This document shows, in pieces, positions 1 to 64,000 of a DNA stretch of 64,000 nucleotides. The position numbers and the translations under genes are program-made. The stretch lies in NCBI GenBank assembly GCA_947462335.1, contig OX381716.1, forward strand, positions 8,132,861-8,196,860, written 5' to 3'. Positions within the stretch are counted from its first letter, which is position 1. Every line of letters begins with the position of its first letter. This stretch comes from Harmothoe impar. Taxonomy: Eukaryota; Annelida; Polychaeta; Phyllodocida; Polynoidae. The notes under the pieces were generated by a model, which saw only the letters and a list, made by a program, of their open reading frames with translations, ran no database searches and had not been told where the DNA came from.

Positions 1-963
1 TCACTGTCCGTGAGTCCCAAGGGACAAATAGCAGAGACAACAAACAGTCCTCACACCCAACAGACACTACAGTGGCCACTTGTAGACAAGGGGCTAAATT
101 GAATTACCTTAACAATTTTAGTCACGTTGTGTTGATCTTAGTGAAGTGTATTTTTTAACTCTTTGGTGAGGGTGACTGTGGAGATTGCAATACCACTGAA
201 ATAAACACATTTGGAAACACTCGTCCATGCTGACTGGGAAAATGTTTGGAATTCACACACACAAATACATGATATAATACTCCCCTTATTTCACCGAACC
301 ATCTTCTGTACAGTCCCAAAAAATTCACATACCACAGACACTTGACTGATTCCAACTATCTTCAACACAAAAGCTGCTATATGTGGTAGACCCTCAAGTC
401 ACATTTGACCCAAATGTAGACAGGAGCTCAATGCCAGCAGTCGGTATAAGTCACACAATGGCCCAGACATTATCTAAAAACTTGAGCATTTATCATCTTT
501 GTATGTTGTACAAATGTGATGCGAAGAAAGATTGTGAAATTCTGTTTTGAAGTCTGAAAAAGCATCTGAGCTTTCTGTGCTTTTTTCAAATAGATAAAAA
601 ACATAAGCAAATTGATATGGATCTATACTATTTGCCATATGATTGGTGGCATAGATATACGACTCATATTACTGCGCACACATTGGTCTTCAGAGACCCT
701 TGCTCTATGTGTTATCTTCTTCTTATGATCTTGCCAAGTGTTGTCATTGACAATATGGGACGTGGAGATCAAATAAGTCATGCTATGAGCTCATAAATGC
801 ATTGTGGGAACTATTACAATATAAACGAAAAGTGAATATGCTATTGTGTCTCATTCTCTGTAGTAATTATTGTGATTTAGCTTGATTTGGATCTAAACTG
901 TTAAAGGAAAGCATTATTTTCATTGCTTTTTTGTATGAGTGCAGCATTGGCTAGTAACTTGCT
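1..963. repeat. Host flank left of E1; first 470 bp is a diverged duplicate of 32148-32612
   Basis: Bases 1-472 align in the same orientation with 32148-32612: both begin TCACTGTCCGTGA, share the AACAAACAGTCCTCACACC block, and end near TCACACAATGGCCCA, with scattered substitutions and small indels. No open reading frame in it looks like a real gene. From about 480 to 963 I see only AT-rich non-coding sequence, ending in the target-site duplication of E1. Confidence 0.75.
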
Positions 964-969
964 AATGCC
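964..969. repeat. Target-site duplication of E1, left copy (AATGCC)
   Basis: AATGCC directly precedes the first base of the terminal repeat and recurs exactly at 10814-10819. It places the ends of E1 to the base. Confidence 0.95.
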
Positions 970-1370
970 AGTAGTATAGTATGTATCGGAACGGGACTAT
1001 AGTTAAGTACTGTTTATTACTCAATCGACCTGCAGCCAATCAGAGGCCTCCATTTGGTCACGTGACCCCCTCATTTGCATAATTACGTAATAGGCCACGC
1101 CCCCTCATTTGCATAATTACGTAATAGGTTACGCCCCCTTGATCACCAGCCAATCAGAGGCCACCATTTGGTCACGTGACCCCCTCATTTGCATAATAGG
1201 CCACGCCCCCTTGATCACGTGACCCTTTCATTTGCATAATAAGCCACGCCCTCTTGATCACCAGCCAATCAGAGGTCGCCATTTGGTCACGTGACCCCCT
1301 CATTTGCATAATAGGCCGCGCCCCCTTGATCACGCGACCCCTTCATTGACATGATAGACCACAACAACAT
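970..1370 (+). repeat. E1 left terminal inverted repeat with CCAAT, octamer and GTCACGTGAC modules
   Basis: Inverted copy of about 10420-10813. After the family-wide ~65-bp terminus the repeat is a string of short modules: AGCCAATCAGAGG (CCAAT type), GGTCACGTGACC (palindromic E-box), ATTTGCAT (octamer), TTACGTAA, and GGCCACGCCCCC (GC-box like). The modules recur three or more times. They resemble binding sites of animal transcription factors, but the match is by motif only. The inner boundary is approximate because left and right arms diverge gradually. Confidence 0.85.
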
Positions 1371-1383
1371 CACGTGACTATCT

Positions 1384-1470
1384 TTGTTTGTAAACAACAC
1401 CACGTGGCTCTCTTTGTTTGTAAACAACACCACGTGGCTCTCTTGTTTGTAAATAAGACCTACTAAGTTT
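1384..1470. repeat. Short tandem repeat (about 33 bp, ~2.5 copies) inside E1
   Basis: TCTTTGTTTGTAAACAACACC followed by ACGTGGCTC recurs between the terminal repeat and the end of the Ala-rich gene; a degenerate third copy reads TTGTTTGTAAATAA. No function is evident. Confidence 0.7.
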
Positions 1471-1515
1471 AGGCATAGGTAACAGCAGTGTTTGTAAATA
1501 ACGCCTACTATGTTT

Positions 1516-2625
1516 TCAGTCATAGGTGTCTAGAGCAGCAGCAGCAGCAGCATCTTCAGCAGCAGCAGCAGCAGCAGCCGCGTCATAAGTGTCTAGAGCA
1601 GCAGCCACGTCATAGATGACTAGTGCAGCAGCAGCAGCAGCATCTTCAGCAGCAGCAGCAGCAGCAGCAGCATCATAGGTGTCTAGAGCAGGAGTAGCAG
1701 GAGTGTCATAGGTGTCTAGAGCAGTGGCAGCAGCAGCAGCAGCAGCATCATAGGTGTCTAGAGCAGGAGTAGCAGGAGCGTCATAGGTGTCTAGAGCAGT
1801 GGCAGCAGCAGTAGCAGCAGCGGCAGCAGCAGTAGCAGCAGCAGCATCAACAGTATCTTCAGCAAAAGCAGCAGCAGCCGCGTCATAGGTGTCTAGAGCA
1901 GCGGCAGCAGCATCTTCAGCAGCAGCAGCAGCAGCAGCGTCATAGGTGTCTAGAGCAGCAGCGTCATAGGTGTCTAGAGCATCAGCCGCAGCAGCAGCAG
2001 CATCTTCAGCAGCAGCAGCAGCGGCAGCAGCAGCATCATCAGCAGCAGTAGCAGCAGCAGCAGCAACATCTTGAGCATCAACAGCATCTTCAGCAAAAGC
2101 AAAAGCCCGTAACTTAGCATCATGGGCATCAGTCATAGCCGTAACAGCGACACTGCGACTAGCATAAGCAAAACAGGCTATTTTTTTAGCAGCTGTACAA
2201 GCATTAATAGCATTAGCCCTAGCAGCAGCCGCAACAGCGACACTTTTAGCAGACGTTGCAGCATCAGTAGCCGCAGCATCGGTAGCAAGAGCGGAAACAG
2301 TAGCAAAAAGATTAGCAGCACGAGCAGCAGCGGCGAGAGTAACAGCAACGTTGTTAGCAGCATTGGCAACTTCGTATGCAGCATGTGTAGCACGAACAGC
2401 GATACGAGCTTCACGTTTTGCACGAGCAGCAGCATTAGCTGCAGAAGTAGCCCTCACACTTTCCAGCCACCCGTACGAATCTTGATAAAAACCAACCTCC
2501 ACCTTGCTACTTGTTGACTCATCAGTAAACATGGACGTCTCCTCATGTGGTGTTGTCGCGGCTCTGTAGTAGTGTTGGGATTGCTCACATTCGGTAGAAC
2601 GTAGAGTGATTCCTGATGACGCCAT
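1516..2625 (-). CDS. Ala-rich repetitive protein (LDTYD repeats), cargo of E1
   Basis: The frame encodes 369 residues with no break. Residues 1-60 are ordinary, with a Ser/Thr/Glu-rich start. From about residue 60 to 200 it is an Ala-rich, probably helical region with scattered charged residues. The last ~155 residues are an imperfect repeat of poly-Ala, ED, poly-Ala and LDTYD. The start at 2625 (context AGCATGG) lies about 50 bp below an ATAAG...GTGAAAC promoter-like element shared with other genes of this family. No enzyme or known domain is recognised. Compositionally it resembles the Ala-rich leaders of the E2 and E3 proteins and the Ala-coding remnant near 38.1 kb, but the sequence is different. 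Slippage in the GCA-rich repeats probably drives length change. Whether it is expressed is unknown. Confidence 0.6.
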   Translation of the reverse strand: MASSGITLRSTECEQSQHYYRAATTPHEETSMFTDESTSSKVEVGFYQDSYGWLESVRATSAANAAARAKREARIAVRATHAAYEVANAANNVAVTLAAAARAANLFATVSALATDAAATDAATSAKSVAVAAAARANAINACTAAKKIACFAYASRSVAVTAMTDAHDAKLRAFAFAEDAVDAQDVAAAAATAADDAAAAAAAAAEDAAAAAADALDTYDAAALDTYDAAAAAAAEDAAAAALDTYDAAAAAFAEDTVDAAAATAAAAAATAAATALDTYDAPATPALDTYDAAAAAAATALDTYDTPATPALDTYDAAAAAAAAEDAAAAAALVIYDVAAALDTYDAAAAAAAAEDAAAAAALDTYD

Positions 2626-2654
2626 GCTGAAGGTGGTTGAAGAAGTGTGTGGGA

Positions 2655-2682
2655 CTCATGTTTCACTCTCGCTTATGTACTA
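2655..2682 (-). promoter_or_regulatory. Core-promoter-like element of the Ala-rich gene (ACATAAG ... GTGAAAC)
   Basis: On the minus strand GTACATAAGCGAGAGTGAAAC lies about 50 bp upstream of the ATG at 2625. Closely similar sequences precede the 283-residue gene of E2 and the 117-residue gene of E1, which supports a real shared promoter. Confidence 0.5.
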
Positions 2683-3500
2683 GGCTCCGAGATAAGCTTC
2701 TTAACTCAGGAGGAAAACTCTCACTAGGAAGGCGACCGGCTGTCTACCTGTGTAGGTGCGGGTTCGTTACATCTTTAATCCTGTTCGACCCTCCGAGGAA
2801 ATACATGAAAAAAACAAAAGACTCGAATCCGCAGACAGTAGGAAGCTATAAGGAGCTTAACTCGTGTTTGATTTAAGCTGTCTACCACACGCACGCGCTT
2901 GTAGTCACAGCTAGAGTGGCAGACTTCTGTCCGCCCGCTGGCGCATGACAATCGACTTTAGACACCCCCTGTAGTTTTTTTGCATACACAGTTGACTAGC
3001 ATCTTAAGCTCTTACTCAGCTATAAGCCCATATACATGTAACGTGCATTACTCTTCTTTATGGTAATTATCAGATCAATTTAAGGGTGGAAAAGGGCTTA
3101 GGTGATGTAGATCCCTCTCTAGCTGAAAACAGGCTTAGGCTATAGCATGTAGGCAGCTGGCCGCGTTAAACATCCCCTGTAGTTTTTTTGTATACACTCT
3201 CGATCCCCTCTCTAGGTGAAAACAAAAGCTTAGAAGATGAGGTGATCCGGCCACTGGCTGGCGCGTCACACCTGGCGTTAATCACCCCCTGTAGGCTTTG
3301 TATACGCTCTCTAGGTGAAAACAAAAGTTCCCTCCACGGGCTGGCGCGTCACACCCTGGAGTCTTAGTATACACAGGTGCCCCGCCTTATCTATTCACCA
3401 GCTATAAGCCCATATACGTGTACATGCGATTTTTGATACCCTCTCTGGAATAGGGTGGGGCTCAAGGTGAAAACAAGATTAGTCCATTCGCTCTCTCAGC
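2683..3500. other. E1 non-coding region with repeated GTAGTTTTTTTGTATACAC blocks
   Basis: No credible gene. A block reading CCCCTGTAGTTTTTTTGTATACAC recurs at about 2965, 3173 and 3283, with a weaker copy at 3352. Each is accompanied by CTCTAGGTGAAAACAAAAGC-like and TGGCGCGTCACAC-like sequence. The same block occurs in E3 (about 47490-47530) and, inverted, in E2 (about 43200-43230), always in long upstream regions, so it looks like a family-specific regulatory or structural repeat. Confidence 0.55.
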
Positions 3501-3501
3501 T

Positions 3502-4412
3502 ATATAAAGAGCCTCAATTGTTCTTGCAACAGCACTTCACCACCGGTACACTATCAGTCACGAGGCAGATGTTTGCGGTATGGGTCATACAGGTTACCTA
3601 CTAATAGCGGTTTGGGTGAGTAGATCACTTTTTTTCCCCTAAAAAACAACAAAAAAAAAACCACTTATGACTCAGGTATGTATATGTAGCACTGTTAGTG
3701 TAAGTACACAGTAGAATCTACTGTACTATAGACTCAGCCCTCTGAAGACGGCGGAGCGCGTTAATGCGCGGGTCTGTGGCGGCGTCACTTGTTTTTTTAT
3801 TCTAACTAAAAAGTCAGAAGTCGATCTACGACCTATCAAAGACAAATTTGTGATAAGTTCAAACTAAATAAGAGACAGTTTGAGCGTCTCTTAGTCGCTG
3901 TCAAAGATGCGAATAAAGAACGCGCTGAGGGCGGGGTTCAGGTCACGTATAGTTCCTTGCTCTTTCGTCAGATGGCGCCACAATAGGGGATTTGTACATT
4001 CCTACGATGCTCGCGAACATTTCAACGCATAATGAGCTATATAGGCAACAAAGTGTGCTTCTGAATATATTAAAATATAAAAAACAATTCAATATTGTGT
4101 ATTTCTGATAGAAATGAGGCAGTTTCTTCGAATACCAACTAAACTATAGCGAGATGAAAAATACCACACCATATCTAAGGCTTTATAAAAGAAACATAGG
4201 CAGAAACTCTCGCCGAGTCGGTAATCTGAAGAAAAACGAATCAACTCGTTGTGCCACAAGGGCCCCCATCCAACGGGGGGCTTTTGAGCTCAGGCATGTT
4301 GTTTCTCAACACTAGGTGTAATTAATTACGCCCATGTTGAGTAGCATCTACTAACCAACTGACAGTGTCAGTTGGTTGGCCCCTCTTTAGGGGCCACACA
4401 ATAAATAAAGAA
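3502..4412 (+). ncRNA. Possible non-coding or spliced transcription unit with structured 3' end
   Basis: A TATA box (CTATATAAAGAGCC, about 3509) is followed by no open frame longer than ~20 codons. At about 4260-4400, just before AATAAATAAAG, come four consecutive inverted repeats: GCCCCC/GGGGGC; CTCAACA/TGTTGAG enclosing TGTAATTAATTACG; a perfect 12-bp arm pair AACCAACTGACA/TGTCAGTTGGTT; and GGCCCC/GGGGCC. TATA, no ORF, stem-loops and a poly(A) signal fit a structured RNA. An alternative is a spliced micropeptide: an ATG at 3580 opens a hydrophobic 12-codon run ending at a consensus donor (GTGAGT, 3616). Both readings are inference. Confidence 0.3.
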
Positions 4413-4653
4413 TAGAGACCTAAGGGAACGTTCACAAACGTCTACCCTTCCTACGGGGTGGGTGGGTCTTTGGGTTTAGTGACAAAACAGCGACATGTCA
4501 GCTCTCTTTTTTTTTCCAAGTCTACATATTATTTATGATTAAAAAATTTTTTAAAAAAAACCACGATAATAAAGTGCGCTGATCAAAAACTGAATAGAAA
4601 AATAACCAAAAATAGGTTGGTAGCTGATCGGTCGTTGTCACACGGTGCAGAAA

Positions 4654-4696
<43 letters not shown>

Positions 4697-4842
4697 ATTC
4701 TATATTAGGACCACAGACGGGGCACATGTGACACTTGTCGAATATAAGAGATACCAATGGGTCTTGTCGAATTTAAGAACTAGGTCTTGGCCATTGTCAT
4801 TGACTATTTTGAGAAGTAGTCTTGCCCGTCTTGCCCCTTGTC
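4413..4842. other. E1 spacer with long poly-T tract
   Basis: Non-coding. It contains a ~33-bp T run at about 4660-4692, an A/T-rich stretch at 4510-4560, and a GACACTTGTCGAATATAAG motif duplicated in degenerate form. Nothing gene-like is seen. Confidence 0.5.
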
Positions 4843-5629
4843 GCCAACTCCCAGCACCCCCTGTGTCTCTTTGTCCATATTGGCTAAAAACAGGACATTG
4901 TTGCCTTGGCTATTTTACCCCCCGTCTGGGATCTTATTACTTAATCACCTCGTCTTGACCCTGTGGGGTAGTGGGTATATGGAATAACCATGTCCAGGTG
5001 TACTCTATCTGACACATAACCGAAGGTTACTGAGTTATGTAATAATACCTGACCTATGAGGTCGCCAGTCAGTTTGCCGTGATTATTTTGACACACTCTC
5101 AGTTACTCGTAGCACATCTAATACATAATTAGACTCAGCATCATATAAGGCAGTCTCGGCCACGCCGCGGCTGCATATCGGACCAGGGGGATAGTCTGGC
5201 AGCGACCCGCCACCCCGTTCACAAGCTGTGTACAGCACCCCGTTTCTCTTTGTCCATATTGGCTAAAAAAACAGGACATTGTTGACTTGGCTATTTTACC
5301 CGTCTGGGTCTTATTATTTAAACACCTCGTGTTGACCCTGTGGGGCAGCGGGTACATGGAATAAACGTGTCCAAGTGCACTCTATCTAACACATAACCGA
5401 AGGTTATGTAATAATAACAGACCTATGAGGTCGCCAGTCAGTTTGCCGTGATTATTTTGACACACTCTCAGTTACTCGTAGCACATCTAATACATAATTA
5501 GACTCAGCATCATATAAGACAGTCTCGGCCACGCAGGCTGCATATCGGACCAGGGAGATAGTCTGGCAGTGACCCACCAGCCCGTCCACAACCTGTGTAC
5601 AGCACCCCGTGTCTCTTTGTCCATATTGG

Positions 5630-5665
<36 letters not shown>

Positions 5666-6415
5666 AGGTCATTGTTGACTTTGACTATTTTACCCGTCTG
5701 GGTCTTATTATTTAAATCACCTCGTCTTGACCCTGTGGGGCAGTGGGTATATGGAATAACCGTGTCCAAGTGTACTCTATCTAACACATAACCAAAGGTT
5801 ACTGAGTTATGTAATAATAACCACCCTATGATCCTATGAAGTCGCCAGTCAGTTTGCCTTGATTATTTTGACATACTCTCAGTTACTCGTAGGGTATCTA
5901 ATACATAGTTAGACTCAGCATCATATAAGACAGGCTCGGCCACGCCGGCTGCATATCGGACCAGGGAGATAGTCTGGCAGTGACCCACCAGCCCGTCCAC
6001 AACCTGTGTACAGCACCCCGTGTCTCTTTGTCCATATTGGCTAAAAAAAAACCAAAAAAAAACAGGTCATTGTTGACTTTGGCTATTTTACCCGTCTGGG
6101 TCTTATTATTTAAATCACCTCGTCTTGACCCTGTGGGGCAGTGGGTATATGGAATAACCGTGTCCAAGTGTACTCTATCTAACACATAACCAAAGGTTAC
6201 TGAGTTATGTAATAATAACCACCCTATGATCCTATGAAGACGCCAGTCAGTTTGCCGTGATTATTTTGACATACTCTCAGTTACTCGTAGGGTATCTAAT
6301 ACATAGTTAGACTCAGCATCATATAAGACAGGCTCGGCCGCGCCAGCCGCATATCGTACCAGAGGGATAGTCTGGCAGCAACCCGCCATCCCGTCTACAA
6401 TCTGTGTACAGCAGT
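4843..6415. repeat. Tandem array, about 4 copies of a 370-410 bp unit, in E1
   Basis: The landmark AGTTACTCGTAG occurs at 5101, 5470, 5881 and 6279, giving spacings of 369, 411 and 398 bp. Length differences come largely from A-runs after CATATTGGCTAA (up to ~28 As at 5632). Each unit holds TTGACCCTGTGGGGCAG and CGCCAGTCAGTTTGCC. The open frames found inside are repeats of one another, overlap on both strands and include poly-Phe or poly-Lys from the homopolymer, so I do not call them genes. Confidence 0.85.
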
Positions 6416-6920
6416 CTGGACCAGACCACCAACTCTGGGTATAGCATTCTGGATGCCTGGAGCAAGACTGGATCTAACCCTTTAATAGTCGCATAGCGCT
6501 TTAATGTGCAGTGCCCGTTGTCGTCATAAGTCATGAATGCAGCACTCAGAGTTCCTCACCAGGGCTGCATGCATGCATACACTGGCATATCGACAAAGGG
6601 CGTAGCGCATTAAAGCACTATTGCCACCTTTAGCATTAAAGCGCTGAGGGTTTATTTTTTGATAGTGTAGAAACCAATATCTGTCTAATTAAACCCCTTA
6701 TCAGTGCTGTTTTTTTTTTTGTTTTTTTTCACATACAAAAAGAATTAGGTAATGGCGCTGCAGTACTCTGAAAAGCGGTGGCGGTGAATTTCCATTTAGA
6801 TCCTGAAAAGGGGGGCGGTCAGATGTCGTCAAGGCCCTGATAAGTAGGGCAGTTAAAATCATATGATTACATTGAGCTAATTTTCTTGCTGAAAGGAATG
6901 AATAATTGTATTTGTATAAA

Positions 6921-6923
<3 letters not shown>
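6416..6923. other. E1 non-coding stretch after the tandem array
   Basis: AT-rich with a T-run near 6710-6729 and two short GCATTAAAGC-type direct repeats (about 6608 and 6638). No gene or structured element recognised. Confidence 0.4.

Positions 6924-6991
<68 letters not shown>
6924..6991. repeat. (CA)n microsatellite
   Basis: An uninterrupted CA dinucleotide run of about 34 units. Confidence 0.97.
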
Positions 6992-6993
<2 letters not shown>

Positions 6994-7222
6994 ACACCTG
7001 ATGATCTCCACACGATGACCTGATTGCCCTTCCTAAAAAAAAATGCCCAACTCGATCTACCTACTCAACAGGGTTTCAGTGTAGAGCGTATTAGGGGTTT
7101 TTCTGATGCGTATATTATATTGAGATTGATTTTCAACTTTTGTGATCAGTGGTTGGTCCTTAAAAGGACCGTTTGGTAGAGAGAGGGTCGCAGGGACCTT
7201 GCTGCTGAAGCGGAGGGCGTGG

Positions 7223-7576
7223 TCATAACGCGTGGCAGTCCTTCAGCAGCTCCTCCAGCACGGCGGGCGGTAGGCCTTCCTCCATGCAGACTTGCTGCTT
7301 GACCTGCTCCACGCACCGGCGGATGAGTTGATCAGCGACGTTCTCGATCAGCTCATCCACCACACCCTCTGCTTCAGCAGCAGTCCGCTGTCTCTCCTCT
7401 CTCTGTAGCGAGGCTACGAACTGCTTCTCCACGGCCGCATCGATCATAGATCGAGAAACGGCCACGAAGTTCTGTCTCTCCGCCTCCTCTCTCTGTTGCA
7501 CGGCTACGAATTCCTTCTCCACGGCCGCATCGATCATAGATCGAGAAACGGCCACGAAGTTCACTCCGTGAGCCAT
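7223..7576 (-). CDS. Small charged helical protein with internal duplication (117 aa), cargo of E1
   Basis: The first ATG with good context (AAAATGG) is at 7576; an upstream in-frame extension would need a non-ATG start. The 117-residue product contains a duplicated segment, NFVAVSRSMIDAAVEK then QREE, repeated once after ~30 residues. A Glu/Arg/Gln-rich, probably coiled-coil region follows, and the C-terminus ends ELLKDCHAL. No membrane segment or known domain is recognised. A promoter-like element (AAATAAGGAAGTGAAAC on the minus strand, about 7670-7687) lies ~95 bp upstream and matches those of the other E1 and E2 cargo genes, supporting this as a real gene. The DNA repeat shows the duplication is recent. 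Confidence 0.5.
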   Translation of the reverse strand: MAHGVNFVAVSRSMIDAAVEKEFVAVQQREEAERQNFVAVSRSMIDAAVEKQFVASLQREERQRTAAEAEGVVDELIENVADQLIRRCVEQVKQQVCMEEGLPPAVLEELLKDCHAL

Positions 7577-7667
7577 TTTGTCGAACTGACTTCCTAGCCG
7601 CCTGAGAGATGCTGACGTCACACTATTTTCGACGACGCTATGACGCGCACGAGGTAGACAGACGACG

Positions 7668-7690
7668 TCGTTTCACTTCCTTATTTGGAG
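7668..7690 (-). promoter_or_regulatory. Core-promoter-like element of the 117-aa gene
   Basis: On the minus strand CAAATAAGGAAGTGAAACG. It matches the ATAAG-spacer-GTGAAAC pattern before 2625 and 39236. A second TATA-like box (TTATAAAAG, minus strand) lies at about 7751-7760 and could serve instead. Confidence 0.4.
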
Positions 7691-8834
7691 TTTGGGATCT
7701 TTTGACACCGAAGTCATACCGTACGGTTGCGATAAAGCAACTAGTGTTGAAAAGCGTGCCGGTCTTTTATAAGCGTCGGAGTATAAGAGCCTCCAAATGT
7801 TTTTTCTCAAGCACTAAAATCGCGACTTTGAATAAGCGCCAGCGCCTAGCTTGTATATAGCTCCTGAGTAAGAACTTCACCGAATTGAAAAGCCCTCCCT
7901 CAGAACTCTTAATCGCGACAGTACGGTACAAATCTGATGTCAACCCGCGCCAAAAACAAAAAGGGTGTTCCGGTCACACGTACCTACGACGAGCGACCTT
8001 CAGCTATCACCACGTGAAGAGTGGGAAATAAATTTTGTACGGCAAGAAAACTGAAAACTGATAACGATTCCATTAGATAAGTATTTGGTTCCAATCTATG
8101 GCGAGATATTTCCACCAAAGCGATTGATTTATATGTCTGTAAGGTTCAGCTCTCCAACACTCTCCAATGTCCGCCGGTGCAAGACGGTCGCCGCCCATCA
8201 TTAGTCACAACTAAACTTCTGCTGGAGAGTGAAAGTTACGTTGAGTCTTGAGGTGCGCAGAGATACTATCTGCCGCAGCCTGATTTTAGTTCCACGCTAT
8301 TTAGATAACCGCCCCATTTAAAATCTCTCTCTCGATCCTAGTAAAGGAAAAAAAAGGCTAGAGTTTATCATGGACGCGTCTCAGTTTTAGTCAAGCCGTA
8401 AAGTGAAGAACCAGAGCTTGTACATATTCCCACGTGAGGGGTGACCCCGCGGGGCGTTCAGTTAGTACTGAGTCTATACTCAAGGTCAAGTTCCACTCTC
8501 TAAACAGAGCTTTAGCGACTCCGTCATATAGACTAGACCGCGCGCGCGATTTTTTTTTTGCTGAAGCAGCTAATCGATGGAAGAGTAGAGAACAGGTGCT
8601 CGGTCAAAAATCTGCTTCAGAGGCTTGTTATCAGGTATTAACAGTCAAATCAAAATATTTCAAAACATCCAGAAAAGCAGAATAACATGTCCTACGGGCT
8701 ACAGCCGGGCACTGACGAGCAGACGACGCTGACGTCATTTCAATCAGGTCACAGGGCTCTTTAGACACCTTTTCTGTAAGACCCGTCTCATACCTTAGTA
8801 TATAATACCGTAAACGCCGGTGATTAGTATATGA
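7691..8834. other. E1 non-coding region
   Basis: Short frames occur on both strands, but none has a recognisable domain, a good start context with promoter, or homology to the other elements. A CGCGCGCG run lies near 8538 followed by nine Ts. Nothing further can be supported. Confidence 0.35.
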
Positions 8835-8904
8835 TCACATTGGCAGTCGCGGATCCACGAAGAGGCTGAATAAGCCTCGAGCGGACCCGCCACTTGCAAT
8901 GTGA
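8835..8904 (+). other. Two-tier stem-loop, about 70 nt, in E1
   Basis: TCACATTGGCAGTCGCGG pairs imperfectly with the reverse strand of CCGCCACTTGCAATGTGA. Inside lies a perfect GAGGCT/AGCCTC hairpin with a GAATA loop. It could be a structured RNA end or a DNA cruciform. No flanking promoter was identified. Confidence 0.4.
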
Positions 8905-10145
8905 CATAATCTTACCATGCGCTTTGTTTTGTTTTTGTTTCTATTTACAACAGCAAACATTTCAAACAACCTATTGTTTTTTAAAAATGATGAAAAATCA
9001 GCCCCAAAAAAAAGTAAACATTTTAGAGCTAAATTTGTGGAGGATAGCCGGACATGCTGATGTCACTAGACCCCTAAATTCGATATGGTGACATGGGCAT
9101 TTTCTTAAAATTCGATACGACGACACGGGCAAGGACATCTAAGTGACATGGGACATGTGGCATTTCTTGAGTCCCACATGTGCCATGGACCATAGTGACA
9201 TGAGGAAAAAAAAAATGTTCAAAGAGTGCATCAGAAAAGTGCCATTTCAAGCCTAAACATTTCGCCAAATTTTTTTTTTTTTTTCTTGGATGGTACTCGG
9301 CTTTGCAGTGTCTGGGTCCTTAAAAATGTACCAGAATGCTCAAATTCGGGTTCTAAATATTTTCAAAAAACGTTTTCTCCCTTAGTGACGTGTGACATGG
9401 GCATTTCTTAAATTCGACATACGGCTGCATGGGGAGGACCCACCCGTCAAGGGCCCCCATGATGACTCATACCCGCCGCGTTCAAACTAGCGTGGTGGTT
9501 ATAGGTAGACCTTCTTTCAGTATCCACGTGACCAGATCCATCGCCGTCTCTTGAGCAACAGTAACCGAGGTAACTAGGGTTATTGTTATCCGGTCCGTAA
9601 GACGACAGTCTAAGACGGTGTGTAGTCGCGTTTTGCTCTCCCTAATACTCTAATTCAAGTCGAGTTACCGCTAACCCCTACAAAAAGAGGGTCATTTGTG
9701 TAATTCAAAAGGCGTTCCTTTGTTAGCAATGAGGGGGTCGTTCTATTCATTGATTTTTTATTTATTTTTTATTTTTTTTTATTTTTTTTGGTTTACAACA
9801 ACAAGTCAAAGTACAGTCAATCAACCGAGATCCTTTCTACTCCGTGGGGGTGTAGAAGGATCTCCCCCCTGAGGTTACAAAGTCACCTCTTTATTTAAGG
9901 GGCTACGGGCCGCAAAGTCGCTTTCGCTTTCGCTTACAAGTCACAAAGTCGCATGAAATATTCAAGTCAAAAAGTCAAATTCATCAACTATCAGCACAGT
10001 CGTTTGAAAGTCATCAAGTCACCGAAAAACTCCTCTACAGTCACCTCCGACTCGCCTCCTCCCTACCCCCCTAAAGGGGGGTAGAGAGGAAGCGATTCCC
10101 TAGAGATCAGATAATTTTTTTTTTTTTCTCCCGAGCAGACCCCAA
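8905..10145. other. E1 right non-coding region with ACATGTGAC-type repeats and hairpins
   Basis: From about 9050 to 9430 short motifs of the form GTGACATG(G)GCATTTCTTAAA and AATTCGATA recur four or five times. A similar CATGTCA-rich patch occurs in E2 at about 37880-38030. Hairpins lie at 9829-9862 (GATCCTTTCTAC with TGTAGAAGGATC) and 10057-10090 (TACCCCCC/GGGGGGTA with a 4-nt loop). An AAGTCA/AAAGTC direct-repeat patch lies at 9940-10025. No gene is recognised. Confidence 0.45.
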
Positions 10146-10265
10146 AGGCCCCCCCTCCCCCCCAAGTGCCCGCCCACCCCATAAATAGTGCCCCCCTCCC
10201 CCCCCCTCCCCTCCCCATGCATCTTAAAGTGCCCCCCTCCCCCCCCTCCCCTCCCCTCCCCCCTT
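10146..10265 (-). repeat. G-rich tract (minus strand) in E1, G-quadruplex-prone
   Basis: Runs of five to eight C on the plus strand separated by CC(A/T) and ATGCATCTTAAAGTG. The equivalent tract occurs at the same side of E2 (43975-44125) and at the left of E3 (45757-45950). Open frames through it are compositional artefacts. Confidence 0.75.
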
Positions 10266-10419
10266 ATAGAAGCCTCCCATTGGCTAGTCCAAGTCATGTG
10301 ACCAAAAGGGAAGCGTGGTCTGTCCATTGTCTATATTATGCAAATGCGGGAGGGGGTCAGGTCACGTGACCAAGGGGGTGTGGCCTATTTTCCAAATAAA
10401 GAGCGCTTCCGGTCACGTG

Positions 10420-10813
10420 ACCAAGGGGGTGTGGTCCTATTATGCAAATGAGGGGGTCACGTGATCCATTATTATGCAAATGAGGGAGTCACGTGACCAA
10501 ATGGAAGCCTCTGATTGGCTGGTGATCAAAGGGGTGTAGTCTACTATGCAAATGAGGGGGTCACGTGATCAAGGGGGCGTGGCCTATTATGCAGATGAGG
10601 GGGTCACGTGACCAAATGGCGGCCTCTGATTGGCTGGTGATCAAGGGGGCGTGGCCTATTACGTAATTATGCAAATGAGGGGGCGTGGCCTATTACGTAA
10701 TTATGCAAATGAGGGGGTCACGTGACCAAATGGAGGCCTCTGATTGGCTGCAGGTCGATTGAGTAATAAACAGTAGTTAACTATAGTCCCGTTCCGATAC
10801 ATACTATACTACT
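10420..10813 (-). repeat. E1 right terminal inverted repeat
   Basis: Reverse complement of 970-1370, with the same modules in the same order from the end: terminal ~65 bp, CCAAT-type, GTCACGTGAC, octamer, TTACGTAA, GC-box like. Further degenerate modules continue inward to about 10280, including one TTCCGGTCACGTGACC that matches the E2/E3 style. Confidence 0.85.
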
Positions 10814-10819
10814 AATGCC
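10814..10819. repeat. Target-site duplication of E1, right copy (AATGCC)
   Basis: Perfect repeat of 964-969 immediately after the terminal ACTACT of E1. Confidence 0.95.
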
Positions 10820-11765
10820 TTTTTTTTTAGTACCGGTACCATGAAAAGATATATCAAAGGAGCTGTATTATTTGTTATTTGTGATATAATTATTGAATGT
10901 TCATGTGGCATCCTTTCTTATGACACTTCCTGATATTGATATTGGTTTAACATATTTCTGTCATCAGGAAATTTTAAAGTCCCAATATGGCCCATCATTA
11001 CAAAAATTATGACATGAATTTTTGTGCAATATCAAATATAATGTAATTCCACCTGACCTCTAGTGTAATTACATCAGGTTTAAGGATAAATCATGTTTGA
11101 CATGGTTCCATCATACAGCGCTATAGGTAGTGATGGTGTGGGATCAGTTTTAATGACAAAGTGCCAGGTTCTCATGACACTAACACAAGTATAAAAAAGG
11201 GAAAAAAACATGTGTCAATACTGTGCTGTAACTCACCCTGATAAATCCACATAGACATTGGTTATGGTTGTATGTAAGAAGTTGTGTGTGACAGATCATG
11301 TAATACACATAAACATATATGTGATGTGAAAAACAGTCTGAAGTCGCAGAAATGAATTTCAGTATTCTACTGGTTTAGAGAGGGGACATGATGAGTAAGA
11401 CTTAACTTTCTGATTCATTGAAATATTATTATTTCAGATGCTGTTTATATACTGGATACATTTCGACATAAATTGTCGGAAGGAAAATCAACTCTGATCA
11501 TCATATCATCTAAATCTGGTTTCTACCCATTTTTTTGAATAACTCCTTTAGAAGTAGTAAAGGAGACATCATAATAAATCTGTATCCCTTGAAAACTGCA
11601 ATTCATGAAATATCTTTGATATTTTAACTTGATGATATCTAGTTTAGGATGGCCGACTGCCAACTGGTTTGTGAGAACAAATCAACATTCCACATCAGGC
11701 ACACAATACACTCACCCTTATAAGTAGCATCAGCAGTATTTCATTCGTTTATTACCACCCATAGA
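10820..11765. other. Host DNA between E1 and the LINE relic
   Basis: AT-rich, non-coding. I see no gene, repeat or RNA in it. Confidence 0.5.
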
Positions 11766-11769
11766 CCCT

Positions 11770-13390
11770 GATCAAAACTACAAACTGCCCGGAAATCTAC
11801 CCGCGTACCAGTCATGTCTGATGCAGCCCATGGGGTATTTGGATATTATAAAAGTAATTAAAAAGATAAAGGTGAATAAGCCTTCTAGTATTAAACATAT
11901 TAAGTCATATGTACTTAAAGATGCATTCTTAATTATACCTGATATTATTATGTGCCTTTTTAATAGATGTTTGGAACATAGTGTATTCCCTACTGTCTGG
12001 AAGACTGCCACTATGGTGCCTATACCTAAGAAAAGCAACTCATTGGATGTTAGTGACTTACCCCCAATAAGTCTGTTACCTCTTCCTGGTAAGATGTTGA
12101 AGAGGGTTATTTGTACACGACTGCAAGCATATATGACAGAATGAAAACTTCTGACGCCCCACCAACATTGTTACCGGGCAGGTCATTCTACTATTTTGGC
12201 AATCACCTCACACCTTAATAATATTATAATAAATATTATTGATTACAAACCAACACTATCCCTCTATTTAGATTATAAAAAAGCTTTTGATACAGTATCT
12301 CACTTAATTATGTTAAAAAAATTATCGGGTTTTGGACTTAACGAAAAAACTTGCAGTTGGTTCAATAGCTATCTTTCCAACAGGCGACAGTGTACTATTG
12401 CTAATGATTATTTATCAGGCCTTAAGGAGGTTGTGTATGGTGTTCCACAGGGGTCTGTTTTAGGCCCTGTACTTTTTTCTATATATATAAATTCACTTCC
12501 TGACATAGGAAATTTCGATATATGCCCATATGCATATGATGCCGTTGTTTCTGTACAAGACCCAGTCTCAATACAAACTTGTCCAGATAAACTAGGATTG
12601 TGGTGCAAGCAGAACAGCTTAACTGTCAATGAAAAAAAGACAAAATGGATGTTTTACAATAATACTTTCAATGTTAACCCTGTACTAAAACTGAATAATG
12701 TGGTATTAGAGAGAGTAGATACCTTTCAATACCTAGGTCTAACTTTAGACCCTGAGTTAAAGTTTGTAGCGCACCGTACGAGTGTTGTTTCTAATATAAG
12801 AATAAAATATGTCAGCTGCGTAAAGTAAGGGATCATGCAGATGAGGATACTTCACTCACAATATGTAAATGGATGGTCTTACCCACATTTGATTATGCAG
12901 ATTTCATATGGGATAGGGAGAATAAAGGGGAGACTCTGTAATTACAAGGCCTGCAAATTAAAGGGTTGAGGGTTGTTTATAAGGTTAAATTGGAAAAGGA
13001 CCCTGTTTTTAATACAAACCAACTTCATGTTAAACGTATGTGCTGTTAACTAATAGAGAGACGCGACAGGCATTTGTTATACTATGCTTTCTCATTAGCC
13101 AAAAAAGATGACTTGGAGCAGCTCAATCTGAGGGAGCAGCTCAGTCTGTGAGGAGCTCAATATGGGGAGCAGATTATTACAGAGGACTCTTATCATGAGT
13201 TCTAATATGTAGGCCAGCCACTTACGGGTGGACTTGCTGCCTGCATGTTGTTAAAAAGTGGTCACTCCCTAAATGTGACTATCCTTTTCCATCTGTCTTT
13301 AGAAATATACCAGTACCTGTTCTATTTAGACCTCTGAATGCCAGGTGTAACTATTCTCACATGTCTGCCACATAGATAAGGATAATATGG
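11770..13390 (+). pseudogene. Dead non-LTR retrotransposon (LINE) reverse transcriptase fragment
   Basis: Frame 1 from 11821 encodes the RT fingers (VPIPKK, then PPISLLPLPGKMLKR). A TGA at 12142 interrupts it, and the same frame resumes through LDYKKAFDTVSH (motif A), GVPQGSVLGPVLFSIYIN (the conserved non-LTR RT block) and YLGLTL. The catalytic YADD box reads YAYD (about 12533), so the first catalytic aspartate is lost. After about 12800 a frameshift continues the C-terminal region with DYADFIWD. A thumb-distal tail with KKDDLEQLNLREQLSL follows, then further stops. No endonuclease domain is seen upstream, so the copy is 5'-truncated. It belongs to the Jockey/CR1-like group by motif style; I am not sure of the clade. 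Confidence 0.88.
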
Positions 13391-15190
13391 TAATTACTGT
13401 TGCTGCCATTCCCACCTGTTTATTTCAAATGTGAGGCATTATTTTAGTGAATTTGATGGAGCATGGTCCTACCTGCTGTTTGCAACCCTCAAACTTTGTA
13501 AGAAATCTCCCAAGAGTAGGCTATGAGTAGCCTCCTAAAGGGAAGGATAAATAAAATATATAATAATAAACTGGAGGCCCATTAAGGTGGTGAAAAGGAA
13601 ACATACTTCTTTATTTAGTTTAAGAAGCAGGAAACAGCAGCCTTATATCATATAGACTCAACACATGCCTTGCAAGCCCATTTTCTTTTCCTCCATGATT
13701 TGAGGCCGATATGGTCCAATTTCTATCAGTGTTCATGGTGTAAGAAATTGGATCGGTTTTATCCAATTTGCTTGCACTATACGAGGGTGTAGGTCACCAG
13801 GGTAGTCCAATCCACTTAGCAAAGTACCCAGTAGCGATGCGGTGCTAACTGCTATGGTCCTGTCTTTATCTTTGTAATATCATCCCATTGGTTTCTCAGC
13901 TAAAAAAAACACCATTCACCATTCACTTTACCGTATTAAACATAACATGCTGTGGATAAAATACTCTACAAGACCAAAAGTCCATTTTATTTGATTTAAA
14001 TCAAATAAATAAAAATCTAAATCCACAAGGGCAGGAGGCCTCAATGCTTCAAGGCAAGTTGCTCTTGACAATAGCTGACCCTTAATATGCAATGTCTGAA
14101 AATAAGTTTCTCCTAAATAGGAGCTTGTTCAATGCTTGAGATCCTGTCTTGTAAACCAAAAGGGTGCAATGTTCCCTAATGGTGCACTATCAGGCTAGAT
14201 AAGTGAGTTATATCCACCCCATACCTCACACACCTCAGTACAATTAGTTCAAATTTGCACCAAGGTTAGGCCAGAGACCTTAGATTACCCCAAACTCATA
14301 GCCCCTCCCAGTCTCCAGGTTAAAAGCAAAATAGGTCTAGTAATCAATAATTTACATCCAACAGGAATATTCTTCATGTTTGTAACCAAAGTACAACTAA
14401 AAACAATTAACTAAAACTAATTTCAATTGGGTCCAATATGTGCCTTTATGTATTGGTGTCAGTGACACTCCATTAAAGGATTAGTTCCACTGACCACTGA
14501 TGTCATAAATGAATAATAATCTGCTTAGAGTGTGACTTTTATCCTATATTTTCATTCAAGAGCACCCCGCTACACTACTTAAATGTCTCAACATTAGTAT
14601 CTTGTCCATAAGCTACTATGGATCTTGCTTTGTAAACAGGGAGGATGTAATTTGCCCTAATCATGTTAACTAAATGGGTTATATCCACCATACCTCACAC
14701 ACCCTGAGACATTAAGTTAGGCCATAGACACTTGATATCAGAACATCCCCAACATCTTCCAGTCTCCAGGTCAAAAGCAGAGGAGATCCTGTAATCTACA
14801 TCCAACCAAAATGATCTACAAAACATGTGTAACCAATGTATTTTTACACATTGAGAGTAGTGAGACTACCCAGCTGGCATCATAAATAAAAAACACTCTG
14901 ACTAGAGTGTTCTTCCCACATGCCCATGAATCCAGAGCACCACACTACACAAGTGTGACTACCTCTTGTCCCTGCACCTTTATGTCCTAATAGAACTCCA
15001 TGATTGAGGAGTGTGTAGACCTTAGTGTAAAGCTGCCTGCTCTAACCGTCCCCTTGAGGTAAATGTGACAGACAGCCAAATCTGCCATTGACTTCCTGTC
15101 CTCCTGCAGGTCATGGATGATTAATTGTAACCATAACCCCAGAAACCTGCCATGTCAGAGTCGGTTAAAATGAGCCTTTTTATGCTCGAT
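13115..15190 (+). repeat. Host duplicated block, copy A
   Basis: Begins in the LINE tail and continues through ACTGGAGGCCCATTAAGGTGG (13570), the TCCAATTTCTATCAGTGTTC block (13717) and a GTGACAGACAGCC block (15066) to AACCTGCCATGTCAG (15146). The same ordered landmarks occur in copy C (54000-55845) and most of them in copy B (22955-24020). Identity is well below that of a recent duplication, with many indels. No conserved long reading frame is evident. Confidence 0.75.
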
Positions 15191-18100
15191 GAAATCAATA
15201 AGATGTAATGAGAATGATCTGTACAAAATGTGATGGATCCCAGGCCTGTCATGAAACATTAACAATGAATAGAAGATAGCTTAGTTCAGTTTCTTTCCAG
15301 AAAATAATTGAACACTACCTTTTCCAATAATTCAAAGTGGTCCAAAGGTGTCAGGACCACCTATGGTAAAACTATGAATCCTAATACACATTTCATCTAC
15401 CTCAAGGATTACATGTGATCTGAAATCCACATCTGATTTAGTCTGATGCTACTATTTTTCACTGTTTTTCAAATGATAATATTTGTCAATAAAAAATCCC
15501 CTCTTTGAGACCTCTGCTCAAATTATATATAAAAATCAGCAACCCCTAGTCTGTCCACCAGAAGAATTGTGGTGATTTAACTGTCAACTGGTCATAGTTC
15601 TGGCGCTGTTGGAAGCATTAAACACATTCCAGGATTTTCCTCCAATGAAGGTTAAAACATTTTTTACCTTAATGTGTGTCTCTATTGACAGAGTTTCTTC
15701 TAGTCCCCACAGTAACTATAGCACTATCTGTATTCCAACAGGGCGGCCTCAGTAAAAGTTAACCCTCCTTCGTTCTTACAGGAGAACAGTTCAGATCCTT
15801 TCTACAAGTAAAGCCTCATGGTGAAGTCTTTTCCAGCCATTAGAATTGTGTGAATACGATCCCTGGTAACTTTTCTATGACCCCACATGGAACTAACAGT
15901 GACTGTACTACTGTTTGAAGTCTCACAGGGCTGGCTAGGGCAGAAGTATTCCCTGTCAAGTTTCCAGAAACCTTTCCAGACTTGCAGCACCTGCCAAAGT
16001 CAATAGTAACTTTACTGCCCTCCATTGTAAATTAAATTTGGAACAAAGAGAACTTGTCTGGCCAAAGCTTTGTCAATGTGCAATCGTGATTGAGAGAGTC
16101 AGTAGTGTTCTTGTTATTCATCATCTATCATATTGCCTGCTATTGAAATTATCCAGTTAGATATGCACTAATGGGTTGTTAATTAAGCACACATTTGGGA
16201 TAATAGTGCCCTATCAGCAAGAGGCGAAGACAACATCCCAGAATAGTGGGATAATGCAGATTAGACTACTGGATCTGATCACTGTGTAGTTTAACAAACC
16301 ACTTCAATGAAGATTACATGCTGTTAATTGTGTCTTGGCCAACAAGTCTGTTATTCTAAAGGAATGATGTTCCTAGCCTGCAGATCACTACACCATGACA
16401 TTCTGTGTAAGCTCTGTTTCTGTATGATGTATCTGGTAAGCTGGAGACAGGATCGAGATGACGATATATCTAACTCCCTAGGGGGGGGGGGGCTAACAGT
16501 AATCACAGATGCACCCTTATCAGTATATTGCAGTTTATTGTGGTTTAAGCAGGGCTTGATTAAATGTACGGTGACATCCCTCGCATCAGATGTCAATAGT
16601 CCATTTCCATGGTGTCTAGATCTCAGTAAGGCCTTTAATAGCTGACTACTTCGCCATAATTTGTTAAGCTGCTGGTTGTTGCTCACTGTATGCAACATGT
16701 GCTGCTTTGGGGCATCATGACTACCATATGAACCTATATCATCCCACTCTCCGAAAATTCCCTTTTCACTGTCTTCCTGGCAAGATACCTGCTGAGGTTA
16801 TATTCCTGCATAATGATGGCACACCATATAGACTTGGTTTCATGTCATCCCTGTAACTTTCTATGAAATTCAAATAGAATATCACATTAAATTGCTGGTG
16901 GCTGACTAAGTGATATATGATACCTGAATGCTGAGTATTGGTTTACTGATTAAACTGCCAGCAGGCAGCCTGGTCTCGTCCTGACTAATATCAAGTTATC
17001 ATCAAAATACCTGGTGTTATATGATAAAACTAGTTAATCCACTGCCGTAGAAGGTGTTATGATGGATCATTATAGGTTTTATGATGGATCAAAGATGGTC
17101 CTACCTCATCAATGCCACATCTGATGAGATTTCACCAGCTGAATGTTTCAGTGAGGGAGTGAGGATTTATAGTGAGAGGCTCTACAGACCTGACATCAAC
17201 AGAGCTGTTCCATGATGTGAAGTGGCAAAGTCATTAGTGTGGTACCTAGTAGGGTGTGGATACAGGGCACTTCACCTAAACCCCTGACTACTTGAAATGA
17301 GTCCTCGAACGCTTTCAACATATTGGTGTAACACAGTGGTGTCAGGACCATTCAGATATGAATTGCGTTGGTAGCAGGGTATACATAGGCATTATGTGAT
17401 TCAGATGCAATAGACAAGGATGACCATTTCCTGAAATTGCTCTTGACTAACCTGGATATATTGCAAAAGCACATACAAAAAAAAATGTGAAGGTAAAAAT
17501 GAGATTTTATTCACTGCATGCTCAAGACTAGATGGCTTTCTTACTTTCAGCAAGAAGACATTAATTTACAAGTCTGTCCCAATTGTGCAAGTTTAATTCA
17601 CCACTGTTTTTCCATGTTAACATTTTACTGCATCCAGGTATGGATCAATTATCATACATGCAGTAAATAATTATGATATGATATGTAGGCATTCATATAA
17701 GCCTTGATATTACAGTAGAGTCTTGAGTTATGTTTGGAGGGAAGTTTTCGTAACATCACACCTTGAAGGTCCTTGTATGAGAATGGCATTGATCTTAAGG
17801 GATGAACTACAACTGTAGACTGCCATACTCCACCACCAGACACTGGATTCACACCCGGCTTCCCACACACCTTTAATCTGCTCCCCCTTTCCAAGACCAA
17901 CTACACTCTGCCGAGACCCATTCGGCTCTTACCCTGTCATCATATCTCTAAGTACTACTACATTATCTCCACCTTTTATAGCTCTGACTTCTAACGCTAA
18001 AGATCACTGAGCTTTTGATAACCCTTAGCCTTAACCCTTAGCCTTTCATGCTCCTGCCTTAGCAACTAACTCATCCCACAGCCTATGGTAACCACAAAAG

Positions 18101-20390
18101 GGTACTAAAAATGTCAAAGTACAACATGCAGGTTCCGTAAGGAGAGGACTTTAGAGGGACATCAGGACCTGTGTAAGAACACTCTCCAATAAATTAATAA
18201 ATGATTTGCAAATCTTGTTAGGTTTTCTGTTGGGAAATTGTATCTTATGAATCTCATAATGAAACCCTTAAGTCTATAAACACTGCGGCACTTAACCCTT
18301 TACTTTGCTGGTGCTGCATATTTCTGGTTGGACTGTAAAACAGATACTGCATATATTTCAATAAATATCAATAAACCAGGTTCTGCTTTAGTTTCAAATA
18401 ACAAGTCTTTCATTTTGTAATCCTGCTTACCACAGCTAATTAAACAATGACATAATCAATAGTGGGATCCGGACAGGTTAGTAAAAGGGTCAGGACACAC
18501 TTCAGGTCAGGTTCAGGGATGGGTTTGGGACAGGTTGGTAACAGGTTCAGGACCTTAAGGTCTTAATTTGACAGTTAAAAGAGATATCATCTCTAAGTAA
18601 GAAAGCAATCGATTGTAGCAGTACTTCCTTTTGTGAGAATATAATCTTATTGTTTCTGACAAGCAGCCAGAATTGGAATAAGGCCAGCCCCTAACAGGGA
18701 AAGTTGCAACGCTCAGGGCTATCATATCTTGCAAGGCAATCATACGCCACAAATCAAGGTAGTTTTCTCTCTGCAAATAGAATGAAAAATGGAACAAAAT
18801 GCTGCTGGGGAGAAAGAATAGAAAAGATCAAATTATCCAGTATCCAGAGTTGTCATTGGGCATTTGGGCAAGATCAAAAGTGTGGTTGGGGGGAGAGGGG
18901 ATATTGCAAACTGATAGAGGGACAGATTGTTTGGGGGATGGCTCTGGTATTAGTATTAGAGAATGTTTTGAAATACATTTTGTTCATCGTTCTATCTGAT
19001 ATATCTTATTTCTGGTCAACGTTGATCCAACTGCCTAATGGTCATCAAAAGAATGAACAAAACTATAAGAAATAAGACCGACCAAATACCTCAATGTTAT
19101 TAGTGTTAGATGGTGTACGCATAGATTATATTGTAATCCATGCAAAGTCAAAATGGCACAAGTGCTGCTCTGCTACCCAAGCTTTAGAATCATGGAGATA
19201 TCATGCCCTGCAGGGACAGAACCCAGCACAGTTTTACCTCTGCAAATAGCTGTAAAATAGGAGGATGGGTTGTAGCCTGGGGACTGAGAATGAGAAAGCT
19301 GCATTAATCTATTTGAGATGGGGATTTGTGGTTGACCAGTGTTGGACTACAAGAGACTTCACATCGGTAGGATCTACATGTTCACTGTACAGGGATGGGC
19401 AGGGGATTGAGTTTGGCAAGTTCTATTTGGAAAAGAAAATCACAAATAACTCTCTGTTTAGGCTTATATAAAACAGAGTAGATACACATTTTACACTGTC
19501 GAATTTTCTTACTAAAAGGGACATGTTCTGATGATTAAAGTTTAAAATGACCCAGAATGTTCCCCATGACCATTCTTGATGAGCTGCCTACTCAATATAA
19601 TCTCATTTCCTAGGATTAAGCTTAGAATTTAACTTATTATCAGATTTAGGCACAATTCACTAACCTTGGAGTGCATGCTTTTAATCCCCCCCCCCCCCCC
19701 CCCAGTACTTCATACTTCCCACTTGATAAGAAGAGTAGAATTTTCCGCTGGCAATTACAACAGTACATCAACATTTTGAGAAACATGTCGGCTTTCAGTG
19801 TAACACTATAAGCCATATACCATATTACTCCAGGCTTTATTATAGTCCTCATGTAACTTATCCTAATTGCTACACAGTTCTAATTGACAGATCACTAGAA
19901 GTGCTACAGGGATGGGAATACACCCCCGGGGTAGAAGATATGCACTATCAGATACATAAAAGTCTTCATCATCAATGTAACAGTATGCCCTTCAAATTCT
20001 CTATAATACCCACAATGGCTTCAATCCATTTACCATTTAAGATATCCTATATGTTACATGTACTGTAAATGCTTTCACAGAAGCGACAGCCTGCGCTAGC
20101 AATATTTAATTTCCATTTGATGCCATAAAAAGGGTGTGGCTTATGCAAGAGTGTAAAATGTATACTACAGTTCTAAATGAAGTATAACATAAACATTAAA
20201 AAGAATACTTAAAAAAGTGATGGTTATGCTAGGGATACTTTGTTGAATCATTTCGTAAAAAATATCAAAGTTTTTCTAACATTAACCTTTTGACGATTTT
20301 GGGGTAAAGGGTTTTCTTGTAGTATTACTAACTCCTTGATGTACTACTCAAGTCCTGAGTATCATTTCAATAGGAAAATTTGGAGTATGT
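15191..20390. other. Host non-coding DNA with short shared fragments
   Basis: No gene can be supported. Features: a G12 run at 16481-16492; a C18 run at 19686-19703; 16470-16570 matches 59760-59850 (TTATCAGTATATTGCAGTTTATTG); and 18630-18830 matches 26225-26420 (GGAATAAGGCCAGCC ... GGGCTATCATATC). A short LDLSKAF-like peptide at about 16610-16640 hints at a second decayed RT, but it is too short to call. Confidence 0.5.
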
Positions 20391-20399
20391 AATATCATT

Positions 20400-20740
20400 T
20401 AATAATGAAACACAGACATATCATGTAAGGTCTTTCTTCTGTGTGGCTGGAGGTCATGACAGGCACAACCTAGATGATACAAATGTGCCCCATGGGTTAT
20501 TCTGTGACATCTGTTACCTAAGCTAGATTTAGGATAGGCATGCAGCCGGACACTGGCGTGTGCAGATAAGGAGAGGCATGACATATTTCACCCACCTCCC
20601 ATCCTGATGTATCACTGCAGGGACTCCATGTGGGGCAGTACGGGGCAGGACACGGGGATATGTCATGTGGGAAAACAGATGTTTTTATGTGAACAAGAGT
20701 CCTCATAGGTAAGGACTGGGACACTGATTCTTCACAGGGG
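20400..20740 (-). repeat. Inverted duplicate of 33960-34240
   Basis: The reverse complement of this segment matches 33960-34240 over roughly 280 bp with only scattered differences. It includes CCCACATGGAGTCCCTGCAGT and CAGTGTCCGGCTGCATGCC. Both copies keep a short open frame beginning MSxLSLSAH and containing VRLHAYPKSSLGN. The segment is better conserved than the surrounding duplicated host DNA. It could be a dispersed repeat or a duplicated exon; no family is recognised. Confidence 0.7.
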
Positions 20741-22270
20741 CAAGGAGTCTTGTTTCATTTGTCATGATGAGATTATAAACAGGAATTTAACAATGAAAAG
20801 AAACACTTATGAATTCGCTTGACGGGTATCAGGTGATCTTTATAAACGGAATAGTAAATGCAACTATATCTGTAATTCTTCAGCTTGCAAGGTCGTCCAA
20901 CTTTTCCAACTTCATGTCATTTGTATTCACCTCTAGTCCTGAAACCACCAGTCTGAATTGCACACAAAGTATTGACTGCTGCCTTTTTCTGTCGCATTCC
21001 AGTTGAACCCTAACTTTCCACATGAAAGCTAAACTGAATGGCCCTAAGAGGTCATTTTGGAAGTCTTCTTGACAGTCTGGGAGGTGGTTTGATGAAACTT
21101 CAACCATTAAAAACTTTAACCATTAAAAATAGCATTGAAAATAATGTCAAAGTGAACCTCTAGGCAGCTCATTGTACTGCTTTACCTCCTCTGAAACAAG
21201 TCTAAAAGGGTTAAACACTAGACCTCACTAAAAACAACACAACGAGACTGAAATGTTTAAGGTTCACCAATTTGACCTTAGTTGAGCTCCCTCAGGCAGC
21301 CTCTGTGGGGTGTGGGGTGTGTTTGTTGTCATGCTATTTGTCCCTGAGGACTCACAGGCTGTGCCTGGCTCATGGTTATACCAGGCTGCTAACCCTCTTA
21401 GGATGGCATGACACCTTAATGCATCATGCCTTAGTCGTCATGTTGCATGAATGCAGCCATGGCAAGTAACTCGCCACTGCTGCATTTAAGTATCATGTTA
21501 ACCCTATTGGGTTGAGACATCGCCGAAGGGTCAGTATGATGCAGCAATGCAGCACTGGCAAGTTACTTGGGCGGCTTCATTAGTGCATCATGTTGACAAC
21601 TTCACCTTTTAGCGACATCCATCTGTAAAGGGTTAAGCACCTGACAGAAGCAACTTCATGTTGCATGGAGACAGTTTTAGTGCAGGCTTACACTAGTATC
21701 CATTGTTCACAACCCATGGTGGTCACAGCATTTAGCACCCTAACACATGTGATTGTACCAAAGTGATATGTAGATTCTAGATAACTACTATTAGGTTGAC
21801 ACACTGCATTTGCATCTTTTCTTGCACAATTTCTTTGTCTTCCTAAATAATTAAGTGACCAGAAGTTTTCAAAAATAATTAGAAACCTAGGTTTACATTG
21901 CCAACCTAGGTTGAAAGTAGACGGTCACACCAACAACACTCAGCCTCAGGCCTCGTGCCTATATCCTAGGATACACCTCATCCATGTCCTGAAAATTATT
22001 TGTTATTGATTAAATATTCCTAGTCCTGGCTTTATAGGTTTATATGGATAGGTGATATGTTCACATAAGGTCTGCTTCATTCTACAATTTTTACACCTCT
22101 GTTTTCAACTGTTACATGACCACATGTTGGGACAGTTATCTAATACAAAACTGGAGGTAAATCCAAAGAAACACTCATGGGAAGAATAAGAAAGTAACTT
22201 TGTTCCCAAACTAACTCAGGTAACTGTTGCTGTTACTGATCCTGTGTTCATCTCAGTGAGTTTTACCATA
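20741..22270. other. Host non-coding DNA
   Basis: No gene recognised. 21145-21180 and 22070-22160 match 58490-58610 (AACCTCTAGGCAGCTCATT; TTTTCAACTGTTACATGA ... ATGTTGGGACAGT). The ~900 bp between the two matches at 21-22 kb are absent from the 58.5-kb copy. Confidence 0.5.
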
Positions 22271-22271
22271 A

Positions 22272-22516
22272 GAAGGTATATCCAAAGGGGGTATATAATG
22301 CTCCCCTCCTCGTATAGTCGCCAGTCAGTGCAGGCCCGGCTGACTCCCAGCATTACCCTACCCCAATCACTAGATTGAACCAGTACTGCTTCGTCTTACC
22401 CTTCGGGTTAAGACTAGATTCAATTGTAATAGGTATACATTGAATAAAACACTCTTTCTACTTTGCACTTGGAAACTGACGTTCTTGTTCTCTTTCTGAG
22501 ATTCCGAACCACTACA
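22272..22516 (+). mobile_element. Possible solo-LTR-like insertion (TATA plus poly(A) signal)
   Basis: Relative to the duplicate at 58690-58730, where TTTTACCAAAATAAGGTAT runs on without it, an extra ~240 bp begins after AAGGTAT. It has a TATA box (GGTATATAATG, about 22288) and AATAAAAC at 22444, then a T/C-rich stretch ending GAACCACTACA. This order fits an LTR (U3-R-U5). No TG start or target duplication was found, so the assignment is weak. Confidence 0.25.
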
Positions 22517-22539
22517 TATGTATAAATATGTTGCAATAA

Positions 22540-22955
22540 ATAAATAACTTACCTAAAATGTGGGTCACTGTTTCATTATCTAGGTGATTCCAAAATTTGA
22601 AGGTGTATGTAATCCAATTCATATTAGTGTTCTTTGTGTCATGGGCTGGTTTGGTTTGATCCAATTTGCTTGCACTGTAGGTGGTTATGGGTCTCCAGTG
22701 TAGTCCAGTCAACTTCGCAAAGGACCCAGGACCAAAAGGTCTATACAGTATATGAGTTGCTATGACTTGAACTTACTGGAAATGTGGCTCATTGTTAGAG
22801 AAAGTCACAGTTCAACTATGTTTTAACATATTAACATCCCCTTGCCAAGGAATGTAAAGAAAAACTGAAAAACCGAAATGATGATACATTTTAATGCCCA
22901 ACCTGTAGTTAGGCAGGCATGAATTTGCTGCGCATGAAGGTAGAGTGAAAAAATC
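22540..22955. repeat. Partial extra copy of the host block (TCCAATTTGCTTGCACTGTAG motif)
   Basis: 22580-22740 repeats, ~470 bp upstream, the block found at 23040-23200 (ATCCAATTT(G/C)CTTGCAC, CAGGGTAGTCC-like), so copy B begins with a local tandem duplication. No coding content. Confidence 0.6.
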
Positions 22956-25900
22956 CCTCTTTGTTTAATTTAATTGGGACTAAACAGCAGACTTGTGATC
23001 ACAAGGACTAAAGACCAATGTTGTACTCCTGTTTCCTTTTCTTGGCGATTTGAGATTTGAATGTGTATAGATCTATTCCAATTTCTATCAGTGTTCTTGG
23101 TGAATGGATGGGATTGGTTTAATCCAATTTCCTTGCACCATAGGAGTAGATGGGTCACCAGGGTAGTCCTATTCACTTAGCAAGGTACCCCGCAGCTATG
23201 TGGTGCTAACCACTATGGTTCTGTCTTTCTCTCCCCTTTACTTTGTGAATAAAAATTGATACACATTACAATGCCCCTATCATAAAGTTTAAATTAAATT
23301 GATGATAATCTCAATCCCTAACGGCAGCAGACCTGAGTGACTCGATGTAGTTTGCCCTCAACCATACCACACCTCAATGCTGGGATCTTGTTTTGTAAAC
23401 AGAGAGGATCTTATTCGCCCTGATGGTGATTAGCCTCACCATCAGGTGAGCTAAATGGGTTATATTTGCACCTTACCTCACAATTAGTGAAGGTTTGCAC
23501 CAAGGTTAGGCCAAAGTAACTTGACATCAGCACATCCTCTCTGATTACCTTTCCCAGTCTCCAAGTCAAAAGCAGAGGAGATCCTGTCTGCAATGATTCT
23601 CCATCCAGCAGGAATATTCCACAACACATGTGACACCAAAATTATTATGACATATTGATTCCAATTGATTCCAATATGGGAAATAACTACTGGTGTGAGT
23701 CCAATAACCACTTTATTGGACATTATTAATTGATAACACTCTAACTAGAGTGTCCTTCCCACATTTATGTATCCTGAACATCACACTACACCACTGTGAC
23801 TCCTTGCAGCTTTCTGTCCACACATTGCTCCATGAGTGAGGAGTGTTTGAGGTTAACCCCCTGGTGCAGCACTGTGTACACCTTAGTGTAAAGCTGCCTG
23901 CTCTAATCCTCCCCTTGAGGTAAACGTGACAGACAGCCAATTCTGTCATTGACTTCCTGTCCACCTGGGGGCCCAGGGGTGATTGATTGTCACCACAACC
24001 CCAGAAACCTGCCATGTCAGCTAGTCTGTTTGGTAGTTTTCTCCTTGACACTGAACGTTGGAAGTGATAACAGTTTGCCTATTTCTCACAATTTCTTCAA
24101 CCTGTCAATATTTAGAGGAAGCATTGGTGAAGATACAGATACCATAAACAGTTAAATGTTGCATTGAACTGGTTATAAAAAGGAGACGTGACTTACATAT
24201 TTAGGGACAGATTGGTGTTGATTGGGCTCCTCTTGTCTACTGGCCTCCTGTGTAGCCTGCGTGTTCAATAGGAGGCTGCTTACTACACCTGGTGGTAGTA
24301 ATTAAATGTGCAATTAATTCAGCTGCCATCAATGCAACAACGTTCTAACTCAGTGTTCACAAGTTGCTTTTTCTTGAGAAAATGCTGTTTGGAATACAAT
24401 TACTTATACAATTGCCATGTCTCTGCATTCTCACTGGGATTGGCAGCAAAATGAAAATTCTTAAGAGCAGTCTAGATGTCATGTGACACAAGATGATAGA
24501 TGAATGATAAGTGTCTAAACTATCTCCTGCACTGCCCTCAGTACACATGTCAATAGCAGTCTCTGCACGGTTAGAGGCGACACTTTGTCAATGGCTGCTC
24601 CATCATCCTGACACTTCCTGACCAATAGCTGACCCACACTGAGCTCCTGCACCTACATGTAAACACACCTACACTTGGCTGGTAGCAATATGCCACAGGA
24701 GTTAACTTAGAAACAAAGATGCTAGGAATGGCAGCAGCTGTAATTACCATAGGCCCCAGACAACTCATTGATATAGCAAATATGTGAGAATGGGAGCACA
24801 TGGCATCTGGGATTGAGTCAGTAAATGTTTGGGTTGGATGAATATTCTTATTCCAGGATCAAAAATACTGTAATCCCAGTACTCATTTTCCAAATGTCAG
24901 CAAAGAAGCTCCAAATATCTTATCTTTCATTGATCCTTCTTCATTTTGTGCCATGTGAAACTTAATGGCTGACCCCAGCAGATGCTTGACAGAATCAATG
25001 CCTTTTTTCTCTCAGAGCAAAACAACATGAACTACACGGTGCTTTGGCATGATTAAGGTGCATCTTAATCTGTTCCTCAGAGACCTATCTCTTTAGGCTA
25101 GAGTATTTGTGAGCAATCAGGAATGGTGGCAGAATGTGGTATTTGAATTACTGGAAGTGGGGAAACTCATTTAAGTCCACTTTACATCAGCCGATTGGGA
25201 TGTGCAATAACAATAAAGTGAGGCTCAGTCAACTAAGTCTATGGCCAAGTCACTACCTCTCATGGTAGAACTCAGGATAAGAGAACCCTGACAATAATCT
25301 GCTCTCCATATTTATCTGTGTCCACACTAAGCTGCTTCCTTACATTGATCTGCTCCCACACACTGACCTGCTCCCTACACTGAGCTGCTCTCACACCATG
25401 AGCTGCTCCCCACACTGCTCCTTATATGACCCAAGCAGCACCTGAGGAGTTCACTAAGCTCCTTATACAGGCTATATATAGCAGCTACTTGGTCCGTCCT
25501 CTTAACCCCCTTCTCTACTTGTCATCAATCCCCTCCGACCTCCCATGTACTTCATAACCAGGTCGCTGCAAGAAGTCTGTGAGTCCAGAGTCCGGAGGCT
25601 GATGTAAAGATAAGGTGTTGATAGTGGGATTGGAATAGAGTAGCTGACTATGAGACAGCTCACCTGTGTAGACTGCACCTAGTCAGTTGCCAACTTGTTT
25701 GTCTAGAAGGCTAATATCAGAATTATAAACGACAGGTCTAGATACCAGACACTGGAGTGCACAACAATTATTTCTCAAGCTGATCCAATCCGAAGATAAT
25801 GTATCTCTAAATCATAGTTAAGGGAGATATTGTTAAAGTCATCAGGATTCTTTTTAAAACAAGATAATATTGTATGCATAGACAATAGCTAGTATATCAA

Positions 25901-26465
25901 TAGTTTCTAGGACTCAAGTCTAAACTTGAAGGCATCGTGTGTACAAATGTTGTCTACTTGTCAATTACATATGACAAGGTATAAAATAAAAACAGATAAA
26001 ATGAAAAGTAGTTTACATCATTGTCAACATGCAGAGCAAAATACTATACTGTGCACTGGCCCATAAAATATAATAGATTAGTGAAGTTTGAAGATGGCAC
26101 TTTGATAGTTTGGGAATTAAGTATGACAAACTAAGGTTGTAAATTTTGGTGTTGTTCATTTGAGTACCTTAAAATGCATATCATGCAGAGAAAGAAATTC
26201 TTTGTAGATTTAAGCAGTGCCTGAAGTCAGCACTGATCTTATTGTTTCTAGCAGGTACTCAGCATGGGAATAAGGCCAGCCAACCACCAAGCAAGCTGCA
26301 GGGTCACAGGGCTATCATATCCCACAGGGCAATCATACCCTACAAATCTGGGTAATTTGCTCTCAGCAAGTAGAATGCCAAATGGAGCAACATGCAGCTC
26401 AAGGTCAGAAATGAGAAAGATAGATCTATCCGGTATCTAATGTTCTTGTTTATTTGACAGGCCCA
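22956..26465 (+). repeat. Host duplicated block, copy B
   Basis: Ordered landmarks match copy C (54610-57860): TCCAATTTCTATCAGTGTTC (23075), the GTGACAGACAGCC block (23925), AACCTGCCATGTCAG (24006), GAGAAAATGCTGTT (24375), CCAGGATCAAAAAT (24856) and GCAGAGCAAAATACTATACTGTGCACTGGCCC (26030). A minisatellite-like AGCTGCTC patch at 25320-25430 is absent from copy C. Short frames inside (for example 23713-24051, minus) have no recognised domain. Confidence 0.7.
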
Positions 26466-29400
26466 ATAGTGGTTAGGGGTTATATCACAGCCCCTTGTAA
26501 ATTCCCATGTAGAGATAAATCATACCTTACGTGAACAGAAAAATATCAAGTTCCTCAAATGCTAGAAAAAGAAGGCACTGTTTAATCTACTGACTGCATG
26601 CACACTAACAACACTTTGTGGCATAAGCTAATGGTGAGGTTGTTCTGATAGTAAGAAGCACACGAAATTGGTAAAGTATGGGTTCCAGTCCAAGCTCTCA
26701 GATCAAGCTATGAAGCACTTGTCATAAAAGCAGGTATCTGAACCTTGTTTTCACACTGGTATTATAGATCTACCTACCACATGGCAACAAAGCATCTGTC
26801 AATTAAATCCAGACATGTTGCCCCTGTTCTTTCTGCCACATGCATGCTGTAACCATTTTCTTTGTACAGATTCATTTCACCATATTACCAAGAAAAAAGA
26901 GTGAGCTGACCAGGAGGCAGGATCAAGGTAAAATTGAGAGGAAAAGACATCACGTTTTGTAGTATTATTTACTCTTTGAAGCTATACTCCAAAGAGATTT
27001 GGACAGTTGTTTATTACCTAACACAGAAAAACAGGTCCTAGGTCCTATGTACATATTGTACAGTCGAAGCCATATCAGACAACAATCCTCATTCATTCAA
27101 AACAAAGAGAGTGTGATGGGTGAGTATAAAAATGCTGTTTATACTGGACACAGCACTCCCCACCCTACTGTACTGAGAATGAGATGAATCTAACACAGAG
27201 ATAACAGTCCTAGGTGCAGTCATGATAAACACAATTTTGCACTTGATTTTAATGATTCTAAATAATTATTAATTAAATATTTCAGTTCCAGTGTTTAGAA
27301 CATAACATGTAACGTCTAACATGACAGAAGTAGCTCCCCTGATTAAAGACATATGCAGCTGTGTCCATCAGGGCATGTTGCAGTTCTTGTATGTTAAAGC
27401 CATATGCTCATCAGAGTTAGCACCCATTATGTGATGTACAGGGCCAGCATGAATTGTAACAGTTGACTGCACATTCATGGAAAGCGTAGGGAGAAGTCGT
27501 TATCCTTAGTATCATGCTGACACTAACGCATGCAGCTGTCTACCAGGGCATGTTAGAGCTGTACCTGTCTGTTAGCGTTGTGAACAGAAGGCAAGTTCAA
27601 GCAACCAACATGTGCTGTCCTTGGATGGGTGATTAATTAAAACAGCCATTAACGTCCACTACACATTCCCCTGTGCCTGATGAGAGCAATGTGTCTACAA
27701 TAGGTGTCTAAAGTAGCTCCAGCCATATCAGCCACTTGTGGTGTTGCCAAATTAAATGCCTCCTGGCATTTCTTATGAGCCTTACCAAGCCCAGCACTCA
27801 ATATCACATGTAACTTTGTACCTGCAGGGGTGAACATTTGGCTTTTGAGGGGAGCGTAAGGCCACTCCTCACACCTTTACACCCGCATGTATCTGAGGGT
27901 ATGGCCAGGGGGGGGGGGGGGGGGGCTACCTCTCCTTACACACCCATGGAGACATCCCATGGACAAGCTATTAAAGCTGGTCATGGGCTTGTCACAATCA
28001 CATCTATTGCATAGCTAGTGGTTCCATATCATGGTGAGTTGTCTATGGGACAATACTCCAATAAAGTCACCTTATATTGAACCTGTACAATGCAAGCTGC
28101 AGTTAACATGATTGATACCATGCTCAGTTAAACTTCGGTGAAACTCCTTACTCTTTGTATTATTTCTATTTTATCTAATCACACCTTACCAATTAGGTGT
28201 GTGTACAAGTACCACAAATCTTCTTTCTTCACTTAATGATTATCATGGTGTCCATAATATCCCATGTCAAACACTTTATTACTTGATGATATGAATATTT
28301 AATTCTTCATTAGGACCACCAAAGTACTTTGCTTAAAACTGAAGTATGCGTTCCTGATAGGTTAGTGCTAAAACACCATATTCTCTATATAGAAGGTTAA
28401 CATAATTTTGAAACAGATGCTTCATATATGTTGTGAAGTTGATTAAAGTTTGAATAAAAATCAAAACACTGATCGGCTTGCAGCTGTTGCGAGCTCAGTG
28501 GTCTGTTGTTATCATACTGCGTACCAGGTAGATAGCTGCTGCATTTTTCCTCTGTGAGATACAGACCTTGTTTATGAAGATCACTAGCTGTTCTAATGTT
28601 TTTACCACAATAATGTAATCAACAATGCAATGGCTCAGTGTGGAAGGAATATAGAACCTAATCATAGTACCTTTTTTTTCAAACATGAACTTGAACTAAT
28701 CCAAAGTCATAAAAGGTGCCAAGAAAATACCTCTCAGACAAGAGAAACTACAAATTCATGCCAGGGAATAGGGGCAATTAGTAATATGATTCAGAATAAT
28801 GGATAACAAGTCTGATTCATAATTGTTACTTGACAGAGTTTACGTGATATAATAATCCAAAACTTCTACTGTAAATGTGGATCAATGAATCAGTGTTAAC
28901 ATGTATCCTTTTTTTCGGCAATGATGATATTGTTACCCCAATATCATTCACACCTGGTGATTATATCCCCTTTGTGCCTACATGTGTGTAGAGTATGTGT
29001 TGACCCCTGGTGCTGTGTTTGTGGGACGTGTGTAACCTTGGTTACCAGTCACCTCTCACTGACACTCAGCCTCATTCTGGATACTACAGTCATAGTTCTT
29101 TCTTCACGTACACCAGGGCCTGTAAGGCCTGAGTCTAGTCTGTTAAGGTGTAGCAGACGCTGACATATAACATGTTCTGTACCAAACCCTCCTTATACTT
29201 TTAATCATAAAAATTACAACTGTAATTAACTACTGTATATTATCTGTCCTTACATATCAAAAGATAGCTATGACATGATTAACAAGAGCAGTGTAGACTT
29301 AGGCAACATTGTAGTTTGTGACATTCCCCCACATACATAGTAGTAACATATCAATGTAACATTCATGAACATTATCTGTTAATATGGATTATGGTTGCAA

Positions 29401-32147
29401 ATCCATTATCGTGCATTTAGAGTTTAACATACTTACCTGTATTACCTTAGAGATTAGTTGAATTTTCCCTACTTCATGTTCACATGAATCCATTGTGTCC
29501 ATTATTTGCACAAAAAAAAACATGATCAAACTATATATGCAACAGGCACATTACTACTTCCAAAAGATAATGCTATGAATTGAGTAAATTGCTGCAAACA
29601 TAAATGCATCCTCAGTACTAGTGTGTATGACTTAAACTAATCTATACAGTCACTACTGAATGTGTTCTTACAAACCTGCAGACAATGATGAAAAACCAAG
29701 CACTAAGAATACATTGCACTCAGTCTATTTGAGTAAAGGATCCACTGATGCAGCGAATCGTGTAGATGTTCAGATGCCAAGTTGAAAAAGCCTGGTCCGG
29801 AACATGCTAACAGATCCCACTGATATGCAGTGATGTCAACCTTTGTTTATCCATGAGTGACAATCAGTTGATCAATTCTGACACCATTTAATTAACACAA
29901 TTTTTCATAAAATTTTCCAACAAAAAAAAGGTACATTCAATCAAAGTGTCACTAAATTTCATTACTTACACAGTTTACATCTTTTGCTAAAACTTTCGAA
30001 GAGGAATGCTTGAGTATATAGTTTAGCATTTTATAAGGAGAGCCCAGCATTGGCTCCTAAAAACCCCCACCCTCCCACAATGACCTGAACGTTCCCCCTC
30101 TAATCTACCACTAGGTCCTCAGTGCAGTGTAAATCTGTCAGCAGAGCCCTGTGTTTATGTACACCACAGTGGGGATGGGTTTACTATAGTACACAGCTGT
30201 GCTACCCACAACATGTGGGGCAGTAAGTGGGGAGTAAAACATGAAGCTTTACACCAGGATCTCAGCCTAGTGATTGATATGTTTTTTTTTGCATCTACTT
30301 AAGAAATGATCATATTAGTGTAAATTACTCTATGCTCAAAAGGTTGATAATCAATTGAGTGTCTCCCATGACATCTATTTATGATAGATTTGTGCATAAT
30401 AGATATAAATGCATTACACATTTTTACATTACATCCTCCCGAACTCCTGGCCAAAAGTGTGCACATTAAATTTGTTGGGGGATTGGCAACTGTTTTGCAG
30501 TCCCCTATGGTGTAGGTTAGTCATGGTGATCCAGGCCCCGCCTGACTTAGCACTCCCATCCAGCTGTCAGTATAATATAGAATGATTGATGATCTAAGTG
30601 TCCTTTGTATATGGCCTGCACATACAATTACGCTGTGCATTTACGCTCTACCTCTTCCACTGCATTTAGCTTCCATTTAAAAGCTCTGGATTAGATTTAT
30701 CTAAATGAGTTAGACTGCACTAGTGGGGGTGAGTGTGATGATGGATCGGCAGATGTCAGGGGTCAGGCATGCTTTGTGGCCACACTATGACCTGAATGGG
30801 TCCTCTCTGCTTCAGGCACAAAGGCATTGGACATCCAATTTAGGTTCTTTTCAAAATTTGTAAAACGCCCCCTTAGGGTATAATGAGGTTAAGCTAACAG
30901 TTTATATATGTATAATGGGACTGACTCCATTTTTCAATATCTAATGGTTTTGTGCTTTTGTTTCCTTATGACATTGTACATATTTTCCAGGTGACCGTTG
31001 CATGGTAAAGTATGAAGAGTATTAATTAGTTGGTATTTTATGGCAATACAAGCTAAGTGAGGGTTTCCTCTTTCAACCTATCTGCAACCTGAAAACGCTT
31101 TGTAAAATCTGCTTTGGGCCCAGTACATTTGATTGTAAAAAAACGCTATGTTATCATCATTTCACTGTGCTGAAATCCTCCTAGTTGTTTAAATATTTCA
31201 TGAGGTTCACTCTACCAGAAAAAGAAATCAAATGTCACTCCAGCTCAGTGAAAGTAGTGGACTAATTAAGCCTGAATATTGAACTTTAGGCAATACAACT
31301 TGATGTTTTGCGTTCCTGCGTTTATGGTTTGTAATGGTTTGTAATGGGGTAAAAAATGAACTCCCCACTACCCATTTAACAGCACTCTCCAAAATGTGCA
31401 TACACAGATATGTTTATGATAATCAAGGTTTTGTGTTGTATAAGAAACCACCAAAAATGCATATTCTTGTCAATGGAATATGGGACATTGAACAAAAGCC
31501 ATGAAACCATACAGTTATTCACAGTCAATACTTTAAGAGCCATGAATGGACAATCAGTATGTTTTCAATATTTGGACGCTATGTGTAGCAACAACTCCCA
31601 CTGTTCATATTTACTTCAGACAAACTAGTACTAACAGGACCGTAAACAAGGTACATTAGGATTGACACTGAACAGGCCCCAGGAGGAGGAGAGGTGGGAG
31701 AGCACCTTGTACAATGCCACGGTAGTGCTAGAGATGAAAAGTCAACATTAAGTACCTTAGATGTATTTGAAACAGTTTGGTGCACCAGCTGGTGCTTTCT
31801 CCTGTTAGAAAAGTAAAAGAATGGTGGCCTGTGTATTGGGTAGTAAAGGTCTGTAGATAACTGTGCTGCTGCTGGCAGTTACATACTGGAAGCCCAATCA
31901 CTTTAATAAGAAGAATCACTTCAGTTATAGGATAGTACCATAATATGTATATTTCAGATGTCGTTATACAGCAGAAGGGACTTAGTCAGAGATTTAACAT
32001 GGGGGGGGGGAGCATTCCGCGTTATATAGAGAATTCTGAGTTCTATTAGAAGGGAGTGCCATGTGTAGAGAATAGCCTTCATGATTAGAAGATAATATGG
32101 GCGAGATTCTGCCCAGTGCTTAACAGCCCGGTATTGAGGTGAACCAT
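26466..32147. other. Host non-coding DNA
   Basis: No gene, RNA or complete transposon recognised. A G18 run lies at 27908-27925. A GCAGCTGT...CAGGGCATGTT motif recurs at about 27355 and 27530. 31240-31300 matches 60825-60885 (GCCTGAATATTGAAC(A/T)TTAGG). Confidence 0.45.
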
Positions 32148-32612
32148 TCACTGTCCGTGAATCCCGAGGGACAAATAGCAGAGACAACAAACAGTCCTCA
32201 CACCCCACAGACACTCCAGTGGCCACTCGTAGAAAAGGGGCTAAATTGAATTACCTTAACAATTTCAGTCACGTTGTGTTGTTTTTAGTGAAGTGTAGGG
32301 TTTAACACCTTGGTGAGGGTGACTGTAGAGGTGGCAGAATAACTGGAATAAACACATTTGGGAACACTTTCCTGTGCTGATTGGGGACTGTTTTGAATAC
32401 ACACACAAACACATATTAACATGTTCTAATACTCCATTTATTTTGCAAACCACCTTCTGTACAGTCCAAAAAACCTGCAAACCACAAAGGTGATTTCAAT
32501 CATCTTCAACACCAAAGCTGCTATTTGTGGTAGACCCTACAGTCACATTTGATCCAATGTAGACAGGAGCTTAATGCCAATGTTGAGTATAAGTCACACA
32601 ATGGCCCAAACA
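32148..32612 (+). repeat. Diverged duplicate of window start (1-472)
   Basis: Same orientation and landmark order as 1-472. Both lie a few hundred base pairs to a few kilobases before a Polinton-family insertion (E1 at 970, E2 at 36115). Confidence 0.75.
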
Positions 32613-32756
32613 TAATATTTTGAGTTTGCAGTACCCAGAATTTCAATATTTAGCTATTGAGTGAGATAAAAATGTTGTACAGATCAAGCATAATAGCAGA
32701 CATGGTTCAAATTGTCATAATCCTTTATACGCATATAAATTAGTGTGAACAGTGTT

Positions 32757-33310
32757 AAGTAGCATTGCCATGACTCCCCAGAATTGAGTTGAGTCAAGTA
32801 CACTAAGCTAGTTATACACCTACACTAATTGTACTGAGGTGTGTGAGGTTTAATCATGATATCATTCAATTAGCTAACCTGGTAGTGACTTTTTAAGTAG
32901 AGGCTCAAGCAGTTCAGGTACTTCCCTATATAAGCTGTTTTGTGAACCACAACTTTTAGCATATGGGCTCTGCTTGAGCTTGCAGCTACATGATCCTGTT
33001 TTGTTAACTGAGGCCTGTTTTCCTTGACAAGGCATCCCTACTGCCCCTTTTTGCAATTCGAAAGCATTAAGACAACTCCTACTCAGCTCGTGCCAGTATC
33101 TATAAGGATAAAGCAAGTGGGAACTTGTCCCTGGGACCAACACATACAGCACTGACAATAGCAGCTTGCTTGAGATCTTGGTTATGTTGTTGTTAAGTAG
33201 CATTTCCATAACTCTCCAGAATTAAGTTGAGTAGAGTAAACTAAGCTAGTTATACACATGCATTAATAACACTGAGGTGTGTGAGGTTTTGTCAGGATAA
33301 ACTCCAATTA
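32757..33310 (+). repeat. Local tandem duplication, period about 435 bp
   Basis: TTAAGTAGCATT(G/T)CCAT followed by CTAAGCTAGTTATACAC and ACTGAGGTGTGTGAGGTTT occurs at 32757-32880 and again at 33192-33310. Confidence 0.75.
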
Positions 33311-33959
33311 GCTAACTGTATAGTGAGGACAGTCACCATAGTAGCAGATCATATCCTCTCTGTTCACATTGCCGAGACACCCCTACTGCCTCTTTTCCTT
33401 TTCAATGCAATAGGAATAAAGATACATTACCAATGGCATGAAGTTGGAAAAGTTGGACTACCTGGCTAGCTGAAGCATCACAGAAATAATCCTACATTGA
33501 CTGTCCACTTTAAAAACCTCATTGACATGAAATTGTCTCAGCATCTACTCTGCTACATTTTTTTCACGAATTCTTCTGGACTAAAATACCAAATGCCCAC
33601 TGATATCCATTGAATGTGCTTTGCTGCTAGGTTTCAGTGTTTGATTCCAGGGTCTGCAGATTGGATTCATTCCTGCTCCTAGGAAATAGCTGTGGCTTGT
33701 CTCCTCATGCTAGCTCCATGAGGAAGGAATAAGGCTGTGTTTATTACAAAATTTAAAAAAAATCATGTTGAATGCTTAAGCTGCTGTAGTTAATGTATCA
33801 TGAATGAACATAGGGTGAACATTTGAAGAATACATTTGACCATGTACTGCTGAACATCAGGCATAGAGTTGATACCTGTCAAGTGAAGTCACAAGTTTTT
33901 TTGTTTTTTTGTTGAATACCTGTTTATAATATCATCATGACAAATGAAATGAGAATTTC

Positions 33960-34240
33960 CTTGCCCCTGGTAAGAACCAGTGTGCCAGTCCTTACTCTTG
34001 TCCACATATGAACATCTGTTCTCCACATGACATATCCCCTTTTCCTGCCCTGTGGTGCCCCACATGGAGTCCCTGCAGTGATACATCAGGAGGTGAGGTC
34101 GGTGAAATATGTCATGGCTCTCCTTATCTGCACACTCCAGTGTCCGGCTGCATGCCTATCCTAAATCTAGTTTAGGTAACATATGTCACAGATTAACCCA
34201 AGGGGCACATATATATCATCTTGGTTGTGCCTGTGATCTC
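33960..34240 (+). repeat. Inverted duplicate of 20400-20740
   Basis: See 20400-20740. The reading frame starting at 34109 keeps the same N-terminal peptide as the other copy before diverging. Confidence 0.7.
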
Positions 34241-36108
34241 TGGCCTCTTTTCACCAAACCAAAACCCCCATACAACATCAGCAGCACTGTTAGATCTAGA
34301 CATAAGTGGTTCCATTATAAGTTTGTTAAATTTTCTATTCTACTAACCACAATTTTGGTTTTATACACTGTGAGTGATTCCTTTACTTTTTTTTTTCAAG
34401 AGAAACCAAATCTCCTTGGGGCCATTCTTGCATTTTCATATCTATCTATATCATGTCTATCCTATATTGCAAACTTTTCATCTACATTTATTCAATGTGC
34501 AGTATTTTGCTGATGTACCCCTTAGTGACATCAATACATGTAAAGTTCAAACCCTTATTGGCAATGGCCTGCATTTGAATATCCCCTCTCCTCTGAAATC
34601 AAATGCAGGGCATCATATCTCCATGATTCTAGAGCTTGCGTATTGGAGTAGCACTTGTGCCATTCTGACCGTCACTGGGCAACAATATGAACCATGTACA
34701 CATCATCTACTGCTACCAAAATGGAGGTATTGCACATTTGTTGTTTCATTTTTGATAATTTACAGTTGTCATTGATTTCTTGAGGAGAAAGTACCACCAT
34801 TAAATGAAACAACTGATGACATCAGTATGAATTGTATAAGAAAACAGTAATGTAGAACTTGAACAATAAATTTCCTAATCTGTCTGTTACTTTTTTTATA
34901 TGAAGAGGGTCTTGGCTAGGATTTCAGTATAACTCGGTTCCTGGAAATTCACCTCTGATAACTCATCAGTGTAGGTACTATGCAGGCTACCCTTGTGTCT
35001 TTATTTGAAATAAACAAAAAAACTTTAGAGAAAAGAAAATGAAATTTTTTAAAGTAAAACTGCATCACTTTGTTTCATTGGAATCCATGAGGATATCTCC
35101 ATACTTAAATATGGCTGTTCCTCACTTATCAAAGGAGTTTGACGGCCTCCTTCTACAAAGTAAGCATCGGAAAAGGCCATGAGAGCTTTAAGTGAAACCC
35201 TTCCTGCCATAATGCAATTATATCTCCTGCCAACTCTCTATTTTTTGTGAACAGAGAGGATATGTTCTCCCCTTAGCTGTGTTCATGCATAATTATGACA
35301 AAGTATATGCTTTAGTAATACATTATGCAGCACTTGAAATGTTAGAACACATCAAACACTTGATAGATGTTTGGAGATGAGAGAGAGGGATAGAGTGTAG
35401 TAAAGAGATCAAGGACACAGTTGTTTCCTCTGACTCTGATCTCTTTCTTCTCTCTCAGTGGACTCATTTTACATTGCATAGAACCTCATTCAACATGCTT
35501 TGCTTCTTAACCTGTACAGTTAAATCAGATCACTTTCCACCATCCACTTAAGTCAAGTCATTGGACAGCATAGCTCTATATATTACAGTACAGAGATCTC
35601 CTTTTACACAAAGGGCTTCAAAACTTGCACAGAGAGGTTAGATGAGAGCTTAGCAAATCATGTGCTTATTGCCTGGCCTTGCTCTCATAATAAGATCTCC
35701 TTCCCTTTTAATATAGAGTTGATCAGGCCCCACTATTAGCTTACATGTGTATCAGGGAAATGACACAGTGGTTTGTAGGTGCGACATTTCTGTGTAGAAT
35801 TGACTGATGATTTTTTGCAATGTGGGAGGAATTGTTGTATGAGAAAGAGAAACAGCTCCTTATATGACAATAACTTTGTGGACCTGGGAGCTTGGACTGA
35901 AGGCAACACTTAACCCATTTCCTGCATTTCTCAATATCAGTACAACCTCATGAGCAACATGAACCATTCAATTTTAGCTGTGTGATGGCTTTTGATAGCT
36001 GAAAATATAGGGGAGAGCTCACAGGTTAGGCTGTGTCTTTGAAGAGTTAAGCCGGGAGTATTAGCAGATATACATCATCCACCTTACTGCGGGGCCCTAT
36101 CAGGGACC
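34241..36108. other. Host non-coding DNA left of E2
   Basis: AT-rich. Overlapping frames at 34109-34775 have no domain and straddle the repeat boundary, so I do not call them. It ends in the target duplication of E2. Confidence 0.45.
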
Positions 36109-36114
36109 TGCCTA
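36109..36114. repeat. Target-site duplication of E2, left copy (TGCCTA)
   Basis: Exactly repeated at 44793-44798. Confidence 0.95.
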
Positions 36115-36700
36115 AGTAGTATAGTATGTATCGGAACGGGACTATAGTTAACTACTGTTTATTACTCAATCGACCTGCAGCCAATCAGAAGCCTCCATTT
36201 GACCGGAAGTGACGTCACATGCCCATATAAGGGCATACCGGAAGTGACGTCACGTGACCTTGACCTAGTTAGAGGTCAAGGTCATGACTCAGCCAATCAG
36301 AGGCTTCCATTTGACCGGAAGTGACGTCACACGCCCATATAAGGGCATACCGGAAGTGACGTCATGTGACCTTCACATGTCCATATAAGGGCATACCGGA
36401 AGTGACGTCACGTGACCTTGACTTAGTTAGAGGCTTCTGATTGGCTGGTACACCGGAAGTGACCCATTATGCAAATGAGGGGACTACTTCTGGTCAAATG
36501 GAGACCTCTGATTGGTTGGGTCATGAAGAAATGTGTCTCTTAATTTAATTATTTTAGGAAGTGATCGACTTTAGGATCACGTGACCGGAAGCGACCTGAT
36601 GAGTCACGTGACTAGAAGTGACGACGACACATGCCTTAATTAGGCGATCAGCAGCGACCGGAGGAAGTGTCACTTTAAGAGGACACGCTAGTTAATTGTT
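36115..36700 (+). repeat. E2 left terminal inverted repeat, ETS/CRE-type modules
   Basis: After the shared ~75-bp terminus, the module ACCGGAAGTGACGTCAC recurs several times, joined to GTGACCTTGAC, AGCCAATCAGAGG and CCCATATAAGGGCATA. The inner segment from GGCGATCAGCAGCGACCGG through AATAAAACACAACAAT (about 36637-36755) is nearly identical to E3 46066-46185. Confidence 0.85.
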
Positions 36701-36834
36701 ATAATTTTTTTTTACTTACTAATAAAAGAAAACGTATGAAAATAAAACACAACAATAATTTTATTTATTTTTTTATTTTCTTTTTTTTTCAATTCTAATA
36801 AACACACTATTTTTGAAAAGATGCGCTCAATCAA

Positions 36835-37368
36835 TCAATAACACACTTTTTTTTCATATTTTAAAGGACTCGTTGTCACACCGTTAGAATGCACGCGACG
36901 CTTATAATACAAGTGGCGCACGTCATCTTTCTCTATGGTGTAAGTGTCCATTTTTGGTTCGTACCACTTTGAAATTTCTATTTACCGCAAGGAGAGTTTT
37001 TCGTTTTCGAAAACATCTAAGAAGACGACTGGTTCTTTAGGGTTTTGTTACTTCTGTACACTTTTTGCACGCTATCTTTTTTTTGGGGATTTTCTTTCAC
37101 CGGTGCCGCTGACTCGATCGTAGCAAATGTAAGTCTTAGGGTTGAGACTTAGGATCCCGTCACCTTCTCACGCCGCTTTCATAAGCTCCGAAGTTCTCAG
37201 ATCGTGAAGGTAACGTCTTTCACAACATCCGCCGGGCGGCGGACACCATTTTTGCACTTTTTTTTCCGTTTTTATCTTCACGAAAAGCTCTAAGTGATCG
37301 TCACACACCGATGTCGGAATCCGCTTTCGTTTCTTTCTGAAGTATGTCTCTCTCAGGCGAGGTTTGAC
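36835..37368 (-). pseudogene. polB: C-terminal remnant of protein-primed DNA polymerase B (E2)
   Basis: Minus-strand sequence matches the E3 polymerase from VKPRLRETYF (motif-C-distal region) onward and extends past the point where E3 is cut. It therefore shows the family's natural C-terminus, including the LYYKRRV ... TTSPL block typical of Polinton polymerases, with a stop at 36835. It carries an in-frame TAA near 36992 and frame disruptions, so it is not functional. Upstream it is cut by a MITE inserted at a TA. Confidence 0.85.
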
Positions 37369-37370
37369 TA

Positions 37371-37776
37371 CACAGAGGCAAATATCAGAGGCACCCAATA
37401 GCGCTAATTCTACTCTCAGACAAAGGTCAGGCACTGCTGGACTATAATAGATGGGTCAAGGGCTATTCTAGTGAGGGTCAGGCTACGCCGGACATTCAAT
37501 AACAAGCCGGAGTTTGGCAAACTTGCTTGAAAGTCTGACCATGCGGGATCCTCATGCCATAGTCTGGCAATGCTGAACTCTTGGGAGAGTATGCTGGACT
37601 CTTGCTGGCCAGACTTTCAAGCAAATTTGCCAAAGTCCAGCTTGTTATTGAATGTCCGGCGTAGCCTGACCCTCAGTAGAATAGTCCTTGACCCATCTAT
37701 TATAGTCCAGCAGCGCCTGACCCTTGTATGAGAGTAGTATTGGCGACATTGGTTGACTCTGATATTTACCCGTGTG
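37371..37776. mobile_element. Tc1/mariner-type MITE (406 bp foldback) in E2
   Basis: Long imperfect inverted arms (about 37371-37540 and 37605-37776) begin CACAGAGGCAAATATCAGAG and end with the complement of CACACGGGTAAATATCAGAG. TA flanks both ends (37369-37370, 37777-37778), the target of Tc1/mariner transposases. No coding capacity. It abuts the polymerase remnant, but polymerase sequence does not resume on the far side, so a deletion accompanied or preceded it. Confidence 0.75.
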
Positions 37777-37778
37777 TA

Positions 37779-38039
37779 CGGTGGGAGGAGGGGGTTCACA
37801 GCCACAGCTTGCGCTTATAGAGCGCTACTAGCGGAGGTCTGGATGAGGAGACTACGGCGTTTGTCTTAAAAAAAAATAGCCATGGCACATGTCGATGTCG
37901 CTTAATTATGCTCATATCTCATGGTGATTTTAAGAATTGCTCATGTCACCTGTCACTATGTTTTTCAAGCTTCATGTCAAATGTCACTAGGTCTCATGTC
38001 GAATGTCGATGCTAAGAAACAGACATGACGTCATCTCGA
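37779..38039. other. E2 spacer with CATGTCA-type repeats
   Basis: ATGTCG, CATGTCA and GTCACTA motifs recur about every 15-25 bp between 37895 and 38030, resembling E1 9050-9430. No gene. Confidence 0.4.
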
Positions 38040-38345
38040 ATTTAGCGGTCTACACTACCGCTGCTGCTGCTGCTGCTGCTTGTGCAGCTCGTGCAGCTGT
38101 TGCAGCTGCTGACAGCTGCAGCTGTTGTAGTTGCTGACGCTGTCACGGATGCTGTTGACAGATGCTACTGCTTGGGCTGCTTGCGCTGCTCGTGCAGCTG
38201 CTGCAGCTGCTGACGATGTCACGGATACTGTTGACAGATGTGGCTGCTTGTGCTGCTTGTGCAGCTGCTGCTGCTGCTGACGATGTCACGGATGCTGCTG
38301 ACAGATGCTGCTGCTTGTGCTGCACGAGACTGAGTAGCCGCTATT
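38040..38345 (+). repeat. CTG/GCA-rich tandem repeat, decayed Ala-coding sequence
   Basis: A unit of about 60-75 bp built of GCTGCTGACGATGTCACGGAT and ACTGTTGACAGATG repeats about three times within CTG runs. Short frames on each strand give poly-Ala, poly-Cys or poly-Leu. Plus-strand pieces read AADDVTDAADR, reminiscent of the Ala/Asp repeats in the E1 gene, but the frame shifts between units. I treat it as a relic of an Ala-rich cargo gene. Confidence 0.45.
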
Positions 38346-38384
38346 ACTAATGCTACTAATACTAGTATGAGAAAATACATTTAG

Positions 38385-39236
38385 TCAGTTGATTAAATCA
38401 AGGAGGTTTTCTGACTCCAGTGGATCGTTTAGCCATCGGCCACGGGCAAAACTTGAAACCATTTTATACATGGGACAATTGGCAGAGTCGAAACGTGTTG
38501 GTACGATGGGGTCGATCATGTTCATCATCAGTTCAGGCAAAGGAAGTGTGTCGACAGCACGCGAAAACTTCATGTCTGAATGTTTCAACACAAGACTTTT
38601 TATCACACTCACACAGCTGCTTTGAAGAGTGAATCCTTGACCAAACTTGTGCTTTTCCAACACAGCTTTGGCCTCTTTCTGTGCAGTAAGGGATCTCTCT
38701 TTCGGGTTCATCTCAGTGCTGTCTAGCATGTCCTCGAAGTCTTTAACATAATGTTCCAACGGGCTACAAATGATGGACTCCAGATCATCGTCCGCATATG
38801 TCGTCTCCTCGCACCATATTGTGTCTTCGCCTGTTTCGAATTCCGTCATTTTCTTGACAATCTCCTCCTGAGTGCCTTGCATATATCGAAGCTCCTTCAA
38901 GGAGTTGATAACTTGTATGGCGAAGACTGACAAACTTGAAGGAATTTCACCACAGTTAGGCCAAGTATACGGAGCTAAGAAAAATAGCTCTAACAAAATC
39001 TTCTCCCTCTGTCCAAATGAAACTACTGTTCCGATGAAGTTGAAGCATGCTTCTATCCATTGCTCCTTGGTGACGTCCTTCCAATGTTTCTTTACCTCAC
39101 ATGCATCATAGGGCACTGTTTCTCTTCTTGCTTCAAGTGGGAGTTGCTTTTTCTTTCTTGGACTCATTTCGAGAGGGTTTCGATGCTCTGTAGCGTCAAC
39201 ACTTTCATAAATAAAGAAAATAGCAGAACTAATCAT
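38385..39236 (-). CDS. Unrecognised 283-aa cargo protein of E2
   Basis: An intact frame sits between the two halves of the broken polymerase and reads the same way. The first ATG below a promoter-like GTACATAAGGAGTGAAAC (39319-39337) is 39236. A second possible start (MSPRKKKQL) is 23 residues in and begins with a basic patch. The protein looks globular and mainly helical, with Trp/Phe-rich segments (KHWKDVTKEQWIEACFNF, LELFFLAPYTW), an acidic middle (YADDDLESI) and a C-terminal RGRWLNDPLESENLL. No signal peptide or membrane span. I do not recognise a domain; a small adaptor or apoptosis-type helical fold is possible but unsupported. An intact frame in an otherwise decayed element suggests recent acquisition or selection. 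Confidence 0.65.
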   Translation of the reverse strand: MISSAIFFIYESVDATEHRNPLEMSPRKKKQLPLEARRETVPYDACEVKKHWKDVTKEQWIEACFNFIGTVVSFGQREKILLELFFLAPYTWPNCGEIPSSLSVFAIQVINSLKELRYMQGTQEEIVKKMTEFETGEDTIWCEETTYADDDLESIICSPLEHYVKDFEDMLDSTEMNPKERSLTAQKEAKAVLEKHKFGQGFTLQSSCVSVIKSLVLKHSDMKFSRAVDTLPLPELMMNMIDPIVPTRFDSANCPMYKMVSSFARGRWLNDPLESENLLDLIN

Positions 39237-39318
39237 CGTAACGTGCTGAGCGAGCGTAGAGTGGACGATGCTACGAAGATGAAGGGCGGGTGGAGAAAGT
39301 GTGACTGGTGAGAGCGGC

Positions 39319-39337
39319 GTTTCACTCCTTATGTACC
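39319..39337 (-). promoter_or_regulatory. Core-promoter-like element of the 283-aa gene
   Basis: Minus strand GGTACATAAGGAGTGAAAC, ~85-90 bp above the ATG at 39236; same pattern as before the two E1 genes. Confidence 0.5.
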
Positions 39338-39519
39338 CTGTCCTAGATAAGCCTCTTAAACGGCTGAAAAGACTCTCTCAGTACAGAGCTTCTACTGCAG
39401 GTGGGTTTAGACTTAAGCAGCTTAGTTCACACACGTGTCTGTTAGAAAAAGCTACTTGCACACCTGCCTTCCCTTTTCACTAGTATTCACCCTCTGCCGA
39501 CTTATAAGACACCTATACA
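39338..39519. other. E2 upstream region of the 283-aa gene
   Basis: Non-coding segment between the promoter-like element and the polymerase remnant. CTTAAACGGCTGAAAAGACTCTC and CCTGTCCTAGATAAGCCTCTTAA resemble E1 2688-2730, so this upstream region is shared between unrelated cargo genes. Confidence 0.45.
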
Positions 39520-41022
39520 CTCCTTCTCGTGAAATCTATGGAAGATGATGGAAGGACCACTGACTAGATTTTCTTTGATCAGAGCGTGGAGGACGGCGTC
39601 GAACGGAGGGAACGTTGTGAACACAGCTCATAGGTTTTTGGAAGAGGACCTGTAAAGTCAAACTGGCGAGAGAGATCTCGTCTTTCAACATGACAATGCT
39701 GCTATCTTGGAAAAAATTAGCGTGATTTTTTCAAAAGCTTCTATGAAAGGTTTGACGTCTTCGTTGTTGTAGTGGATCAAGTAATCTCTCATAGTTTGCT
39801 TCTTCTTGTCATACTTGAAGCCGCTTCTTCAGTTGAACTAACGGTTGTCTGGTGTGAGCTGCAGCGAAGCCGCCTGGAGAAGGGGTGAATGTCGCTTCCT
39901 CTAGCAGGAGAGCTTCACCTATCGCCACATGTAACTTCGCTAACGTTGGTCGGTAAACTTCTAGCACAGCTTTCTCGATGACTTTGGCGTTCTCGTTTAT
40001 GTGATTTTAAACTCGGTCTAACAAGGGGTTGGAATCTGCGTCGGATTCTCTGACGTACACTGCCCCTCCTACCCCGGAAAGTCGTATGCGACGCTAGCCG
40101 ACAAAGGGACGTGATCCCACAGCAGGGACACGTGTTCGGTCGACGGTCATCTGCACGGTCTGAAGAAAGCCTCGAAATTGAAGGTAATGTTGTAAGGGTA
40201 GATTCTGGAATGTCCGTCGGGAGGAAAAGTTTCACGTGTGGCAGCGGGACAGAACTGACGTAACAAATTTGAAGCGCGCTTGCTGGTGTTGTATAAGTGA
40301 AAGGAAATGTGGCGGAAGACGCAGAGGTTGTCCTTGTTGGGAAAATCTAACACACGGCTTCTCTTTCCAACTCGACCGTCCTGACTGTTCCTACCGCCTA
40401 TGGGAAAACCCCCCGGTCCCATGTAAACGCAAATGTTCAAAATTAGTAGGAAAAAGAGCGCACCGCTTGGTGTCAGCGTCGCAAAGTTTCCGTACTTCCT
40501 CGCAAGCGACGGTGTTTTCCATGTTTGAGAGGAGCTCTTCTAAAGTTTCTGAATTAGTTATAGTAGGGAGCGGTTGTAATGAGAGTTGCGTTGTTCTGGG
40601 AGACGTGGAAGTAGCGCAGTATGCTCTTGTCTTCTCTGTGTTGTAAGAGTAAGCCTACCGAGAAACCCACTTTTATCATTGTGTGAAGCAGATTGCGACG
40701 CATAGTATCTACAGCGTCACTCAACTCGCCGGTTGGTAGTTTGACGTTTGTTACACTCACGCGAGTCCCGTGCATCCTGACACTCGTTCGTATTGCAGGC
40801 CAATTCGCCGTGAACGTTTCCTCACCGTTCGGTACAGCGCATGTACGTAGAGGGATAGTCACCTCGTCCAGAGATTCGCGTCGACAGGTGATCTTTTCAG
40901 CAATCGACATCGCCGCATAGAGGGCAAAACTTAGGTATTGTTCTTCATTTTTCTACGGGTCACTCGTGATTGTACGGTCTTTTAAAAATTTTGAAACACT
41001 TTTCGCAAACGTCCTGCGTCAT
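39520..41022 (-). pseudogene. polB: N-terminal remnant of protein-primed DNA polymerase B (E2)
   Basis: Minus-strand DNA matches E3 49724 to about 52015 at the nucleotide level. It has an ATG at 41022, several single-base frameshifts and stops, and one ~410-bp internal deletion (the counterpart of roughly 51310-51720) that removes the second exonuclease motif. It keeps an arginine codon (CGA) where E3 has TGA, showing that the E3 stop is a mutation. Sequence ends at GAGAAGG (about 39520) where cargo-gene upstream DNA begins, so polymerase motifs A, B and C are absent. Confidence 0.9.
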
Positions 41023-41190
41023 GTTTTTCTTTTTTTTTGTTTTTTCACTTATTTACCAATTATTAAAAAAAATAAACGTTATTTATCACTTTGAATACTA
41101 GACGCCTCTTACCACACGATACTATTAGCATAGTGAAAGGCGACTGTAGTCTAGGATCGAATTCAACAGATGTCCATCTTACTGCAGGGA

Positions 41191-41937
41191 TCAGACGAGA
41201 GTGGTCAACACTGGAGTGTCACAGCTCACTTTTATGTCTTTGGGTACAGCTGCATACAACCCTTGAACATACATTGCGACGTCGCTGTGACCCATGTCGT
41301 CTTGCAACACTTTCATCAGAGCCATAGGCTCAGACGTCTCGTTGTACTTCCAAGCTCTCAGCACTTCATAGACAGGGTTCTTCACAGTCCTGTCAGAAGG
41401 CACAGGTTGAGAGATGAAAGCTACTTCATGAGAAGTCAACCATAAGTAGATCCCTATGGTCTTCCAGTCTCTAGGGCAGAGCTCAGCTAAAAGAGAGAAA
41501 TATTTCTGCACTTTCCACTCCATGTCTCCACTCTCTAAGCCATCCCACATGTCATGCTTGTCCATGTACTCACGTGAGAATTTGATGAGGTCCATACGGT
41601 AAGATTCTTCCAAGGCGGCGGCTAGGTCCTTCCACCTAGTAGTACAACTTTTCTGGTACCAAGTAGTGAACATTTCTCTAGCTTGAGTTATGACACTTGT
41701 CTCACAACTGAGATATCCCATATCCTTCAAGTTCACTTCAAGGTATGAACCTAACCGTATGTAATCTGATGTCGGCAACTTACTACTTATTTTCAGTAGC
41801 ATAGCGTCTGACAAGTATCCTAACGGCTCTGCTTTGAAGTATGATGATACAGGTACTACTGCAGCAGAACCAATAACAGGAGCAGCGTCTGCGCTGGTAT
41901 CAGACGACTCGTTGTCGGAACAGGGCAACCACACGAC
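41191..41937 (-). CDS. Tandem death-domain region (247 aa), reading on from the Ala-rich leader after a TAG
   Basis: Continuous frame in register with the upstream Ala-rich ORF, separated from it only by a TAG at 41941-41943. The first ~25 residues (WLPCSDNESSDTSADAA) match the leader protein of E3. Two death-domain-like helical bundles follow: about residues 36-115 (RLGSYLEVNL, MFTTWYQKSCTTRWKDLAAAL) and 130-225 (DWKTIGIYL, VYEVLRAWKYNE, MALMKVLQDDMGHSDVA). The spaced Trp/Leu pattern and the LRVL-DMG-type last helix parallel the E3 protein 46185-46925, though overall identity looks low. Death domains normally mediate homotypic assembly in apoptosis and innate signalling; interference with host signalling is an inference. 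No ATG lies at its start, so expression needs readthrough, suppression or an internal start. Confidence 0.65.
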   Translation of the reverse strand, partial: VVWLPCSDNESSDTSADAAPVIGSAAVVPVSSYFKAEPLGYLSDAMLLKISSKLPTSDYIRLGSYLEVNLKDMGYLSCETSVITQAREMFTTWYQKSCTTRWKDLAAALEESYRMDLIKFSREYMDKHDMWDGLESGDMEWKVQKYFSLLAELCPRDWKTIGIYLWLTSHEVAFISQPVPSDRTVKNPVYEVLRAWKYNETSEPMALMKVLQDDMGHSDVAMYVQGLYAAVPKDIKVSCDTPVLTTLV

Positions 41938-41940
41938 TTC

Positions 41941-42246
41941 CTAAGGTGGTGGTGAGGGCAGTCGCCACGGACCGGACGCGCTACCAGTGGAAATGAGGTC
42001 GAAAAACGGACTGTGCGCCAGTAACCCTTCGGGTTCCTCGTACGCCTCGTCGTCAGCGTCGTTCTCTGTCTCACCCTGTTGCTTTAGGGCATGTATGTCT
42101 ACTACGCGCTGCTGGGGCTGAGTGTCCGAATAGCTGTAAGTCTCAGCGCGAGCGGCGTTGATGGCGTCGGTTGATGTAGCGGTGGAGAGGTTCTGTGCAA
42201 CGTGCTGCGTGTCAGTACTAGTAGCGGCAGTCGCAGCAAGAGGTGT

Positions 42247-42278
<32 letters not shown>

Positions 42279-42388
42279 GCGCAGCGCTAGCAGGTGCAGC
42301 AGTAGCAGGCGCAGCAGTAGCAGGCACAGCAGCAGCAGGCGCAGCAGCCTCAGCAGGCGCAGCAGTAACAGGCGCAGCAGTAGCAGGC

Positions 42389-42419
<31 letters not shown>

Positions 42420-42729
42420 CAGCAGCACTAGCAGCACGAGGATCACCAGCAGCCGCAGCAGGCGCAGCAGTAGCAGCAGCAGCGTGCTTAGCAGCAACAA
42501 CCGTCGCGAGTGTAACAACGTCGCTACCACGACGACTACTACTACCACTACTACTGCTGCGTGCGCTCGCTACAGCGGGAGGGTGATAAGACCAAGCGGT
42601 TGCGGCGGTAGTCTCAATTTCAGTAGCAAGAGGAGACGCTGACGGTAAACGATCACCGTTCTGCGTACTCTTCTTGTTCTTGAACTCGATTAGATCCTTG
42701 GACGACACTAGTTGTTGTGTTTTGCTCAT
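41941..42729 (-). CDS. Ala/Ser-rich leader protein of E2 (262 aa, ends at TAG)
   Basis: ATG at 42729 in strong context (CCACCATGAGC) lies ~60 bp below TATATAAGG. Residues 1-55 and the segment around YHPPAVASAR match the E3 protein at 47976. A Ser patch and ~100 residues of Ala/Pro repeats follow, then a Gln/Asp/Glu-rich acidic stretch (ENDADDEAYEEPEG) and GPWRLPSPPP. In E3 the frame runs on from this point; here it meets TAG and then continues in the same frame into the death-domain region. Either the TAG is a decay mutation or there is programmed readthrough. Without it the product would be ~510 residues. Confidence 0.7.
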
Positions 42730-42785
42730 GGTGGTGACTGTAGAGAGCAGCAAAAGACTGAGTGAGTGAATGGGTGTTTCCAGCC

Positions 42786-42797
42786 CCCTTATATACT
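42786..42797 (-). promoter_or_regulatory. TATA box of the E2 Ala-rich gene
   Basis: Minus strand TATATAAGGGGGCTGGAAAC, ~60 bp above the ATG; near-identical to E3 47910-47928 (TATATAAGGGGTCTGGAAAC). Confidence 0.7.
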
Positions 42798-42799
42798 CC

Positions 42800-43540
42800 T
42801 TCTCGCTTCTAGAGCTAAGCTACTTACGGCTCTGTTCAGCTGCCGCCGGCTGACCGGCGGCCATTCACAAAGAGAAACAAAAAGACATAAGGCATGACGT
42901 TTTCAGCTGGAGCCCTTTCCCCCTCCCCTTTGAGAGATCGACTGACATGAGCTAAGCTACTTACTGCCTTGTTCAGCAATTCAACGTGCGTTAGCTGTAT
43001 AAAGGATTAAGCAGTTGCTGCCGCCGGCTGACCGGCGGACATTCACAAAGAGAAACAAAAGACATAAGTCATGACGTTTTCAGCTGCATCTCTTTCCCCC
43101 TTTTTTTGAGAGATCGACTGCCATGAGCGGGCGGTGTACCGACTGTGCTAATTCAACGCGCATTAGCTGTATAAAGGATTAAGCAGTCATGAGCTTAGAG
43201 TGTGTATACAAAAAACTACAGGAGGCGTGTAGTGTGAAGCAGGACCCCCTAAGACGGGTGTGTCTGTCTGTGAGTAGAGTCGTGTGCATGTGGTGAGCGA
43301 CTTAAGTGTAAAACAAAAAAAAATCACCGCCTCCTGCCGTGGTGAGTAGACCGGCCGGCGGCGGCCGGCTAGTTCAATAGGGGTGACAGCTGACTAAGGC
43401 TGTGCATGAAAATCCGATTTTCACCTGACCTCTGACGTTTGTTACAATGAATGCCAAAGGGGGAGAGAGTCGTCCTCAGGTAGGGGGTAGGAGGTAAGGC
43501 TAATGGATAAGGAAAAAACACCATTTTCAGCTGGCCACCA
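42800..43540. other. E2 upstream region with duplicated regulatory blocks
   Basis: Two copies (about 42820-42960 and 43010-43140) of a block with CCGCCGGCTGACCGGCGG, ATTCACAAAGAGAAACAAAA and CATGACGTTTTCAGCTG. The inverted GTATACAAAAAACTACAGGAGG block lies near 43207. It is homologous to E3 47400-47890. Confidence 0.6.
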
Positions 43541-43775
43541 CAGATGGCGATGACATACCCCTCGTCATCTAAGCTCTTAAGAAGCTCTTACGGAGCAGAG
43601 GGGCTGCTGGACAGCTGGGGTGCTGTTGGAAATAGGATTAAACTCCCTCTGTATAAAAGCTCTGATTTCTGTTGGAAAAAAACCATATCACCTCTGACCA
43701 CAGTAACGTCTACTACCACTACCACCAGCACCACCGCCGCCGCTACCGCCGCCGCCGCCAGTCACAGCTGATCGC
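43541..43775 (+). promoter_or_regulatory. Orphan promoter and 5' UTR of a death-domain gene in E2
   Basis: Plus-strand sequence with CTCTGTATAAAAGCTCTGATTTC, CCACAGTAACGTCTACTACC and (CCG)n closely matches the upstream region of the E3 death-domain gene (reverse of 46930-47160). In E3 the ATG follows; here the sequence runs straight into terminal-repeat DNA. The reading frame through it is UTR-derived, so the gene body has been deleted. Confidence 0.75.
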
Positions 43776-44792
43776 CTCATTAAAGCATGTGACGTCGTCA
43801 CTTCTAGTCACATGCTTCATCAAGTCGCTTCCAGTCACGTGATCCTAAAGACCCTCACTTCCTAAACAAAAAAAATGAAGAGACACGCTTCTTCCTCTCG
43901 AGAGGAAGAAGCGTGTCTCTCGATTGAAATCTTTTTCTTTTCTTTTTTTCTTAAAAGAGACAAACGCCCCTTAGAGTGCCCCCCCACCCCCCTAGAGTGC
44001 CCCCCTCCCCCCTCCCCCCCTCCCCCCCACCCGCCCCATGCATCCTAAAAGCGCCCCCCTCCCCATGCATCTTAAAGGGGCCCCCCTCCCCTTCCCTCCC
44101 CTCCCCTCCCCTCCCCCCCCCCTTATACACTCTAAAGAACGCTTCTACCTAGTTCAATAAGTCACTTCCAGTCGCTCGTAAAACAATAAAAAATGAAAAA
44201 AAAATAAAACTTATATCGTAGTGTTTTTTATTAGTTTACCGAAAAAAATAAGAGACTCGCCTCCTCCTCCTCTCCTTCTCCTCCTCCTCCTCCTCCTCCT
44301 CCTCCTCCAAAAAAAAAGATATCACATTTTAAAGCGCGTGACCCCTTAAAGAAGCTCATCTCTTCATTAAGTCGCGTGACGTCACTTCTTCTTCCGGTCA
44401 CGTGATCAATCAGGTCACTTCTGGTCACGTGATCCTCAATGAGGTCACTCACTTCCGGTTGGCCATTAGGTCATGTGACGTCACTTCCGGTCACGTGACT
44501 CATCAGGTCACTTCCGGTCCTAAATTAGGTCATATGACGTCACTTCCGGTCCCCTAAGTAGGTCATATGACGTCACTTCCGGTCCATAAGTAGGTCATAT
44601 GACGTCACTTCCGGTCACGTGACCAAATGGCGGCCTCTGATTGGCTAACTAGGTCACGTGACGTCACCACTAATCCCCTAAGTAGGTCACTTCCGGTCAC
44701 ATGACCAAATGGAGGCCTCTGATTGGCTGCATGTCGATTGAGTAATAAACAGTACTTAACTATAGTCCCGTTCCGATACATACAATACTACT
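43776..44792 (-). repeat. E2 right terminal repeat region
   Basis: Reverse complement of most of 45066-46060. It contains the 42-bp palindrome (43879-43920), C-rich tract (43975-44125), (CCT)n run (about 44264-44308) and the TTCCGGT-CACGTGA / TGACGTCA modules out to the terminus. One end of E2 therefore has the long, structured repeat and the other a shorter one. Confidence 0.85.
43879..43920. repeat. Perfect 42-bp palindrome in E2 terminal repeat
   Basis: Two 21-nt arms without spacer, centred on CTCTCGAGAG; identical to 45994-46035 in E3. It can extrude as a cruciform or form a long hairpin in single strands. Confidence 0.95.
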
Positions 44793-44798
44793 TGCCTA
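44793..44798. repeat. Target-site duplication of E2, right copy (TGCCTA)
   Basis: Perfect match to 36109-36114. Confidence 0.95.
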
Positions 44799-45065
44799 CC
44801 TATCAGGACAAGGACAGTAAAGGACAGAATGGATTCCTGGTAGAGGTGATGGCACCAGTGCTGTATATTGTTGCTGACACCTGTACTACTAGTAATGCAC
44901 TAGCAGGGTAATGATCCTTTAGGCATTAAGGCATTCCCCATTCCTTTTGCATAATGCTTGGTCAGGCCTAGTCTCTGAAATATCAGAGACACCCTCACTA
45001 AAGGTTTTCAGCCCAAATAACTAAATCTTTGCCCAAAAATAACTAAATCTTTGCCATGAGTCTAT
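44799..45065. other. Host spacer between E2 and E3
   Basis: 267 bp of host DNA. CTAAATCTTTGCC occurs twice near 45025-45052. A short frame (DKDSKGQNGFLVEVMAP) is open but unrecognised. The last six bases, GTCTAT (45060-45065), would be the E3 target duplication, but no partner can be found because the E3 right end is missing. Confidence 0.6.
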
Positions 45066-45756
45066 AGTAGTATTGTATGTATCGGAACGGGACTATAGTT
45101 AAGTACTGTTTATTACTCAATCGACCTGCAGCCAATCAGAGGCCTCCATTTGGTCACGTGACCGGAAGTGACCTACTTAGGGGATTAGTGGTGAGGTCAC
45201 GTGACCTAGTTAGCCAATCAGAGGCCGCCATTTGGTCACGTGACCGGAAGTGAGGTCATATGACCTACTTATGGACCGGAAGTGACGTCATATGACCTAC
45301 TTAGGGGACCGGAAGTGACGTCATATGACCTAATTTAGGATCACGTGACCGGAAGTGACCTGATGAGTCACGTGACCGGAAGTGACGTCACATGACCTAA
45401 TGGCCAACCGGAAGTGAGTGACTTGATTGAGGATCACGTGACCGGAAGTGACCTGATTGATCACGTGACCGGAAGAAGAAGAAGAAGAAGAAGAAGTGAT
45501 GTCACGCGACTTAATGAAGAGATGAGCGTCTTTAAGGGGTCACGCGCTTTAAAATGTGATATCTTTTTTTTTGGAGGAGGAGGAGGAGGAGGAGGAGGAG
45601 GAGGAGGAGGAGGAGAAGGAGGCGAGTCTCTTATTTTTTTCGGTAAACTAATAAAAAACACTACGATATAAGTTTGTTTTTTTTTTTCATTTTTTATTGT
45701 TTTACGAGCGACTGGAAGTGACTTATTGAACTAGGTAGAAGCGTTCTTTAGAGTGT

Positions 45757-45950
45757 ATAAGGGGGGGGAGGGAAGGGGAAGGGAGGGGAGGGGAGGGAAG
45801 GGGAGGGGGGCCCTTTTAAGATGCATGGGGAGGGGGGCGCTTTTAGGATGCATGGGGCGAGTGGTGGGGGGGGGGGGAGGGGGGGAGGGGGGAGGGGGGG
45901 AGGGGGGAGGGGGGCACTCTAGGGGGGTGGGGGGGCACTCTAAGGGGCGT
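45757..45950 (+). repeat. G-rich tract, G-quadruplex-prone
   Basis: G runs of 4-12 separated by single A or T; counterparts on the opposite strand at 43975-44125 (E2) and 10146-10265 (E1). Frames through it are Gly/Pro artefacts. Confidence 0.8.
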
Positions 45951-45993
45951 TTGTCTCTTTTAAGAAAAAAAGAAAAGAAAAAGATTTCAATCG

Positions 45994-46035
45994 AGAGACA
46001 CGCTTCTTCCTCTCGAGAGGAAGAAGCGTGTCTCT
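45994..46035. repeat. Perfect 42-bp palindrome in E3 terminal repeat
   Basis: Identical to 43879-43920. Lies between the G-rich tract and the 3' end of the death-domain gene. Confidence 0.95.
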
Positions 46036-46184
46036 TCGTTTTTTTTTTGTTTATCACGTGCTTCGATGAGGCGATCAGCTGCGACTGGAGGAAGTGACAC
46101 TTTAAGAGGGCGCGCGTCTTAATTGTTATGATATTTTTTTTTACTTACTAATAAAGAAGACGTATGAAAATAAAACACAACAAT

Positions 46185-46925
46185 TCACCTGTCCGTCGTT
46201 CTCGTTGTTTCTTGCTTGATAAAGTCAAGTAATATCGCGATGCCGAGGTCAAACTTTCCCATGTCCTCAGTCAACACTCGAAGGAGTTCAAAAGGTGTAC
46301 CGCCAGCACCGTCAGCTTCATCTTGCCACATTTTCAACACTCGGAAGGCCCACTCAGCGGGACTTCCTCCGTATTCGCATTCTTCAGCGATCTTATCTAA
46401 CCTCTCAGGCGACAATTTTAAATGGTCCCCCACCTCTTTCCACCTGCTACCTAGACGTCTGCCGAGGGTGCCCAAGTGCTTATGCATCGCGCGCGAGTCG
46501 GGGTTTTCGAAATCCAACCCCTGTCTGTGGAGAAGGGACATCCACTGAGCCAACAGTTCCACGCGTCTAATGCGGGTGAAGACGCGACCGAGCTCTCCCC
46601 ATCTATGACGATGCGGGGTTTCACCCCACCAGACTCGGAACATCGCCGTACACAGCTCCTCCGGTGTCTTGACACTGCGCTCTACTAGAGCATCCATACG
46701 GGCGGCGGTAACTTTTAAGCTACTGCCCAACTCTCTCCAACAGCCGCTCAACTCTTTACCTAGTTGACGAAGCAAGGCGTCGCTATAGGCTAACCGCCGC
46801 TGTCCTACCTCTCTGTTCTCCCCATCGGTCTGCCTCGCGCGTCTCACGTCGTCAAGCCGCATTAACTTTTTTTCAGGTGGACAAGGCGGTGAAGGCGAGC
46901 TTGAAAGTGGAATAGCTTGAGCCAT
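46185..46925 (-). CDS. Tandem death-domain protein (246 aa)
   Basis: Intact frame, ATG at 46925, preceded by a (GCC)n-rich leader and a TATA box ~110 bp upstream. Residues 1-44 are Pro/Ser then basic. Death domain 1 spans about residues 48-128 (LGKELSGCWRELGSSL, TAARMDALVER, AMFRVWW). Death domain 2 spans about 147-235 (LGRRLGSRWKEVGDHLKLS, ERLDKIAEEC, WAFRVLKMWQDE, PFELLRVLTEDMGKFDLG). The W-x-x-LG-x-x-L first helix, the x-x-ML-x-x-W block and the L-x-x-VL-x-x-MG last helix follow the death-domain pattern well. In animals such domains nucleate apoptosis and innate-immune complexes. A protein with two death domains and no effector could act as a decoy or scaffold; that is inference. No transmembrane or signal sequence. 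Confidence 0.82.
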   Translation of the reverse strand: MAQAIPLSSSPSPPCPPEKKLMRLDDVRRARQTDGENREVGQRRLAYSDALLRQLGKELSGCWRELGSSLKVTAARMDALVERSVKTPEELCTAMFRVWWGETPHRHRWGELGRVFTRIRRVELLAQWMSLLHRQGLDFENPDSRAMHKHLGTLGRRLGSRWKEVGDHLKLSPERLDKIAEECEYGGSPAEWAFRVLKMWQDEADGAGGTPFELLRVLTEDMGKFDLGIAILLDFIKQETTRTTDR

Positions 46926-47029
46926 CTCGTCTCGTCTTGGCGGCGGCGGCGGCGGTGGTGGCGGCGGTGGTGGTGGTAGTAGACGTTACTGTGGTCAGAG
47001 GCGATATGGTTTTTTTCCAACAGAAATCA

Positions 47030-47045
47030 GAGCTTTTTATACAGA
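47030..47045 (-). promoter_or_regulatory. TATA box of the death-domain gene
   Basis: Minus strand CTCTGTATAAAAAGCTCTG; conserved in E2 at about 43650. The following ~90-bp leader (CCACAGTAACGTCTACTACC, CCG repeats) is also conserved. Confidence 0.65.
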
Positions 47046-47160
47046 GGGAGTTTAATCCCATTTCCAACAGCACTCCAGCTGTGTAGCGACCTGTCCGCAT
47101 GACGCTTTTTTCAACCGCTCCGCTCCTTAAGAGCTTAGATGACGAGGGGTGTGTCATCGC

Positions 47161-47909
47161 TATCCGTGGAGACCAGCTGAAAACGGTGTTTCTTCCTCAT
47201 CCATAGCCTTACCTCCTACCCCCTACCTGAGGACGTCTCCCTCCCTCTGACATTCATTGTAACAAACGTCAGAGGTCAGGTGAAAATCGGATTTTTTTCA
47301 TGCACAGCCTTAGTCAGCTGTCACCCCTCCCTATTGAACTAGCCGGCCGCCGCCGCCTGGCCGGCCCGGTCTACTCACCACGGCAGGAGGTGGTGATTTT
47401 TTTTTTGTCTTACACTTAAGTCGCTCACCACATGCACACGCCTCTACTCACAGACAGACACGTTCGTCTTAGGGGGGTCCTGCTTCACGCCACACGCCTC
47501 CTGTAGTTTTTTTTTGTATACACACTCTAAGCTCATCACCGTTAATCCTTTATACAGCTAACGCGCGCTGAATGGCTGAACAGGGTGGTAAGTGGCTTAG
47601 CTCATGACAGTGGATCCCTCAAAAAAGGGATCCAGCTGAAAACGTCATACCTTATGTCTTTGTGAATGGCCGCCGGTCAGTCGACGGCAGCAACCGGTTA
47701 ATCCTTTATACAGCTAATGCGCGTTGAATTGCTGAACAGGGTGGTAAGCGGCTTAGCTCATGACAGTCGATCTCTCAAAAGGGGGGAAAGGGATCCAGCT
47801 GAAAACGTCATGCCTTATGTCTTTTGTTTCTCTTTGTGAATGGCCGCCGGCCAGCCGGCGGCAGCTGAACAGGGTCAGTAAGTAGCTTAGCTCTAGAAGC
47901 GAGAAGGCG
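47161..47909. other. Divergent promoter region of E3 with ~155-bp duplicated block
   Basis: Two copies (about 47540-47693 and 47694-47870) of CCTTTATACAGCTAA ... CATGACAGT ... CAGCTGAAAACGTCAT ... GAATGGCCGCCGG. Upstream is a CGGCCGCCGCCG-rich patch (47340-47365) and the CCTGTAGTTTTTTTTTGTATACACAC block (47499-47527). Homologous to E2 42800-43540. It separates the leftward death-domain gene from the rightward PC4-like gene. Confidence 0.6.
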
Positions 47910-47928
47910 TATATAAGGGGTCTGGAAA
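47908..47928 (+). promoter_or_regulatory. TATA box of the PC4-like gene
   Basis: TATATAAGGGGTCTGGAAACC, ~59 bp above the ATG at 47976; conserved before the E2 homologue. Confidence 0.75.
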
Positions 47929-47975
47929 CCTCCATTCACTCACTCATTCTTTTGCTGCTCTCTACAGTCACCACC

Positions 47976-48377
47976 ATGAGCAAAAGACAACACCTAGCGC
48001 CGTCCAAGAACAAGAAGACTACGCGGAACAGCGCTCGTTTAGCGTCAGTGCCTCCTCTTGTTACTGAAAATGAGACTACCGCCGCAGCCGCTTGGTCTTA
48101 TCACCCTCCCGCTGTAGCGAGCGCTCGCGGCAGTAGTAGTAGTAGTAGCAGTAGTAGTAGCAGTAGTAGTACTAGTAGTAGTAGTAGTAGTAGTAGTAGT
48201 ACTACTGGTAGTAGTCGTCGTGCTAGCGACGTTGTTACACTCGCGACGGTACACTTTGCTGCTAAGCGCGCTGCCGCTGCTACTGCCGCCCCGCCTGCTG
48301 CGGCTGCTGCTGCTGCTGCTACCGCTGCGCCTGCTACTGCTGCGCCTGCTGAGGCTGCTGCGCCTGCTACTGTTGCG

Positions 48378-48417
<40 letters not shown>

Positions 48418-49532
48418 CTGCTGCACCTGCTGCTACCGCTACTACTACTGACGACAACGCTCCTGGCACACCGGGTTTTTACCTCCCCACTACTGTTGAT
48501 GACTTTGATGACCTGCCGCACGTTGCACAGCCCCTCTCCTCCACCACTACATCGACCGACGCCCTCGACGCCGCTCGCGCTGAGAGTGACAGCTATTCGG
48601 ACACTCAGCCCCTAAACCGAGAAGAAGAGGAGGAGGAGCAACAGGGTGAGACAGAGAACGACGCTGACGACGAGGCGTACGAACAACCCGAAGGGAAAGG
48701 GGTGGGCGGTACGTTTTTCGGCTTCCCTCTTCGACCTTTCGACCTCACTTCCTCCACTAGTAGCGTCCCGTCCGGTCCGTGGCGACTGCCCTCACCGCCA
48801 CCTTACGAGGGCGGCGGCGCTTCATCTTCTACCGCTACACTCAGCACCGACGGCGTGTGGCTGCGCTGTTCCAACAACGAGGCCTCGGATACCACCAGCG
48901 CTGACGCTGCTCCTGCTATCTGTTCTGCTGCTGATTCAGCTCACGCTGATGGTGTTACTCATCCTGCGGGTGTGAAACGTTCTAAGGTGAGTTCCAGAAC
49001 AACAAGGCCTAGTAAGAAGAGAAAAATACAAGAAAAAGAACGAGATGGACGAGAAGAAGCAGAGAAAACCTTCTCCCGTCTTCTCGGGTTAGAGTTCTGC
49101 TTAGACGGAGCTTTGACGCTGGAGATCTGGGAGGACGTGGCTAGACTGTCTAGGAGGCCGCGCTACACAAAAGACGGCCAGGTGAAAGAGGCGTCTCTGA
49201 CCAGAAGCAAGCGAGTGCACTTCACGGCCGACGCGCTGCGCGAGCTAATAGCACGCATCGCCGATATCCGCGCAGTGGTGCGCATACGCGACACAGCGGC
49301 CGCGCAAGGAAAACCTAATCACACCCCCTGGTTCGCAGTGCTGGATGAGGAGGGCGAAGTGTACGCAGCTGTGAGCTACTACAGCGGTAAGAACCTCGTC
49401 CACGTGCGCAAGTACGAAGGTCCTGACAAAAAACCCACACAGCAGGGAGTGACGCTGTCCGCCAGAGCGCTCAAAGAGTTGGATGACAAAACAGAGATCA
49501 TTCTGAAATATCTCGGCATAGATTCGGAATGA
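47976..49532 (+). CDS. Ala/Ser-rich protein with C-terminal PC4-like ssDNA-binding domain (518 aa)
   Basis: ATG at 47976 has a strong context (ACCACCATGAGC); upstream in-frame codons belong to the leader. Order: a short basic N-terminus; a poly-Ser block (about residues 49-80) encoded by AGT repeats; Ala/Pro repeats (about 95-165); Ser/Thr/Asp and an acidic stretch ENDADDEAYEQPEG (about 227-240); GPWRLPSPPP (about 270-279); a basic nuclear-signal-like KKRKIQEKE (about 346); then a folded C-terminus. Its last part, VSYYSGKNLVHVRKYEG ... GVTLSARAL (about 463-500), matches the PC4 (p15 coactivator) single-strand-binding fold. A related half-repeat (SLTRSKRVHFTADALREL) lies near 405-425. Likely role: binding single-stranded DNA in replication or transcription next to its polymerase. 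The function is inferred from the domain. Confidence 0.75.
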
Positions 49533-49544
49533 GAGACGCTCAAC

Positions 49545-49690
49545 GCTCACGCGCGCACACACACACACACACACACAGCGTTTTGACGTACGCTGTATGA
49601 GACAGACAGACGGATACACAGACAGCAGACAGAAAGATAAATAGATAGATAGATAGACAGATAGATTGATAGATAGATAGATAGTTAGAC
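49545..49690 (+). repeat. (CA)n and (GATA)n microsatellites between PC4-like and polymerase genes
   Basis: A CA run at 49553-49577 and GATA/GACA tetranucleotides from about 49634 to 49685, just before the polymerase ATG at 49724. Confidence 0.9.
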
Positions 49691-49723
49691 GGCTAAGTAG
49701 TTGGTAACTGAGTGAAAAAAAAC

Positions 49724-52700
49724 ATGACACAGTACGTATGCGAAAAGTGTTTCAAAATGTTTAAAAGACCGTACAACCACGAGAGACACGTAGAAAATTG
49801 TAGAGTAGTACCTAAGTTTTGCCCTCTATGCGGCGAAGGCGATTGCCGAAAGATCGCCTGTTGACGTGAATCTCTGGACGGGGTGACCGTCCCTCCGCGC
49901 ATATGTGCTGTACCGAACGGGGAGGAAACGTTCACGGCGAATTGGCCTGCGATACAAACGGGCGTCAGGATGCACGGGACTCGCGTGAGTGTAACAAACT
50001 TCAGGCTACCAACCGGCGAGTTGAGTGACGCTGTAGATACTATGCGTCGCATTCACTTGACACAAAGATTCAGATACAAAGTGGGTTTCTCGGTAGGCTT
50101 ACTCTTACAACACAGAGAAGACAAGAGCAAACTGCGCTACTTTCACGCCTCCCAGAACAACGCAACTCTCATACAACCGCTCCCTACTATAACTAATTCA
50201 GAAACTTTGGAAGAGCTCCTCTCAAAGATGGAAAACACCGTCGCTTGCGAGGAAGTACGGAAACTTTGCGACGCTGACACCAAGTGGCACGTTCTTTTTC
50301 CTACCAATTTGAACATTTGCGTTTACATGGGACCGGGGGAATTCCCCATAGGCGGTAGGATCACTCAGGCCGGTCGAGTTGGAAAGAGAAGCGGCGTGTT
50401 AGATTTTCCCAACAAGGACAACCTCTGCATCTTCCGCTGCATTTCCTTTCACTTATACAACACCAGCAAGCGCGCTTCAGATTTGTTACGTCAGTTCTGT
50501 CCCGCTGCCACACCTGAATCCTTTCCGGGTCTGAACATCCGCGACTTACCCGCGTTAGAGAACTTGTTTGACGTACAGATAGCGGTTTACACCGCGTCGC
50601 GTCAAGTGCCGGGGCGGAAGTTGAGAAGACGCGTTACTCTGATCAGACCGCCTTCCAGAACTCTGGCCGCCCGAGGTAAAGTCAACCTACACCTGACGGC
50701 GAAAGGCGGTTTGCACGTCTCTCTCGTCACGGACTTCAACGCGTACGCGGGCATATACGAATGTTGCAAGTGTAAGGCGGCGTTCACCACCGAGTTCTTG
50801 CTGAAGAGACACAGGAACCAGCTTTCCTCTTGCCGACAAGTCAAGTTGCGCTACGTAGGTGGCATCTACCAAAATTCGAGAACGATTTTCGAAGCGCTAG
50901 CAGACTTCTCCATTTTTCCCCCCGAAGGACATTCCGGAATCTACCCTTACAAGATCGCCTTCGATTTCGAGGCTTTCTTCAGACCGTGCAAAGAACCGTC
51001 GACGGAACACGTGTCCCTGCTGTGGGATCACGTCCCTTTGTCGGCTAGCGTCGCATCCGACTTTCCGGGGTGGGAGGGGCCCGTCTGCTTCGTCAGAGAA
51101 TCCGACGCAGATTCCGACCCCTTGTTGGACCGAGTTTTAAATCACATAAACGAGAACGCCAAAGTCATCGGGGAAGCTGTGCTAGAACTTTACCGACCGA
51201 CCTTAGCGAAGTTAGATGCGGCGATAGGTGAAGCTCTCCTGCTGGAGGAGGCGACGTTCACCCCTTCTCCAGGCGGCTTCGCTGCGGCTCAGACCAGACA
51301 CCCGTTAGTTCAACTGAAGAAGCGTCTTCTGAGATACATCCGGCAAGCTCCAGTCGTGGGCTTCAACTCGGGGCGTTACGACTTGAACCTGATCAAAATA
51401 CGCCTTCACTCGTTCTTCGCCTCCGGAGACCGAAGAAACCAAGAATTCAGCGTCATAAAGAGAAGCAATCAATACTTGGCGGTTTACACACAGCACACGG
51501 TTTTCTTGGACGTAGTCAACTATTTGGCACCCGGTTACAACTACGCGACCTATTTGCGAGCTTTCACCAGGAACGAAGAGAAAGGTCACTTTCCTTACGA
51601 ATGGATGACGTCTACCAGGAAACTGGCAAACAGAATGCTGCCACCGAGATCGGCTTTCGACAGCGAGCTGACGGGCGTCAAAATGTCCGAATCCGACTAC
51701 GCCGCATGTCAGAAAGTTTGGTCCGACGAGAAGATGCAAACTATGGAAGACTACTTGATCCACTACAACAACAAAGACGTCAAACCTTTCATAGAAGCTC
51801 TGAAAAATCACGCTAAATTTTTCCAAGATCGCGGCATTGACATGTTGAAAGACGGAGTTTCTCTCGCCGGTTTGACTTTACGGTTCCTCTTCCAAAACCT
51901 AGAAGACGCGTTCACAACGTTCCCCCAGTTCGACGCCGTCCTCCACGCTCTGATCAAAGAAAATCTAGTCGGCGGTCCTTCCATCATCTTCCATAGATTT
52001 CACGAGAAGGGCACCACGCGGATAAGGGAGCACAAGTACGGCGAAGAAGCGAGACCGTGCCAACACATCCTAGGACTAGACGCTAACTCTCTGTACTTGC
52101 GCTGCATGAGCGAAGCGCACTGCACGGGCTATTACGCGGTGAGACGGCCCGAGACCGAGTTCAAGCCTGAAATTAGGCAAAGAAACTCTCACAGCGCTTT
52201 GGTGTGGTTACGCTTCGTAGAGCACGACCGCGACGTGAAACTGCGCCACGCTTTGAACGGCGGCGAGATGGTTGTAGGCTGTCGGAGAATTCGAGTGGAC
52301 GGGTTTCACGCGGCCTCTAATACGGTTTTCCAGTTTCACGGGTGTTGGTTCCACGCTCACGAGTGCATACCGTCGCACCTATATCAGTGCGCTTCACTGA
52401 GAGAGGAGAGACGCGACAGAACGACCAGAGTAAGCGCTTACTTGAAAGCGCTAGGTCACAAGCTGGTCGTCGTGTGGGAGTGCGAATGGCGAGAGATGAA
52501 GCGTCGAGATGAGCGGGTCAAGGCCTCCCAACAACGCTGGAAGGTTGACGCTTTGAAAGTGTCTCGAAACGCGATGAGCGAGAGCGACATCCTTTCCGCT
52601 GTGAAAGAGGAGAAAATGTTTGGTTTAGTTCAAGTAGACATCACTACGCCGCCTCACCTACGAGACTATTTCGAAGAAATGACCCCCGTTTTCAAGAACG

Positions 52701-53695
52701 CGACCGTTTCAAAATCGGACATAGGACCTCACATGTCAGACTTTGCGCAGGAAGAAAAGCTGTTGAACACGCCTCAGAGATGTCTGATAGGGAGTTACCA
52801 CGGAAAAAATATTCTCTTGGGAACGCCGCTTCTCAAGTGGTATTTAGAGCACGGTTTGATAGTCACCAAAGTGCAGCTGGTGGTAGAATACCTACCTAAA
52901 CGCTCCTTTGCCGGTTTCGCGGACGAAGTAACGGCGGCGCGAAGACGTGGCGACGTGAACGAGAACGAGAAAATTCTGTCAGACTGTTACAAGTTAATGG
53001 GAAACGCTACGTACGGTAAAACAATCTGCAACAAAGAAAAACACACGGCGGTGAGATACACTGACAGTCGGAAGTTCGAACTATTGGCCAATTCGTGGCG
53101 CTTCAAAAAGGCGTCCGAGTTGAGTTCCGATCTGTTTGAAGTCGAACTACAACCGAAAACAGTCAACAACAACCTCCCTATTCAAATAGGGTTCATGGTA
53201 TACCAGTACGCGAAGTTGAAAATGTTAGAGTTCACATACGACTTCTTGGATAGATTCGTCGATCGGCGCGATTATGCCCTTTGTCAAATGGACACCGACA
53301 GTCTTTACATGGCTCTCAGCGGTGACACGTTGGATGACCTAGTCAAACCTCGCCTGAGAGAGACGTACTTCAGAGAGAAACGAAAGTGGCTTCCGACAGC
53401 GGTGTGCGACGATCACTTAGAGCTTTTCGTGAAGACAAAAACGGAAAGAGTGCGAGAATGGTGTCCGCCGCCCGGCGGATGTTGTGAGAGACGGTACCTT
53501 CACGATCTGAGAACTTCGGGGCTTATGAAAGCGGAGTGGGAAGGTGACGGGATCCTAAGTCTCAACCCTAAGACTTACATTTGCTACGATCGAGTCAGCG
53601 ACACCGGTGAAAGAAAATCCAAAAAATGGAGTGCAAAAGTGTGGGGAGCAGCTCAGTGTGGGGAGCAGCTCAGTGTGGGGAGCAGCTCAGTGTGA
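49724..53695 (+). pseudogene. polB: Protein-primed type B DNA polymerase of Polinton type (nonsense codon, C-terminus lost)
   Basis: The natural start is probably 49724. Its first 46 codons encode a C2H2-type finger (CEKCFKMFKRPYNHERH), then TGA at 49862-49864, where E2 has CGA. The same frame then stays open from 49865 to 53695; from the next ATG (49883) it is 1270 codons. Numbering from 49883: CIFRCISFHL (about 174) is a conserved Polinton N-terminal block, and CCKCKAAFTTEF ... KRH (about 293) is a second finger. Exonuclease I is FDFE (about 360), II is NSGRYD (about 494) and III is YNNKD (about 628). Polymerase motif A is DANSLYL (about 733), B is KLMGNATYGK (about 1037) and C is QMDTDSLY (about 1136). 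All catalytic residues are present. After codon ~1251 the frame enters a host minisatellite, losing ~90 terminal residues seen in E2. It would replicate linear DNA by protein priming. Confidence 0.9.
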
Positions 53696-54045
53696 GGAGC
53701 AGCTCAGTGTGAGGAGCAGCTCAGTGTGAGGAACAGCTCAGTGTGAGGAGCAGCTCAGTGTGAGGAACAGCTCATGGTGTGGAACTAAGTGTGAGTGGAA
53801 TAGCTCAGGGTAAGGGGAGCAGATTAATGTGAGGAAGCAGCTTAGTATGAGAACAGCTAAGTGTTGGGAGCAGCTCATGCTGTGTAAGGAGAATAGCTAG
53901 TTGTAGAGAGCACTTCAATGTGAGGATCAGGTTAGTATGGAGGGCAGTTCAGTTTGAGGAGATATGTTCTGTGTTAAGGGAGCAGCTCAGTCTGAGGGAG
54001 CAGCTAAGTGTGAGGAGCAGCTCAGTGTGTGATGAGCCTAATATG
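53639..54045 (+). repeat. 17-bp minisatellite (GTGTGGGGAGCAGCTCA) at the E3 truncation point
   Basis: About eight near-perfect then many degenerate units. Related but fewer units occur in the LINE tail at 13115-13180 and inverted at 25330-25430. The last residues of the polymerase frame (GEQLSVGSSSV) are translated repeat, not polymerase. Confidence 0.85.
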
Positions 54046-57000
54046 GAGAGCAGATTATTGCAGAGGACTCTTATCCTGAGTTCTAATATGTATGCCAGTG
54101 ACTTGCTGGTGGACTTGCTGCCTGCGTGTTGAAGAAGGGCAACCATACCCGAAACGTCTATTACAACTACTACTGATATTACTCATATCAACTCACATTC
54201 TCGACATTGCTACCTTGTATCAACTTTGATTGTTTTAATAAACCAACCATTGATTTCAATTGGACCGCGTCTGGTTTTGTGTGAAATATATTTCTGTAGA
54301 TGTGACTATTTTATTCCTTCCTTGTTTAGGAATATATACATACCAGTACCTGTTCATGCTATATTTAGATCTCTGAATGCCAGGTGTAACTTTTCTCACA
54401 TGTCTGCTATATAGATAAGTTGTCTAGGGCCTATGGTACTTACAATTGTTGCCATTCCCACCGGCTCATTCAAATGTGAGGCATTATTTTAGTGAATTTT
54501 GCTGGAGCATGGTCCTACCTGCTGTTTGCAAGCCTCAAACAGTCTAAGTGATCTCCCAAGAGTAGACTATGAGTAGCCTCCTAAAGGGAAGCATAAATAA
54601 AACTCAGTAAATGTAGAATGTACAATAAACTGGAGGCCCATTAAGGTGGTAAAACTTAACATTCTTCTTTGTTTAGTTCAAGAAGCAAGAAAAAACAGCC
54701 TTATGTCATATTGTATCATAGCCCATCTTGCAGCCCCCTTTCCCTTTCCTCCATGATATGAGGGTTAGAGGCTGATAAAGTCCAATTTCTATCAGTGTTC
54801 ATGGTGTAAGAAATTGGATCGGTTTCATCCGATTCGCTTGAACTATACAAGGGTTTAGGTCACTTGGGTAGTCCAATCCACTTGGCAAAGTACCCAGTAG
54901 CGGTGCAGTGCTAACTGCTATGGTCCTGTCTTTAACTTTGTAATATCACCCATCGGTTTCTCAGCTAAAGATAAAATCACCATTCACTTCACCGTATGAA
55001 ACATTACATGCTGTGGATAAACTACTCTACATCACCAAAAGTTTATTTGATTTGATTTAAATCGAATCAATAAAGATCTAAATCCACAATGGTAGCAGAC
55101 TTCAATGCCTCAAGGCAGGTTGCCCTTGACTATTTATGACCCCTAATATGCAATGTCTGAAAATTAGTTTCTCCTAAATAGGAGCTTGCACAATGCTTGG
55201 GATCTTGTCTTGTAAACCAAGTGGCCGCAATGTGCCCTAATGGTGATTAGCCTCACTATCAGTCTAGATAAGTGGGTTGTATCCACCCCTTACCTCACAA
55301 ACCTCAGAGTACCCCAAACTGATAGCCTCTCCCAGTCTCCAGGTTAAAAGCAAAAGAGATTTCAATTGGATCCAATGTGTGCCTTTATGCGTTGGTTTCC
55401 GTGACACTTCATTGTAAGGATAAGTTTCACTGACCACTGATGTCGTCAACAGATAATAATCTGGTTAGAGTGTGACTTTTATCATAATTATGTATATTCA
55501 TTCCAGAGCACCCCACTACACCACTGGGATGAAGGCACATCCCTTGTATCTTTATGTCCACACAGAACTCCATGATTAATCTAGTGTGCCCCACACTGTC
55601 AGGCCTTTACCCCAGTAGTACCAACCCACTGCCGACCATCTCTAGCACAACACTCTGTTTGGCCTGTGGTGGAGGTTAACACCCTGGTGCAGCACTGTGT
55701 ACACCTTAGTGTAATGCTGGCTGCTCTAATCATCCCCCCAGACCAGTGTGACAGACAGCCGATTCAGCCATTGACTTCCTGTCCTCCTTGGGGCCATGGA
55801 TGATTGATTGTCACCACAACCCCTGAAACCTGCCATGTTAATTGGACTGTTTGGTAGTTGTCTCCTTGACACTGAACATTGGAAGTGACATCAGTTTGCC
55901 TACTTTTGGGGATATTTCAACCTGTCGATATCTGAAGGAAGTATTGCCAAATACTTATAATGGATACATTGATAATGATACAGATACGTTAAACAGTAAA
56001 CTAGATGGGAAAAGGGGACCTGACTTAAAACTTTAGGGAAAATCGAATTGGTGTTGATTGGGCTCCCCTTGTCTACTGGTCTCCTGTGTAGCCTCAACTG
56101 GTGATGACACCAAGTGTTCACCACTGTGTGTTCACTAGGAGGCTGCTTACACCCAGTGGTAGTAACAACATGTTCTGGACAAAATTTAGCTGCTGTCAAT
56201 GCAACAGCCCTCTAACTTAGGGTTCACAAGTTGCTTTCTATCTTTCTTGAGAAAATGCTGTTAGGCCCAAAAAAAAAGAAGGTCTGTTTCAGGTTACATG
56301 TTCTGAAAATCTCGGGTAGGTAGGTCGGAATTTTTTATTTTATTTTATTTTTTTACTTTAGCTTGAAAAGTACCCAGAAATCGACTCACAAACTACAATG
56401 TTGACTCGCCAACAACCGCCTTGACTCGTGAACTATCAGATCGACCCTTAAATAGCCCCAAAATGACCCAAAATATAAATATATTTTCAAAATTGCATAA
56501 AAATTTCTAGGGTCGGCCCTTTTTTGCTAGGTAGGGTCGGGTAACCTGAAACAAACCTTTTTTTTAATTTGGCCTTAGGAATATAATTCATTATGATATT
56601 GCCATTTCCGTGCATTCTCACTCGGATTGGCTGAAAAATGGCAATTCTACAGAGCAGTCTAGACGTCATGAGACAGAAGATGATGGATGAATAATGAGTA
56701 TCTAATCTTCCTCCTGCACTGCCCCAAGCACACATGCCAATAGCAGTCTCTGCACGGTTGGAGGCAACACTTTGTCAATTGCTGCTCCATCATCCTGACA
56801 CTGCCTGACCATTAGCTGTCCATGGCCTACACTCAGCTTCTGCACATATACTCAAGAACGCAAACACACTTGGCTGGTAGAAATCAACAACAGTTCACTT
56901 AAACAACCAACACCAGAAACTAACAGGTGGAAATGGCATCATTTGTAATTACCATAGTTCCCAGACAACTCAATAGAAATAGCAAACATGTGAGAATGGG

Positions 57001-57860
57001 AGCACATGGCATCTGACAGTGAGTCTGTAGAGGTAAATGTTATAGCAAGATGATTTTTTTCATTCCAGGATCAAAAATAGTGACATGCATATCTGTACTC
57101 CCAGTACTCATTTTGAAAATGTCATTTAAGAAATTCCAAGTTTATTACAACATTTTTAACACCAAAGTTATCAAAGAACCTTGGAATGTACAGGCAGTAT
57201 TGCCTATTGTGTAAGATGATGAGAATATAAAACTAAATTTTCACTGAACAAAGTTTTATTCAGATGGCAAAGGTCAACCATATAAAATTGGATCACACTG
57301 TAATCAGTATGATGTTAATATAGGAGGTGTAAGTGAATGGCATTTAGTTGTGTAAGACTGGTATCTAGTTACAATGATATAACAGTATGGTTACTTCACA
57401 ATGGATATAGACATGCTATGCTATATGTACACATGCACAGGAATATATATGAGGCAAATATGAGAAATATAAATAGCAATGTTACTCTGTGAAATGTTTA
57501 CAGCATTTAACATATAAGCTGATCAAACCTGAATATGATGTCCAAAGCATAGTTGAATATATTGTTAATGAGATATCAATGTCATCAAGATTTTTCTTTA
57601 AAACAAGATAACATTTAGCGCATAGACAAAAGCTGGTATATTAAAAAGCCATTGAAGGCATACCAGTCCGGGAAGATCCACTGAAAACCCATGAGGCAAC
57701 AGCATAGCGTTGACAAACATTGTCTTCTTGTCAATTTGATAGCCAGATCTGCATTATGACAAGGTATACAATGAATGAATAACATTGGAAGTATACATTG
57801 TTTTAACATGCAGAGCAAAGTACTATACTGTGCACTGGCCCATGAAAAAATAGAGTACTG
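54000..57860 (+). repeat. Host duplicated block, copy C, beginning in a LINE tail
   Basis: 54040-54610 matches the LINE-tail part of copy A (GCAGATTATT(A/G)CAGAGGACTCTTATC; CTCTGAATGCCAGGTGTAAC). From 54610 it follows copies A and B in order. Extra sequence at 54128-54345 (about 200 bp, with GGGCAACCATACCCGAAACGTC) is absent from copy A. The RT core present in copy A is absent here because E3 or its deletion abuts the tail. Confidence 0.75.
56264..56574. mobile_element. Harbinger-like MITE (311 bp) in copy C
   Basis: Ends GGCCCAAAA...TTTGGCC with extended inverted arms (GGTCTGTTTCAGGTTAC and GTAACCTGAAACAAACC), flanked by TTA on both sides (56261-56263, 56575-56577). Copy B at about 24385 runs GCTGTTTGGAATA without it, an empty-site comparison. 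3-bp TWA duplications are typical of PIF/Harbinger. No coding capacity. Confidence 0.8.
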
Positions 57861-60236
57861 AAGTAGCTGTGGGCTGCATTGTTTCAGCATTTACAATTTT
57901 GGTCACACATGGCATGGGAAATTGGATTTTGTTAGAACAATGATAAGTTTTTCTAATTGCCATTCATTTTTCGGTAGAGGAAGAGGACACTGAAATTTAT
58001 TTATTTGGTTATTTTGCCTTGTGACATTGGGATCCTGTATGCTTTGTTGTCCTAGGTATGATACATTTTTTCACATAATGACATGGCCAATCCTTTGGTT
58101 TAATTGATAATATTTAACCTGCATTCCAAGCATGCCCATAATATAATCAATTATGCATGTTTCCCTCAGCCCAACATGAGTTTACTCAGTCTGGAAAAGA
58201 CTCCTATCTCTACAGCTTTGATTGATTCTGGGACATGCTGATGCAAGCAATATTGTTAATGAGCAAACCAGGTGACAGTATTGCTATTGACACTGGTGTA
58301 CCAATAGACATGTAAAACACACCTGTAATATTGCCCCAGCAGGATTAATGACTGCCAGAACTTCTCATTAGTCCTGGCTGTTTTGTTTTGACATCAGCCC
58401 ATTTTACTGTTGGTGACATCTTCTCAAATATTTTAACCACTCGTTTTTTTTTATGTTATTCCCATTTAATACCAACCTTTTGAGTTTCCAAATGAACCTC
58501 TAGGCAGCTCATTCTCTTCCACATAGGCCCTGCTTAATTCTACAATGTAACAGCTCTGTTTTCAACTGTTACATGATTACATGTTGGGACAGTAATCTGA
58601 TATAAAGCTGGAGGTAAAAAAAAAAACACCCATGGAAAAATAATAAATAAATTCTTTGCCAAAGTAACTCAATCTTCTGTTGCTGTGTTTCTTTTTGGTG
58701 TGTTTTACCAAAATAAGGTATCAATACTGCAACATGACTTTGCTGTGACATCTTCTCTCATGATAAGTATAGGAGAGGTTTTGCTGATTCAATCTGCCCC
58801 GCATTCCCAATATGGAAAGGATGAAATAAACCGCAGCTTGAACAGTGGTGTTAATATGATAATGACTCACATTTTACATTACAGGTATAATATGATGTGA
58901 ATATTAACGTATGAAAGAGCTGCAACAATAATAATGTAACAATCCTGTGGTCTGCTTCTATATTCTAAAGAACACCCTACTGGTGTGCCTTCCCTGGGTG
59001 ACAATGGTTGAATGTGGCCATATTCTATGTGAAAATATGGACACATATACTATAATGTAATATCAGTCTGCATCTAGTACTTTCAGAAAATAAACTAAAA
59101 GCCATGGCAGATCACATGCTATTCAGTTTAAATGTTGTCTTGCTAAATAGGGTGAGAGGCCTTACTTTGTAGTTCCACTTCTATGCCTTGGCCAGAAATA
59201 GATACACAATGCAATGAATAAGAGTGAACAGTTCTGTGAAGTCATTTAATGAAAGGCATCACATTTTTATGGCAGTACTTATTATTGATATGTTATCGCA
59301 GAGCTCCCCTATTGGGGATCATGAAGTGACAATTAGCTCACTATCTAAGTGGAGGGGATGAGAACCAAATGCTACTTTGATTGCCATTGTATGTCTCTAG
59401 GGGTGATCTATGTTTATGACACCCTGACACTACTCCAGTCATTCTTCATGAAGAGTCAGTGTCCACTTTAGGCAATTTTGATTTTACATGTGGCACACTG
59501 CTCAGATTATGACTCTATCCATTAGATTTACTCTTCTATAATCTTTAAAATTAAACCCCTGTTACAATAAAAGTAATGCGAATCTCACTTCTATATTGAT
59601 TAATGATCAGATTTGCTATTGCTTGAATCATGGAGTGATCGGACATATACAGTTCCCAACAGCATGGTTTTCTTGTATGCTCACTTTCTGTATGATGGAT
59701 AGATAAAAGCATGGACACAGGGAGATGGGGATGGACTAAGGTAACCATATATGTGACTCCCCAGGGGGAGCAGGCAGTAATTACACCTTCCTGCTTATCA
59801 GTATACTGCAGTTTATTGCAGTTCAGGTTGTCCGTGATTAAATGTTAAGAGAATTCCATCCAATCAGCTTTTCTATGCCAGTAGTACTTACTCATATCTT
59901 GTATATCTCAGCAGAGCCTATCAGAGCCAACTTGTCAAGCATTTATTCTTTTAGATGTTTGGTGAATCATACCGAACTCTCAGGATTGTATCAATCATGT
60001 AAAAGTGTTGTCCTTGCAGGATACTCATTTGAGCTATATATTCATGGACCATACTAGATCAAAGTTACAGGGTATAAGATGAGTCTCAGTATTGGATGTC
60101 ATAACTGCTGGAGATGTGATACATTTGTGCTGTCATTGAGTATGGTTCACATAGTGAATAACACACCCAACGTACCTCTCTTAGAGCTGTTAATTTAGGC
60201 CATCACTGCTGCATAACCTACATTCTAAAGTATAAG
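57861..60236. other. Host non-coding DNA
   Basis: No gene recognised. 58490-58730 matches parts of 21145-22275, and 59760-59850 matches 16470-16570, so the duplicated architecture continues here. Confidence 0.5.
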
Positions 60237-60468
60237 GGGTGTCAGTCAAGCCCTTATCCTACAAAATTTGCCCTTATCCTACAAAACACCTGTCAGGCCC
60301 TTATCCTATAAAATTGCCCTTATCCTACAAAAATATATGGTTTTGTAGGATAAGGGCTGTCAGTCAGGCCCTTATCCTACAAAATTGCCCTTATCCTACA
60401 AAACCTATATAATTTTTGCAGGATAAGGGCAATCAGTTAAGCCCTTATCCTACAAAATTGCCCTTCTC
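60237..60468. repeat. Clustered GCCCTTATCCTACAAAA repeats in both orientations
   Basis: About nine copies of a 15-17-bp motif, two of them inverted (TTTTGTAGGATAAGGGC near 60335 and TTTTTGCAGGATAAGGGC near 60413), giving potential stem-loops. Confidence 0.85.
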
Positions 60469-61735
60469 AGTCCCAAGTTAATTTTGAACACTCCTGTTTC
60501 TGAGTAGTGAGTAAACGATTATCTAAGAGGCAGCCATATTAAGACTAGCTAGTCTTTTTGAATTGAATTGAATTGAACTTCTTTCATCTAGACTGTATAA
60601 GGTAGGCCCAGGGCCTCTTTACTACATACAGTATTGTAGACGTTCTTTGATGGCAATTAGGATATTGACATAGGCTTCCCTAAAGAAAAGTAATATGTGT
60701 CTATATATTGGATAAGAGAGACTCCCTAAGCAGGGATGCCCAGACATGTTGAGGCCAACCTATCACTTAGTACTTTTTTAGTCAATTTCATTTTTGAACA
60801 CTATGTGCATGCATAAGTACTAGACGTTGGAAAGTAGCAGACTAATTATAGCCTGAATATTGAACATTAGGAAATACACATTAATGTTTTTATGACCATG
60901 CAGTTATGGATCTTATATGCCTTGGCACCAGTTTAGGCCCTTACTAGTGAGCTCACTTGGTGAAGGGGGGGGGGGCATCGCTTAAGCTGGAGTTACCCTG
61001 ATGAGTTTGCCATTTATGATGTCACAAGTTTTAATATTTATCCATGAAATAGGCTGTTTAAGAGACGATCACATTTTGGTCAAATTTATTGATATATGCC
61101 ATGCAATGGAAACGGTGATATAACAGTGGTCAAATTGTCAATGTCAAACTCATTTATAAAGAAGTAACTCCTTGATAAAGGAAGTTGTGCATACTTTAAT
61201 GTGCCTCACTACTATCTAGTCTCTTAAAGTAGCTCTCCCAGACACAATAAATAAACTGTTTTAATGACCCTTACAGTGTAGATAGCATACCTGACTAGAG
61301 CCCGGAATATGTATTGAAACAGTATTTATACACAACATAGTAATGTAGACAGTAAAGTGTAATTAATACAGCAGGTGCTGTCTAATTACTGTAAGGTATC
61401 CCACTGCCTCCCTCTGCCACTGCTACCCATCATCTACACTGATAACAAAACCTATAGTCAGTGCTGACTATACCATCATATTTTGACCCCCAGAGTCAGG
61501 GGACTATACAACTTAGTTATATTTTGTGTTAATGTTGAGCATGCTTACTTAAGACATCTTAGAATGCATGCATTCTCAAGCCTGATTAAAGTATCATGTG
61601 ATTTTGTTCAAATTCATGATCATGTTACTGGATCTCTAGGCTTCCAGACTAGGATATATAGAAGTTGAGTGGATGAAGGGTTATAGTGTGGTAGGCATAT
61701 GACCTATCCTCACCTACCTCTTCCAATGGTGCTAG
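60469..61735. other. Host non-coding DNA
   Basis: No gene. 60825-60885 matches 31240-31300. A G-run lies at about 60966-60975. AATTG repeats occur near 60559. Confidence 0.45.
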
Positions 61736-63385
61736 GACAGATACCCCCTGGACATCTACCCCCTGGGGAATCTACCCCCTAGGACTTTATCCCCTTTGGA
61801 CTCTACCCCCTAGGGCATCCACCCCCTTGGACACCTACCCCAGATATCTACCCCCCTGGACATCTACCCTCTAGGACATCTATCTACCCCTGAGGACTTT
61901 TATCCTCTTGGACATCTACCCCTTGGGACTTTTATCTCCTTGGACATCTATTTCCTTGACTTTAACCCCCTTAGAACTCTACCACCTAGGAAATCCACCC
62001 ACTTGGTCACCCTCCCTGGACATCTACCTCCTGGACATCTACTCCCTGGGAATCTAATCTCTAGGACATCCATCCTCTTGGACATCTACCCCATTTATCC
62101 TCTAGGACTTCTACCCGTGGGGATATTAACCCCCTTCACATGCCTATATGGTTGAGTCATATCATGTACAGGGGGTAGATTTCTCTAGGGACATCAGTCA
62201 TCTACCCCTGGACATCTACCCCCTGGAAATCTACCCCCTCAGACATCTACCCAATAATTTTTCAGCCCTTCAGCATCTATTCCTTGGAGTTATACTCCTT
62301 TAGGACTCTATCCCCTAGGACATCCACCCCCTTGGACATGTACCCTGCACATTTACCCCCTGGGACAACTACCCCCTAGGACATCTACCCCAGGACATCT
62401 ACCCTTTAGGACTTGATTCCCTTGGACCATGTGTCCATATGGTCTAGCAATATCATGCGAAGAGAGAAGATTTCTCAAGGAACATTGGACATCTACCCCT
62501 GGCCATCTACCCCCTGGAAATCTACCCCCTAGGACTTGTACCCCGTTGGATATTGATTCCCTGGACGTTTACCCCCTTAGGACTCTACCCCTTTGGACTT
62601 CCATCCCTTTGACACCCACCCCAGGACATCTACCCCCTAGGACTTCTAACCCTGGAGAAATCTACCCCTTCCACATATGACTCAACCATATGGGCATGTC
62701 AAAGAGGTTGATGTCCACAGGGGTAGAAGTCCTAGAGGATAAAGGTAGTAGATATCCAAGGGGATAGATGTCCTAGGGGGTGGTAGAAGAGTCCAGTTGA
62801 GGGATATCCTCAGGGGTAAAGGTCATAAGGGGGTAATACTCCAGAGGGTAGATGTCCTGGGGTAGATGTCCAGGTTGTAGATGCCCTGGGGAAGGTGTCC
62901 AAGGGGTTGCATGTCCTACAGGGTAGAGTCCTAAGGGGACAAAAGTCCAGGGAAAATGATTTCCAAGGAGATAGAATCCTAGGGTGTAGATGTCCAAGGG
63001 GGTAGATTCCCAGGGGGTAGATGTCCAGGGGTATATGTGTGGTTTCCCTGGAGAAATCTACCCCTCCACATGATATGACTCAACCATATTGGTATGTGGT
63101 GGGCTGATGTTCCCAAGGGGTAGAATTCCTAGAGAGTAAAGGGGGTAGATGTCCAAGGGGGTAGATGTCCAGGGGCTAGATGTCTGGGGTAGGTGCCAAG
63201 GCAGGGGATGTCCTAAGGGGTAGAAGTCCTAGGAGGTAAAGTTCCAAGGGGTAGATGCCCATAGGGGTAGAATTCCTGGGGGGTAGATGTCCTAGGTAGG
63301 GGTAGTTGGCCTGGGGTAGATGTCCTAGGAGGTAGATAGTGGCCCTAGGGTAGATGTCTTGGGGGTAGATGCCAGGGGGTACTTG
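61736..63385. repeat. Degenerate ~16-bp minisatellite (GGACATCTACCCCCTA) with a polarity switch
   Basis: From 61736 to about 62670 the plus strand reads GGACATCTACCCCCT-type units; from about 62705 to 63385 it reads the complement (GGGGGTAGATGTCC). A spacer containing CATATGACTCAACCATATGG lies at the switch, and related spacers occur at about 62138, 62425 and 63067. The Leu/Pro/Asp/Ile-rich frames inside are translated repeat and not genes. Confidence 0.9.
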
Positions 63386-64000
63386 TCATGACTTATTGCC
63401 CTACCAGCGTATGATGGACTATATCTGTTAGTCAGAGTGACTACTTTAGAGCATTGAAGCATTAAATTCATAGTCACTTGACTATATATCCCAAATCAGC
63501 TCTTTTAATGCATGACTATAGGTTGACTATATGACTAACTTACTATAGACATAGGTGACTAACTTGGTAAGATCGTTTTTGCTACATTCACATGACAATA
63601 GAAATGTAGTCCGTAGTGACTAACATTTACAGGGCCATTATTATCAGTGTACACACCCTACATCTCCTGTTTCTATCTGAGGAACTAAAGGGACATATAT
63701 ATGGTAATGGCTTAACACATGCTATAAGAGGAGAATCTCACAGTATATAGTGACTGGCAAATGTGTATGCCACGAGTTATGTCTAAAGTGATATCATAGA
63801 TTGTACTTATACCTTATAAGTTTTAAAAAAATGTCATGGATGGCACAAACTCCTGAGTCATGCAGGTTTAGGGCTGAGGAGGGTCAAATCAGAAAGTTCT
63901 TGAAATGTTTAACAAATTGCTTATAATGAAAAGTATATATCTTGGGTGCCATCTCTGACCGGCCTGGATAAAAACGGGTTATTTAGGGCAGATCATGATA
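63386..64000. other. Host non-coding DNA at the window end
   Basis: TGACTA/TAGTCA-containing short repeats near 63420-63620. No gene seen. Confidence 0.4.

Follow-up and report, generated by a model that had tools for sequence, protein, structure and literature searches.

Death domains act by homotypic assembly. In host proteins such as FADD, RIPK1 and the ankyrins, a death domain is joined to a death effector domain (DED), a kinase or a membrane-skeleton part. Death-fold decoys are also carried by herpesviruses, and K13, a viral FLIP (vFLIP), is a tandem death-effector-domain protein. Passages of two papers describe death-fold decoys of poxviruses (PMC4558505) and iridoviruses (PMC4457926). 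According to these passages, the death-receptor complex recruits MC159, a viral tandem DED protein that inhibits apoptosis and has FADD as an interaction partner (PMC4558505), and a ranavirus CARD-only protein lowers caspase activity in HeLa cells (PMC4457926).

We analysed a stretch of 64,000 nucleotides from the annelid Harmothoe impar (the window), which contains DD1, a tandem death-domain gene, and three related elements, E1, E2 and E3 (Table 1). DD1 has a tandem layout, is located within an element and occurs in very many copies; its paralogue DD2 is found in a larger Polinton. An earlier note on this DNA had described an intact gene of 246 residues with its own TATA box, adjoining the terminal repeat of E3. 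The frame is indeed present and open, a TATAAA lies upstream of its ATG, and the sequence adjoining the stop codon is found again at the opposite end of E2 (E3 46055-46184 matches E2 36628-36756), which confirms the placement beside the terminal repeat. Accessory genes are expected at such a position. By eye, the same TATA stretch is still present in E2, although E2 has lost DD1 (E2 43863/43753 aligned with E3 46053/46939). The stop-free frame containing DD1 spans 266 codons, and the longest frame in 300 order-1 simulations of 45066-49970 had a median of 140, a 95th percentile of 185 and a maximum of 284. A frame of this length is unusual but would not settle the matter by itself, which homology does. 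A chance open reading frame is ruled out by the homologues, by the profile scores and by the 150 copies that were scored.

Table 1. Positions of the features in the window
Feature	Position	Strand	Description
E1, third element	970..10813		Same ends; 9844 bp; TSD AATGCC
E2, degraded relative	36115..44792	(-)	Inverted relative to E3; both ends; 8678 bp
DD2 fragment in E2	41191..41862	(-)	Original start lost; open frame runs upstream into Ala-rich remnant
E3 left host flank	45060-45065		GTCTAT
E3 terminal/subterminal repeat region	45066..46184		Starts AGTAGTAT; inner edge adjoins DD1 stop
DD1, tandem death-domain gene	46185..46925	(-)	246 aa, intact; ORF call and Pfam Death
DD1 copy B	46188..46514	(-)	Residues 138-246; acidic, net charge about -5.2; death fold in model
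DD1 copy A	46515..46790	(-)	Residues 46-137; basic, net charge about +4.8; six helices predicted
TATAAA	47036..47041	(-)	116 bp upstream of DD1 ATG
Ala/Ser-rich protein	47976..49532	(+)	518 aa; PC4-like C terminus
Family B DNA polymerase (polB)	49970..53632	(+)	PF03175 30.0 bits (cut-off 25.8); C terminus lost in window copy
17-bp tandem repeats	53638..53790		Cut E3 off inside polB

Pfam Death (PF00531) matches the whole DD1 protein in two stretches with 31.1 bits (E 2.6e-7; cut-off 22.6). Scored singly, the halves obtain 18.0 bits (copy A, for 46515-46808) and 18.6 bits (copy B), both below the cut-off; by profile score, DD1 therefore reaches the Pfam threshold only with its two halves together. 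Against PDB sequences, DD1 alone matches RIPK1 with no better than E 0.012. With a profile made exclusively from 15 proteins of the DD2 family, DD1 obtains 58.5 bits (E 4.9e-17), as compared with 5.5 bits for the highest-scoring of 1000 shuffled versions of its protein. No CARD, DED or PYD profile of Pfam matches either domain; since Death is matched instead, DD1 is not a member of these three families. No other domain reaches its Pfam cut-off, in agreement with the absence of an effector domain announced in the earlier note. DD1 thus consists of two death domains preceded by a tail that is modelled with low confidence and is probably disordered, without any enzyme or receptor part.

Structure prediction gives a six-helix death fold for copy B, which we regard as a strong prediction. 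The two-domain model also displays six helices in copy A (residues 49-134), but this model is poor (pTM 0.47; best Foldseek E 0.91), and its match to ankyrin G spans 48..238, so the packing of the domains is mixed. With the two-domain model and the copy B model, Foldseek retrieved nothing at E 0.001 or better. In the first Foldseek search of the PDB, with the poor two-domain model, all 50 matches listed had a probability of 0.10 or less, and the search of BFVD with this same poor model found nothing at E ≤ 0.001. The structural matches include ankyrins, THOC1, RIPK1, TNFR1 and TRADD. The two consecutive death-domain-like bundles of the earlier note correspond to the two Pfam Death stretches; the fold modelled for copy B is a death fold, and copy A is a candidate for one.

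Protein searches identified three relatives of DD1 and six of DD2. With the alignment of all of them as query, the total rose to 20 proteins, 11 of them new. Pfam Death was detected at E ≤ 1 in 11/11 members of the first family alignment (best 2.5e-15). No relatives were found by scanning viral contigs (queries polB, A2, A3 and A6) and genome contigs (A6). The tandem layout is kept across the family down to about 20% identity, DD1 and the DD2 of E2 being 24% identical over 190 columns. In a tree of both halves of 19 proteins, which leaves out the fragments P0013, P0019 and P0020, a single branch separates all A halves from all B halves (support 97/100, bootstrap not settled). The tandem therefore predates the split between DD1 and DD2. 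The four DD1-family members combine a basic half A with an acidic half B, and these opposite charges are not kept through the DD2 family.

Some vFLIPs activate NF-kB, and DD1 might likewise act as an agonist that links two host death-domain proteins and activates signalling, for example pro-survival NF-kB. Two unlike domains (+4.8 and -5.2) suit such bridging, and so does the interaction of MC159, a viral tandem death-fold protein, with FADD (PMC4558505). The vFLIP passages in that paper concern inhibition, however, and we hold an agonist to be rather unlikely.

We then considered the elements themselves. E1, E2 and E3 all begin with AGTAGTAT, the first stretch of their terminal repeats being common to the three. 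E3 contains DD1, the Ala/Ser-rich protein with a PC4-like C terminus and the family B polymerase. The 17-bp repeat array truncates its polB near 53632, and no end motif was found to the right of E3 within the window. The gene is intact, but the copy of the element that carries it is not whole, with a broken polB and a missing right end. E2 is flanked by the target site duplication (TSD) TGCCTA at 36109-36114 and 44793-44798. Its DD2 fragment matches Pfam Death with 43.4 bits, and E2 41076-41860 is 93-94% identical to DD2 and the start of an ATPase-like gene at 12 loci of the larger Polinton. This identity indicates that E2 is a natural recombinant of both families, in which a three-gene backbone received DD2 and the start of the ATPase-like gene behind the Ala-rich remnant. 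The polB region of E2 also contains an intact 283-aa ORF (38385-39236, minus strand), for which we found nothing in Pfam (E ≤ 10), PHROG (E ≤ 0.1) or PDB (E ≤ 1). In E1, neither polB nor a death-domain gene was found, and the longest ORF is an Ala-rich repeat protein; E1 may be a further non-autonomous derivative.

The host assembly (1.51 Gb) contains 3959 first-look candidates for DD1. The best 150 of these 3959 are all 100% identical over residues 1-245 or 1-246, without a stop; as they were chosen by protein match, identity and intactness are selected results. For DD2, 3696 first-look candidates were obtained, and 148 of the best 150 have no stop, with 98-100% identity. Twenty DD1 loci drawn from the best 150 of 3959 display 11 silent and 1 replacement variants, and 12 DD2 loci drawn from the best 150 of 3696 display 7 silent and none of replacement; because these copies were listed by similarity, the counts are no evidence of selection. 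At all 20 DD1 loci, element DNA and the beginning of the Ala-rich gene lie upstream, and terminal-repeat sequence is present. An element end was seen at 18 of them, 670 bp past the stop at one locus and 1066-1189 bp past it at the other 17, and each of these ends borders a different 6-bp flank. A host gene that merely lies beside an element is therefore ruled out, DD1 being in element DNA at 20/20 loci, with an end at 18/20.

From ten 10-kb stretches around DD1, seven contain both ends and a perfect 6-bp TSD, different each time, with lengths of 7879, 9083, 9391, 9421, 9468, 9578 and 9587 bp. Two of the other three are interrupted by LINE-like ORFs (by eye) and one is without a visible right end. 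The terminal inverted repeats begin AGT-AGT in E1, E2 and the seven of ten fetched copies with both ends. These compact Polinton-derived elements of 7.9-9.6 kb (L021, L025-L030) are numerous in the genome. Among the eight fetched copies with a readable polB, six have it broken and two (L025 and L026) have it open over its full length (1374 and 1373 aa). The latter two have both ends and encode DD1, polB and an Ala-rich/PC4 protein of 537 and 522 aa, respectively. Apart from an ORF in L025 that overlaps DD1, neither contains any other frame of 120 aa or longer, and genes for integrase, packaging ATPase, protease and capsid were not found in them. As L025 and L026 hold three genes only, the element is a Polinton-derived three-gene element and not a full Polinton, and these open-frame copies without integrase or capsid lead us to reject the view that DD1 belongs to an ordinary full Polinton. 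The assignment to the Polinton family made in the earlier note holds for the ends, the 6-bp TSDs and polB; integrase and capsid are absent and a three-gene derivative is found instead. Homologues were found in an element context at the 20 DD1 loci, in the ten longer stretches and at the 12 DD2 loci; for this set with visible surroundings, to which the proteins P0001-P0020 do not belong, the surroundings are those of elements rather than solely of host genes.

The many decaying copies, with polB broken in 6/8 readable ones and DD1 lost from E2, are what would be expected of a functionless passenger, i.e. a host death-domain gene caught by chance and amplified by hitch-hiking. A passenger of this kind is highly unlikely, as the tandem layout is kept to about 20% identity across the family; the open DD1 frames in the best 150 of 3959 and the stop-free DD2 frames in 148 of the best 150 also argue against it, with the reserve that these were selected by similarity.

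The Ala/Ser-rich protein matches the PC4 profile with 22.1 bits as a whole (below the cut-off of 25.0) and with 25.5 bits for its C-terminal piece; the PC4-like domain lies at 49140-49529 (plus strand) and is perhaps the single-strand DNA-binding protein of the element. The window polB carries Exo and Pol motifs, by the patterns that we take to be diagnostic. A weak Vsr-like endonuclease segment, below the Pfam and NCBIfam cut-offs, is present at residues 783-859 of the window polB; both element families (window; L043, L046) share this weak segment in their polBs, along with a C2H2-like zinc finger. Between the window copy and nine of the ten stretches chosen by DD1, polB shows 39 silent, 40 replacement and 2 stop variants. 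These stretches were not chosen on polB, and the random silent share is about 0.22 (computed for DD1). The variant counts suggest that polB is under recent constraint.

We then looked at the element carrying DD2, i.e. the larger Polinton. At 12/12 loci, 13 nt separate the stop of DD2 from the ATG of a P-loop gene that follows it. Matches of this gene to AAA, Adeno_IVa2 and Pox_A32 are all below the Pfam cut-off (L044), so the resemblance of its sequence to packaging ATPases is weak; in L031, a stop interrupts its frame shortly after the P-loop. The larger Polinton was followed at one locus on C5 (L043, L045 and L046, the locus of L031). There, polB lies on the other strand than DD2 and is 44% identical to the window polB, and an integrase is encoded downstream of DD2 (L045:188-1267; rve 41.5 bits, cut-off 32.6), polB and integrase thus being together in a DD2 element. 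A C-terminal chromodomain was observed in this integrase (Chromo 36.1 bits, cut-off 25.1), and a DUF5662 protein (77.4 bits; L043:6430-7080) is encoded about 300 bp upstream of DD2. The gene downstream of the integrase encodes a capsid-like protein, presumably resembling a Polinton minor capsid protein; this candidate, considered as an Adintoviridae-type capsid protein, had no match in Pfam or PDB. AGTAGTAT is present at L046:1991, and a matching right end was not found there. At the locus followed, the second paralogue, DD2, sits in a larger, integrase-bearing Polinton.

Since the fully open copies L025 and L026 encode three genes only, integrase and capsid must come in trans. The DD1 element could then be a satellite whose death-domain protein acts on the DD2 of the larger Polinton, borrowing its integration or packaging machinery, with a viral rather than a host target. 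The common tandem ancestor of DD1 and DD2, the position of DD2 13 nt before the ATPase-like gene (12/12 loci), the integrase at the followed locus and the recombinant E2 are consistent with this. Against it, the polBs are no more than 44% identical, and in the DD2-element stretches searched, all matches to the terminal repeat of the DD1 element are shorter than 50 bp, so the larger Polinton need not be the helper. Moreover, nothing points to a pairing of DD1 with DD2 specifically. We consider the satellite reading distinctly unlikely. Because a satellite that kept only polB, the PC4-like protein and DD1 would have the death-domain protein as its sole tool toward host or helper, this protein could be either a switch of host death or a hook onto both the DD2 and the packaging machinery of the helper, i.e. 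death-fold signalling internal to mobile elements; we think this quite improbable.

The C terminus of the DD2-family proteins brings in another possibility. A final S/T-x-V, the class I PDZ-ligand pattern, is found in 11 of the 15 complete proteins of the DD2 family and in none of the four DD1-family members (the three fragments named above being again left out), for a background of 23 in 3914 triplets. The 15 proteins are related, so this is conservation and not 11 independent events. The residues before S/T-x-V vary among the DD2-family proteins with that end. Such an end suggests tethering, and the domains might polymerise into a scaffold that organises element DNA, or a packaging or replication compartment, with no signalling role. 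Death domains can form filaments, as PDB titles for RIPK1, TNFR1 and TRADD indicate, and DD2 adjoins the ATPase-like gene and, at one locus, lies upstream of the integrase and the capsid-like gene. A scaffold is nevertheless unlikely for DD1, whose family is without the S/T-x-V end; in addition, the nearest PDB sequence matches of the family profile are signalling proteins.

We judge that DD1 most likely acts as a decoy or miswiring agent in host death or immune signalling, giving this about an even chance. DD1 would be a virus-type accessory gene of the Polinton-derived element. A protein made only of two unlike death domains could cap, bridge or nucleate assemblies. At replication or reactivation, DD1 would enter host death-domain assemblies of the FADD, RIPK1, TNFR or ankyrin type through two unlike surfaces, basic in A and acidic in B. 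Since it cannot recruit a caspase or a kinase, it would cap or miswire these assemblies, and cell death or immune signalling would be delayed while polB copies the element. The logic would be that of vFLIPs, with death domains in place of death effector domains. Beyond the fold and the genome context, we infer every step of this scheme. Several observations weigh against a decoy. Death domains have further roles too, and the structural matches include ankyrins and THOC1; no Foldseek match reached E 0.001, the two-domain model is poor, the identity and variant counts of the DD1 copies come from a selected list, and the opposite charges of A and B are not a rule of the DD2 family. As at least 150 genome copies have the same protein sequence over residues 1-245, the host could also have domesticated DD1.

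If the decoy role is right, Polinton-type elements, which are ancient and integrated in many genomes, also have an interface with cell death, and this would fit a virus-like life rather than quiet transposition. The three-gene layout poses the questions of what mobilises a polB element devoid of integrase and capsid, and of why a death-domain gene is retained alongside polB and a PC4-like protein. We found no link to death domains in the Polinton, Maverick or adintovirus literature, in a search that most subscription papers fell outside of, and the main text of a paper on vertebrate Maverick/Polinton elements contains the word "death" 0 times. Compared with the vertebrate elements, that of DD1 differs by its open-frame copies without integrase, ATPase, protease and capsid genes.

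The death domains of host FADD, RIPK1 and ankyrins resemble those of DD1 in fold and in profile sequence similarity, but DD1 and DD2 differ from these proteins in having death domains only. The viral FLIPs MC159 and K13 are similar in layout, with two consecutive death-fold domains, no effector domain and a virus or virus-like carrier; their domains are DEDs, whereas DD1 belongs to the Death subfamily, in a Polinton-type element, and is known here from sequence. In the passages describing it, the ranavirus GIV-CARD is, like DD1, a small death-fold-only protein, encoded by a DNA virus and proposed as an apoptosis decoy, but it has a single CARD of 91 aa instead of two death domains (PMC4457926). 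Viral proteins made only of death folds are thus known; as far as our literature search reached, what is new here is that the folds are death domains and that their carrier is a Polinton-type element.
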